Both the position numbers and the translations under genes were made by a program. This document shows positions 1 to 64,000 of a DNA stretch of 64,000 nucleotides, piece after piece. Origin of the DNA: Physcia stellaris. Taxonomy: Eukaryota; Ascomycota; Lecanoromycetes; Caliciales; Physciaceae. The stretch covers positions 1 to 64,000 of the forward strand of contig JABSSW010000002.1 of NCBI GenBank assembly GCA_018902385.1, written 5' to 3'. The stretch's first letter is position 1, and every line of letters starts with the position of its first letter. The notes beneath the pieces were generated by a model that worked only from the letters and a program-made list of their open reading frames with translations, did not search any database and was not told the DNA's origin.

Positions 1-395
1 AAATCGTTCGCGAAACTTGTAAAAAAAATGACGCAAAAACATAAAAAAAAATGTCAAAATTCAAATATCGATTTTTGAAATTTTGCAAAAAAAAAATATC
101 GAAACGTTTGTCACAAAATGTTTGAAAAATAAATCAAATACATTATTTTTGCGCATTATTTTGTTGATTAATTTTTATGAAAATGATTAATGCAAAAACG
201 ATTCATGCGAAACGAATGATTGTTCAAATAAAAATATTCATTTTGTTCGAAAAATTTTGAAAATGTTTATGAATAACAATGTTTCAATCATTTAAACACA
301 ATGTTATTTTGTTGAATATTAATTTACATAATTTGAATTCGTGTTTGAATTATTTTTTATATCAATATTTGTCACGCGTGAATTGAAAATTAAAT
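1..395. repeat. Direct repeat, copy 1 (partner at 3046)
   Basis: Aligns by eye over its length with 3046-3440 in the same orientation. Differences are scattered single bases and small indels, many of them C/T or G/A. The copy starts at or before the window edge, so its true left end is unknown. It contains one paired 8-mer element at 139-159, conserved at the same relative place in the partner. No protein is recognisable. Confidence 0.8.
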
Positions 396-2737
396 GATAA
401 TGTATGATGATAATGTATTTTCGTTATTTAATCAATTTAAAAATCGAACATTATGAAATTTTTATCGTTCGTATTTTCGTTGTTTTCGAATTCGTTTTCG
501 TCATCGAATTTTTTTCACGTTGTTTTTTTTTTCGTCATTGTCGTCGTTTTTTGCATTTTTTTTTTTGATCGCATTGAAAAAATCGATTTTAATATTTCGA
601 TTTTTTCGCATTGTGCGAAAAAACAAAATCATTAATTGTTTTTCGCATTTTTTTCATCGTCAACAAAATTCGTCGTTTTCAATGCGCGAATTTTTATATC
701 GTCATAAAACGCGTTGCGCAATCAATTTCATTATTGAATACAAATATTTTTTATTGCGTTTTGCACGCGTTCAATGTCGTTATCGTTTTGCATTTAAAAT
801 GAATCATTAATGAAATCAACAAATTTTGACAAATTTTGACATTGAAAATTCATCGATTGTTGTGCAAATTTGAATTTTGTTGTTCGGACGTATAATTTCG
901 ATTGCATTTTTTTTGTATCGTTTTGTCGTGTTTGTTCGTCGAATTTTTTTATTTTGTTAATAAATTTCATTTTTTCAAAAGCACGTTAAAAATTAATTAA
1001 AAATCGCAATTTTTATATGTATTATTCGATTGATTATCATGATTGTCGTTTTCAATACGTGTATCGAACATTTTTTTTATCATTTTTTTTCAAAATTTTG
1101 CGATTTTTTTCATCAAATTCAAATCAAACAACAATTTTCATCAAATTTTTGAATTTAAACACAACGACATTGTCGACATTTTGTGCTTTTGTACAATTTG
1201 ATTTGAATATTCGATCAATGTTTTTTTTTCGCGATTAACGATATTTTTCAATTCGTCGAATAAATTTTAACAAATGTAAATTGTGCGAATTCGAACATTT
1301 TGAATGTAAATATCAACACGATAATGCGACAAAATAACGCATCATCATCAACAATGCTCAAAACGTACGTCGAATATAAATCAATACGAAACGATCGATA
1401 AAATGAAAACAAATTTGTAATTGAAATCATTAACAAACGTCATACGATAAACAATTCAATCATATTTGAAAACGAAAAAAACAAACGTGAAAATACAAAA
1501 TAATGTTTAATCGTCAAATTTGAAAATTTATTTGCAATAAAATTGATTAACATCGATAATGCGATATGATAACGCATACAATTTTAAAATATTCACAACG
1601 TAAATTTAAAAAAACGAAAAATAACGAATATTACAAAAAAATAATCGAATATGAAATGATTTATCAATATCAAAAAAAAAAAAAAACTGAAAATGTTATA
1701 AAAAATCGATCGAAAATTGTCGACACGCGATTGTCGTTTATCGAAAAAATTTAAACGTCGAAATCAAAAACAATATTTCGATGCAAAATATTTAATCAAA
1801 CATTCAACACGATCGCATCAATATTTTTGCAACGTTTGCAAATAAAACAAATTTGAATCGCAATAAAATGAATTTACTGATTGTTGAACAGATTTCGATA
1901 AAACGTATCAACAATTTTATTGAATAATCATTTATAATAATAATAAATAAATAAAATAATGCATGAAAATAATGCGTTGCCGATTAACATTAATTAAAAA
2001 TCGATGTCATCAATTTCATAAATCAATTTTTAAATGTTGTCGATTTTCAATCAAACAATGAAAATAACGAAAATAATATTGATAATAATTCGAAAAATGT
2101 TCAAAACACGAATAAATAATAATGCATGAAAATAATGCATAAATTAACAATTTTCAAAATTTATGATCGCGAAAATTGATTTGTTTGTTTCGTTTGTGAC
2201 GAATATTCAATCGTTCAAATATAAATTTTTGAACAACGTGATGCGCAAATTTCAATCGACAATCGATACGAAATTTGAAAAAAAAAAAAATGATGAAATC
2301 ATTGATGTCAATAATAATATCAATAATAATAATAATTTTTTTTTGATAAATCAAATAATGCATGAAAATAATGCATAAATTAACAAATTATAACAATTGT
2401 TAAAAATACGAAAATTTCAAAAAAATTCGCAATGAAAACGATTCAAAAATTTGAAAATCAAAAAAATGTCGAAAACAATATTTCGAATGAAAAAAAATTT
2501 GATGAAAATGAAAATTTGAATGCAAATCAATTCGATGATAATAATTTTGACGATAATGAAACGAATAACGATAACGATATTCGAATTTTGAATAAATCGA
2601 ATAATGCGTCAAAATAATGCACAAATTAACAAATCGAAAAACGTCGCATGAAAAAAACAAATCGACGAATAAATAATAACATTGATATAAACAAAAACAA
2701 AACGTCAATCAAAAAATCACAAAAATTGATTTTTATC

Positions 2738-2842
2738 GCGTTCAAATTTTTCGCGTTCAAATTTATTGCGTTCAAATTTTTTGCGTTCAAATTTTTTGCG
2801 TTCAAATTTTTTGCGTTCAAATTTTTTGCGTTCAAATTTGCA
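2738..2842. repeat. 15-bp minisatellite, seven tandem copies
   Basis: Unit GCGTTCAAATTTTTT repeated head to tail from 2738, with small variants in copies 1, 2 and 7. On the plus strand it reads as KFFAF repeats and on the minus strand as NLNAK repeats. Both are low complexity and probably not coding. Confidence 0.9.
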
Positions 2843-3045
2843 ATTCAATCGAACAAAAAATCAATCGCAAAACGTTTGAAATCATTGATTAAAAAAATGA
2901 CGAACAAATCGATAATGCATTCAAATTATGCGTTATCGAATATTGATTAACACATCAATAAAAACACAAACGAACAAAATTCGAAATGATCGCATTGCGC
3001 GAAATTAAACGTTTTCAAAAAATCATTGAATTATTAATTGCAAAA

Positions 3046-3440
3046 AAATCGTTCGCGAAATTTGTGAAAAAAATGATGCAAAAATAAAAAAAAATGTCAA
3101 AATTTAAATATCGATTTTTGAAATTTTGCAAAAAAAAATATCGAAACGTTTTTACAAAAATGTTTGAAAATAAATCAAATGCATTATTTTTGCGCATTAT
3201 TTTGATGATTAATTTTTATGAAATAATTTATGAAAAAACGATTCATGCGAAACGAATAATTTTTCAAATGAAAAATATTCATTTTGTTCGAAAAATTTTG
3301 AAAATGTTTGTGAACAACAACGTCACAATCATTTAAACACAACGTTAATTTTGTTGAATAATTAATTTACATAATTTAAATTCGCGTTTGAATTTTGTTT
3401 TTCAAATCGATATTTGTTATGAATGAAATGAAAATTGAAT
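3046..3440. repeat. Direct repeat, copy 2 (partner at 1)
   Basis: Second copy of the repeat at 1-395, starting with the same AAATCGTTCGCGAAA sequence. It carries the paired 8-mer element at 3180-3200. The two copies lie 3,045 bp apart. They could be long terminal repeats or fragments of one dispersed element; no flanking target-site duplication could be confirmed. Confidence 0.8.
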
Positions 3441-5460
3441 CGATTAACATTTAAAAAACGCGAAATGTCAAATTATGTATGTATTTGACGATTTTGTTGT
3501 CGAATTATCATCAAAATCATATAAAACGAAAACAAAATTTTTGTCAAATATAACGTAACAAAATATCATCAATTTTCATGTTGTTTATAATTGATTTCGA
3601 TTTATAACAATATTTCATGAAATAATAATAATATGATAAATGATTTTTTGTCAATTTTGAACAATACATTATATCATTATTTTTCATTTTAATTTTTGAA
3701 TTGTTAAAATTTTATTTATGTTTTTCAAATAACGCAATATAAATATGAATTTTAATTTTTGCATTAAATTATTGCGTGCAAAAAAATATTAAATATCGAA
3801 TTATTCGAATATTTAATTTTTCAAAAAATCAAAAATCATCATAAATAAAACAAAACAAATGTTCATAATAACAATATTTGTTTTTTAATAAAATTGAAAT
3901 TCATTTTCGATTGTTGAAAACAAATAATTTTAATACATCGAAATAAAAAAAAAAAATAAAATATCGATTTAAAAAAACGAAAAAATAATAAAATATTATT
4001 CGATTAATTTCGTATATAAATTAAAACAATACGATTTGATATGTTATTTCAAATATATTATATATGTTTGTATAAATCATTTAAATTATTGAAACATATA
4101 TTATTTATATTACAATCATAAATTTATAATTATATTTTATAATTATATTATATTTTTTATTATTTATATATTTTATTCGACATATGTTTCGATTGAAAAT
4201 GATTTAAAAAAATGATCAATTTTTGTGTGAAAAATTTCTCTTCTTTGTTTGTTCACGATTTTATAATTATATTATTATTTTATTAAATTTTATATTTTCA
4301 ATATGATTTTATTATAAAATGATTAATCTTGACGTCAAGAAAAAATTTTGCAAAGCACAATTTTTTTGTAATTTTATAATAATTTATATATAATATTTAT
4401 TGAAATGAAATTTTATTAATTGTTTAAATTATTTCGTACGTTTTTATTGTGATTATATTTTATTTTATTAATTGTTTAAATTATTGTATGTTAATATTTT
4501 AATTTCAAATTTGTATTTTTTAAAAACAAATATTTGTATCATATATATGTTTGAATTTGAATTGAAAAAACGTTTATATTGAATTTCAAATTTTTAATTT
4601 TAAAAATGTATTTCAATTAAATTTTAATTTTTTCAAAATTCGAATATAATTAATATCAATATTCGTTTTGAAAATTTCAATTGATTGAATTTTCAATGAA
4701 AAATTTATAACATTAATTTTTATATACGAATTAACATGTTCAATAATTTTTTAATTAATTTAATATTTTTGTTTTGAACAATTATTCGTTTTGCATGAAT
4801 AATTAATTTGTTAACAATTAATAAATATCAATAAAATTATAATTTCAAAATTCGAACAATTAAAAAAATATTTATTTTCGAATATATCAATGACATAAAT
4901 TTCGATTGTTTTTTGTAATATTTTCAAAACATTTGTTTGAATTCGCATTTCGACATTTTGATCAATTATTTCAAACAAAATTTTTCGAATCATTCGTTGA
5001 AATGACAATTTTGATATCATAAAATCAATCGATTTTTGATATTTTCGAATTTTTTAAAAACGTTCAATCGCGTTTTGTTTTTGATTCAATAAAAATCAAT
5101 TTGTGCGAATCAAATGCATTATCAATATGCATTATTTTTTTTGATTTCGATTTTTTGTTCGAAACATTATTCGAAACAATTTTACGCGAAATTTCAAAAA
5201 CGATCAAATCGATTTGAAAATTTTTTTGTTAAATCACGAATTTTTTTTTTGCGCGAATTTTTTTTTCAATATCATTTTCACGATTTTTATTTCGTGAATT
5301 TTTAATTCGTTTATTCACGATTTTTTTTCGCGAATTATTATTGATTTGAAATTGATCAATTCGTTTTTGAATCGTTAAAAATGCGACGATGTTTTCGTTC
5401 GCAACAATATCGTTAAATTTCGATATTTTTCGCGATTTTCGATGCACATTATCAATATTT

Positions 5461-5780
5461 TTTTCGAAATTTTCAACAAACGAATTGATTTTTTCATTTT
5501 TTTTGTTTTCGACATCATTCAAAAATTTCGTGATCATGATATTTAAAAAATCATTTTTCAATTTTTAATCGTCAAATGCATTATTATCAAACATTATTTC
5601 GATTCATTTTATCGATGATTTTTTCGAAATTTTCAACAAACGAATTGATTTTTTCATTTTTTTTGTTTTTGACATCGTTCAAAAACATCGTGATCATTGT
5701 ATTTAAAAAATCAATTATTAATTTTTAATCGTTGAATGCATTATTATTAAACATTATTTTGATTTATGTCATCGATGTTT
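5461..5780. repeat. Tandem duplication, 160-bp unit, two copies
   Basis: The sequence starting TTTTCGAAATTTTCAACAAA at 5461 recurs at 5621, and the rest of the unit follows in the same order with a few substitutions. Each unit contains one imperfect paired 8-mer element (5577 and 5737), so the duplication also copied that element. Confidence 0.85.
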
Positions 5781-6393
5781 TTTTTTGTTTTTTGTTCGTG
5801 TCATTCAATTCAAATTTTAAACATTTTTTCAAAATCGAAAAATCGATATCAATTTCGTTTTTCATGAATGTTTTATCGTTTCGCGAATTAAAATTTTCAA
5901 TTTCGAAAATGTTTGAATTTTGAAAATGTTTTGATAAATTTGTCGTTAAAAAATATTTTCGAACAAATTTTGTTGTATTATCAATAATATATTCAAACAA
6001 TAAAATGAAAAATACAAATTTTCAAATTTTATAAAATTCATGTTTGTTTGTGTTACGAGATAATTTATCAAATAAATTATTAATAATAGATTAATTAAAA
6101 TACTAAAGTGAAAATTGAAAAAAAAAAAAATCAACGTTTATACGATTTGAAAATTAAATTTTGCAATTATATGCGATTATGCGCAATTTAATTAATATTT
6201 TCGATATTTTGATTGAATGCAAATAATTTATGCATTATTTGTTTGCATTATCGATGATTATTGCAAATTTCATTTCAAATCGTTTATTATTAAATTTTGA
6301 AATCATAAAACGAAACATTTTTTTTATTGAACGACGAAAAACATTTTTCATCGCAATTTCATTATTTTCGTTTTTTCATCGTTTTATTAAATT

Positions 6394-8493
6394 TCAAATT
6401 TTCGAAACAACATTTTTAAATTTTGCATTTATCGTTCGATTATAATATTTGATTATTATCGTTTTTTCAATCGTTTTTTGATTCAACATTGTTCGATCAT
6501 ATTTACAAATTCGACGTGTCAAATTGAAAATTCGTTTCATTTTTATCGATAAAACAAAACAAAACAAAATATTTTTCGTCATTCGAATCAATCGAAAAAA
6601 TTCGAAACATTATCGTTTCAATATTGTCAATTAAAATTTTTTTCATGATTGATATAAAAAAATAACGTTCGATTTCGTTTTGTGATTGTTTCGATTTTCG
6701 ATTCGATCGCAAAATCGAATTAATAAAAAAATTTATTGTTTTGTTAAATTGAATTTCAATGCATTATTTTGATGCATTATTTTTTTATCGAACGATTAAA
6801 AAATAACGCGTTGAAAATCATTATATATTTTGTCATCATAATGATTTCGATAATAATTAAAAATCGTTTACGAACGTCGTTGATATACGCATGTTTTTTT
6901 TTTTTGTGATTTTTTCGAAATTGTCATTTTCATTTCAAATTTCATAAATCGATAATTTGTTGATTGAATTTAAAATATTAACAAAATCGTATATCAATTC
7001 ATCATTTTTTTTTTGTTTTCGCATAATATTTGAAAAGTTTTTGAATGATTTTCGCACAAACAATTAAAATTAATGATTTGTCGAAACATTGATTTTGTCG
7101 TATCGTGTCATTGAAATAATTCAAATGATCGTATAAAAAATTGAAAATTTTAAATTTAATTTGCACATTAATGTTCGTGATTCGAAAAACAATCAATGTA
7201 ATTTCGTAAAATGTTTTTAACATGTTTTCGAAAAATAAAATTTGATTTCAATCATCATCAAATATTCGAATTTTGACAATTTTGACATCGTTGCGATTTT
7301 TTTGAATTCATTTATCAACGAATCGTCGAAATTGATAAACACGTCGTATCATAAAATAACAAAAATTTCAACGAATTTTGACATTTTGTTTCAATTTTCG
7401 AAAACGTTTAATTTTTGTTTTTTTTTTGTAATTTCACAAAACGAATTTTTCGTTGCGAAAAAAAATTGATAACAATCGTCAAAACACGAATTTAATTATT
7501 TTGTTAACAAATGCATTATTTTTTTGCATTATCAAATTGATTTATTTTTTTGACGATTTTTGACATTTTTGTATTTTGTTCGATGTCATCGATTTGATCA
7601 TTTTTCAAACTTTGAATAACATCATCGTTAATAATTTCGATTTCAATCGAATTGATAAAATTTTGTGCGATTAAATTGCACACATGAATTAAACAATTCA
7701 TGAAATTTTGATTCACATTTCAATTAATGTTCATTTCAATCATCGTTAAATTCAATAATTGTTTGAAAATGCGATTATTGAATGCATTATCAATCGTGAT
7801 CGTTATTAATTTTTTTGTTATTTCATAAAATTTTAATATTGACAATAAAAATTTAACATTTTTTTTTCATGACAAACATTTAACGAAACAAAATCGATAA
7901 ATTTTTTTTGATATTGAAAATTAATATTCATTCAATATATCATCACATTTAAATAAACGATTTTTTGTTGATTGAATTAAACATTTAACGAAATAAAAAT
8001 TCGATCAACATTTTTCAATTCGTTTTTCAATTGATCACGAATTTTTTCATAATTTTTCGTTACAAATTGATTTAATTTGATGCGATGTGATAATTTCAAA
8101 ATGAATCGATTCATTTTCAAACATATTCGAAAATGTTCGTTTTCGATCGTTCGATAAAAAAAATCACAAACAATAAAAATTTTGATTAAATGTTTTTCAA
8201 AAAAATTTTCGTCGAATGTTGCACGAAAATCGAATTTGTTTTTTTTTTAATAAAAATAAATAAATGCATTATCAACATGCATTATTCAACAAATTTACAT
8301 TGACATTTTCGAAAAATTCGATTATTTTTTGAAAATCAAACGACATTGTTCGATTTTTTTTTTCAATTTTAAAACGATGTTTTGCGTTTTTCAAATGTTT
8401 GTTTATGACGTTGATGTCGTCATTTGCGTTTGACGAATGTTGTTGAATTTTATGACATGTTTTACAAACAATCATTGATGTTTCGTCAAACAT
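6394..8493 (-). mobile_element. Decayed hAT-family DNA transposon (transposase relic)
   Basis: Minus-strand fragments line up in order with hAT transposases. Near 8,380-8,470 there is a BED-type zinc-finger-like segment (CKTCHKIQQH with a later H-x5-H). Near 7,660-7,700 is a CLIHVCNLIAQNF block, like the hAT 'C..H..NL..Q.F' block. Near 7,030-7,220 are LKTFYEITL and later KLFKYYAKT, like 'LKPFYEATL...KYYSLT'. Near 6,430-6,540 is RIFNLTRRICKYDR followed by KTIEKTIIIKYYNRT, like the C-terminal 'RVFS.ARR..R.DR...K.IE....KYY' dimerisation region. Stops and frame changes separate the blocks, so the element is inactive. Paired 8-mer elements lie between blocks. Terminal inverted repeats were not found. 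Identification rests on motif resemblance. Confidence 0.65.
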
Positions 8494-9641
8494 TTTCGTT
8501 ATTTGAACAAATTTTTGTCAACATGAAACAATTTTATTTTTTTTGTTCGATCAATGTGAATTATTGTATTTTGTTTGAATTTTGTTCAAAATATTTTTAT
8601 CAAAATTGATTTGTTTTCATCATTTTAAAAAAACATTCGAATTTTTTTTTTTCAAAATACATATTTTTTATTGTTATGAAAATTAAAATCAAAATGTTTT
8701 GTTCGAAATTTTTTCGTCAATTTGATTATTTGATTTTGACGATTATCAAAAATTGAAATTATCGATAATTGAAATTTGTGATGATTATCAAAAATTGAAA
8801 TGATTGATTGTTGAAAATTGTCAATTGACATATCGTTATCGTCGTTCATGATGAACGAACTTTTTAAATTTTGAATTGAAAACGAAAAAAAATTCGAAAA
8901 CAATTCGAAATTCGACATTTTATTTGACATTTGAATAAATGATAAAAATAATGCAAAATAATAATGCAATTTGAAACATTAATTGTATATAACACGAAAT
9001 CAAATTTCAAAATAATGCACAAAAATAATGCAAATATGATAATTGCAATTGTTCGATGAAAATCTTGAATCAAAAAATAATATAATTCAAAAAATAATAA
9101 ATTGTCGAGAAAAATTGATAATAATTTCGAATACAAAATAATATTATGATTATCACGTTTGATTTATATGAAATAATGCAAAAAAAAAATTCGAAAATTC
9201 TGAAAAAAAAACATTTATAATTAATATCAAAAATATCGCGAAATAATGTAATACGTCATGAAATTAGAATTTTTGACGAATCAAATCAAATTCGACATCG
9301 AAATTTGAAATTTGATTCAAATTCAAATCAAATTTTGACATTCTGACTTGAAATTTGATTCAAACTCAAATTTTTTAACGTGTCAAAAGTTTGAATTTGA
9401 TTCAAATTCAAATTTAAATCGAAATTTTCGACTTGCAAATCGAATCAAATCGACGCATTCGAACTTGAAATTTGATTCGACGATCAATTTAATCAAAATA
9501 TTGAATTCAATTCAATTTCAACAAATGTTCAAAACGTCAATGATGTAATCGAAACATATCAACGCATTTTCATCATTATAATCAAAACAACGTTATTGAC
9601 GAAAAACATATCGATTTTTTTGTGATCAAACATCACATGCA

Positions 9642-12000
9642 ATGACGTATATCAAGAATCGACGTTCAGTCTCGTATCTGAAAAATCAATCATCGTTCGA
9701 AAATATCTACGAACAGTTTTCGAAATTGACGAACATGTATTCACTCGAATCAATCGTTTACGTCGTCATCAACAAGAAAATCAAAAATCATTTGAAATCG
9801 AATGTCGAAAAGAAAATTCTCATCGAATATGACGATGACATCATTTATCGAATTTACATATCGATTAGTCAAAAAATCGAACGCGTCAAAAATTTCGATA
9901 TTTACGATCATAAATCAACATCAAAAATTAACATCGAATTCGATGAAAATTTTATCGAATCAATTGTTGACTTAACAATGATGAACTTTTTTGTTATTTA
10001 CATTAAGTTCACGACAAAAGAGCAAAAAATTCAATTTCAAATTTTTCAAAACATTGAAATTCGATCACATATCGAAATCAGATTTTCAAATATCATTATA
10101 CAGAAGTCAGTGACGTCACAGCAGCAAAAAAGTTTTCAAAAATTTCACAAAAATACGTTACAATGCGTTCAAACAGAAAGACAATTCGAATAAATTTTTC
10201 TATGAATTTTATCGTTTACAATGTCATAATTTCTGTCAGTTTCACGATGTTTCACTTAGCAATGCGTGAATTGTTCGCAAATTGAAATTCAAATTTAAAT
10301 GATTTAATTGTTTTGTTCGACAACATTGTTGATTTTCAATCAATTTCAATTACAGACGCTGAATTTGATACGATCAATTTCGTTTCATTGTTGATCGATT
10401 ACGTCGAAAACATCGACGTTTTTTCGTTTGAAAAATTCATAACAATGTTGACGATTGACGAAAAAAAATCAAATAATTACAACGACGTCGCACGAAATTT
10501 TCATTTTTCACAATGACTAAAAACAATGAAAAAAAAATTCGATTTTTTATCGAAAAATCACATTTGAAATTTAATAAATTTTACGTTCGATGAAAAAAAA
10601 TCGTTGAACGATAAATGAATTTACAAATTCAAACGCAATGTCGATGACGTTGTAATACGATACAAAATTAAATGATGCGTCAAAATTTTTTTACAACAAT
10701 ACGACATTGATTTTGATCAAATTTTTGTTTTCGTCGTCAAATCAATGATTTTTCGAATTTTATTCGTCGTTGTCGTTTTTTTAAATTTGAAAATTGAACA
10801 AATGAACGTGAAAATCGCGTTTTTATACGAATTCATTGATTCAAATATTTACGTTAAATATTCGACAAAATATGACAATAACAAAACTATTTGCAAATTT
10901 AACAAAACATTATATAATTTGAAACAATTATTCAAATTTTGATATAAACGACTGTTCGAATTTTTTTTACAAAAATTAATTTTCAATTTTTTCGACGCGA
11001 ATCAAAACATATTCGTCACGAATGTTGATTTCAAAAATTTTATCATTATTACATAAATCGATAATATCAAAATCATTGTTTTCAATAAAATCATAATTAA
11101 TAAAACAAAAACGAAATTCAATAGCGTTTTCGATATAATTGATTTTGAATCAATAAATTTTTATTTTGATATAATCATTTTCAAAAATCGCGAAATGCAC
11201 ATAATTCGTTTTAATCAAAAAACATATATTCAACGTGTCGTTAAAAATTCGATTTACAAAATGCGAAATTAATTCGAACATTCATGAAAAAATTATTTAA
11301 TTCAATTTTCAACGTTAATCAAATTATCGATCGAAATATCAAACAATATCAAACAATGATGAATTCAATCATGTTTGCAATGATAAAAATCAAATCAAAT
11401 GTAACGAATGCGATTTTCATAATCAATCGATTTGTTCAAAATTTCAATTTTAATTATATCAAAACAATCAAACGTGTTATAATTTATTTCAATTTTACGA
11501 TCGATTTTTGCATAATTTACGACGATAATTTCAACAAAAATTAAACATCGAAACATATTGCGATGCAAATTGAATTCGTGACAAAATTTTCAAAAATTCA
11601 TCGAAACATATTTGTTTTTATTAAACGACGATTCGATAAATTGAATGTCAAAATTTCAATTTATCGTGATCACGTTTATTTGCGTCGTCGAATATATGAT
11701 TATATCATTCGTTGTCAAAGAAATTATTTAATTCAAACAATTATTCGTTGATTTACAAATTCAAAATCAATCGAACAATTACGTCAAAATATTGATAAAT
11801 ACGAACAATCAAAACGTTAAAACATTCAATGAGAATTCGATACATCATGATCGCATCAAACACGTCGATATCGTATATCATTATGTAAAAAACGAAATTA
11901 AAAAAAATTGCATTCAATTTAAATACATAACGATCGACATTATGTCAATCGACGATTTCATCAAATTTTTATTTTCGTTCAAATATTAACGATTTATCGA
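9642..12000 (+). mobile_element. Decayed Ty1/Copia retrotransposon (pol relic)
   Basis: Plus-strand fragments follow the Copia pol order. At 9,650-9,950, NRRSVSYLKNQSSFENIYEQ and following residues resemble the integrase C-terminal region ('NR.P...L...TP.E.......L..FG...YV...IGY....YR.Y'). At 10,745-10,940, LKIEQMNVKIAFLYEFID and KFNKTLYNLKQ match reverse transcriptase ('...I.QMDVKTAFL.G.L' and 'L.K.LYGLKQ'). At 11,345-11,500, YQTMMNSIMFAMI and VIIYFNFTID match 'Y...IGSLMYA..' and 'R.L.YL.GT.D'. At 11,860-11,980, HVDIVYHYVKNEI and later IDDFIKFL match the RNase H end ('HIDIRYHFIRE', 'AD.LTK.L'). Multiple stops make it inactive. LTRs were not identified. The 5' part keeps more CpT than its surroundings, suggesting a later insertion or lighter mutation. 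Confidence 0.8.
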
Positions 12001-12523
12001 CATGTTCGAAATGAATTAAACATCGTGATTCTATATTTTTGCAAATTCGAAAAAAAATGTTGAAATAAATTCATCATCAAAAACAATGTCAAAACGTTAT
12101 TCTGTTATAGATTAGCGTGCAAATTCTGTACAATAATTCACATTCATCACATGTACGATAGATATTATTATCATGAATAATAAGCACGTTGCATCCTACA
12201 TACCTGTAACAGTTTCAGCGCGAAATCGCTCTTTAGCTATGACCTGCTCTACCTTATGCAGCAACACATCTCAGTAATTTCTTTCATTCTTTCATCTACG
12301 TGCGCGTGCTTTTCGGCTCCGTCTTGATATCTTGATCGATACCTGACTCATCGCCCTATAAGGTTCAGGCGCTTCCTCCCCTGGCGCCAGAATCTCCATG
12401 ATCGAACAACTTGATCCAACTCTGCTTTGGTCTACTATCCAATACTACGGTTTGGCAGTATCTCCATCAAACACAGAATCCCTTACATGCCAGATCGAGG
12501 TAGACTTAGGGAGTCTGGCGTAG

Positions 12524-12808
12524 ATGGTAGGCACAATGCGGTATTGGCGAAAACACTTCATCGACCTAGGGAGTGATATTGATAGTATACTCGTGAGGGA
12601 CGAGGGTGCCTTGGCCACCTCAATCTTTGGATCGGACAGCTGCAGGTTCCTGGAGTTCAAAGACGCTGGTGATGAACCAAGCCAGACTGCTGAGTGCTTA
12701 TTGGGCGTCATCACCAGGGACCAGCGACAGGACCGCATATTCCGCTTCTGCTACGCATGGCGAATGGGTCCCAAGGCGATACCTGTTGGTGTTCACTTCT
12801 TCGAATAG
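12524..12808 (+). CDS. Possible hypothetical protein fragment
   Basis: Open frame of 94 residues with ATG and stop, containing a plausible stretch (SDSCRFLEFKDAGDEPSQT, later FRFCYAWRMGPKAIPVG). I do not recognise a family. The overlapping minus-strand frame 12,445-12,738 is about as long, and it is unclear which, if either, is coding. No introns or partner exons could be placed. It may be a remnant of a larger gene or chance. Confidence 0.2.
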   Translation: MVGTMRYWRKHFIDLGSDIDSILVRDEGALATSIFGSDSCRFLEFKDAGDEPSQTAECLLGVITRDQRQDRIFRFCYAWRMGPKAIPVGVHFFE

Positions 12809-13489
12809 GGAATAAAAATGGGTCTGACGCGTTACCGACAGCTGAATCCACAGAAGTTACTTTGAGCTCTCATAACCGAACTTTTTGTCTCAAATTGATG
12901 CTTCATTGGATGAGTCCTCCCTAGCAACTGCGTATACTCTACGAAGAGTGTTTGCCGAGCTGCATTTGTGGATGGAGTCCGTCGTAAAATGCAAATCGTG
13001 ATAATTATCCCATGGCCTGGTGCGAAGTGGTGCTAATCTTCAGAATACACCCTGACAAACCTACGATTACCCGACTTGGGACGGACTCAGGATATGAAGT
13101 TTTTCCATGTCAGTTTCAAGTCATCTTCATGTCGTCGTTATATGTCTTGTGCCAAAGACGGTAACGCGATTTGTCATAATGTTGTCTCAGTTAATCAGAC
13201 CCCTGGCTAGCCTAAAAGCCAGCATTTCTCGCCAGAGGGTCTGAGCCCAAAATCGGGTAAACCCTTGTTTTGAACCTTCCCGACTGCAATATTACACGAA
13301 AACAGCACGATAAGCTGATAGCTAGCGTATTTATCGAGTATTATTGATTTAGCTCAATACAGATTAAATCCATTATATCCGACTCGAGCACAATCAGGGT
13401 TATTTCAGAGTTGAACAGCATATTCAGAGTTATTTCAGAGTTGAAGTTCTCGAAGCCACGCAATTGAACGTTCAATTGAACGTTCAATG

Positions 13490-13790
13490 CGCAATGCAAT
13501 TGCGCAACAAACATTACATATTATACATTTAACTCGTTAGAACATTGTAATTTCGTATCGAATCAACAGTTTTGTCTCTTTACATTGTTAAAATTCGAAA
13601 TATTCGTTACAATAATGAATTGCGCAATGTGCTTGATTTGACAATTTTTAAATCTGAAAATGTAAGAAAATGTGCGTTCACAGAACGATTGCATTATTGC
13701 GCAATTCAATTACACAACAACAATAATGTATTATACAATTATCTCGTTAGAACATTGTAGCTTCGTATCGAAATAACGATTTTCTCGTTT
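13490..13790. repeat. Imperfect direct repeat, period about 200 bp
   Basis: The segment around 13,490-13,580 (TTGCGCAA, then ATTATACA, then CTCGTTAGAACATTGTA and TTCGTATCGAA) recurs at about 13,690-13,790 in the same order. The first copy is preceded by a short palindromic stretch of alternating CATTGAACG/GTTCAATTG. This is a small AT-rich island inside otherwise balanced DNA, probably a repeat relic. Confidence 0.6.
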
Positions 13791-15136
13791 TCAATTAATT
13801 GTATTCGACGTGAGATGTTCAAAAATGAGTTTCGCAAAGTGCTGAATTTGGATGATGTCACGAAGGCAAATACGGCCATTTACCCGATTCTGAATCCAGA
13901 CGTGTAGGTAAGAAGCCCGAGCCCTGCGACGCTATCGGCTACACGGCCCGAGACAATCATAATGCATGTATAGCGATGTATGGGAGGCAGAATTCCACCA
14001 CACCAGACCATGGTAAATGGCGATCCGAGAAATATTTCTATCGCGACTACGCTGGAAGTAGGACATAGGATGGCCTCTCCTTGCACATCGTACATAGGTG
14101 AGTAAGGAAGGTTAGGTGAAGCCATGGGTTTTATGTAAGGGGCACAAGAGCGATGCTGGCACGGTGAAGAAAACGCAGACGTCACAGTGTGAAGAATTCA
14201 TGACGTTAAAGCTACGAGTAGATATCGGATCTATCGGTCTTCTGCACCGATGGTTTGGCGCGTCCTATCAAACTACGGGGGCGTCAAATCTTGTACGCCT
14301 CCGCTTAGCCAAATTTTGGGATACGATAACTGTGGTCTTATGAGATACTTTATATAATGCTTACATGTACGCAAGCTTGTTCATGGAAGATGATATGTTG
14401 TGTTGACATTAGACTGACCTCTGGCTGTGGGGGACTCTTGGGTCGAGTCTCTGCTCGAAGGATTACCCATGTTCGAGACGATCAATCGGGCGTAGGCACA
14501 CGCACTCTGATGACAAACTCAAGAAGCCACGGTTGAAAAAGCTGGGAATACCCATGATTGCGTGGGCGTCGAATACTTAGAACCCTTTTGTCAGGCTTAT
14601 CCAATGTCATGATTGCCACTCGGTAAGTACTCGTAGATACTCCTACATATTTCATTCACGTGCCTGGAGGAGGAAGGCTTGGCGCTGCGTAGCCACGTAT
14701 CTGGGTGAAAAAGGCGAGAAAGCCACAGGATGCTACGTATTCATACATGGTGCTGATGCTACGTGGAACAAATGCATCACTCGCATGAAGTCTCAAGTCT
14801 CCGGCACGTCACTTCAATCTTGCCTTAGCGCGGTGGGTTTAGTGGGGGGGCACAGCACTTCTCTTCAGCCCTCTTAGCAACTCCATGTCATTTCGAGTCA
14901 CCTTTTGGCCAGATAATCCTTCCTACTCACCACACATTCCTGCTGGTCCAGGCTTGTTGCTTCCGAAAAGACACTCCGAGATCAATATGTCACCATAATT
15001 GTCCCCACCCAAACTCTCCCATAACTACGTTGCCCAGTCAGCCTCTTTCGAGTACTTGCCCCAAGGCTTGGACAGTTCGAGTTTTGTTTTCCGCTCTTGC
15101 TTTTACACTTATTTCTCATCGCGACTCTTCGTATCA

Positions 15137-17560
15137 ATGGATCCTCGGTACGCGCGGCCGCCTTCCCCTGGCAATCGCCGCATTATCGCAGGTCAACCGA
15201 CTCGATCATCCACAGGCACTCTGGTGTTCCCATCCACTTACGATCCTTACCCTGGGCCTACTCGCTCGAGTGGCAATGTAGTCTCTGGACCGCGTGTCAG
15301 TGCTGAGCGTGTGAATGGACCGAGAACGACCACCACGAAGTACAGGCCAGCAAGCCCTCCGCTAAGGAAGTCTTCGAGAGATGACTACGTCGTCCGGCCA
15401 CGACGTTTGACACTAGATCCCGAAACCGCGGCCATACGCAGACCTCTGAGTGTTGTAGGCCCCAGCTCTCCCAACCGCGCAAGACCAATCATCACAAATT
15501 CTATCGATAGGCCCTTGGATCCCCTATCCAAACCTGCCAGAAGCCGGCCAGAAGAAGGGTACTATCTCCAACCAGCTACCACATCACGGCGCGAACACCG
15601 CCGTAACTATTCCGTTGACTCTACAGATCCTAGCCGCTTAGCAGCTGACCGAGATGCAAGAAACCGTCCCGAGCGTGGAGGCTATAGAAGCTCAGGCATT
15701 GGTGGTGGTCGGAGTGGCTATAATATGGATCAGCCGTTAGTAAGACAACCTGAATACCGAGATGATCGTGCTCAAGGATACGACCTCAACGACCGCCGCG
15801 AACAAATGTACAGAGACACTGCGGCTAGGCCGAGGCCCAGGAGGGATAGCTTCAATGCCAGTGGGCGGGAGCGGCCAATGAGTTTGACAGGGTTCGAGGA
15901 TTATTTGCCCCGAGTGCCACAATCCAATAGGGAAGCTGGGCCTCCGCCATCAACCAGAGGATTTGGTGCACTTGGTCGAGCAGGCAGCGTTAGGGATCCA
16001 AGACAAGTCTCAGCCAGAGATGATGTAGTTGTAAGAGACTACGCGCGCGAAGACTATGATGCGCAAGCTCGAAAAGCCCGACAACAGGTCGCGATACATC
16101 AATCATCCGACGAAGGCTATGTGCCAGTTCACCGCGACGATAGGGAATACGACCTACGACAACCAAAGCCTCGTAAGCCACTTGTCGAAGAGGAAAGAAT
16201 TGACTCCAAATCACGAGATCCATACAATGAACCAAGACCTCGAGACCCGTACGCGGAACCGAAGACTCGAGATCCTTATGTGGATCCTAAGCCAAGGGAT
16301 CCCTATGCGGAACCGAAATCACGAGATCCCTATAGCGAGAAACCGCGAGACCCGTTCGTCGAGCCAAAGACTCGTGATCCCTACATTGAGTCAAAGACGC
16401 GCGATCCGTATGATGACCATCGTGATAGGGCTCGTGATGACGGAAATCCTGATCGAGGCCACCACAGACATCATCGCCATCGTCGAGACCAAGAGCACAA
16501 CGACGATCGAGAGCGTGACCGCGACCACAGGCCAGAGGAGCGGCACAAGGAGAAACGTGAGCATAGAGATAAACGTGAGCACGGAACCGCTAGCGATGCT
16601 GCTTTACTTGGTGCAGCTGGTCTTGGTGCTGCGGGCTTAGCCGCGGAAGGCATCCGACAGCACCGGTCTCACCGTGACCGAGATCGTGATGATCAAGACA
16701 AACCACGAGAGCTAGACCGTGACCGCCTTGGCGTCGATCGAGACCATACGGAAAGCACCAGTGTAAGCGGAGAAGGCAGCGACGAGGAGCGGCGAGAGCG
16801 ACATCGAAGACGACGCCGAGAGCGAGAGGAAAGACGTGAACGTGAAGAAGAAGAAGCACGTAAAGCCAGAGAACTTTCTCAGTCAGAAGAAGCTCGCCGA
16901 CTGCAAGAACCCAACACATTGTCCATACCACGAGAGCCCGCGCTTCGGGAACAGGCCTCGTACGAGCGGCCATCGCAGGAGCGCCGCCCATCCAACGAGC
17001 AGCGTCCAAACCACGAACGCCATGCTTCATACGAAAAGGTCCGCGACCCAGAAGACCCATCCAGTCGCTCCCGCCGTCGCCACCACTATGCCCATACGCA
17101 AGATAAGGACAGCTACAGCGAGTCGTCGTGTTCCTCCTCCTCCTCCGACAGCTACGCCTCCCGCCCACGCCAAGTCCGTGTTGTAACCCCAACGGAGGAG
17201 CCCGCTGAGCCCAAAGAACCCCCTAAATCCATCCTCCGTCCGCCTCGCGAGAAATTCCCCGAAGACCCGGCTCCTGTCCGCGAAGGCGTTGCACCCCTCA
17301 AGGATGCAGGTAAGAAGGGCATCCCACCGAACGCGCGCTGGACCAAGATCGATCGCAAGCTGGTTAATCCAGAGGCGCTGGATTTGGGCAATGAGCGGTA
17401 TGAGGAGAGAGCGGACTATGTGATTGTGCTGAGGGTGTTGACGAAGGAGGAGATTGAGCAGTATGCGCTCAAGACGCAGGAGATTAGAGGGACGAGGCCG
17501 GCGCCGGCGGGCGCAGCTGGGGCGAAAGCGGAGGGAGGTAGCTATGATGGATCTGGTTGA
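15137..17560 (+). CDS. Large disordered protein with conserved C-terminal DUF8035-type domain
   Basis: Single-exon frame of 807 residues from the ATG at 15,137; the frame is open upstream but has no earlier ATG. Residues 1-650 are low complexity and charged, rich in R, D, E, P and S. A tandem repeat at about residues 355-430 has an RDPY(x)EPK unit, about eight copies. A His/Arg/Asp-rich tract follows, then a short hydrophobic segment (ALLGAAGLGAAGLAAEGI, about 494-511). The C-terminal 120 residues are ordered: RSILRPP-like (KSILRPPREKFPEDP), GIPPNARWTKIDRKLVNPEA, YVIVLRVLTKEEIEQYA. This end matches a conserved ascomycete family that I know as DUF8035; that name is from memory. Function is unknown. 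A scaffold or nuclear role is possible but not shown. Confidence 0.85.
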   Translation: MDPRYARPPSPGNRRIIAGQPTRSSTGTLVFPSTYDPYPGPTRSSGNVVSGPRVSAERVNGPRTTTTKYRPASPPLRKSSRDDYVVRPRRLTLDPETAAIRRPLSVVGPSSPNRARPIITNSIDRPLDPLSKPARSRPEEGYYLQPATTSRREHRRNYSVDSTDPSRLAADRDARNRPERGGYRSSGIGGGRSGYNMDQPLVRQPEYRDDRAQGYDLNDRREQMYRDTAARPRPRRDSFNASGRERPMSLTGFEDYLPRVPQSNREAGPPPSTRGFGALGRAGSVRDPRQVSARDDVVVRDYAREDYDAQARKARQQVAIHQSSDEGYVPVHRDDREYDLRQPKPRKPLVEEERIDSKSRDPYNEPRPRDPYAEPKTRDPYVDPKPRDPYAEPKSRDPYSEKPRDPFVEPKTRDPYIESKTRDPYDDHRDRARDDGNPDRGHHRHHRHRRDQEHNDDRERDRDHRPEERHKEKREHRDKREHGTASDAALLGAAGLGAAGLAAEGIRQHRSHRDRDRDDQDKPRELDRDRLGVDRDHTESTSVSGEGSDEERRERHRRRRREREERREREEEEARKARELSQSEEARRLQEPNTLSIPREPALREQASYERPSQERRPSNEQRPNHERHASYEKVRDPEDPSSRSRRRHHYAHTQDKDSYSESSCSSSSSDSYASRPRQVRVVTPTEEPAEPKEPPKSILRPPREKFPEDPAPVREGVAPLKDAGKKGIPPNARWTKIDRKLVNPEALDLGNERYEERADYVIVLRVLTKEEIEQYALKTQEIRGTRPAPAGAAGAKAEGGSYDGSG

Positions 17561-19081
17561 GTGGGATTTTTAAAGTGGTAGCGTGGACATCTGACCGAGG
17601 GAGCGAGTGATCTTTGGGAGAATGTTGAGTGTAGTGGAACGATGGCTCGAAAGCTCCTAGTAAGTGGGACATCTCGAGAGGTCGCCTTCTTTCTTCCTGT
17701 ATTTTGAGCGGTGCGCATACATCTGTCTGGAATGACAAGCAAAGAAGGCATATCTGGTTGAAAGTCATCGTTCTGTCTCCTATTCTGACCTGTAATGCCA
17801 TCACTCAAATGACGCTGTCCCGGCGTCATATCAGACAAAGGAGGTTGAGTTGTCTAAATCGTCGAATCACACGAACTACTCAAGATCCAAGCTCTCGCAC
17901 AACAATAAAGACTCACAATCAAACCGAAAAAGCACTTTTAAACCCCTACTCCCCACCTCACCAATCCCCATCCCAACATCCCATCCCTAATCTTCATTAA
18001 TTGGGGATGCAGACGCTAGGATACCTGACCTCATCCCCCATCCCCAGCACGGCTATTCCAGATCCTACATCCCTCCCTCCCTCCTCCCGTATCCCAACAG
18101 CGCCAGCCCCTCCCTATACCCCAACCTAATAAGTCCCGCAAACCCCACATCTCAGCCACCAGCTGCCCGACGATCTACAGCTGGCTGGCTGGTAGGGCGT
18201 TGCGGCTGTAATGGGGGGTTGCTGGATATGTATTAGTTCTGGGAGTTTGGGGATGGGGCTTAGGGGGAGGTAAGGATGTTTTCTACGGTTTTGGGAATAA
18301 ATGGTGAAGGATAAGGAGTAAGAATGGGTGGCATTGGTGGCGATTTGGCATGTTTTCGTGGGGATTGGAAGAGAGGGGGCTTTGATGCTTATGGAAAAGG
18401 GGGGATACGGGGCTTGAGGATTTGTGGGTCAGAGATTGAGATTGGGGGATTTATTGGAGGGAGGTTTTTAGATCTTTTCTTGAGGGGAGCGAATGATGGG
18501 GATGAGGTATGGGAAGGTATGAATTTGGTTTAGGTCTCTTGCTGGGAGGAGGGGTGGTTGGGCTTGATTTCTTGGAAAGGGGGATTGAGAAGAGGGGAAG
18601 ATAGCTACACAGATAGGAAGATGGGAATGGGAAGCGGCTATCAATCAATCAATAGTGAGGGTTAAGAAAGAAGATAGACATGGAATGTGAAGAAGCAAAA
18701 CGGAAAGCATGGATACTCACTTCGACCACGCATCGATGAGCTGCAACGAAATAAAGCAAGCATTCGAAAAGCAGAGCAGCCGAAGAGCGTGAAAATGTGA
18801 CAGACTCCGAATTGCATGCTACAGGAAGATAGGTAGTCGCCCGCACCGCGCGCTATTACAATTAGTACTGAAGCTCTCAGCGATCCGCTCAAAGCTTTTC
18901 TTCGTTTCCCATGCTCGTTCGCCGGTACCCATATGCTCGCCAGACCACCAACGCACTCGCAGAAAAGATAAACATGAAGAGAGCAAACCGCACCACGCTC
19001 GACAAACCCTAGAGAGAAATGCTCTATCGGAATCGAATCTTGTCTATTCCCTTCATGGCTTCACCAGTAGGGCCAACAATC
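17561..19081. other. Intergenic, strongly strand-skewed sequence
   Basis: 3' flank of the gene ending at 17,560 and of the minus-strand gene ending at 19,082. The plus strand is pyrimidine-rich (CCCC/CATCC runs) at about 17,930-18,140 and switches to purine-rich (GGGG/GGAAG runs) at about 18,215-18,630. No frame looks like a gene: the 69-codon frame at 18,324 and its neighbours are low-complexity translations of the G-rich tract. Confidence 0.6.
18241..18267 (+). other. Potential G-quadruplex motif
   Basis: Four runs of three or more Gs (18,241-18,243; 18,249-18,252; 18,255-18,258; 18,263-18,267) are separated by loops of 5, 2 and 4 bases. This fits the usual G3+N1-7 pattern, on the G-rich side of the strand-composition switch. 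Whether it folds in vivo is unknown. Confidence 0.5.
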
Positions 19082-19826
19082 CTACAATAAGGCCCCCATG
19101 GCAGCAACCACCCCGACGGCAAAGCCGATCTCAGGCATAAATTTCACACCGGCACCTGTAGCCTTTGTCGCAGAAGGAGCAGTCGTAACCGTCGCAGTAG
19201 ACGCAGCCGTACTCGACGCAGCAGCAGAAGAGGTAGAAGCCGCGCCAGCACCCGCCTTCACGGAGCTTGGATCAAGGCTTCCGCACTTGGTTTCTTTGCA
19301 GCTCGCGGCGCCTGGGTTGGCCTGGTTGCAGACTTTGAACACTTGGTCGCATTCTTTTTGCGGGAGGGTGTTGATGTACTGATCGAGGTTATCGGGTTCT
19401 TTGCCGTTGGCGCAGGTGCAATTCCAGCTCAAGGTGGTCTGTTAGGGGAGGAGGACTTAGTATTATTTCCCATGCCAAAAAGTACAATAAGGATGAGTGA
19501 AGGGTGTGGATATAGAGGTAAAGGGCCAACTAAGGGTTTGGTACTTGGGCAGACTCACGCCGTCACAATCGTTTTTTGCAGCATATTGACTACCACCGCA
19601 GAGCAGCTTGCAGGTATTCTTTTGAGAAAGGCACCATTGATCTGTCCAGATGATGTCAGTGGTTTGCTGATCGGAATTAAGAATGATGTGACGCACTCCT
19701 AGTTGTGGTATCAACGTCTCCAAGACCTTTTGGGATACCGTGGATGCCGGTGGCATTGTTGGTAGTCTGTTGCGCGGCGGCAAATGCTGCGAGGAGGAGG
19801 GAAAACAGGAAGTGGATGGCGAGCAT
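19082..19826 (-). CDS. GPI-anchored cysteine-rich cell-wall protein (DUF7707 type)
   Basis: Three exons: 19,826-19,697, 19,641-19,559 and 19,438-19,082, with introns of 55 nt (GTGCGT...CAG) and 120 nt (GTGAGT...CAG). The model closes in frame at 189 residues. The start MLAIHFLFSLLLAAFAAAQQ is a clear signal peptide. The mature part carries ten cysteines between about residues 47 and 126 (NQWCLSQKNTCKLLC, LSWNCTCANG, CDQVFKVC). A Ser/Thr/Ala-rich stalk follows, then a hydrophobic tail (IGFAVGVVAAMGALL) typical of GPI addition. The cysteine pattern fits the fungal family I know as DUF7707. Expected at the cell surface or wall; biochemical role unknown. Alternative: a CFEM-like protein, but the cysteine spacing does not fit. 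Confidence 0.85.
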
Positions 19827-20476
19827 ATTGACGGTCTTGAGGAGGAAGTCTGAAGGTCAAGTACAATCAATGGAGAGCTGGTGAAGTCGAGTAAATAATG
19901 CTGGTGCAAGAATGGGTGGGATGAGTGGTGGTTGAAGATGTATTATTTGGTGGTCGCGTACTCGTAGAGAAATAAATAGGAAGATGGAGCTTGAAGAAAT
20001 TGGGATGCTTGGCGCACTAGCGGGTGACGGGTAAATGCACCTAGGTGACCGACCATCCCCGACCAACACCCGATCTGGCGCTTAACTAAGTGTATTGCCT
20101 TCTGCTCTACCCTCGGAAAGTCATCGCAACTGTTTTAGTATTTCATCTACGATAATACCTGAAAGAAAATTACCCGAAACACCAGCCGCGATGTCGTTCC
20201 TTCAGAATTCCTGGATTGGCTTATCATCACCCGTGTCCAGGTAGTGTCGATACGAGATAACCCGACAGGGCAGCTCCATTCACGTTACATCTTTGGAACT
20301 TGTTCACATGACCGTCAAACAGGTCTCCCTCAACATAAGGTAGGAGATCGGCTTTTCACTTTGACTGATCCCGAAGAGTTGTCTTTGTACATTTTGACAA
20401 GGTATCACACTAACAGGGTGGCTATGGAACGAGAACCAAGCTTACAGCTCTTCTCCAACGTTCTCCTTTGTGCTCT
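19827..20476. other. Intergenic region upstream of the DUF7707-type gene
   Basis: Holds the promoter and 5' UTR of the minus-strand gene starting at 19,826 and the 3' end of the next minus-strand gene (stop at 20,477). CT/AG-rich tracts occur at about 19,900-20,000. No coding frame or RNA gene is recognisable. Confidence 0.5.
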
Positions 20477-21668
20477 TCAGCATTTTCCCTTGATCTTGAC
20501 CTTGTCACTGGCAGCAGCTTTGACCGCCTGATCTCTTAACGTATAATCAATCAGCTTGCCAGGTCCCGGTATGATCGCGTCAGCGAAGTTGAAGCCCGCA
20601 GGAACACCAGTGAATCCGCCGAATTGTGCCCGCACATCGATAACATTGAGCAAACCCTGCCTACTGACATTGAACACGCCAGCCTGCATCAGCGCTACCT
20701 CGCCTGTCTCCGGGTCCGTCGCTGCAGCGTACTCTGCGGTCGCCACGGCGGTCGATACATTCAGCTGCGCCGAGATTGCATCAATGGCACATGACTTGCG
20801 CTTGCTATCGCCGAGGTACTGATTAGCTTCGAGCATTGCGGTCAAGAACTTAGTCAGCAACGGTGCTTTGGTTGCGTCCGTTGTCGAAGCAGTGGTGGCA
20901 GTAAAAGCACTGGAAGAAACTGGATTGACGAAGTCCGATACCCGTGCCAGTATATTGATGCGAGAATCAGCCGCAACAGCCAATCCCTCAGCGGTGAAGG
21001 GATAGGTCAGAATTGTAGCATATGCCGGCGTTCCGTTGGGAGTCGTACCGTTGATGAGGTATTGGTAGCGAAATGCAGTGGCTCCTTCAACCTGAGCGAG
21101 CCAGCATGTTAGCCATAGCGTGAGGCCTCTTGAATGGAAGGTCTTGACTTACATCAAAAGTATAATCCGTTCCTAGGACCAAGCCATAAAGACTGAGGAC
21201 CTTGCGCAACAGGTACGCGTAGCCGCTCGTGGGGTTATCGACCATGATAGATTTACCTTTCAGGTCGTTGACACTGGTTATACTTTTCACGCTTGCTATA
21301 ACTAGATCCGGACCTTGGTCCAATTGACCCAAGACAGTAATCGCCTTCTGGGAGTTGAAGCGGAAATTGACAGTGTTGTCGATAGTGGCGGTGATTATAT
21401 CATACTGGCCATTCAATAGAGAAGCGTAGCCTGCAGGAGAGTTGGGTATCTGGAGGTAGGTGACATTGAGTCCATTGGCGGTGAAGAAGCCCAATTGGTT
21501 AGCGATGGAGTAAGTCGCCGTCTGGGTAAAGGCACCATAATTCAGAGGAGAGAGAGCGGGAGTGGGTGTCTTTGCTACAACGATGGGTAGTAAACAAATC
21601 AAGGAGACGAATGAAATTGCAATGCTGGAAGACTGAAAGGGATACATCTTGGATATCGAAGGCCACAT
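20477..21668 (-). CDS. Secreted periplasmic-binding-protein-like (SsuA/NMT1-type) protein
   Basis: Two exons, 21,668-21,153 and 21,091-20,477, with a 61-nt intron (GTAAGT, CTAAC branch-like site, CTCAG). They join in frame to give 376 residues. An ATG seven codons in (21,647) is an equally good start. A hydrophobic signal (SIAISFVSLICLLPIVVA) is followed by a type II solute-binding fold: LNYGAFTQTATYSIANQLGF, then YASLLNGQYDIITAT, then DLKGKSIMVDNPTSGYAYLL. This is the layout of nitrate/sulfonate/taurine-binding proteins and of NMT1/THI5-like domains. Fungi have no matching ABC importer for such proteins, so it may bind a small molecule outside the cell. It lacks the hallmarks of cytosolic THI5 pyrimidine synthase, which has no signal peptide. 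Ligand unknown. Confidence 0.8.
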
Positions 21669-22161
21669 TCCGTTATCAATAGTTATAACGTGAAGTATGG
21701 ACCAATTGAATACAAAAACACGAGGAGAACAGGAGGCAGATAGATACCTTTCATATGAATACCTGTTTTTGAAGCAATAGGTCTGGGCCTCAAGCTATAC
21801 ATGGTCAGCAACCACCTTTCTGATGAGGAACACACCCTCTTGAATATTTGACTTGCCATTATCAAGCTAGGCTCGCTAGGCGTTCCACATGCACCCGTGA
21901 GAGGCTGATGCTACCTCTTGTCCCTGAACTAAGAAACACAGGAACGAGCAGTGGTCCAATAACAGTGGCAGCGCAAGTGAAAAGCAATTAAGAGGCCACC
22001 ACCTTGGCTGCAGGGGTAACTGACGGCGATCCGCCAGAACCAGGCTCATGGAAACTTCGGAAATTGGCAGCAGTGGTGGCTTTGAGATATCGTACGCAAT
22101 GATTTCCGTTTCAACAGCCACAATCGTCTATGAAGGGGTAGAGCTCCGTATGGAAATCAAC
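21669..22161. other. Intergenic, minus-strand promoter region
   Basis: Lies between the start of the SBP-like gene (21,668) and the 3' end of the next minus-strand gene. No coding frame is supported. Confidence 0.5.
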
Positions 22162-24404
22162 TTATCTGTATGTATAACTGTCTGATAGATGAGGTTGAAG
22201 AAGTCTAAAGATTTGCATTGCTACCGAGATGTTTTTCCCGTGCTCGCAATGGTCACGACTATGTCGATCATCTTGCGTTTGTTTGCACAATTGTACTTCC
22301 AAACATACAGGACACTCCTCTGGCCCTTGAACCTTTTCAATCACGTCTAGACCAACGATGTAAAGGTTTTCCTTCCTTCTCCATTGCGTCGAACATCTGG
22401 GCCAGCGCAGGTTTGACATGATTTTCGGACAATTCGCGCATCGGTGACCAGCAACGATCCTCGGATTGATCATGCATGTCCTCTTCATCTTCGTTCGATC
22501 ACCGATAGCTATACTCTCATAGCTCCTCTTCCTCTTCCTTGCCCCCGTTTTGATACCTTGGTCTTGCTCAATTCTTCCCATAATATCTCCCGACATCTCG
22601 GAACAATCGAAGCCTCTATTCTGCCGCAAGCCGTCCCCGTCAAGACCAGAAAGACTGGCTCTAGCTCGCTTCACCGGGCTGCCGATGATGCTATCTTCAG
22701 ATCCAGGCTCATACGAAGCATGGCTCAACAGTGGTGGGGGTGCTGACTCAAAACCAGTGGCTTTAGGCGGTGTCGATCCCGCTGTGGGTGTGTTGGACGC
22801 TGGAGATTTGCGAGTAGCCGAACTAGCACTTCGCGGCTCAAACGAGTGTTGTCGTTTTAGCTGTATATGGTCAGTATGTCCAACCTTCCGAGCGAGATAC
22901 ACTCTCTCGATGTACTCACTTTGATCTTTTGCACTCCCTCCGCCAGCTCGCCCTGCTTTCTGATATCGTCTGGAGAGAGCGCAGCTTTGGTCAATTCTTG
23001 CGGCTCAATCTCTTCTTCCTTGATAGGCCTGTCACTGAATCCTTCGTCGTCGTCGCTGTCCATGTCGTCCATGTCCTTGGCAGTAGATTTGTTCTTGCCA
23101 TTCCGCAACGAGCCAGCTTCGTTATCTCGAAACTTGGAAAAGCCGAGAGCTCCACTAGGATTCAGCGGTTTTAGTTGGGAAAAGTCCATAGGAATCGACT
23201 TTCGCTTTGCGGTCGCTGCAGGCTTCTCATTCGTCTTCGGAGAGGGAAGTATGCCCATCTTCTGCAATTGTTCTGCACAAATATCAGCTAGCCACTTTTT
23301 GAGGCTCAAGCGGACATGAAACTCACTTTGTCCACGATAGAGGAATGTGAAAACTGCAAAGGGCCTATCCGGTGGATCTATACCTGTCACCGTCTGCGTA
23401 CTTATAGACTTGGGATCCAGGGTTTTCGGTTGTGCAAAGCTTGTGGTATGGTCAACCTCCTCAGTGTTCTCTCCGTTTCCATTCACCCCGCTGTCCGCAT
23501 TTTTCCCCGATTCTTCATCGTCATCATGAGCGTCAAATTGAGGGGAGTATTCGCCCCTCTTTATTTCCCCCGAGGCGAGAACTCGAAAGAGGGCGACCTT
23601 GATCTGGCCGGTTGACTCTGGCACCGGGTCGTCCTCTGATTCCACGCCGGACGATGACTCAACATCTTCATCAGACATCTGCTCCAGCGGAGACCTCTCA
23701 TTCGCTCCGTAGCGTAGGACGTTCTTAGTAGTCCGGTCTGTACGTGACCAGTGTGAAAGGGACTCGTCGTCACTCCCCTTATCCGGCTTCTTTCTCCTCC
23801 GCTTCTTTTCCATCTTTTGTCGTCGACGCTCAATGGTGGCTGCAGCATCTTTGCCCTCCAAGTCTAGACCGTTCAGCCAGCGCTCAAGGCCTACTTCCCG
23901 AAACAAGAACTCTCGCTCAGCGAGGCCACCTCCTTCTGAATCAGGAACGCTAACCCATCGGGAATTGACCCATGTTTCCTCCCCGCGCCGTAAAAGGGTA
24001 GCGACTTCCTCTTTAGCACGACCATCAAAGTAAATATATGCTGCAATGGTCTCATTCGGTGATGTCGTCAGCGGTATATACGGGCCGATAGTACTCGCAT
24101 ATCGTCCTCTCTCCGATGTTACGCTAGGAAGCCCACTGACAATTCGTCCTCGAGGATGGGGATCTTCAGGTGTCGATTTAGGCGCGGAGTATGGGACGGC
24201 CAGTCCCGGAGTGAGGAGCGTGATAGAAATCGCAAATGTAGATTGTTCTGGTCTATTGGATCGAGTATCCTGAGGTAACTTTGGGGGCGGAACTGGGATG
24301 TAGGTACTGATCCGAGAAAACTTGGATTGCTTTTGAACTGAATACTCTGGTAGCGGGCCCTCGGGTGTGTGTAAACTGACTGCTAGGCCCTTGAAGCACG
24401 GCAT
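22162..24404 (-). CDS. Conserved ascomycete protein, DUF7918-like
   Basis: Start at the ATG at 24,404 (MPCFKGLAVSLHTPEG); the TTG two codons upstream is not used. Exons are 24,404-23,327, 23,272-22,920 and 22,860-22,162. The first intron (54 nt, GTGAGT...GCAG) is a multiple of three and has no stop, so it can be missed; removing it restores FLYRGQKQLQKMG. The second is 59 nt. The joined frame gives 709 residues. The N-terminal half is well ordered (YIYFDGRAKEEVATLLRRG, RWVSVPDSEGGGLAEREFLF, GQIKVALFRVLASGEIKRGE). The C-terminal half is charged and disordered, with a basic KRKRS stretch. From memory it fits the DUF7918 family; function unknown, probably nuclear. The last about 105 residues look like a wrong frame: see the finding at 22,489. 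In the alternative frame the protein ends at about 22,340. Confidence 0.8.
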
Positions 24405-25252
24405 GTCCAAGAGGTATTTTGAAGACTTTGGAAGGTGTATCGCAACCCTCCCACCGCCGCTCTGAATAGTGCGTCAAGAAGGAAGCAGCGCCCCAACAAT
24501 CTGTCAACGCGATGTACTGAAAGTCGTTGGGGAGAGCTCAAGGCCGCAATATGGGCAGTTCGGACAAATCTCCACCCTGATAGGAAAATTTCACAGCGTG
24601 TATCTGGAGGCAAGCCAGAAGGTTTTCTATGAAGCTGTTGAGATTTATGTTAGGTAGCTCAAACAACAACGAATATTGACAAAGCGATAGACGGCTGAGT
24701 CGTCCAACAAATGTTTACTATCGAAGTCGAAGCCTTATCAGCACAGATTGTCTCATGAGCAAGTGTCGAGTCATCATGGAGTCAGGTTGGCTCCGTGACC
24801 TTTAGAGCCCTGAGACGTGACCTTCATCCACACTAAGCTACCGTAGGGCTGACAGGGGTCTTCTGACAATGCTCCCCTTTCTGACTGAGGGTCGGTTATA
24901 CTGTATTTGCTTCTTAGATAAACAAATCATGCCAAAATATCATCAGAAGCAACACTAGTTCCTGAACTCTGACTAGGATTCTCGCATCATTGCATACAGC
25001 GAAGCTAACCCCGAATCAAACGAATAGATGCTTGCCATCTGATACTACTTTGACCCTTCGCCAGATCAAATTTCCCCCATAGACACCCCAGCACCTCGTT
25101 CATGACCCAAGTATATACATATATAGTCTGTGTCCCCATGATAACGCCCTAGCTCCTAAGCACGAGTTTCAGTATACTCGAATCGCTGTTTTTGACGGAC
25201 GGATATGTGAAATTAAATAAGAGAAAAAACGAAGAGCTTGTCCCATCGAACA
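24405..25252. other. Intergenic, no recognised gene
   Basis: About 850 bp between the start of the DUF7918-like gene and the stop of the next minus-strand gene. Short overlapping frames at 24,435-24,657 lie on both strands of the promoter and 5' UTR and do not resemble proteins. Confidence 0.5.
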
Positions 25253-27542
25253 CTAATCATCGACCCATACGCATTGGCAAGGTTCCGTCATTGATCTCTT
25301 CTCCTGTGAATTCATGCTGGAGGCTTCCATCGGGGTTCTCCTTCGCCCAGAGCCGCCTCCATACTCAAGTCGGTTCTGCTGCATTGGCTCCACCTCGTCA
25401 AGTTGCTGCACAAGGGGAGGGTCTGCTGCGGGGACCAGATCGTAATTGTCAAGTAACTGCATCTGCTTGCAGTATGGTTGTGGACTGTTCACTGTACGAC
25501 GTTCTTCAAGTTTCCATCTTTTCGGGAGTGGTGGTCCTGTAGCTTGACGCTTTGACCGTTGCTCTTCGGTCGCTGACAGAGGGCCATTGGTTGAGGTAGC
25601 GAGCAATGGTGATGCAGAAGTGGCTGCTACTTCAGAAGCTAAAGCATCGGAGAATGTTGACATGGGGGCCAATGGTGCTGATATTCCAACCGCATCATCG
25701 TTTTCTTGAGTCGCATATATAAAGCCTTCCAATATGGTATCATTCCATATGCAGTACCATGGTTTATCGGACGGTTGGATTTTCTCGGTTTTGGGTCCAG
25801 CCCTTCTACCTCCTTCTACTATGCTGTTTGAGGCTTCAATGCCCCGGGTCAGCGACCGTTTCGAACCGCTATGAACGAGTTCTACTTCCTTGATGATGAC
25901 GACTTTATTATAGAGCTGCTGGAAGAAGTACGCCGGTCCCTTACCACGGTCGTTCTTATCGTTCATGACAGTTAAAGTAACCGGAGCCACCAGTTCTGGT
26001 GGCTGAGCACCATAGCGAGGGAAATCAGGCTTGATTCCAGAGCTTACGTTTACCAGAGGAATTCTATTGCCACTGTCAATGATTTTAAGGCTGATGCTTG
26101 GCCCATCTGCACAGGACCAAGAATTGTTTTGGGCGGAGTTCAGACATGCGTTGCTAGATTTTTCCGGACTTTTCAGAGGAACGGCGAATGAGCCTGTTTG
26201 GAGCGGTGGAAGATTACTAGGCGTTGAGGTAACAGGTTCAGCGTCAATTAATGATGTCACGGTGACCGTTGCGCTGTCTTCGTTAGTATTGATTCAAGAT
26301 CGGTAATTGAATCCCTTACAATGCTGGTTGCGAACTTTGCGCCGCCGCTAGCTCACGCTCGACATATCTATGCCGAAGAGCACCACCAACGGCTCCCCCA
26401 ATCACAATGATAATAAGGGTTATAATAGCGACTACCCAAAGCCAGGAGGGAAAAAACCCGCATATTTTTTTCTTGGTTTTGCTAGCTACAACTTCTTTGA
26501 AATTGCCGCCTTCATCAATCGAGGAATCGTTTCCAACTTGTGCTGAATTGGCTTGAGTAGTGTTGCCACGCTCCGTCCCAGGCCCCAAGAGGTTATGGGA
26601 CGTATGTCCATGGTCAGGACTCGGATCGAAGCCAGGGGGGTGCGACACCAAGCTTCTGTCCTCCGTGTGTTCAGCTGGGCTATGGTTTGAAGTCTCTTGC
26701 GATCCTTGGAGATCTCTCCCGAAAGCGATGGGTTCTCGCTCTGGTATAGCATTGCGTTCTTTAGGAGGAAGGTCTGTGGGGTACCTCGTATAAGGCGGTA
26801 ATTGCTCGGTATGACCGTCGGGGCCAATCAGGTCATCTGCATCCTCTCCGTCAGGTCTAAGACGCCTCTGATATGACTGAGCCGGCACGAAATTCATGAG
26901 TGATGTTGTTTGAACAGGAAGTGTAGTCATGGAGAGGTCCTCTTCGGAGACTGTGTTCTGAGAGTACATGCCATACGGATGGGAGGGTCCGGAAGGTCCA
27001 GAGTAGTTCTGCAGAGGCGTCCTTGCCGTTGATCCTGTTGCATTGCTAGGCGTCCGGCCAACCCCGACGTCTTGGTCCTGGCTATACATTGCATAAGGAT
27101 GACTTGGGCCTGTCGTGCCTTGGTAAGGGCTTTGCGCTCGTGATACAAAGGCGGTCGACGCATCGCTTAGATTTCTGCGGATTGATCGAGTCGAAGCTTC
27201 ATCGACTTGTGATGCGGTGCTCTGAGAGTAACGAACGGCTGACGAGGTTGGGTTGGTGCTCTCTGAACGATGGGGGATGTTGCCTCTGCGTAGGGACTCT
27301 AATTCCGGTTGTGGGACCCCTTCTGAAGCCAGTGATGTGGTTGTCGGCCGTCTGGGTGTCGATGCTCCGATGATTTCACTATGTTCGGAGGGAGACGGAC
27401 TTGGAGGGTCGAATGTATCTAAAGCATATTCGTCGCTGAAAACATTGGGGTTTGAGTTGTCTCGAGATCTCCTCCTTGGTACCGGTCTCCTTCTTGGTAC
27501 CGGTGGGGGAGATGTTTGTCGCATAATCTTCTGGTCAGCCAT
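25253..27542 (-). CDS. Single-pass membrane protein with conserved extracellular domain (DUF7820-like)
   Basis: Two exons, 27,542-26,320 and 26,273-25,253, with a 46-nt intron (GTAAGG...CTAACG...CAG), joined in frame as ...QPAFATVTVTSLID... to give 747 residues. Residues 1-360 are disordered, Pro/Ser/Arg-rich and presumably cytosolic (PPPVPRRRPVPRRRSRDN near the start). One transmembrane helix follows at about 367-389 (WLWVVAIITLIIIVIGGAVG). The part after the helix has a conserved region (GSFAVPLKSPE, NNSWSCADGPSISLKI, GKGPAYFFQQLYNKVVIIKE). This layout is that of fungal DUF7820 proteins (family name from memory). The absence of a signal peptide and the single helix suggest type II topology. 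Role unknown. Confidence 0.85.
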
Positions 27543-28145
27543 GTCCGTCTGGTTTCTTCAGTCCAAGTACATAGACATGCACCAAGCGCGGCGGGCGAAA
27601 ACTTCCGGAGCAATCGTTCCCAGACTTCACCAAGGCATAAATTAATGTCGGACTGCTGGACTACCACGCGTGGCCTTCATACGATATAGGCTCTTTATAG
27701 CGAGTTAACATTCATGATATCTTTTGAAGGAATTGGAAGTGGTGGTCAAGAGAAATAGCCGCTAGACCGTTTCACGGACCCGCCGCGGCTCAGCCCCTTC
27801 AAGATGGCACAAGCACGAGCACGATGACATTATTGCATACATGTACATGTAAGTAGACAAGTATGGACTTATATGCAATCCCTGAATCCAAAGGCATCGA
27901 CAAATGTCTATACGATAAGATTTGGCCATCTTGACAAACAATCAAAACACGGATCCAATCTATTCAGGTATCGTTTTCTTGCTCAGCTCTCATAATGCGT
28001 AGTCTATGGTGATATGCAGAAATCAAGGTCTATCAACAAGCACCTGCGTGCTTCTAGTAAAGCGGTTATGCACATTGGTAATGGCTCAGCAGCTCATAAA
28101 TCCAAGCATCACTCGTCACTCGTCAAAAACCTCTTACTTCCAGGA
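27543..28145. other. Intergenic between DUF7820-like and HMG-CoA synthase genes
   Basis: Promoter of the minus-strand gene starting at 27,542 and 3' flank of the minus-strand gene ending at 28,146. About 27,830-27,880 contains ATGTACATGTAAG-type alternating sequence. No gene is supported. Confidence 0.5.
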
Positions 28146-29720
28146 TCATGCCTTGATTTGGTACTTTCGCCTGAACATGTCATCGATCTCTGTAAGATAA
28201 TACGTTCCTGGAACAATTGTTTCTTCGCTACCCTTGGGCTTGTAATCTTTCTGGAGATGGGCCTTCTCTCTCAACATGCACATCTGTTCGAGATGTTAGT
28301 TGCAACGTCTCAATTGATCAGATCATCTAAATCGACAAACCTCATCGTAGACCTCTGGAGCTACTGTTCGTCTCGCGTCCAGTCTCTTATGCAAGTCTAA
28401 ATTCTCCACCAACTTGCTGACATCACCATTCACCTTGACGCTAAAAAGCGAGCTGGCCAATCCACTTCCGTAGCTGAAGAAGGCAATTCTCTTTCCTGAT
28501 AAGTTATCCGCGCTTACGTTGCTTAGAAGTGCGCAAAGTGAGCCATAGACACTGGCTGTGTACATGTTGCCGCACATGGTTGGTACCTCAATGCCGGGTT
28601 GTACCCTTGCCTGAAACTTCTTTTTGCTCAATCCCATGAATGTCTTCTCCACAGTTTTATCGCTGACAGATGCTTCATAGGAGATATCACGCACTTCAGC
28701 CGGAACCGACTCAAACGCGGGAGCATCTGGCGATGCCAAGTAGTCGTTATAAAGCATACGTGCGTACGACTTTGCAACGAGCTTGCATGTTGGAGAATGG
28801 AACAGAACATAATCAAAGCGATCAAGTGGGGTGTTTGAAGAATCTTCAGACTCGTGCACCCCGTTAGCAAGGCCAGCGGACTGCAATACATTTTCCCGGT
28901 CGTTATACGCCTTGTAGCAAGAATCAACTGCTTCAGTATAACACTTGACAGAGAATTGGCCGTCGACAACAGGGTATTCGGAGGTCAGATCCGGCTTGTA
29001 AAAGTCGTAAGCGTGCCTCATGTAGCTGCCACGCTTTCCAGGCTCGAAGGCAAGAGGCGCATCGGGTCCGATCAACATGGCGACACATCCAGCACCCCCG
29101 TTGGACGAGCATTTCCTTTCTTGTATAGCGCAATGTCTCCAGCGCAGACAATAGCGTCACGGCCGTCCCACGCCGAAGATTCTACCCAGTTGATACTATT
29201 AAAAAGAGCGTTCGTTCCGCCATAACATGCATTGACTGTGTCGACACCCTCGATGTTACTGTTTCCAGAGGATTCGAAAAGTTGCATCAACACGGACTTG
29301 ACGGATTTTGACTTGTCCAGCAGTGTCTCGGTACCAACCTCAAGGCGACCGATTGACTTGGGGTCTATAGCATATTTGTGGAGGAGTGACGAGACGGTGG
29401 TAAGAGCAAAAGAGTAGATGTCTGACCAAATTCCGGATTAGCATTAGATACCCGTGCAGTAGGCATTGAAGCGCCCACCTTCTCTGTCATCACAGAAGCT
29501 CATTTTGGTCTGACCGAGGCCAATGGTATATTTGCCTTGCGACACTCCATCGAATTTCTCGAGCTCGGCCTGGTCTACACACTGCAGAACGCTATCAGCA
29601 AGAGTCTCATGGGTTGCGAGCTCTCAGAGATCGGGTGGTGAATCCATGTTTAGAACATACCTGACTTGGGAAATAGATCTCAATGGCTTTGATGCCGACA
29701 TTGCGAGGACGAGTGGCCAT
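28146..29720 (-). CDS. Hydroxymethylglutaryl-CoA synthase (frame broken by one base)
   Basis: Makes HMG-CoA from acetyl-CoA and acetoacetyl-CoA, the committed step into the mevalonate/sterol pathway, in the cytosol. Exons are 29,720-29,661, 29,581-29,479, 29,421-28,341 and 28,283-28,146; introns are 79, 57 and 57 nt. The start is [20 protein letters not shown]. Family landmarks are the catalytic Cys block ([16 protein letters not shown]), the [20 protein letters not shown] block, and [16 protein letters not shown] with the active-site His. The end, [10 protein letters not shown], is typical. Expected length is 460 residues. The frame breaks inside the conserved RPTGGAG motif at about 29,091-29,095: five Gs are present on the coding strand where six are needed. 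Exon 3 is 1,081 nt, one short of in-frame. Everything else is intact, so a sequencing or assembly error is likely; a recent pseudogene is possible. Confidence 0.9.
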
Positions 29721-30185
29721 GTTCCCTTATCGTACTGGTCAAGACTGAGCTCTGAGGGGGAATGGATTGTAGGGGCGAAATAGGCGATAGTCGGAGCTCT
29801 GGTTTTGGCGGTGTATTTAGGCGGTGCGGGAAGAAGACTTTAATGTGGGTGAAGAGGGAGTGATGTTTTGATGTTGAGGGGGTTGAATGTGACACGAATG
29901 CAAGCTGGTCCGAGGATGCTCAATGAGATCAGAATGATGAGAGCTTCTCACTCGGATTCCGAATCCCTGATGTGGAAACCCCGTCTTACTCGGCGCCCTT
30001 CTGAAAAGGGACTACTCGTATTCGCGCGAGTCGCGTTAGCGGCAAGTACCTTACCTAAGGTACAGAAGCCCTAGGTTCCCCGCCTAAATCATGCCAAGAC
30101 AGCTGCAAACCCCTATCACCGAGTCTCCTTGCTTTTTCACATGCACCAATCTTTGACCTCCCCACGTCTGCAATAATCAACTCCG
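29721..30185. promoter_or_regulatory. Shared divergent promoter region (HMG-CoA synthase / HAD hydrolase)
   Basis: 465 bp separate the ATG at 29,720 (minus) and the ATG at 30,186 (plus). It must contain both promoters. It includes short C/T-rich stretches but no binding site I can name with confidence. Confidence 0.5.
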
Positions 30186-31338
30186 ATGATCTCGAAGTCT
30201 TGTACGCTCTTGACACTTGACGCTTTCGGAACGCTTTTCAACCCCGAGCATCCATTGCCAAGCAGTATGGGGACGTCGCAAGAAAACATGGAATCACAGG
30301 CTTCAATAACGGGGACGTGGGTAACAGCTTTCGTAACGGTAAGCCAGCTCATGTTGAATAGATGGTCGAATGCAGGCCAGGTCAGATAGTGCAAGAAGCC
30401 TCTATCACTGGCCAGTACTTGGCCGGAAAAGTGGTCCGCATGTACACTAGGTGGGACAGACCACTCTAGATTTAAACGATTTCTTTTTCTCTGTCTCTCA
30501 TACAGATGCAAGACCCGTCATACTGACGCAGCTACACCATAGCATTCAAGCAAGAGTCCATAAACCGTCCCAATTATGGCAAAAAAGTGGGGATGGAAGC
30601 GACTGAATGGTGGACCAATGTAAGATGTCTCAACACTGGCTCGTTGTGACCCCCTCTTATTCGGTACATCTTGCCGTCCTAGATCCTTTCAGCTACATGT
30701 GAATGTGACTTCCCCTTGTTCCGCTTCATGTCTTCCTCTATCTGCTGGTGCCTATCTGATGATGGCAGTAGGTCATCACTTCCACCTTCAGACCCTTTTC
30801 GGAGACCCTCCCAGATGGTTTGGTGCCAGAGCTCCTAACTCGCTTCTCATCTTCTGAAGGCTACGTGCTTTATCCTGACGTACTCCCTTTCTTCCAGGCG
30901 CTTCGTCGCCGTAGGCAGAGATCAAGCAATTCGTCAGAGATACTCCTTGGCATCCTGACTAATTCCGACGATCGCGTACCTTCAATTCTTACGAGCCTAG
31001 GTTTACGCGTTGGCCCATGGCGTTATGGAACGGAGGAAAGAAGGCTCCATGCCACGTCAGAAAGTTATCACGACATTGACTTCGTCGCGCTGAGCTATGA
31101 CATCGGGTTCGAGAAACCGCATTCTGGACTCTTTGACGCAGCACGAGAGATGGCCAGTACTTCTGAAGGCCACATCACTCGTTGCATCCATGTGGGTGAC
31201 GACCTCGAGAAGGATTGCCGAGGAGCCGAAGCAGCTGGATGGACAGGCTTACTCCTTGACCGTGACAATATGTATGCGTTGGACAGCGCAAATCGCATCC
31301 GATCTCTTGCAGAGGTTCAACGTTACATTGACTGTTAA
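30186..31338 (+). CDS. HAD-superfamily hydrolase (HDHD3-like; frame broken by one base)
   Basis: Haloacid-dehalogenase-type phosphatase, probably soluble; substrate unknown. Exons are 30,186-30,338, 30,543-30,619 and 30,772-31,338, with introns of 204 and 152 nt. Motif I is TLDAFGTLF (nucleophile Asp12, near the start). Motif II is LLGILTNSDDR. The motif III lysine lies in IGFEKPHSGLF and motif IV in CIHVGDDLEKDCRGAEAAG. The cap region reads IAKQYGDVARKHGITGF, then ESINRPNYGKKVGM, then EWWTNVI. The frame is broken at 30,242-30,245: after LFNP, only a +1-base correction in the CCCC run restores NPRASIAKQYGD. With that base the exons join to 265 residues. Intron phases support this, since exon 1 + exon 2 is 230 nt, one short of a whole codon number. 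Confidence 0.85.
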
Positions 31339-33167
31339 TCATTGCTATACTCGAGCCAGGTTGACTGTCCAGTGGCGTGGGCTTCATTCGATGAATTATT
31401 TTTCTGGTCTTCTGAACAGATTACGCGGCAAGCAAGTCTCCCAGGTAAAGGTGCCTCCCACCTAGACTGCTTGTCGACTGATGCAGTAACAACATATGAA
31501 TCTTCTGCCAACATCGGGACATCTGGTGAGTGAGTATTATTCGTAAATCTACTCTCAATAATGTGGCCGCTGGTGGCCTAGGACCATCACAGAGATTGTG
31601 GGGGGGCGAACTCTTCCACCTTGATCAATCTTGTCGCTAGAGAGCAGCTACGTGGCCTTACGAACCTTGGGAAGAAAGTCGCCCACGAGCAAACAGACGA
31701 TGAAAGATCAGAGCTACGCTTATCCTTTGCTAGCAGGTTCCAATGTTACTCAACCCTAAAAACTTGCTATCATGTCCCCGACAGAAACATCAAGATGGTT
31801 TCTTTCACCGGCTAAGCATGCAGCAAAATCGTTGGCATTACCTTAGTGAGATGGGAGTGTGGTATCTTCAAGCTACTGAAAACATCATCAAGTTCATTGG
31901 AGATAATTTCAAATAGCTATCTAGGACCTATTCGGCAATTCTACCGATTACCATGATTGTTATAGCTTTTAACGTTATGAATTAGTTGTTTTTGCTGACT
32001 AGTAAGCTGGTACAGGTCTGAATAACAAGGGCCCCGAAAATGGATTTGAAACATGTTTGATATTGAAACATTCCTGAGAGCAAGTGTGGCAAGTCTTCTC
32101 GGAAAAAGTTGATGAGGCTAATAGATCATGCCAATTATTCTGGAGCTGAAAGTTGGCAGGACCATTGAAAGGAGTTGCACACACTACATATAAAGAAGAC
32201 CTTAGTAGCCTCCGAAGATTCATCCAGGCGGTTTCTCCTCGATTACTTGCAAGCATCCCCCACCCCCGAAAGAAACGAGGTGGAATAGCTCTACTCCGAC
32301 CTCGACTCTCCCACATCCCAACAGCCTTATATTCTCTTGGAGGGTGGAAGCCAGGTGGGCTATGTATGATTTGCTTGAGGTTCTCCACCTTAAATTTTCT
32401 CGTTGCTCGGGCTCTCACGCAAGCGAGTCTTTCATCCTTACTCTCTCGGTTCTCAAGCAGATTCTCGTCATGGTGTCAATCTAATTTCGCACGATTCATT
32501 AATCCTGCTTTCCTCCATTAAGTAGTGTTCGGGCTTGTAATCTCATAGCTCACCCCAATTATTTGGATTCTTGCCGGAACACTGTTTCGTAACGACTCCT
32601 TTCATCAGTGCCTGGGAAGCGTTCTCCCCAATAATTCCATTTTCCCCGGAACGCTGTTGCACAATAGCTCTTATCATCAGTGCCTAGGAAGCGTACCGTT
32701 GAGGGATCCTTTCAAACAGATCCCCTGGCAGTACCGTAATTCTCATGTATCATAGCTATCTTGACAGGGGTTTTGCGATGTCTGTTCTTGTTGTCGAGCG
32801 CATGCTTCCCACTCCTAGCATGTATATCGCGCATGATGACAGTCAGACAGGAGGGTACTGTGCGTGGGATATCTGGCATATCGGGCTGCAAAGTCATACA
32901 TAGCGTTTTCGCCCGCGTCTTCAGTGGCTGAAATGGCCCCGTTCTTAAGGAGAACTTGTATTGTCTGAACCCTGTGGCAACAATGTTTATCAATGTTTGA
33001 GCTTTTTTCGTATTCACATCCATGTACAGCTAGGTCCAGGACAGTACGGTAGGGGGCGCTCCTCCGTGTAGCATCGTGGCACCTGCTGTTGACATCTCAT
33101 CCATCTCCTAAAAGTAAGATTACATCAACGGTTTCAAATTGTAAGCTGTCTGAGGTGATGAAGAGAT
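31339..33167. other. Intergenic, 1.8 kb, no recognised gene
   Basis: Between the HAD gene stop and the minus-strand gene stop at 33,168. Short frames (for example 32,153-32,521) give no recognisable protein. It contains a diverged tandem duplication at 32,574. A non-coding transcript or a decayed gene cannot be excluded. Confidence 0.5.
32574..32697. repeat. Diverged tandem duplication, period 72 bp
   Basis: CCGGAACACTGTTTCG...ATCAGTGCCTGGGAAGCGT from 32,574 recurs from 32,646 as CCGGAACGCTGTTGCA...ATCAGTGCCTAGGAAGCGT, with internal substitutions. Two copies, intergenic. Confidence 0.75.
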
Positions 33168-34488
33168 TCAAAAGTAGTTTAACTCAGGGCTCCTCCACTC
33201 TCTAGGCGTCAGATGCTTCCTAAGCATGAACATCGGTTTTCTTCCCTCTCGATCAAGCTGCTTGAACAGGATAAGCGGCCGTTCTTCCAGTCCTAGACAT
33301 CTCTCTTTATCGTCATATACAATAGACAAGGCGTAATTTCTCCAATCCGCGTTGATGTTGTATTTCTTGAGCGCAGCGGGGAGAACCTTATGGCACCGAT
33401 CCGTCATGCTGACTCGAAAAGACTTGAAGATCTCAGCATCATTACTACTGTTTCCCGGCTTAATAGTTTGACTTGATGCAGCCTTATCTTGTTCTGCATC
33501 CTGACTTGCTGTGGCGATTTCCTGCTCGGTGTTTTGACCGGGTTCAACGTAGTCGAATCCTGATCCTACTGCACGAGGAGCTTGCCTGCTCTCTAGATCC
33601 ATCCCGGCGCCAGATAGTCCAGAGTGAATGCTTGGGTTTTCATCGTGATGTTGAGTCTCATCTAATAAACAGGTTTGCTGAGCTAACACTGTATCCCGTA
33701 AAGATTCGAGCCACGGGTTCCGAGCTTGAATTTGTTCTGACATTTCTGTCTTGGGAAACATCAGGGAATGCCTGTAATTTCTCTTATACACTCTTGCGGT
33801 GAAAAGTTCATCGTCAAAGCTCAGTTGATGATACGCTAGCGCAGGGCTCTCGAGGTCGCCCGGACCGTCATCGCTGAACATTGATGGAAACCTTGACGAA
33901 AACCGTGACGGGGCTATGCTCAGCGCGCTTTCATCTGAATCCAGCAGAATGCTAGCCCCTTTTTTTAACATGTCTGTTCGAGCTAGAGCCGTTGGTCTGT
34001 ACCCATTAGCGAGCGCTCAATTCATTACGATGGTAAGACATGTGTGGACTAACTTACAGGTTCAATATCGAGACCAGAAGAGTCATAGCTGCAACTTGCC
34101 CTCGGATCCTATCTTGATGATCCTTGAAATTAACCTCGTCCCATACATACTTTGATCGCTGCCAGAAGCCCAAAGGTCGTTTCTTCAAGACATCAATGTC
34201 GTCGGCCAGAGATGAGACGACCACCCTCCCAAAATCTAACTTGAGGCGCAACTCGTTCACCAAATCATAATCCGCGATATCGAGGGTTTCCCAAGATTGC
34301 AGCACGTTCTCAATACGTTCCCAAGCCAGGCGGACGATATCCAGCTCATGTGCCGTAGCAATGATGGAGATCTCTGCCATCTTGTATTTTCCGGCCATGT
34401 CGTGTAGTGCTTTCGCAACTCGAGCACATTGCATCGCAAGGTTGGCAGAGGCCGAAATCACCTGGACAATTGTGAAAGGATCTGCCAT
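33168..34488 (-). CDS. Fungal N-terminal-domain protein with C-terminal RA-like segment
   Basis: Exons 34,488-34,058 and 33,996-33,168, with a 61-nt intron (GTAAGT...TACAG), joined as ...ILNLPTALARTDML... to give 419 residues. The start MADPFTIVQVISASANLAMQ and the following helices (KALHDMAGKYKMAEISII, RIRGQVAAMTLLVSILNL) match the helical N-terminal domain that in fungi often precedes STAND NTPase or ankyrin modules. Here no P-loop or repeats follow. Instead there is a disordered middle and a conserved end (SFRVSMTDRCHKVLPAALKK, ALSIVYDDKERCLGLEERPL, QLDREGRKPMFMLRKH) that resembles a Ras-association/ubiquitin-like fold. Role unknown; a signalling adaptor is my inference. Confidence 0.75.
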
Positions 34489-34963
34489 CTCAAAAACCTC
34501 TCAAAAAAATCCAATTTAGTCCTGACCAAGAAATTACACGTCTGAGTATCAAGCCTTGAGCAAGAAAGAATTTCTCAGCTATCGTTGCTTCTTCTATCAG
34601 CAGAACGAGCATGGCGCAGCCGTGAGGAGGGCGGTTAGTCTCGCCATCTGACTGGGTTGATCGACAATGCTGCGTCAAGTATAGCGATAGGTCAGCCTCG
34701 CAGCTACAGTCCATGAACGGAAAAGCGCTGCAGCATTGGACGAACCACTTTTACGAACAGGTTCAGGCGATCTTCGCATATTTTGAGCCCAATTCCGTTG
34801 ACATAATTTGAATCAGAAGTGTTCAATCAAGTAAGGTCCTTTCGCATGCAACAATTTCTTTGCCTCTGTGCCATCATGCATGCCAATGTCGGGAGCAAGA
34901 TCTACTGGACTTGAGTCTTTGGACAATGTGCAATGCTTCCTATGGCCGCCGAAAGCAGGGGAA
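34489..34963. other. Intergenic, minus-strand promoter region
   Basis: Upstream of the ATG at 34,488 and downstream of the minus-strand gene ending at 34,964. A 74-codon minus frame (34,490-34,714) just precedes the next start and reads like 5' UTR. Confidence 0.45.
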
Positions 34964-36190
34964 TTACCCCTTTCTTCTCATTTCCAACATCTCGGCAAGT
35001 TTGACCTTACCTTTGCCGCCCCAACCAGCTACACCATTCTCAACTTCAGGTCTCACGGCCACGTACCAGGACCAGGCTCTGCGATCCAGTTCCTCGGCAC
35101 TTAAGACGTGTGCCCAAGAACCGTAAAGTAGGTCCAACGCTCGTAGAAGCAGCCCTAGGTTCTTCTCCTTCTCGACTGACAGTGCAGCTGCTGATTGTTT
35201 CTTCTTTGGAGAGCTTGACTCCACTGATTCCGAAGACGGGACTGAGGCAAATGACTTGAAAATGTATGCACGGGCCGATTGAGGTGTGTAGATGGGTAGC
35301 TTGGACGTATCTTTACCTGGGATTGATGGGCCATTGGCAGCACGAAGAGCCTCAAGATCGAGACCCCATAGCGCAGGCTCTCCCTCAGAATCATGAGCCG
35401 TAATAGTAGTCTCGTCGCCCTGAATAGTCGACTGTGAGTCATCTACCCCGTGCTCTGTTTTGACTACATCATTACTCTCGATTTTATCACCTTTAACGAT
35501 ACCAAGTCCTTCCTTCGGATCATAGCCCCAGCGCTTCATAACGCGAATGCTTCTGCCCATTATCTTCACGGTTGGCTGGCCTTGTCCCCACCCTTCGTCT
35601 TCGGCGTTGTTACCCTTCTCTATACCTAAGCTAATAGCCTTGCTCCTGCTATTGACGCTGACGACTGCCTGAGCTAAGCTCAATCGTGAAGATAGGGGCT
35701 GAGAAGGCATTGTATACTGCAGCAGGACTACCGCGAAGGCAAGGACCAACGGTGCTCGATTGGTGTAGAGGATTGTGGAGCGTAACTCTTCCTCCTCAGC
35801 GTTGATTGACGGTAAAGCTAGTGAAGCTTCGACTGCGGCTGGGCTGGAGATGTCGGAGCCTAGGCCAGTCTTCGCACGCTTTACGGGCGAGGAGGACGCA
35901 TTGTCTCCAGCGGCTCGTTTCTTCGATATTCTTTTCGCAGCGTTGAGCACCTGTTTCGCATGTTTGTCTTCTGTGAAGATACTTTCAACGATTTTGACGT
36001 CGGCTTTTGCAAGAGAATCAGCGCTGCAAAGTGTGAGCCTTCAACTCGCGGCTGGCCACTGAAAGCACAGGTACCTTGTCAGGGTAACTGATTGTAACTC
36101 CTTAATTTTAGACATAGCTATCGGTAACGGAATCTTTGCATCTTGACTCAGAAAGCGTAACAACGCTTGGATCTCCGATTTGGTGGTCAT
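34964..36190 (-). CDS. Conserved fungal protein of unknown function
   Basis: Exons 36,190-36,075 and 36,023-34,964, with a 51-nt intron (GTACCT...GCAG), closing in frame at 391 residues. The start MTTKSEIQALLRFLSQDAKI is a helical N-terminus. A basic segment (KRISKKRAAG, SPVKRAKTG) suggests nuclear localisation. The most ordered part is ILYTNRAPLVLAFAVVLLQY, then QPLSSRLSLAQAVVSVNSRS, then EGWGQGQPTVKIMGRSIRVM. The C-terminus has a helical WxWY region (ELDRRAWSWYVAVRPEVENG) and GWGGKGKVKLAEML. I have the impression of a widely conserved ascomycete family but cannot name it. It shares a divergent promoter with the SR140-like gene. Confidence 0.8.
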
Positions 36191-36564
36191 CTTGCCGGGA
36201 GTCAAAGCTCACTTGGGGCCTTATGATGAAGCTTCGACTCGAAGATACTGTTCATTTAGGGTGTAGATGGGGGCTATTATCTTGACAAAGACTACTTATA
36301 TCCTGGCTTCACGCGTGTCTTCAGGCAGGCTGCCATAGTGGTGTGCCTGGCATACTGCAGTAGTGACGACCAGGAACCTCGGCAAATTCCTTTCGGCTTC
36401 GTTTTGCGGCGATTACCCGAAAGGGAAATTTTAGGGTTGGCTCAGTCGCTTGTTCATTACCTGAACGTCCAGCTGTGAGCTTGACAGGTAAGAGAGACTT
36501 GAAGTAACCTTTACCTCACAAATCCATTGCTCATCTTGTATGGCACTTGGTCAGAGACTGCACT
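36191..36564. promoter_or_regulatory. Shared divergent promoter region (unknown protein / SR140-like)
   Basis: 374 bp between the ATG at 36,190 (minus) and the ATG at 36,565 (plus). No specific site is recognised. Confidence 0.5.
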
Positions 36565-39031
36565 ATGGGTCAAGACTCGAAGATACGGGATTTTCCAGAC
36601 ATCAGCTCCAAGCTTACTGCGCCTACAAAGAAATCCATCTTCGAGCGCCAGAAAGCGGAAGCGGAGGCAAAGCGTCAGCGTGAACAGGAGGAGACTGCAG
36701 CTGTCTATGAGGACTTTGTAAAATCATTTGACCATGCAGAGGAGGAAGACTCATCTGTAGCATCAGGAAGCGTAGGAGGAACAGTCGGTAGCTCACGCGG
36801 TGGAGGTACCTTGGGCGGGTTTTCAAAGCGTCATTTCTCTGGACCTCCTTCGGGCATTCCTGGAAAAGGAGGTTTAGGAAATCGTGGAAGTAGTGGACCA
36901 GGAAGTCTGGGTCCACCTCCACCCTCAATATCTCGCAAAAGAGCCTACGATGGCACGCCAACTGCACAGAAAGAGCCAGGCTCAGGCCTTTTTGCGTTTG
37001 AAGATGTCAACATGGGACCTACGGACACCAAAGCAGCATTTCAGCTCTCAGACGAAGAGGATATATCTGGCCCTCCGCGTCCGCATGAAAGAGCGCCCCC
37101 CAAGCCTACACTCCGATTATCCTCCCTCCCTCCGGGGACATCGCCCGCCGTGATCAAAGCTTTCATACCCCCCAATCTTGCCGTTGACAGTGTGCGAATA
37201 CTTCCATCTTCAGCCCCGGTAACTGCGGAGCGACGATCTCTTTCGGCAGTTGTGACTCTGGCGAAGGACACGCCTGCGTTTGACATTGATACAGCAGTGA
37301 GTGGTTTACAGAACAGATATCTAGGTCGGGGGTTTTACCTTACGCTTTCACGCCACTTCTCTTCGACAGCTATAGACACGGAACCATCTACGCTTGGTCT
37401 TTCCACACACTCATCGTCTCTGCCATTTGGAGCACGCCCAATACCGCAACATCCTGTCCCTGGGATGGGTCGAGGAATGCCAGGATCACATCGCGGAGGC
37501 TTTGCACCTCCTCAATCCTACGCTCCTACAATTCCTGGGCAATTTGGGCGAGGTGCCGCTCCCCCGGTCCAAGTCAATGTAAATCCGCCTTCCGACCTGA
37601 AGCAGCTGAAGCTCATACACAAGACTCTGGAAGCTCTTCTAACACACGGGCCCGAATTCGAAGCGTTGCTAATGAGTCGGAAGGATGTACAATTAGAGGA
37701 GAGATGGGCCTGGTTGTGGGATTCTCGAAGTACTGGGGGAGTATACTACAGATGGCGATTATGGGATGTGCTCACCAGAGCTTCGTCGAGAGGTCGGAAT
37801 GGTGGAAGAAGAGGGTTTATGCCCTCTCAGACTGTGTTCGAAGGAGGAGCATCATGGGCTGCACCTGAAGCTGGATTACCGTTTGAGTACACTACAAGAC
37901 TCGAAGAACTTGTATCAGATTCTGAGTACAACTCCTCTGATGACGATGACTCTGGAGATGAAGGCCGCCGTCGGTACTTCCATCACCATGGAGGTGCTCC
38001 ACCGCCAGACGCTCCTAGCGCGGACACGGAATCCCAAGTCTACTTAAATCCATTGCAAAAAGCGAAATTAACCCATCTCTTGGCTCGCCTTCCTAACACT
38101 AACGCGAAGCTCCGTAAAGGAGATGTTGCTAGAGTTACTGCATTCGCTATTCAGCATGCTGGGGAAGGTGCTGAAGAAGTTGTTCAGATGATCGTTTCCA
38201 ATGTGATCACGCCCTACAATTTCTGTCGCTCTAACCCCGATTACAAGCCGTCTGAGCCTATAGCCAAAGGGGAGAATGAGGCCACAGAAGACGATAAGAA
38301 ACTCACGGAAGATCAAGAGGACACTTCACCTTCTAAGTTGATAGCCCTTTACTTGATCTCCGACATACTGTCCTCGTCATCGACTTCCGGAGTCCGCCAT
38401 GCATGGCGCTACCGGCAGCTTTTTGAATCCGCTCTCAAGTCAAATCATGTCTTCGAGCATCTCGGACGACTTGAAAAAGTCCTCCGCTGGGGTCGCCTCA
38501 GAGCCGAGAAATGGAGGCGCAGTGTAGCTAGCGTGCTGACGCTTTGGGAAGGCTGGTGTGTCTTCCCGCAAGCTTCCCAAGAACACTTCGTTGCTGTCTT
38601 TGAGAAACCGCCACTCACGAAGGAAGAAGAAGAGAAGGTGAAAGAGGCCGAGAAGAACGAGAAGGCGGCTAAGGAGGCAAAAAGTCGATGGAAGACTGTG
38701 GACGAGAAAGCGCAGGAGGCGGAGGAGCTGGAGCGGAGGAAGAGGGAAGAAGGATTCGAGGAAATGGACGTCGACGATGTCGATGGGGAGCCTATGGACG
38801 ACGAAGACCTGGATGGTGAGCCAATGGACGAGGAGCTAGATGGCGAGCCGATGCCTGAAGACGAAGACGATGGAGGAACGGCCAACGGCACTGAAGGAAA
38901 CATGGGGACCGAGTCTACAGCAGACGTCCCGCCTGCTATTCCTGAGCCTCCCCGTGAAGCATAAGCTCCCGGCTGCCAAAAGGCAGAGACCAAAGGCTGA
39001 GGACATGTTTGCTGACTCGGACGGAGAGTGA
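36565..39031 (+). CDS. U2 snRNP-associated SURP/CID protein (SR140/U2SURP type), C-terminal frame break
   Basis: Spliceosomal protein expected to bind the U2 snRNP in the nucleus. The ATG at 36,565 (MGQDSKIRDFPDISSKLTAP) is used; upstream there is only a TTG. There are no introns to 38,964. Domains: a charged N-terminus with FERQKAEAEAKRQ; an RRM-like region at about residues 180-262 (LRLSSLPPGTSPAVIKAFIP); a SURP motif at about 342-405 (LKLIHKTLEALLTHGPEFEA); a CID at about 494-668 (KAKLTHLLARLPNTNAKLRK, YLISDILSSSSTSGVRHAWR). An acidic tail has repeated DGEPMD units. The open frame stops at 38,964 (799 residues). The conserved family ending KRQRPKAEDMFADSD follows at once in another frame and stops at 39,031. 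A 1-base insertion or 2-base deletion near 38,945-38,960 would explain this; no plausible intron does. Confidence 0.85.
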
Positions 39032-39421
39032 CACTTGTTCTGCTTGTAATCAATTGGGAAAACTAAGTGCCATAGAAACTTCTCGTGTCCATCCGCCTTC
39101 CATCACCTTATTTTTTCCTACTTGAGATGACTATGAAGAAGGAATCTGCATGTTGCGCGAAACCCCCTCCTGCTGCCTTACGGTAAGGAAATCTCTCTTC
39201 CCACCCTCAATCTCATTTGCCGCTCCTTTAATACCATCAACATATCAAGTACCCGCGGAAAATCTCCAAGCTCCAACATCAAGAATTCAACCCCATAAAT
39301 CACCCTCCCTCCCTATTCCCATATCTCCCTCTCAAGACCCCATAGAGGGCGGCATCCAGCTAAACTCAGACACCTACCACCAGATCCCTCTCCACCTTAA
39401 CCAAATCCATCAGCCTCGAAC

Positions 39422-39884
39422 ATCGTCACCGCAATACTAAACACAAAAATCGCTGGTCCCTCCCGCGACAGCACCATCGCCTCCTTAGCCCACCAAGCCG
39501 GCGGCTGGAGCGAGTATCTCGCTCTCAAGACCCTGTCAGCTTTGGAGAGTAGGCACGAAGATGGGCCCGGCGATTGACAAGGCTTGCAAGGAAGCCAAGG
39601 CGATTGAAGAGTTCGAGCATCCTGTCGCGACGACTGGCATTGTGCTGGGAATTCTGGTGCTTGTGGCGCCTTTATGCGCTTGAGGCGTTGGGGGTTGCTA
39701 GTTTAGGGCCTGTTGAAGGTGAGTGGGTTGCTATACTTTGAGGCAGAGATGCGGGTAAATTGATACCCGTGGGCGGTATGGAGAGCTTCGCGGCGAAGTG
39801 GATGAGGGCTTTGTGCGTAAAGGGTCGCTGTATTCCTAGCCCCAGCGGCTGGGGATGAGGTGGAAGCCTCTGCACCACCTGTGA
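39422..39884 (+). pseudogene. ISG12/IFI6-like membrane protein pseudogene
   Basis: Plus-strand pieces match fungal ISG12-type proteins in order. Piece 1, 39,422-39,559: AGGWSEYLALKTLSALES. Piece 2, from the ATG at 39,561: MGPAIDKACKEAKAIEEF, then HPVATTGIVLGILVLVAP. Piece 3, about 39,674-39,718: ALEALGVASLGPVEG, then a GTGAGT donor. Piece 4, from 39,784: SFAAKWM, then VRKGSLYS-stop-PQRLGMRWK. The reading frame changes between pieces 1/2, 2/3 (extra T at 39,671-39,674) and inside piece 4 (about 39,809), and there is an in-frame TAG at 39,837-39,839. With several breaks plus a nonsense codon, this is best read as a dead gene. Confidence 0.65.
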
Positions 39885-40710
39885 GGAAAGTGCACACCCT
39901 CGGATCCTAAGTAGGCCTTGCACCAGGGTCACGGTCTATCTATTCTGGCGGAGGAAAAGACTAGAGTCTAGTATTTTCGAAAGATGTGGCTCTGACGGTC
40001 GAGTATTTAATAATTATATCCATTCGGATGATTCGACAGAGCTGGAAAAGTGCTCATCTCCTCATCTTTTGTCTCTCGTTTCATTTCTATTCCGTGCTAC
40101 ACAGTTTGTGTCTCTTGTTTTGTGAATGACTGGTATTGTAGAATCATCAAAGCGTCAAATCAAATCGCCAAATCAGGAGCTTGTCACGTGAGCTCGTAAT
40201 GTCGAGACATTAGAGCGATTAGCCAGGTCCTCGGGAAATTTCTGGGCTGTTATGCTGTGAAGTCATTGAGATTTATTTTTCTTGGGTCATTTCCAAGGCA
40301 TACTCGCGATGACTTCCAGAGTTCGATAATCAACGCCTGTGAGAAGCTCTTTGCGCCAATACAATAACTTCATGCTTGGAGCACTGACGATGGGAGGGGG
40401 AAGACTGGAGAAAATACCAACACCTTTTCTACTTAGCCTACTTAGCATAAATCACGAGGCCCTTTATGTAGGCAATTGAGGAACTTGACGAGGAAAGATG
40501 GAAATTTACACTATTCTGTACCGCGTTAAGCATCACATGGCTTTATGTACATAGTCTCACCCTCCAAACCGAGATAGCCAGCCCAAGCTTCGAGCGCCTT
40601 TATAGAAGGATTCCATGTTTCCACCCAGGTCTCTTTTCATACCAAAAAACGCCAAAAGAATGACAAAGGAGACTGTGCATGTTCAAGTCTTGAACTGTGA
40701 GAGAGTTTGA
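39885..40710. other. Intergenic, 3' flank of the apsA-like gene
   Basis: Balanced to slightly AT-rich sequence, no recognisable coding frame. With 39,032-39,421 (C/T-rich, no gene seen) it separates the convergent SR140-like and ApsA genes. Confidence 0.5.
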
Positions 40711-43700
40711 TCATACAGCAGAGGTATATCCAGCATGCATCCCTGTCGCACTTCTGGCACTCCTGATACTGCTCGCCTGCGAGTGGCTATGATGTCTGCC
40801 ACTCTTTGCAAGGGAGCCGACATCGTGCCGTCCTACATTGATCTCCTGTCAGCAAAAATGTACTTGACTGCTTCTCGAGTCGGTAAGCACTTACCATCAC
40901 AACAAGCTCTCACATTTTCCACTCCACCCTGTTGCCTATCGATATTCTCGACCACCCTTCGCAAATCATCTGTACTGTCTACTACAGCCACATCATTAGA
41001 ACTTCCCATCCCAGCCTGCTGGACGCTGGTTCTGCTGTGTCGACTAGAGAATGAGCCTCTGTTGCTCGATGGCCTCCAGTACTCGCTGATCCGCGAAGAG
41101 AAGGAGCCGCCCCTTGATTTTTGCTGTGGTTGTTGTACTTGGACCGATTGACGAGTACTCTGGGACGCGTTTTGTGCCGTGGTCTGGGGCGGTGCTCGTG
41201 ACGGTGGTGGCATGGAAGTCCCATGACGGGACGACACACTAGCCTCGGGTGGATCGGAGGAGCGTCGACTTCGCCAGGATGCAAGGGAGAGCCGAGAGCG
41301 CGAGGACGATCTATGGTTGTAGGATGGATTGAATTCTGCAATGTCCTCTGCGGTGAGATTACTGCCGTCGTTCTCAGCACCAGTATTGGATCCAGTGCGG
41401 AGAAGCAGATACGACAAAGCATTGAACCAGGTTTCATGACGTTGGCCGGTCGTAGCGGTAAGTTTGACAGAGCGGCCAGGCGTCATGATTATCAAGCTTT
41501 TGCGATGCAGGCCCGGGGGCATGGGATTGTCATCTGTCACCACCCGAACGGCCTCAATGGCAACGGATTTTGCTTTGAGCTGAGCCCGGCCGGCAGTAGA
41601 TGGGTCGTGGTCAGACCAGTAAAGGGTCCGCGTATAGGGATGAACCCAGAAAAAGCGACGGTGACGATTGCTGGACATATCGCCACGGCCAGCTTTGCGA
41701 GTATATTTCCATAGGAACTCGCCGATCATGGTTTGCGTAATGGCTTGGATCATACGCGGGTCGGTGCCAGTTTCCATTCCAGGCACTCCGTCAAGCCGGA
41801 TGTTGAAGCGTTCGTCAATTTCGGACGCGAACGATGAGACCGATGAGCGCCGAGAGACTTGACTTCTACTGGTCGAGTAGCGCGCTCGCGGAGTGGTCCC
41901 ACCTCTAGAAGAAGGGCTTTGTGGGGGACGCTGATCGCTAGGGGGGCGAGTTCCACTTGGCGTGCGGACTCTGCTCCTGTAGGAGGATGCTGGCGCGCCC
42001 GGAGGACCCATGACTCCAGCCGGCACCTCCGGAGCCTTCTGCGCAGCCGCAGCTATGGTTTGTTGATGGTCGGGTGGTAAAGGAGGATATTGACTCGTCT
42101 TGGACCTTATGCTCGCATTACTGATAGGTCGTTTGGGAGCCTTGGTGAGCGTAGGCACCTCCTTGCTCACGGCTTCCACGGGCACGGTTGTAGGCTCTCG
42201 TACTTTGCCTGTCGGCTCCCTCACTCTTCCTTTCGTCAGATCTCCAGTCTCAAACCTATTGGTGCTTGGCATAGGAGGCGACAGTGCACCAATCTCGGAA
42301 AGAGGTTTCATCGAGGTGGAAACAGGCATCCTGACCTCGGGCTTAGTTGATTGCTCATTCTGTTTCAGCATGCTATCGATTTGATCTGAAGATAAGATAG
42401 TCTGGGAGGCTTCGTCGGCCATGTCTATCTGGGAAGGCTGAAGTCGGTCTTGAAGAGCCTGTACACTGGGAGGGTTGCGCTGCACAGTGTTCGGCGCAAG
42501 TTCTCTGAACGGCTCTTTCCCAGCGTCATTGGTTACGATTGGTAAAGGACCAAAGTCATGACTGGTTCCGTCCTCCGCAATGTGAGTGGATCGTGATATG
42601 TCTGTTTTGCTGCTACCAAAGACTGATCCTAGAATACCGCCAAGACCATTTGGGTGAGCCCAGGAATTGCCCAGTGATGGCCTTGATACATTCGAAGGCT
42701 GTACGCTTGCCTCGGGAGCGACACTAGGTGGCTCAGGAATCGTGAAAGCAGGGTCGAGGATAACAGGCTCATCATCGTCCTCAGCCAGATCAAGTGTACG
42801 ATCCTGCAATGAGGATTCCGAGACTGCAGAGGGTACATCTCCAGCCACCGGGACACTTGGTGGCTCGCGCGTCGGAGGGGCTGGGAGTACGGGTTCAGTG
42901 GGTGTGCTCTCAGCGACACTGCGAATAGGCGAGAATGTGAGCTTCGGAGTCGCGGAGTCCTGCTTTTGAACTGCCCCGGCTGTTTGTTCGGGCTGTTTCG
43001 TACTAGAAGCAGTGGTAACAGAACCGAATCTGTTTCCCACATTTGTTGAAGGTGAATCGGTGGGGTCTACATTGGAGTCTTGAGACTCGGGACTCCTGGC
43101 CTCTTGAGACGCTGCAGATCTTGTGGACAGAGGAGTAGACTTATGAGAAGCTGGTCCAAACGTAGGAATAAAACCCGAGAACATTTGAAGTGGCTGATCC
43201 CAAATAGTGCGTGGCGATACCGACGTAGACCTCGAAACTGACTCCGGGTTCTCGGCATTTGGAGAGGAGATTGCTGTAACCCGATTTTGGGGCGTGGATG
43301 GTACAGCATTTTCTCCACTGCTGGAGCCCGAAAGATCTGGATTCACGTTTGCCTGGCTAGACTCCCAAGGTTCGGTCATTGTGCTCGAGTCCACAACCGG
43401 AAGTCGGGGAACAGGGGGTTCCTGACCTGCGCCTCCAGAATAAAGTACGGTTGTCGGTCTTCCGCCTGACGATGATCGCTGAGAGCTGATGCTTCGTCTC
43501 ATGCTAGAGCGAGATCGATGTGATTTGATACTTTCCTTTATGCTTGGAGTCGACCGGTGCGACCTGATACCCTTACTAGGAGTATCAGCCTCTTCACCGC
43601 TATCACCGCCGTTAAAAATGCCCAGCTCGTTGAATAGACTCTGACCACCTTGGCCGCCGTTGGCTATGAAGCTTGCTGGCGAATTCTTTGCCGTCGACTG

Positions 43701-45700
43701 GTTGCTATTGTCGTACGACTCACTTCCAATCCGTGACCGGCGGGAACCCCTGTTTATCTTCAGACGGTACCGCTGCGGCTGACCTTGTGAGGTTGTCTTG
43801 ACGGAATACTCTTCGTCATCTGCGGAGGTTGACGCGGTACTCTGGAAAGAATTGCGGTCGCCTGCCTTAGCGGTCACTAAAGGCGAAGGCCTTTTACCAC
43901 GTACAATACCCTCACGGGTCATGACATCTTCGGTCTCAGTCAGCTCATCGCTACTGTCTCCCGCGATGCTTTCAGCTCCAGTCTGAAAATTATCTGTATC
44001 TGTGGCGATGCTTCGCTCGTTTGCTGTTTCGAAGCCATCCTCAGTCTCGTTGCCTGTCTGGTAGGCATCGCTAGCATCTGGTAGCCGCCCTAGCCTAGAT
44101 GGACTGTCAACAGCGTGTGATTTCACTCCAGTGCTACGCAGAGGGCTTCCTTCTCGATCTTCCCAATCATCATCAACGGTCATGACGTCAGTCTTACTGT
44201 TACGACTTGCTCCTAGCATGTTCGGACGGGCGCCCTTCTTGATAAGATCTTGTTGTGACTTTAGACGTTTGCTGTCGTGACCTGTCCGAGACTCGCCCTT
44301 TCGAACATCTAGCTCATCCCGCGCCTCTTGCAGCATACGTTTCAAGTCGATCTTCTCAGCTTTTTCCCGTTGAACGTTGCTCTTGAGGTTTTGTATCATT
44401 CTATGAGCGTGATGAAGAGAACTTTTAAGGGTCTCAGATTCCAAAACTGAGTGTCTCGGGATCCCTTTTGACGGTGATGGAGGTGGAGAATGCTCTACAT
44501 CTGAGCGATCGATTGAAGAATCCTCAAGCTCCTGAAGCTCATCTTGACTCTGATCGGCCTCCCCATCTCGGAAGCGTCCAGCTACCGCTCGGACCAATTC
44601 CTGGTTCTGCGATGTTAATTCTTCGATCTTCCGCTGCAGAGCGGTCTTCTCACTCTCGCCAAGGTTAACACTTTTGCGTAGCCCGGCAAGCTCCGACTCG
44701 TGCATCTTGCGAACAGCATCATGATCTTCCACGAGCTTACCGTGATTTAGTCTGAGATCATCAAGATCCCGTTGCGCGGCTGTCTTCTCAGTAGAGATAG
44801 AAGCTAGACTTTGCTGTAACCTCTGTTCCCTGGTAGTTGCCTCTTTCGCTGCCGCAATGAGTTCATGTGTTTGTGTCTCCAGGTTCCAGTTCTCATCCTT
44901 ATAGCGCTGCTCGCTCTCATCAAGACTTTTCAGCCTCAAGGAGAACCCCGCAGCCTCATGCTCCAATCGAGCCTTGTCCAGATTCACGGTCTTTAGTGTT
45001 TCCTCTTTCTCAATTAACGCAGCTTGCAATTGTTTGACCTGATCAATCAAAGAAGTGGTGATCTCCGCCGCGAAATCAAGGTCATGTGCCCGATTGGTAG
45101 GCTGATTGCGCTGTTTCCTAGGGACATTAATCTTCGAAGGTGAATCAGTAGCTTCTCGAGAAAACTTAGTCGGGCTTGCGGGATTCTGCAAACACTCATT
45201 AGCTCGTCTAGTGACCACGAAACGTAAGTACTTACCCGTCCGTCCAACGCAAAGGGCGCATTGTTGGCTTCGCCAGAGTCGGTCGATTTTGGCCCCAGGA
45301 ATGCTCTGACGCTCTCTCTACTGACTTCGGTGTATTCTTTCTCGATATCAACTAATTTCCGCCGCAGCTCCGGCCCGATTTCCTCGTCAGCCTGATGCTT
45401 TTCAACCTCGCGAAGTTTTTCCGAAAGATTTTTCCGCTGCTGAACCAGTGTAGTACCGAGTTTGGATGCTTCCTGCAGTCGCCGCTCGGTCTCCGCCAAA
45501 TGAGCTTCTAACGTGCGCTTTGCCTGAGATGGGGAAGAGGCCTGGCGGCTGTGAGCAAATATCTGAGTGTCAAAAGATGAGTAGCGATGAGGATGCGGTG
45601 GTTTTATTTGTGGAGGCGTGCTCGCAAAAGGGTCGTCTTGCCCATTAGGGACATCAGGGCCTACAGCCTGACGAGCTAGGTTGATCGCTGAGCTCGCCAT
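40711..45700 (-). CDS. Anucleate primary sterigmata protein A (ApsA/Num1/Mcp5 family)
   Basis: Cortical anchor that ties dynein and nuclei (in yeast also mitochondria) to the plasma membrane, controlling nuclear positioning. Exons are 45,700-45,236, 45,185-40,895 and 40,832-40,711; introns are 50 and 62 nt. They close in frame at 1,625 residues. The N-terminus has the coiled-coil signature (AKRTLEAHLAETERRLQEAS, ELRRKLVDIEKEYTEVSRES). More coiled coil follows at about 190-430 (RYKDENWNLETQTHELIAAA). The middle is long, Ser/Pro-rich and disordered. A PH domain of the Mcp5 type lies at about 1297-1418 (MIQAITQTMIGEFLWKYTRK, RRFFWVHPYTRTLYWSDHDP, RHETWFNALSYLLLRTGS). The conserved end VRACCDGRHDVGSL is rebuilt by the last splice. 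Divergent from cwc24. Confidence 0.95.
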
Positions 45701-46467
45701 GCTGTGTATTTATGCGATTTGGAAAAACCTCAAGAGACCTCAATCCGGCTTCCTGTCGCCTCTATGCCAACATCGAGATAGGAGGGAAGGTCCAACACGA
45801 TCTTAAATTGGCCAATGCTACGATGGGTATCTAGCTTCCGACTAACTGCGATTTTTCAACCCTCAGAATCACCTTTTTCAAGGGTATTTAGCACCCTATT
45901 GATTTGTCCTTGCTGGATTGGTGTGGCAGACCAAGGCCTTCTTCCTGGGACAGTCGGCTCGCACTGGCTTCGACTCTTGATGAAACTTAGGTTGCGCTCA
46001 CCGAACGACGTATGGTGAAAGACCCAAAGACGTGATGATCCCTGAAACGCAAGGCGTGAGCGATGGAGAGGTTGCGACGAGCAGTCGAGTACCCAAATGC
46101 TGTTGACAAGGAGGCGGTTGTTGACTGGGTTGTTTGGGGGGGCGGCTAGCGTGTGGATATTCGTACCTTACCTTATGCAGGGAGAACTGCAGATACGAAC
46201 TGTGACACCACTATATTCACTGTCGAGCGGCACCGCAATTGATGGCAAGTGTTCTTGGAATTCCAAAGGCAGGTTCGGATATTCGATCCTGCTACGTACC
46301 AGCGAGTTTGTAATCCGTAAAGTGAAATCTGAAAGTCTTCCAGCGATTTCAGCAGATTAGTCAGCTCGAGGAACACCCAAGACCACCTACCTACCTTAAA
46401 AAGATACTTAGACGGAACACTTCGACTGTAGTCTTCGGATACTTGACTGACCTCCTATCTGTCAAAT
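45701..46467. promoter_or_regulatory. Shared divergent promoter region (apsA / cwc24)
   Basis: 767 bp between the ATG at 45,700 (minus) and the ATG at 46,468 (plus). An 87-codon plus frame at 46,097 has no family resemblance and probably lies in the promoter or 5' UTR. No specific site is recognised. Confidence 0.5.
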
Positions 46468-47493
46468 ATGGCAGACAATGAGACTGGGATCAGCGGAATA
46501 CCCGCAGCTCAACCTCTCTTCAAGAAACGAGGTGGTAAGAATTCCAACATCCGAAAAAGGCCTGCAACTCCACCTACCACTGGGTCAGATGAGTCCGGAT
46601 ACACATCGACGGAGGATGAAGATGGCCGCCAGATCAAGCGACGGAGGAAGTTTGCCGGTGTAACAGCAACTTCTGGTACAGGGACCAAGACAACGGTGCA
46701 TGACCTCGGTGCAACGAAGTTTACGGCGAACATATCCGGGGAAATCCAATCGACCAACGATGCTACTAAACAATCCAATTGGTACGATGAATCAGATAAG
46801 GATGGGTTCACCGTGAAACAGCTACTTGGTACCACGCGCAAAATTCACAGCGCAGGAAACGAGGTAGAAAACGACGGCACATACAAAGGAGCTTCCAATT
46901 ACCAGTCCTTCATTCAAAAGAATCCTAATGCGCCTTCACGCCAAGTCGGACCGGTTAAAGCTCCCACAAATATTAGAACGATTACCGTGACAGACTTCGC
47001 TCCCGATGTGTGCAAGGACTATAAACAGACGGGATTCTGCGGCTTTGGGGACAGCTGCAAATTCCTCCACGCTCGTGAGGATTATAAGCAGGGCTGGGAG
47101 CTAGATAAAGATTGGGAAATTGGTACTAAGGGTAAGAAACAGGGCTCTGGGAAAAGGGTGTCAGCAAACGAGGAGGCTGAATCAGATGATGACGACGCTG
47201 CTCTGGAGGGAATACCCTTTGCTTGCATCATCTGCAAGAAACCCTACACCAATCCTATCATCACGAAATGTGGCCACTACTTCTGCGAGAAGTGTGCATT
47301 GCAAAGATATCGAAAGAACCCATCGTGTGCCGCTTGCGGTGCTGGGACTGGGGGTGTGTTTAATGGCGCAAAAGGTCTGAAGAAATTACTCGATAAGAAA
47401 AGAGAAAGAGCCAAGCAGCGAAGAGAAAAAGCCATTGCGAATGGGGAAGAAGTTGATGAAGATAGCGATCAAGGTGCGGATGGCGACGATTAG
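46468..47493 (+). CDS. Pre-mRNA-splicing factor Cwc24 (RNF113 family)
   Basis: Spliceosome component that binds the 5' splice site region before the first splicing step; nuclear. Single exon, 341 residues, start MADNETGISGIPAAQPLFKK. A basic N-terminus (GGKNSNIRKRPATPP) is followed by a conserved middle (NWYDESDKDGFTVKQLL). A CCCH zinc finger lies at about residues 181-199 (CKDYKQTGFCGFGDSCKFLH) with the typical follow-on DYKQGWELDKDWE. A C3HC4 RING finger lies at about 252-290 (CIICKKPYTNPIITKCGHYF, CEKCALQRYRKNPSCAACG). An Arg/Lys-rich then acidic tail ends the protein. All zinc ligands are present and the length is usual for the family. Confidence 0.95.
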   Translation: MADNETGISGIPAAQPLFKKRGGKNSNIRKRPATPPTTGSDESGYTSTEDEDGRQIKRRRKFAGVTATSGTGTKTTVHDLGATKFTANISGEIQSTNDATKQSNWYDESDKDGFTVKQLLGTTRKIHSAGNEVENDGTYKGASNYQSFIQKNPNAPSRQVGPVKAPTNIRTITVTDFAPDVCKDYKQTGFCGFGDSCKFLHAREDYKQGWELDKDWEIGTKGKKQGSGKRVSANEEAESDDDDAALEGIPFACIICKKPYTNPIITKCGHYFCEKCALQRYRKNPSCAACGAGTGGVFNGAKGLKKLLDKKRERAKQRREKAIANGEEVDEDSDQGADGDD

Positions 47494-47753
47494 CTCGGCG
47501 TTCACTGTATTGCATGGGTAGCTGCGAATATGGATCACCATCCGTCCACTGTGGTCCGCTATGATATCTCTCTTCAGTTACTTGGCTTGCTCACTCAGGG
47601 TCCCGGGAATATCTGCCGTCTCGATGAGTCCAACAGTCTTTGAGCTTCTACTTTCGGTACAGCACGAAGCATGCTACGTCACAAAGCTCAGCATGTACGT
47701 GTCTCGAACCCATGCTGGCCATGAGTACAATAATATCGCCTCCGCTAACCCGG

Positions 47754-48919
47754 CTACTTCGTTTCGAGCACTCCATCAATAAATGTATCTACCTTCTCGT
47801 TGTAAAAGCATATCATCCCTGTGATTCGCGCCGACTCCGCTGTTGGATATCTATACCACCAAACGACATCCTTGAATTCTTTGCCATTCAAAACAACCGA
47901 AAAATAGCTTGCAAGACCCTTGTACGGACACCTATCGTGGAATAATGTCAACTCTTCCTTTCTTGGACAATCTCTGGGCCTGGTTCGGATCAAGATATTG
48001 GTCGTCTGCGCCATTTCACGTGCGAACCTCCGACCAAGACGGAAAGGCAATAGTGGAGATCACTAACCTCGTAGTACTGTCGCTTTCCTTTAGGTATTCC
48101 CATCGCAGCTATAGTTGTTCAGCTACCCAACGCGCATTGAATGGCCCACGAAGCTTACACTAGTCTTAGGGAGGTAGTATCTTGGTCGTAACATTGTTTC
48201 GAAGAGGAACATGTTATTGTTGCTCTCTGCTATGGTCACACCGTCGATTTTGACTGTAACGTTCCTTGACGAAGGAAGTATGTCTACGCGTTTGTATGGA
48301 TCCTTGGGATGCCCATATATTGGTTCCTCTTCTTCAAACCATGCATCTGGACAGAACAAGAGTTATCCTAACATTCATGGTCTGTAGTGGTGTATCATTT
48401 ACGAGAACGTCGGAGCCTGTAAGCCACCGCTCACGCGACCTTGGAATAACGAACGTAATGGCTAGGATGCCCAAAAACTCACCTAAAGCACCCATCTCAA
48501 TACGGACGAGACCTGACAATGGGCCTGTCTCAAAAATCAAGACTTGATCCGTGGTCTTATGCTCTCCTTTCAGTATTGCCGACGATGGTCCTTCACCATC
48601 TGACCCATTTTTCGTTAACATGTCCTTCTTGATGGCGTCTAATGGCACATAGTATAATGGGTAATAAGGATGTCTAGAAGAAGTAAGGATTGCTTTATGG
48701 AAACGATGAGATTGTTGCACGAAGACCGTACTCCCAAACATGCCGTGCATGAGTAGTATCGAACACCCATTCGGAGTCAAAGAGGCCTCGTACACGGCGA
48801 GGCGTTTCCTCGATTTTATGAGGGCCGTCCGTCGCCAATTTGACAGCTTTCTCAGAGTCACTTCTACAGTGAGCCGACTGATCGGTAGTTGAACGGGCTG
48901 GAGTCATGTACCTATTCAT
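47754..48919 (-). CDS. DUF427-domain protein
   Basis: Five exons: 48,919-48,732, 48,673-48,483, 48,346-48,159, 48,108-48,068 and 47,931-47,754. Introns are 58, 136, 50 and 136 nt, all GT-AG, and the model closes in frame at 261 residues. It has the duplicated layout of fungal DUF427 proteins: a first half with VRGLFDSEWVFDTTHARHVW, HPYYPLYYVPLDAI and LSGLVRIEMGALDAWFEEEE, then KRVDILPSSRNVTVKIDG and RYYLPKTSLRWEYLK, and a second-unit block CPYKGLASYFSVVLNGKEF ending in GMICFYNEKVDTFIDGVL. The WFEEDEP-like and CPYKG motifs are family hallmarks. Biochemical function is not established; probably soluble. The 41-nt exon 4 is short but needed to keep the frame. The start is the least certain point. 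Confidence 0.85.
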
Positions 48920-49898
48920 TGCTACTGGAGCCGACCTCACTCAATTGAACAACTTCTATTCATGGGTCTGTAGGGTTTGTCAACCAAAAGATCAGACGTC
49001 TAAGGAAGTTCCTGATTCTACGCAAGTCCGAACTACATCATCATGTTGATTTGTCATTCACTCGTATTGTGAAGTGACGATCTGAACACGGTATCGCCAC
49101 TTTTACTAAGCTTTTCTTGGGATTGTCGAAATACTATCACTTGAAATTCGCTCCTCCACATCTGGTTCGATTTTCGTGGGACTTTCTGGCAGAGAACCTG
49201 CTATGTACTTCTAGGTACCATATGATAATCCAATCGATGGCGTTCGAGGCCTTAGTCTCCCCCAACATTGTACTCCACTCCAAATGATGGAAGCAGTAAC
49301 GGCTGCCTACATCCATTACGATAGATTTCCTTATTACATCTTCACGTACGACCCTGGGAAACTAAGTATTAAGGAGGATTCGAGGTCTTCTCATATTGAG
49401 GAAGACTTGGACGTAAGGTAGATCATTGTAACTCTACATCTTACTACATTATTATTCGGCAGGGTTTTGCCGTGACAGTTCATCAATCCTTGGTGTAGAC
49501 ACGCTGACTCGGTGATGCTTTTTAATGGAAAAACATACGGAGTATCTTGTGTGACGCGTAGAGGCAAATAAGCGAGGACATATATAGCAGAAACCTGCCT
49601 GCGGCTGCATCTCATGCGCACAGGTCCAGGAAGGCAAACATGGGACTAAAGACATTTCCGACCCGTCGATGAGATGCGATATCCTCTGCGAGCTCCCAAA
49701 TCTCAGAGTCGGCGGTGATTCGAATTGAAGGTCCTCATAGATGCGGAAATTTGTCTTCTGCATATTACTGCTGATTCCATGTACAGCGTCACGTCAATGT
49801 TCCAAAAGTCCATTTTTTGACCCGAAATCTATCGTTCTCTTTTTCCTAAGGACTGACCTCCGATTGACGAGCCTTCCGTTTAACAAAACACACTTATC
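48920..49898. other. Intergenic, about 1 kb, no recognised gene
   Basis: Contains the promoter of the DUF427 gene (minus) and of the small secreted-protein gene (plus). Overlapping minus frames at 49,391-49,763 are shadows without family resemblance. Confidence 0.5.
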
Positions 49899-50501
49899 AT
49901 GCTCGTCTTTACCTCCCCTTTCACGGTTTTGTTGGCCTATATGTTGCCAGTCATCGCTGTTTACCTTTCGCCGCTTGTCGGCCTTTGGCGACATGGGAAT
50001 CAGTCAATCCCCATGTCACTGACAGCAGGCGTCCATGAAGTTCGGTGCCTCGAATCGCCTGCTCACCCGAGGGAGATCAATCCGGCAGCATGCGACAGCA
50101 TTATGGACACAATCTGCGACAGCATCTCTGACCCAGACCGGTCCAGGGCGAGGTGGGTCTGGGCAACAGTACCAGGCTGTGCGCTTGGCTATTACATTCC
50201 TGATTGGGCCCCGACCAGGCGTTTGCCCACATTCAGTCAATGTAAGGATCTTGTCTTTAGGCAGATGATCCTGTCGTGTGCTATTCGGCCCCCACGAGAA
50301 ATGTCCGCCATAAACGTCAAGATTCTGCCAGGTAATACGCACACGGGAACAGCGGTGAGGGATGGATGGCCAAGATACATTATGGCTGCGGAGATAATAG
50401 GACGTAATCTGGTACGGGTAGCTGAAGAGAAGAGGAATTCTAAGCGTCACGAGGTGGCCACTGCGGAGACCGACATGGCCCAGTTCCGGGGTTACGGATG
50501 A
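49899..50501 (+). CDS. Small secreted protein, conserved ascomycete family
   Basis: Single exon, 200 residues. The start MLVFTSPFTVLLAYMLPVIA is hydrophobic, consistent with a signal peptide. The mature part has four to five cysteines in recognisable blocks (VRCLESPAHPREINPAACDS, IMDTICDSI, VPGCALGYYIP, TFSQCKDLVFRQMILSCA) and ends with a conserved VRDGWPRYIMAAE stretch. I recall similar hypothetical secreted proteins in filamentous ascomycetes but no named domain. The last about 40 residues are charged and may be poorly conserved. Location outside the cell is inferred from the signal peptide alone. Confidence 0.65.
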   Translation: MLVFTSPFTVLLAYMLPVIAVYLSPLVGLWRHGNQSIPMSLTAGVHEVRCLESPAHPREINPAACDSIMDTICDSISDPDRSRARWVWATVPGCALGYYIPDWAPTRRLPTFSQCKDLVFRQMILSCAIRPPREMSAINVKILPGNTHTGTAVRDGWPRYIMAAEIIGRNLVRVAEEKRNSKRHEVATAETDMAQFRGYG

Positions 50502-51256
50502 TCCCATGTGATCCGAATGAGCCTCTAGAGTTAGTTTCATCCTGAGGTCGGGTCATGGTGCGTTCATATCGGTTCAATTTTTCAACTTACCCAGGGCGGG
50601 TGACCTTGCTGGAAAGAGATACAAAGGAATACGATATTCAGAAGTCAGAAGCAGATGCTTTCTGCGGCGCTATACTTGATAACACCGAATATTGCAACAT
50701 TGTCAAACCATTGATGGATATATTCGGCATCTGCTCGTGGCTGGAGCGGACCGAACGACAGGGCGAAAAAGCTGATGGAAATGAGATGTTAGTGGACGTA
50801 GGAAGGAATAGCCAAGCCATCTGGAGCCCGCCGTTGCAGCGAGTTTGACTGAGATTTGTGAAATAGCTTCTCTTACTGTGCTATTAGGTCTATTAATAAG
50901 TTTGAATGAAGACGTGCAGACCTGGATAGTCCAATTGATAATGTGATAATCTAGCTTCATGCTCAAGGTGAAGCTCAAGGTGTCAGTGTTTGCTCGTCGG
51001 GCGTCGAACTGGGCGCTAAAGGCTCTTAGCGCCCACGGGAGTGCGGGGGCGCCAAAAAAGCTCAACTTGCACTTCATCTGCTCGCCAAACATTCTATCAA
51101 CAAAAGGCATCCACTACCTCCTGTTGAGCTCGCACCAATATACCTTAGAATTTGGCTCCTTTGCGATCGCGGGGGACGTGAGATCTACTACTATCCATAC
51201 TTTGTTGCTCATAGTGATCAAACAACCTTGCCGAGAATTGCGCTGGACTTATCATA
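50502..51256. other. Intergenic, promoter of the Srp1-like gene
   Basis: Includes the 3' flank of the secreted-protein gene and 5' sequence of the SR-protein gene starting at 51,257. The plus frame at 50,555-50,848 has no family resemblance. Confidence 0.5.
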
Positions 51257-53044
51257 ATGGCCGCCCCAGAGGTTTCTTCCACGCGGCTCTATCTAGGCAA
51301 TCTTCCTCGCGATGGTACGCAGATTCATCTTCCAAGATTCACTCACATTCCCTGGACACTTTCCGTCGAAGACCGACTTCTTCCACTGAGAGTCCAACCC
51401 ACTGGAAGCTGTCGCACTCAGGATGCTTGAGCGTAGCCTTACGGATCCGGGGCGGATTCGCGTCTTCCCACTTGCTTCCCCGGACTTGCTCACTGGACTG
51501 TCGCTGACTCTCACCTCCTCTCGTAGTTACGAAGGAAGATATCCAGGCCCATTTCTCCAAGGATGGTACCGGCACTATCACCGAGGTGAAGCTCATGAAT
51601 GGCTTTGGCTTCATCGAGTACGATGATCCTCTGGACGCGCGGGACATGGTGCCTGGTAAGTCTTGCAGCAATAACCTCATGGGAAAATTTGAGGTCTTAC
51701 TGATGTATTTGTAGCCTTTCGTAAGCCTACATCCACCCTTCTACCGATAAATCTAACATGTCAGATGGCTCGGACTTGAACGGTTCTCGTTTGACAGTGC
51801 AGTTTGCTCGGGGCACTCGTCAGCGTGATGCCTTTGCTGCGCCTGATCGCACACATCCTCGTCCTCGCCGTACCGCACATCGGATGCAGATTACGGGTCT
51901 TCCAGGAGAAACCAGCTGGCAGGTTAGCTAAAGTTCCAACTACTTCGTCCCCTGGTTCGCAGGTCTTTTCACAAGGAGCACTTGAAGCTAGACGCGCCTA
52001 TCCTGTTGCCAGCGTCTGAATTGGGTATTGGTCCTGTCTTCCGTGTTCTGACAGGGTTTCTCGTTTGGTCTTCAAGCCCAATTGTTTTGACACTTTCCTT
52101 ATTCACATGGATCTCCGCAAAGCAGTCTATTTCAAGTTCAGGATAGGTCTGGACATTGCTATGTTACTTTACATGTCCGACCGTAGTCTAAATGAGGATA
52201 CGAAGAACTGGATGTCAGTCAGGGACTTCGGATCTTCAAGCTGGACACAGGGCTTCAGTGGACTGCTTTCCTGGCGCTTTTCTCTTTTTCGGGCGGCCAC
52301 CATGCTGGACCGGACATTGGACTTACTTGCCACCTTAGGACCTGAAAGATTTTGCACGCCGCTCTGGACTTGACGTCGTCTATTCCGAAGTCGGCCGCGA
52401 TCGCGATGGGAAAGGGTCAGTATGATAATTCTGGAGAACGTGCTTCCAGCTAACGCATCTTAGTTTTGTTGAGTTCGAATCGGCCGCCGATTTGAAGATC
52501 GCCGTTGACAAGCTGGATAATTCCGAATTCAAAGGCTCCAATGTTCGCTGCTTGTCAGATGTATGTACTGAATTTGATTACTCAATTCTCAATGAACTCG
52601 GACGACTTCTGACAGTCATACTAGCCTCAAGAAGACGTCCCTCACTTTGGTGGCGGACGCTATGGTCGTTCTCGTTCACCACCTCGCCGTGGCGGTTATC
52701 CTCCCGCAGACGGCGGCTACTATGGACGCCGTGACGGGCCTCCTGCCCGTGGGTATAGTCCTCGTGGACGCGATGACTATCGTCGTCGCTCACCTCCCCG
52801 TCACGATGATTACTACTCTCGTGATCGTAGCTATCGATCTCCTCCTCGTGGCGGACCCCGAGGTCCTCCTTTGGATGAGCCCTACCCTCCAGCTCGCGGT
52901 GGATATCCCGATGATCGATACGGACCCCCTCCTCGTCGGGGTTACGAGGATGGCTACGGTGCGAACGGATACGAGCGTCCTCGAGCTCGCTCGCCACCTA
53001 GAGGGTATGGTGGTGGATATGATGAGCGTCCACGCTACTGGTGA
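51257..53044 (+). CDS. Srp1-like SR protein with two RRMs and an R/G/Y/P-rich tail
   Basis: Splicing regulator and mRNA-binding protein of the nucleus. Seven exons: 51,257-51,314, 51,527-51,655, 51,715-51,720 (6 nt), 51,765-51,922, 52,339-52,415, 52,464-52,560 and 52,625-53,044. All junctions are GT-AG and the model closes in frame at 314 residues. RRM1 at about residues 9-85: RNP2 RLYLGNL, RNP1-like GFGFIEYDD. RRM2 at about 101-172: HRMQITGLPGETSWQDLKDF, with GKGFVEFE. The tail from about 175 is rich in RSPPRR, GGYPP and YDDR-like repeats and ends ERPRYW. Introns 1 (212 nt) and 4 (416 nt) are long for this locus, as in many autoregulated SR genes (inference). The tail exon has no ATG of its own and is easily missed. 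Confidence 0.9.
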
Positions 53045-53704
53045 CCGCCTCTTCCGAGCTTGTCATTCCAGCGCTTAATCGCTTATTATCACAGAAAACC
53101 TCCACCGCATACGTTCCCTTCCATCTACCGACATGAAGTAATCATAAGGTAATAGGAGTGGGTTTGTTTGCTCTATGGAGGTCACGGCAGATCTACAATC
53201 AAAAAGTCGAGGTATGGGTGGTGGATTTGAGCGTGTCGGGATGCGTGCTTCCTTCAGTTGATACGAATTTGCATGTATGCAGCCTGAATGCGGTAACATA
53301 TTGTGAAAATGGCAATTTGATGGTTGCTTTGGCCTCCCAACATCCTCCGCTAAGTTACTCACGTGTCTCATCTAATTTCTCACCTTACCTTATTCCATTA
53401 GAAACACGTCTACTACGAGGCTCAGTCCTTTCCTTGATGCACTTTACATGCCATTGAGCCGCTTTCTGTTCAATGACTGTCAGGAGTACAAGTTCTGCGA
53501 GCGGAGGTAAAAACTCAATGGCCGGTGTGCCTCGGTCCAGCGCAGCTATTCGGTACTCTCGTATGACTATGACGATATCAGATGCGGAGAGGTCCTCCGA
53601 TGATTTCATGTCGCAGACAAGTTCCATGTTGTTCCTACCTTCACCATCCTTAAAACACTGCGATTAGGACGCAGTATCTGGAATCCGCGGCGCTTTTCAT
53701 CGCC
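53045..53704. other. Intergenic, promoter of the GST-like gene
   Basis: 3' flank of the Srp1-like gene and promoter of the plus-strand gene at 53,705. Short frames on both strands without resemblance to known proteins. Confidence 0.5.
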
Positions 53705-54901
53705 ATGTCCGCTCCCAACAACATCGTCCTGTTCCATTACCCCTTCTCTCCATATGCCCGTCGGGTACGCCTGTATACCCTTCCATCTCCTAGAGGCTGG
53801 AATTGACCCAATATCCTAGATCGTCTGGTATCTGACCCTGCGCGGCATCCCGTACGCGCAATGTCTCGTTTCGCACATGCTCCCTCGCGAAGACTTCACC
53901 GCTCTCGGGTAAGCCAGTCCATGCGGGCGGAAACCCCTCCCTTTGCCTGGAGAGAAAAAAAAAATGAGACTGATCCACCACCTCTCTCAGTGTCAAATAC
54001 CGCCGTATCCCCATCCTCTCCATCGGCCGCGACATCTACTGCGACACCCGCCTCATCATCCGCAAACTGGAAAGCCTGTTCCCCGACAACGCGCTCGCCA
54101 GCTCCCTCCCGCCTTCGGAGAAAGCCTTCGCGCACCTCCTCGAGCAATGGACCGTCGACGGCGGAGTGTTCACGCGCTGCGCGCAGCTCATCCCGCCCGA
54201 GCTTCCCTTGATCAAAGACCCGAAATTCAAGAAGGATAGGGAGGATTATACCGGCCGCAGCTGGGACGAGAGTGCGATGCGGAAGGCGAGGCCCGAGGCA
54301 CTAGTCGCGATGAGGGAGTTCTTTGGCTTTTTGGAACAGGGGGTGTTGAGTGATGGGAGGGAGTGGGCTGGTGGAACCGAGAAGCCTGGTATGGCTGATA
54401 TCAACTGTGAGTCCGCTGTTGGGGAGTAGCGTTGAGGGATTAGGTTATTGATGGGATATAGCGGTCTGGCCCTTTCACTGGCTGCTCGAGCTTCCCGGCG
54501 CGCTGCCACCGCATCTCTTCTCCGCTGAGATCTATCCCAAAGTCTTCGCTTGGATTGCGCGCTTTCAGTCTGCGCTCGAGGCTGCGAAAGCTTCGGCGCC
54601 CAAGCCTGTCACGCTTGAGGGCGCGGACGCGGTGAAGCACGTTACCTCTGCGGATTTTGCGGAGAAGGAGTTGCGGATTGATGGGGATGATCCGTTGGGG
54701 CTGAAGGAGGGACAGGATGTTGAGGTTTGGCCTACTGATACCGGGTTTAGGCATAAGGATCGCGGGAGGCTGGTGGGACTGACGAGGGATGAGGTGGTGA
54801 TCGAGGCGCAGAGTAAGGTTGGAGGGAAGGTCGTGCGGATCCATGCGCCGCGGGGTGGGTTTAAGGTGCAAGCTGTACAAGACGGTGGGTCGAAGATTTA
54901 G
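53705..54901 (+). CDS. Glutathione S-transferase-fold protein with C-terminal DUF7962-type domain
   Basis: Four exons: 53,705-53,764, 53,820-53,908, 53,991-54,406 and 54,462-54,901; introns are 55, 82 and 55 nt. They close in frame at 334 residues. The start MSAPNNIVLFHYPFSPYARR is the thioredoxin-like beta-alpha unit of a GST, followed by VWYLTLRGIPYAQC and VKYRRIPILSIGRDIYCDTR (the cis-Pro region at RIPILSIG). The middle helical part (FTRCAQLIPPELPLIKDPKF, REFFGFLEQGVL) and GMADINSVWPFHWLLELP follow. The end has a beta-rich domain (GDDPLGLKEGQDVEVWPTDT, RLVGLTRDEVVIEAQSK) that I associate with DUF7962 (name from memory). Enzyme activity is unproven; a serine in FSPYAR may replace the redox cysteine. 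Convergent with the next gene, 79 bp apart. Confidence 0.85.
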
Positions 54902-54980
54902 GAGATATAAAGGGATGCTAGTTGGGGGCTCTTGGAAACGTTGCTTGGAGTTGGATATCTATAATATGATGCGGCGTATA

Positions 54981-56383
54981 TCAATCGTCTTTCTTTTCCT
55001 CATTTTCCTCCCTTCCATCCAGCCCTGGATCTTCTTCTTTCATTCTATTCATCCCTGACAGGCTCCTGATACTACTCCAGGCTCGAGCCGCAAATCCCGG
55101 GCCAGGGGTGTTCAGCTCCTTCCGCTCGGCGTCAGCCTCCTTCCCGCCAGACTTGGCGAGTACCGTCGGTTTTGTAGTCGCCGTGAGCTTCTTCTCCATC
55201 GCCTCTCGACTCTGCCTTTGCGGCGCATCCGTATCTCTCCATGGCCTAGCTTCAATAACCCACAGCGTCCCGAAATGCTTCCTCTTACAGCTCTCAACAA
55301 CTAGTCCGCTCTCCTCTACAATGTGCCCGATATCTCTGTTATACCAGCAGCCATGAACCTTCGCATGTCTCGGCGCCGTAGCATCCAAGTACCTGTTCAT
55401 CCAACCCCAATAACCCCTCCCATGCTCCAATAGTATAATCTTTCCTCGACCTTGATGCGCCAACTCGCCTAGATGCCTGAGCAGCTGTACCGGCTCTGGG
55501 GTCGAGCAGAGGCCCATGGATTGCAGGATATAATCATACCCGCCCTGGCGCCGTACTGCGTTCGTGATTGAACTGGGAGGCAGTGGGTCCAGGGCGGACT
55601 GAGTGAGGAATTGTACGGGGCCGTAGCCGGGGTATTTACTTTGGAATGTTTTCCGTGCAATATTGACCATCGGCGCGCTGAGGTCTACGAAGGTGAGGCT
55701 GCTGACTTGCTTTGATTTCTTGAGGAGGTCGGCGCGGGTTGGTGAAGGGGCTTTTGAGCGCACTTCCGTCCACGGAGATACTGGTGGGACATCGATATCG
55801 ACCTCAGGGATGGCTTGAGACTTCTTTTTCGCATCCTGCTCGGTCTTCCTCCTTTGCAGCTCGGCGTAGTGGGTGTTCGCGGACCAATCCTTCCATGTGT
55901 AGTCGAGGTTGTAGTACTTCGTATTCCGCCCTGTACCCACGCTGACTTCCAGCACGTGTCCCTTGGTTTGACGAGCGAGTTTCTTTCTTTGCCGATTTAT
56001 GCCGCCAAGGAATTCGCTCAGCCCGACGCAATTGTCAAAATCGTGGGCGATGTTGTCATAGGTGAGAGAAACATCGGCGTCTTGAATGGGGAGACCATGG
56101 TCAGAAGGCCTCTCTTTGACGGCGGAGAAGTATGAATAGGAGTAGACTGTGATTCCGTAGATGAAGAGACCGCCAACGACGTAGTAGCTTTTGGGGAGAC
56201 GGGTTGGAACCTTAGCGGTTGAGGGCGACGGAGGAGAAGGAGCAGAAGGAAGACCAGGCCTGGAATGATCCTGTTAGTATCATATGGAGAGTCTAGCCGG
56301 TGCAGGATCAGTGGCTTGCCGATAACTTACTTGTATGGACGAGGCCGAAGAGGCTGTCGAGCTTTGGGATCTGGATGGCTCAT
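54981..56383 (-). CDS. OMS1-like mitochondrial SAM-dependent methyltransferase
   Basis: Two exons, 56,383-56,331 and 56,259-54,981, with a 71-nt intron (GTAAGT...CCAG), closing at 443 residues. The N-terminus MSHPDPKARQPLRPRPYK is basic and Pro-rich. A transmembrane helix follows (YYVVGGLFIYGITVYSYSYF, about 41-60), as expected for a protein of the mitochondrial inner membrane. Class I methyltransferase motif I is at about 118-134 (VLEVSVGTGRNTKYYNLDY). Later blocks are SLTFVDLSAPMVNIARK, GYDYILQSMGLCSTPEPVQL and GKIILLEHGRGYWGWMN. OMS1 is a yeast relative that suppresses respiratory assembly defects; substrate unknown. The C-terminal 60 residues are charged and disordered. It is the last gene before the right AT-rich block. 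Confidence 0.85.
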
Positions 56384-59300
56384 GGCCACCTCGACACGCT
56401 AGTCATGGATCCCTCCTTCCTCGCACGCGTCAAATCTGGAACCAGCCCAGTGGTAGAAGAGTCTATGCCCATGGTGGTAGCCTCCATAATGAGTCGCCCA
56501 TATGCTCTCTCGTTATAAAGTTATCGAGAACGACGATTTTGCAAGTCCGAGGGCGTGGAAAATAATCGGCCCGCTCGGAACCTCAGTATCGCGCCTTGCA
56601 AATGTCTGTTTCAAACGCCGTTTTTGCCGAAATTTTAGCGTGATACTCATCAAATCGTTGAAAAACGAGACAAAATGACAAAATCTCAATTCACGATCAC
56701 TCAAACTCAATTGAAATTTGATATATTTCGTTAATTGTGATTTTTGATGTTGAATTTCGTTTGATTGATCGATTCGTGCGAAACGCACGAAATATTTTTC
56801 ATTTGATGCAAAATGCATTAAACGAACGATCAAATCAACGTTCAATACGAATTCATTTTATATGTGTGAAATGCTTTTTCGTATTGATGTTGTAAAATTT
56901 TTTTTTGATGTTTTTTGATTTTTCATTCGTTGTAAATTTTTTCGTTTCATTCATGATTTCAAAACGTGACAAAAATTCATCGTCGTCGCTGTTGAAATCG
57001 TCGAAAAAACGAAAAAAATGACAACAATCAAAACGAAAAAATTTGAAATTCGATCGAAAAAATTCAATTTCAATTTTCAATCAAATTGAAAATCAAAAAA
57101 ATCAAAATTTTCATGAATTTTTTTTCGAAAAAAAATTTCGTTCAAATTCAACAAAACGAATTCGATGTCGAAAACAATCGAATTGTCGATGTTTTCACGA
57201 ATTTCGATAATGTTGAAAAAAAACGAAAAAAAAAAATTTGCAAATGAAAAAAATAAAAAATATTCAAATCGATCAAATCGACGAAATATCAAAATTGAAA
57301 ATCGAAATAATCATGTTTAAAAATCAATTCAAAAAAATTCGCAAAAAAAAAATTTTTATCGTTGATTTTGACGATGATGAATTTTTTATTCAATTCGTTG
57401 TTCAAATTATTGATCGATTCAAAAAACAAATGAAAATTGATGTTTTAAATAATGAAAAAAAAACTCGTCAAAAAAAAAAGAAAATCAAACAATTAAACAA
57501 AAAATTTTTTGAAATTGAATATGTCGTTCATATCAAAATCAAATTCGAAAAAATTGTCATTTTTGAAAATATCGTCGTACATCGAATTTTTGATTTTTCG
57601 CGTTTCGATTATCGTCATTTTTCAAAATTTATCATTATTAAAATGAAAATTCACGTCGACGTTAACAATGTAATCTGTTATCACATACGCATTGATGTCG
57701 TTTTGATTTGATATAAACAAACGATCGTTGAGAAAATTGTCATTTTATTGAACGAATTTGATGATTACGATTTGAAAATGATTTTTCGTTTGAAATCATC
57801 GTAACAAAATTCGATCAAAAAAAAATTCATGATTTATATCGACGTGCAATATCATAAAAACGTCAACGATCAATTTTTTGTTGTTGTTCAATCGTCGAAA
57901 TTTTTTTCTTTGAAAAAATTGAAAAAATTAAAACAAAAACAAAAAATGAAAAATCGCGAAAAAAAAAAACAAAAACGTTTGAATTCGATCGATAACGAAA
58001 AAAAAAAATTCATTATCGAATATCGATGCATCGATTTTTTGTGTTCGAATTACAAATTCAATGAAAATGTTGAAAATTATTGTTATTCTTTTAATCAAAA
58101 TCATTACAAAATGAAACAAAACGACATCGACGATTGAATGATTGAATTTGAACAAAAAAAAATCAACGTCGTCAAATGTTTTGATCATATAAAAATGAAA
58201 TTCAAACGTATGATTCGTAAAAAATTTGATCAAAAATTTCATAATGAAAATTTCGTCAATAATTTAATGATTATTTGAATTAACAAAAATATAATTGAAA
58301 TTGAACGATTTAAACATCGTCGTCGACGAAATTATATCAAATCGATTTTTTTCGACGAATTTTTTGCATTCGAACGTAAATCGAAACGTAAATTTCGACG
58401 AAAACATCGTCGCAATCGAAATTTCAAATTCAAACATGTCACGTTATCATCAACGATTTCATTTGTTCAATCGCAATTTTATTTTGTTTTTTTCAATGTT
58501 TTTTCGTCGAATAGTTTCGTCAAATTCAAAAAAAATGCAAATTTTTTTGTGACAAATTTTATTAATTGAATAATTCACGATCATATGAAATTGAACATTT
58601 CGAAATTTGAATTGAAAAAACGCAAAAATTTTATACAAATCGATCGAATGTTTTTGACAAAAAATTTGATTTTCAAATCGTTCAATTCAAAAAAAATTTC
58701 AACGAAATCGAACAATGATGAAAATTGCGCGACGTTAAATCAAATATCGACGTCAAATTCGCTCGTTATGTCAAAAAATACGAAAAATGAATCAAAAAAA
58801 AAAATCAAAATCATAATACGAAATCAAATGTGTTGAAATCGTCAAACGAAAAATCGAATTTGATAAATGAAATGCGAAATAAATGATTGATTTTCTATTT
58901 TGCGTTAATATCATACAAAAAAAAAATACGTTGATTTTCGTTTTTTTTGATGAAAAATATTTGATTTGACGTTCGTTAAATTGATATTTACAACAAAATC
59001 GCATTGCGAAACTGTAATTTATCAATTCGTTTCATCAATTTTTTTTTTTTTAATTTCAAATGTTGATTTTACAATTATTTGCAAAATTAAATTTTTCATT
59101 TTTTTTTGAAATCGATCGAACGTTGTATGACGTTTTTTTTTCACGACGTTCATTTCAAACATCGTTTATTTCGCAAAAAACATTTTCGTTTTCTCGTTCG
59201 AACATGCGAATTTCTCGATCAATTTTTTTTTTTTTTTTTTTTGTATTTTCATCATTTCGAATTGATATTCAATTGCAAATTGAATTGAACGCGAATGATA

Positions 59301-59636
59301 CGCAAATGACGTATTTAAACGAAAAAAATGTGTTCGACATGCGAAAAAATTCAAATTACGAAAAAAATCGACAGAATTCGGAAAACAATATTACAATCGA
59401 CGAAAAATATCATTAAATAAAAAAACTCCGTATCGAAATTTAAAAGCGTGTTATATATATAATGATATTTGAAATTCAACGTTTTACGTATCGTTTTCGT
59501 AATCATACTCGATCGCTCGAAATAATTTGTCAAAATTATTTCGTTGATTTTGTGTTCACATCGCATCATGAAAAAATCGTTCGAAATTTTCAAAAAGTAA
59601 TTCATATGACGCGATCAAATGTTCATTACGTTTGAT

Positions 59637-60060
59637 TCATTTTTTCAAAACAACGAATGAAATTTCGATAAAATTAAAATTCGATAAATAAAAAAATAAA
59701 AAAATCAATTTCATTTCGATTTCGTCACACATTTGTTGTAATTTTTTTGATTTATGCGCAAAAGCATTATCGCATATTAAAATCGAATTGAATTTTTTTC
59801 GTTTGATTGATGTGCATAAAAATAAAACGTTTTCGTACACGAAATCATCGAACAAAATTTGATTTATAAATTCATGATGTATGATTCAAACGATGTATTT
59901 TTTGATTGTGTAAACAAAAAATATGAATCATTTTTTTGATTTTTTGAACAATGCATTAACGATTTTTTTTTGATTTTCAAATGTTCATAAATATTTTTTA
60001 TCGTCAATACGTTCGCAAATCGTCGTTTCGTCAAAAAACATCAATTGATGAAATTTTCAT
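59637..60060 (-). mobile_element. Decayed Tc1/mariner-type DDE transposase
   Basis: Minus-strand pieces follow DDE_3-type endonucleases in order: QLMFFDET (first Asp codon at 60,030-60,032); FDDFVYENVLFLC, like 'F..FV...VLPLC'; SILICDNAFAHKSKKLQQMC (second Asp at 59,769-59,771), like 'VMDNA..H.S..L..MC'; FFYLSNFNFIEISFVVLKK (Glu at 59,664-59,666), like 'PPYSPD.NPIE..F..LK'. All three catalytic acidic residues can be read, but stops lie between the blocks (for example near 59,880-60,000), so it is inactive. Terminal inverted repeats were not located. Confidence 0.75.
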
Positions 60061-61241
60061 TTCGTTGCACGAATTTTTCATTCATCGCGTTCATATTGAT
60101 TTCGTTGAAATGCGCGATATGTGACGAACGTGCATCGAATTCAACATTTGAACAGAATTAACATCGTGTTAACATCGTTATCTTATCATCGAATGTTAAA
60201 ATCGAAATTCGTTTTGACGCATTCAAAAATTAAATTTTTTACATATGTTTTTGCAAATTTTCATGTTTTTGCTTTTTATTTAAAAATTCTCGTGTAATTA
60301 TGTATTAATATCATATCAATGCATGACATTTCACATTATTTTTAAGTCATTTTAATCTTTTCAAGCTGTTCGAAATACGACAATTTATTCAATAAACAAG
60401 ATTTCAATCAAACGCGAAAATCTAAAACGTCAACAATCAAATTTTAAACGTGCAACGAGAACGAAAAAATTCTGCTCACGTGAAATCAAAAGTTCAAACG
60501 ATTCGAATGAAAACATCGAAATTCTATTTCACGCAAATCATTTTTTAAAAAACAGCGATTTCGAGTGTGAACTTTCACGAAAAAATCATTTCGATATTTT
60601 AACAAAACGACGACGAAATCGTACGTTACAGATCGAAACGACGAATTGACATCACTTTCGATCAATGAACGAAAACGACAAATTGTGTAAACGACGTTCG
60701 TTTTTATCAGAAATTTTTTATCAAAAATCAACATCAATAATCAAACATCGATTATTCATTTTATTTATCACATTTTTAAAAAACACGTTACATATCATTC
60801 ATTATTCGTTGTTTTTCGCAATCGATAATGATTTTTTCTATTTTTATTGCAAACGTTCATCGATTTCGATTTTTTTTTTTGCAAATCAATCATGTTTATT
60901 TTTATCAACATTTTTTTTGTGATCATTTTTTTAAATTTAAACGCAAAATTTTCAATCAAATTCAACAATTAATCGTTTTTTCGAAAAACGATCAAATTAT
61001 CGTTGATTCATTCAGATTGATAAAAAACATTTTTTTAAATTACGTTTTTTCGAAAAATACAAATTACAATTCGAACGATGTTAAATTCGCGATAAATATT
61101 TGTATCATTGAACAATTTTAAATGTGAATTCGCAAAAATTTCGTCACAATAATTCAGATGTTAAATCAATTCAAAACTGATCGTGACGTTGAAGTTCAAA
61201 TCATTTCGAATTGAAATTTTCATGTAAAAAACTATAATTCG

Positions 61242-62078
61242 TTGCTCAAAAATTTCGAAAAAATTGAAAAAAAAAACAAACGAATCAATCGAGAAATCGT
61301 TAACATATTCAGACGCGAAAATAAAATCATAAACAAACTCAATATTCAAATTGAAAAATTCAATCGAAAAAAGCAAAATTTACACGACGAAATAAACATT
61401 TTTCGTCTGAATTTTGCAATCACGTTTACATTTCAAAATGATATCAAATTTAAAATCGACAACGTTAAATTAGTCAATCGTAATATAAAATTACAAAACA
61501 AAATAAATTCATTAAAAATTCAAACATCGTCAATCAATTTCAAACTGCTTATTGATAAAAAAAACAAAAATGTCAAAATGTCGAATTTTCTCAAATTCAA
61601 TGAAAATATTTCAAATCTTTTTTATGAGATTTGAAAACAATTCGTCAAAAATAAATTCGTTGTCAACGTCGATCATTTCGTCGACGAATACATCAAAACA
61701 ACGACGTTCATCAATTGAATTGAAAACAAAATTCGAAAACATGTTTTCGCTAAACGTAATGTCGATATGATTTTTTTCAAAATTTTTCAAATAATTTTTG
61801 ATGTTTTATTTTTAATTTACGCAAAAAAGAACAAGAAACGAAACATACGAAATAAATTCAAAATTTTTATCATGCGTATCAATCAACGTTTTTCGAAATT
61901 TTTTTCGAAATTTTTGTTATTGTTCAATCAATTGTTTCATTATTCGCAACAGAATTTGACAAATGAATTTCGCGAAAAATTCATTTCTCAATTTCAGCGA
62001 GTCGTTGTTAGCAACGACAGATTTTGTTATGACACAAAAATCAAATTAAATGATATGAACTTAAATCAAATATTCTGA
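61242..62078 (+). mobile_element. Possible LTR-retrotransposon gag relic
   Basis: A plus-strand coiled-coil frame (61,242-61,634, rich in K, N, I and E) is followed by a frame containing FIMRINQRFSKFFSKFLLLF and then FREKFISQFQRVV. This resembles the 'F..F..EF..L......L...L..KL...LQ..V' signature of fungal Gypsy-type Gag. Protease, reverse transcriptase and LTRs were not recognised nearby. Weak identification. Confidence 0.35.
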
Positions 62079-64000
62079 CATGACTTTTGACAAGAATTTT
62101 GTCGTCATTTCATACTAAATGAGTAATGATCAGGCAATTGATTCGCAATTACTGTACATAAATTGACATTTTGTCGTTCATAATTTCTAAATCAATCAAT
62201 TCAGATTTTACGCATAACAATTGATAACATCATTCAAACGATGATTTGTACGTAAACAAAACGACATCATTTTCTGTTTTTTAACGTATCAGTTTTCGAA
62301 CAGTTTTGCACTCTGTATGCAAGTCAACTGTTCATCAGTATTTTTTTCACGATCGCAATCAAAAATTTGATTGTCGTTTGACTGACGTCTCGATCGACAA
62401 TCAATCATTCATTTTCATCAACAATCAGTACTCACTTGAAAATGAATCATTCAATCACGTCTTTTCGATTTTCTACAATTTTCAGTAAAAACGACTGATT
62501 TTTCTTTCAAATAGTTGAGCATTTCAAGTTTTCGCTTGAATTCGTGTTGTCATCGTTCAATGACGACACATTTGAACGTCAATTCATCATCGAGTTTTTG
62601 TCTGATTCGAGCAATTCAATTTAACGATTTCATTTGTCTTTTCATCAACAAATAATTTGCTCAACAAATCTTGAAAATTTCAATTCGTTTCTTTTTTTTT
62701 GTTTTGTTTATCATCATTTTATCTCAAATCTCAATACGACACATCATTTTCATTTAAGTCATTTTGATTGTTTTTATATCACAAGTCATTCGCATTGCGT
62801 TCGAACTATTCGATTACATCGATACAATTGACTCGATTTATTTTGTCAATACATTTGCAAAAATTACTGTGAACAATATCGTAATTAATTGTTTTAAATC
62901 AACATCGTTGTCAATTATTAGTCATTCAGTTTCGACAAACATTGTTTATTCAACAGAATGAATCGTCGACAAAATTCGCTTTCGCAAAAATCTTAAAATT
63001 TTCGTGATCGTCATCGAAACGTATCGAAACAATCAATCATTTTTCGACTGAATTAGTGATCGAATTACGTCATTCATTTCTGATTTAAAATCGACGATTG
63101 CAAATATTTTTTTGATATTTTTTACGTTCATTTTTCGAAAAATTTACGTCGTAAATTTCAAATCATTTCGTCGACGTCGTTTTTTCAACGACGAAATAAC
63201 ATCATAATTTCGCTGAACATCATTTTTCGAAACACAAAAAATATCGAATCTATTTTCGCATTCAATTCAAATATGACGAGCGAAAATAACAATTGACAGA
63301 ACACGAAATTCACGTAACAGCAATGACAAATTTTTCAAACATTGATTACAAATGTTCGAAACGATGTTCAGACAAAATTTCGAAATTCTGTCGAATCATC
63401 AAATTCAATCGAATTTTTTGACAATGATAATGACGTCAAATGAAATGTTCAAAAAACAAAATTTTTCGATTCGTGATACGAAAAGAAAACGCTATCATCG
63501 ACAATTCGATCGAACATTCGAACAAAAATACATATTTTCGAAATGTTCATTTTTACATTGAAAAAATTAAAAATATGACATTGCTCAAAAATGTTGATGT
63601 GATTCGAACAAATTTTTATAATTGCATGCGTGATCACGCGTTACGTTGATACACAAAAATAATCAACGATAATCAAAAACGATTGATCAAACTCGAAAAT
63701 GACGTAAAAAAATGAAAACGTTTGTTGTTGAAACGATACAAAAAATCGTCATTAACAACGTTGACGATCATCACGAAAAAAAAATACACGATAAAAAATG
63801 TTCGTCGACATCGCGAGTCATTCGATTTCGCTGAAATTATAATCAAAAAAATTAAATCGACAATGATGTCAATTTACTCGCAATTGTATTTAATTTACAA
63901 TGAATTGAAATTGAAATTTCAACGAAATTTGATCAAGTCGACAAAAAAAATTACAATGAATGAATTTTTCAACAGCTCGATGATAAAAAGAAAATATGAT

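Follow-up and report, generated by a model that had tools for sequence, protein, structure and literature searches.

Organization and composition of the window

The window, by which we mean the whole 64,000-nucleotide stretch analysed, is the start of contig 2 (G000:C2:1-64000) of a 44 Mb genome, and it consists of two AT-rich blocks on either side of a gene-rich stretch (12214..56560; ~50% GC) in which dinucleotide counts give a normal CpY content (CpC plus CpT) and which serves as an unmutated control. An Rfam search of the window gave no match.

The left block (1..12213, starting at the contig end) lacks CpY and its complement RpG and is made of mutated repeats. Self-BLAST and a genome search place a mutated repeat on the + strand at 1..3444, bounded by two LTR-like direct repeats (1-398 and 3046-3444, 90% alike); 68 matches to it are listed, the window included, many of them as head-to-tail arrays. 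Further in, self-BLAST finds a tandem duplication of ~160 bp (5437..5784), and the genome search and copy comparison identify a mutated, partial copia-type LTR retrotransposon (RVT_2; 9491..12213, + strand) with 40 genome matches listed, one of which (L040) is unmutated. At the edge of this element (12050..12213) stepwise counts follow the CpY share of C from ~0.04 through 0.27 to a normal 0.51. The right block (56600..64000), also without CpY and RpG by count, continues into C2:64001-66000 (L043); it holds a strongly mutated repeat (56700..59400), for which just one other near-full copy was found (C36, 94%), and a portion of an abundant mutated repeat family (62024..64000), the query 60140-64000 giving 449 first-look candidates in the genome and 41 matches listed.

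The initial annotation had claimed that CpT/ApG and CpC/GpG are missing from the left block while CpA and CpG are plentiful, and our counts agree: positions 1-9,600 contain 1 CpC, 1 GpG, 19 CpT and 11 ApG, with 587 CpA and 434 CpG. Only 20 of 1,042 Cs there are in CpY and 12 of 1,013 Gs in RpG, compared with means of 530 (minimum 490) and 498 (minimum 464) in 200 mononucleotide shuffles; the shuffles rule out chance or base composition (CpY 20 vs ~530). The five sampled lines behind that claim, recounted, again gave 34 Cs, all before a purine, with zero CpC or CpT. The region-wise comparison that the annotation proposed puts CpT and CpC far below expectation in the blocks (CpY 15/354 Cs and RpG 24/277 Gs at 9,601-12,050; 87/1,065 and 66/889 at 56,600-64,000) and at normal, near-shuffle values in the middle (12,100-56,400: CpY 5,740/11,073, RpG 5,602/11,205). 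The depletion of CpC/GpG is fuller than that of CpT/ApG. The extent first given for the signature has to be amended: with boundaries placed by 100-bp steps, the signature is present as described, but the left block runs on past 9,600 to ~12,100-12,200, and on the right the signature begins again at ~56,600.

Expressed as a CpY index, (CpC+CpT+GpG+ApG)/(CpA+CpG+TpG+CpG), the AT-rich block scores 0.016 and the gene-rich part 1.04. The usual RIP indices, TpA/ApT (0.47) and (CpA+TpG)/(ApC+GpT) (1.76), both fail their cut-offs, which are >= 0.89 in RIPCAL (PMC2621366) and 1.03 (PMC4188875), respectively; the block is RIP-negative by standard indices, as had been anticipated.

Mutation spectrum in three retrotransposon families

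Three LTR-retrotransposon families (copia, gypsy-1 and gypsy-2) each include a copy that lacks CpY mutation, and because each family thus has a mutation-free reference, the direction of change is known. When 29 mutated copia copies (of the 39 listed besides L040) were compared with L040, C-to-T change was found at 7,050/7,271 CpC (97%) and 8,894/10,228 CpT sites (87%), against 1,340/13,498 CpA (10%) and 314/9,876 CpG sites (3%). This supports the earlier proposal of a mutator that acts on cytosines and favours CpY, and the transposon alignments suggested as a check show that CpA-to-TpA is not the main change; classical CpA-type RIP is ruled out by the same spectrum. The CpC sites of the 29 copies now read T in 7,050 cases, C in 182, A in 24 and G in 15, the pattern of C:G-to-T:A transitions only that is expected of RIP.

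The other families agree. Five of 23 gypsy-1 copies, compared with L052 by the best alignment per copy (secondary low-complexity alignments of ~57% identity were left out), are changed at 3,635/3,757 CpC, 3,229/3,953 CpT, 283/3,979 CpA and 186/3,765 CpG sites. For gypsy-2 we used one mutated and one unmutated copy of the 43 listed besides the reference L058: the mutated copy L060 is changed at 698/899 CpC (78%), 334/779 CpT (43%), 21/829 CpA and 17/824 CpG sites, while the unmutated pair L059/L058 sets the background at 22/907, 26/788, 16/828 and 15/828, so that CpA and CpG in L060 stand at background level (Fisher p 0.51 and 0.73). The order common to the three families is CpC > CpT >> CpA > CpG. 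CpG is the least mutated context in copia and gypsy-1 (3-5%), and decay of methylated CpG is ruled out, CpG being the least changed in copia, gypsy-1 and gypsy-2. In the least mutated copia copy (L031) the CpC/CpA rate ratio is 207 (95% interval 110-456) and the CpT/CpA ratio 67 (36-146); among the copies with the least mutation the rate at CpC is ~3 times that at CpT, and both rates are tens to hundreds of times those of CpA or CpG. The sparing of CpA is incomplete, with 145/609 CpA changed in the most mutated copia copy (L028).

The position of the block at a contig end might suggest an accident of composition or an assembly artefact, but the same signature in 29 copies at 29 places, judged against an unmutated relative, the agreement of three families and its presence in all AT-rich stretches sampled refute this. 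The sample comprised 40 stretches at round coordinates on large contigs (20 on C1-C7 and the rest on 20 contigs from C9 to C52); eight of the 40 were AT-rich, and the signature was found in 8/8.

Both strands are mutated equally overall in the 29 copia copies. In L060, however, the region 1,000-2,000 bp has 8/68 CpC changed on the + strand against 82/89 on the - strand (Fisher p 2e-26), a one-strand tract of a kilobase; a same-strand excess is not clear in L031 or L033, which leaves L060 as the one copy with such a tract. One-strand C-to-T tracts would fit an enzyme acting on single-stranded DNA, such as an APOBEC/AID-type or TadA-type DNA cytidine deaminase that edits transposon DNA and is unrelated to RIP. 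Deaminases of these types are known for their 5' context, but here the 3' base alone decides: whatever the 5' base, the 29 copia copies have 0.966-0.977 of CpC and 0.836-0.885 of CpT changed. The 5' effect is small also in three early-stage copies pooled (CpT 0.44 in GCT to 0.60 in ACT). The 5'-base dependence of an APOBEC-type enzyme is absent, these near-uniform rates rule out a 5'-context deaminase, and we consider a deaminase of any such kind highly improbable.

The mutation is confined to the repeats. CpY sites are mutated at 0.89-0.95 in the copia interior (500-bp bins) and at 0.36-0.62 in the last 125 bp at the 3' edge, and in the 3' flanks of 16 copies the CpY share is 0.45-0.52 already from the first 100 bp; these 3' edges and the normal middle of the window show that unique flanks are spared, as in RIP. 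The less mutated final 125 bp, and the wide range in degree of mutation among copies (L031 to L028, and also L060), would be compatible with a slow loss in which CpY-methylated, silenced repeats decay by ordinary deamination with no RIP-like burst. Yet L060, with CpC at 78% and CpA and CpG at background, would require CpC to decay at least two orders of magnitude faster than any other change, and its ~1-kb one-strand tracts suggest a few large events; slow loss therefore seems improbable.

Within reverse-transcriptase matches (149 of 150 table rows counted), 249 of 285 stop codons are TGA, with 33 TAA and 3 TAG, the pattern expected if loss of GpG turns TGG into TGA while CAA and CAG are spared. 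Some copies have remained unmutated: two gypsy-2 copies are 96% alike over 6.3 kb and both free of the signature, and L040 and L052 coexist with many mutated relatives, which shows that the process is at times inactive or that some copies can evade it.

Candidate methyltransferases and a probable RIP-type defence

The RID and DIM-2 methyltransferase genes that the initial annotation recommended looking for are represented in the genome by two RID-class genes (L009 and L011) and one DIM-2-class gene (L010), a set that makes a filamentous ascomycete the probable source. Both L009 and L011 carry PF00145 and a PCQ motif, with EET (motif VI) in L009 and EQT in L011, and a short target-recognition region is visible in the splice prediction of L009. 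The Masc1/RID group is defined by a C5-methyltransferase domain, PCQ, EQT or EET replacing ENV, and a short target-recognition region, and its triads include EET/EQT (PMC6709928); by domain and motifs L009 and L011 are predicted members. A search of solved structures with L009 found no close relative, only methyltransferases in general. L010 has the PCQ and ENV motifs and its best solved relative is 9bap (E 4e-180), which we take to be N. crassa DIM-2; judged by its sequence, L010 belongs to the DIM-2 group.

We believe, with a probability of roughly two in three, that the signature is the product of a RIP-type genome defence that directs C-to-T mutation to CpY in repeats on both strands, with a RID-class enzyme as the mutator. 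In the sexual cycle, repeats would be identified through their homology, and a RID-class cytosine methyltransferase, most likely L009 or L011, would act on them with its choice of +1 base shifted from A to C or T; L009, whose motif VI reads EET, would be the first candidate. Counting against this reading are the strand tracts seen in a single copy, the incomplete sparing of CpA, the unmutated copies beside mutated relatives and the presence of DIM-2. The presence of both RID-class and DIM-2-class genes makes the process look like RIP with an altered target choice and not like a separate one. What defines classical RIP is absent (CpA is not the main target, TpA/ApT is not high and the second index is not low).

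Alternatively, DIM-2 itself could be the mutator, led to repeats by heterochromatin and turning CpC and CpT into T through methylation or faulty catalysis. A DIM-2-class gene is present, a 2026 review gives Neurospora DIM-2 a preference for CpT (PMC13297926), and DIM-2-mediated RIP is spoken of in PMC11969663. Zymoseptoria tritici Dim2, however, promotes C-to-T change at CpA and methylates in the order CG, CA, CC, with CT nearly free (PMC8016269), and mutation of the copia element ends within ~100 bp of the repeat edge, showing none of the flank spread that heterochromatin-led action might give. We regard this route as unlikely.

A more specific form of the RID-based reading is conceivable, though we put it forward tentatively and at somewhat less than even odds: a complete RIP system that has been re-aimed, in which the mutator reads a +1 pyrimidine and CpA has been swapped for CpC/CpT, transposons are broken through TGG-to-TGA and missense changes with CAA/CAG intact, the EET paralogue holds the new specificity beside a conventional EQT one, and such genomes are scored RIP-negative by index surveys.

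Relation to known mutation systems

From 1,239 fungal species, a survey published in 2025 concludes that a preference for CpA is common to RIP-like defences (PMC12543289), and fungus-wide detection of RIP uses indices that assume CpA loss. A saturated CpY signature at a fifth of the sampled sites, with CpA and CpG almost untouched, shows that the choice of target can vary and that surveys built on indices can overlook mutation of the CpY type. RID has no proven in vitro activity according to PMC6709928, and two natural RID-class paralogues in a fungus whose preference is reversed would make it directly testable whether RID itself selects the target. Our search of part of the open-access literature found no report of CpC/CpT mutation with CpA spared; the ascomycete RIP survey of Clutterbuck (2011; cited by PMC4188875) lies outside that scope and could hold such a case.

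The repeats described here share with RIP in N. crassa and T. reesei the C:G-to-T:A change in repeats on both strands, the AT-rich, stop-filled blocks, the unmutated flanks and the presence of RID-class and DIM-2-class genes. The order of contexts is CpA > CpT > CpG > CpC in N. crassa, and in T. reesei CpG is at or above CpA, followed by CpT and then CpC (PMC10170752); CpC, last in both, is first here, and the stop codons, unlike theirs, are mostly TGA. Among classical RIP fungi, CpT is by alignment reported as the leading change in the RIP-capable controls of PMC7882544 and in Tad1 of N. crassa (PMC2621366).

RIP with a CpT signature has been described in Botrytis, Sclerotinia and Magnaporthe oryzae, and the CpT preference tied to a RID protein motif in three species (Amselem 2015, PMC4352252); some Colletotrichum truncatum families also carry a CpT signature (PMC6180176). 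These fungi resemble the present case in that CpT is an important target, and the EET triad of B. cinerea Rid (PMC6709928) is that of L009, but CpA is mutated in them too, and the portions of these sources covered do not list CpC among the targets. The index (CpA+TpG)/(ApC+GpT) is 0.08-0.12 in the C. truncatum CpT families and 1.76 here. The CpG-type transposon mutation of basidiomycetes and Tuber (PMC4352252) is likewise a C-to-T change in transposons judged against a high-GC copy, but CpG is the least mutated context in the present families. Finally, Masc1 of Ascobolus immersus falls into one methyltransferase group with L009 and L011 (PMC6709928); MIP in Ascobolus methylates repeats without mutating them, whereas the repeats here are mutated.

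Composition and limits of the AT-rich blocks

The assembly comprises 43,974,083 bases in 147 contigs, and the window opens contig 2 with its first 64,000 bases. Both ends of the window are AT-rich; between them (approximately 12,200-56,600) there are many genes, about 50% GC and normal dinucleotides. The initial annotation had reported that none of the 34 Cs in five sampled lines precedes a pyrimidine, and our recount gave the same 0/34. Positions 1-9,600 hold one CpC, one GpG, 19 CpT and 11 ApG, together with 587 CpA and 434 CpG; CpY (C followed by C or T) accounts for 20 of 1,042 Cs, against 530 on average, and never fewer than 490, in 200 shuffled sequences. The block limits were traced in 100-bp steps by the CpY share of C-type dinucleotides, which on the left goes from 0.04 at 12,000 through 0.27 at 12,100 to 0.51 at 12,200 and on the right from 0.43 at 56,500 through 0.20 at 56,600 to 0.07 at 56,700. 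The right block continues beyond the window end, into contig 2:64001-66000.

These blocks are repeats. Positions 9,491-12,213 are part of a copia-type retrotransposon (40 genome matches listed), whose relative L040 carries RVT_2 and SH3_retrovirus domains; 1-3,444 is a repeat with a direct repeat at each end, the two 90% alike (68 matches listed); and 62,024-64,000 is part of a family with many copies in the genome (41 matches listed; 449 candidates at first look). The repeat at 56,700-59,400 is heavily mutated and has a single other near-full copy, so two copies are enough for heavy mutation. The 1-3,444 family also forms head-to-tail arrays of approximately 3-kb units, with LTR-like ends common to neighbours, on contigs 4, 44, 29, 65 and others. 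A patch at 62,001-63,000 is more lightly mutated: 31 CpT and 22 ApG remain there with no CpC and one GpG, a residue in line with CpC as the faster target.

Direction and context of change in three families

The copia copy L040 lacks CpY mutation (C-to-T at CpY): it has 45% GC, with CpC, CpT and ApG near expectation and GpG at 0.52. When 29 copies, the window's own among them, were compared with L040 (both strands pooled), T stood in place of C at 7,050/7,271 CpC and 8,894/10,228 CpT sites, and at 1,340/13,498 CpA and 314/9,876 CpG sites; transversions were few. Across all four 5' neighbours the mutated share was 0.966-0.977 at CpC and 0.836-0.885 at CpT. The least mutated copy, L031, had changed at CpC 307/327, CpT 274/461, CpA 8/610 and CpG 1/432, giving rate ratios of 207 (110-456) for CpC/CpA and 67 (36-146) for CpT/CpA. 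In the most mutated copy, L028, CpA reached 145/609, so that CpA is either a slow target or a collector of other mutations with age.

The gypsy-1 family has an unmutated copy (L048/L052) with RVT_1, RNase H and integrase domains and 23 further genome matches; five copies compared with it were mutated at CpC 3,635/3,757, CpT 3,229/3,953, CpA 283/3,979 and CpG 186/3,765. Neither L040 nor L048 has one long open frame despite lacking CpY mutation, so “unmutated” here means unmutated by the CpY process.

Three gypsy-2 copies were compared: L049/L058, unmutated and with a frame of 1,024 aa; L059, likewise unmutated; and L060, mutated in part. In L060, mutation had reached CpC 698/899, CpT 334/779, CpA 21/829 and CpG 17/824, and the unmutated pair supplied the background (CpC 22/907, CpT 26/788, CpA 16/828, CpG 15/828). 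L060 showed no significant departure from background at CpA (Fisher, p 0.51) or CpG (p 0.73) but departed from it at CpC and CpT (p below 1e-80), and the early stage therefore hits CpY only; the background-corrected rates were 1.47 for CpC and 0.53 for CpT, CpC being about 2.8 times faster. Within the unmutated pair the CpY excess was slight and not significant (48/1,695 vs 31/1,656, p 0.07). With their flanks, L058 (contig 5:1165121-1168420) and L059 (contig 12:58912-62209) are 96% alike over 6.3 kb, both free of CpY mutation despite many mutated kin; these two suggest that the process is no longer active, occurs rarely or was escaped here.

Edges, strands and genome-wide reach

Inside the copia element the CpY mutated share is 0.89-0.95 (500-bp bins). 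Toward its 3' end, near 4,077, the share is 0.56, 0.62 and 0.36 in bins from 3,950, 4,000 and 4,050, and beyond it, in the 16 copies ending there, the CpY share of the flanks lies at 0.45-0.52 from the very first 100 bp onward. Strands differ in L060: CpC was mutated at 8/68 on one and 82/89 on the other over 1,000-2,000 (p 2e-26), and at 2/25 vs 36/41 over 5,500-6,000. The same-strand excess was not clear in L031 and in a further copy, L033, as can be the case when each strand has already been hit.

Sampling at round coordinates on large contigs gave 40 stretches of 600 bp. Eight of them had GC below 35%, and each of these eight had a CpY share under 0.15; the shares of the other 32 lay at 0.46-0.60. 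If the sites are a fair sample, the CpY signature extends over roughly a fifth of the genome. The universal ITS1 primer sequence had no exact match anywhere in the assembly, so the rDNA is possibly missing, masked or changed in it. Stop codons within reverse-transcriptase matches (149 of 150 rows) were TGA 249, TAA 33 and TAG 3, an excess expected if GpG-to-GpA makes TGG into TGA with CAA and CAG spared; CpA-type RIP (repeat-induced point mutation) would instead give TAG and TAA.

Relation to known RIP and candidate enzymes

C-to-T change in repeats, on both strands, with edges respected and a decisive 3' neighbour, is the pattern of RIP. As given in PMC10170752, the target order in N. crassa is CpA > CpT > CpG > CpC and CpC is likewise last in T. 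reesei, whereas it comes first in the P. stellaris repeats; a survey concludes that CpA preference is common to RIP-like systems (PMC12543289). CpT-led changes are known already, but in reported cases together with CpA loss: in C. truncatum, the copia families assigned to CpT score 0.09-0.12 on the (CpA+TpG)/(ApC+GpT) index, CpA being lost too, against 1.76 here. Alignments described for classical RIP fungi, in which CpT-to-TpT dominates (PMC7882544; PMC2621366), count against novelty. What stands out is CpC in first place combined with CpA and CpG nearly wholly spared.

Most likely a RIP-type process mutates these repeats, in a genome that carries RID-class and DIM-2-class cytosine methyltransferase genes. 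One RID-class gene (L009, contig 6:790057-794028) has a predicted product of 513 aa after two introns, with EET in motif VI; the other (L011, contig 5:497807-501292) has EQT, and their catalytic parts are 39% alike. In the Masc1/RID group, N. crassa, A. immersus and P. anserina have the triad EQT, B. cinerea and P. destructans the triad EET (PMC6709928), and a CpT signature alongside CpA is described for Botrytis, Sclerotinia and M. oryzae (PMC4352252). Taken together, these reports suggest the EET-type paralogue as the candidate CpY mutator. The main rival is the DIM-2-class protein (L010): one review credits DIM-2 of Neurospora with a CpT preference (PMC13297926), but Z. tritici DIM-2 is reported to act at CpA, with CpT hardly ever methylated (PMC8016269). 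Apart from the question of the mutator, EET-type and EQT-type RID-class genes occur together in this one genome, while PMC6709928 lists the two forms for different species.
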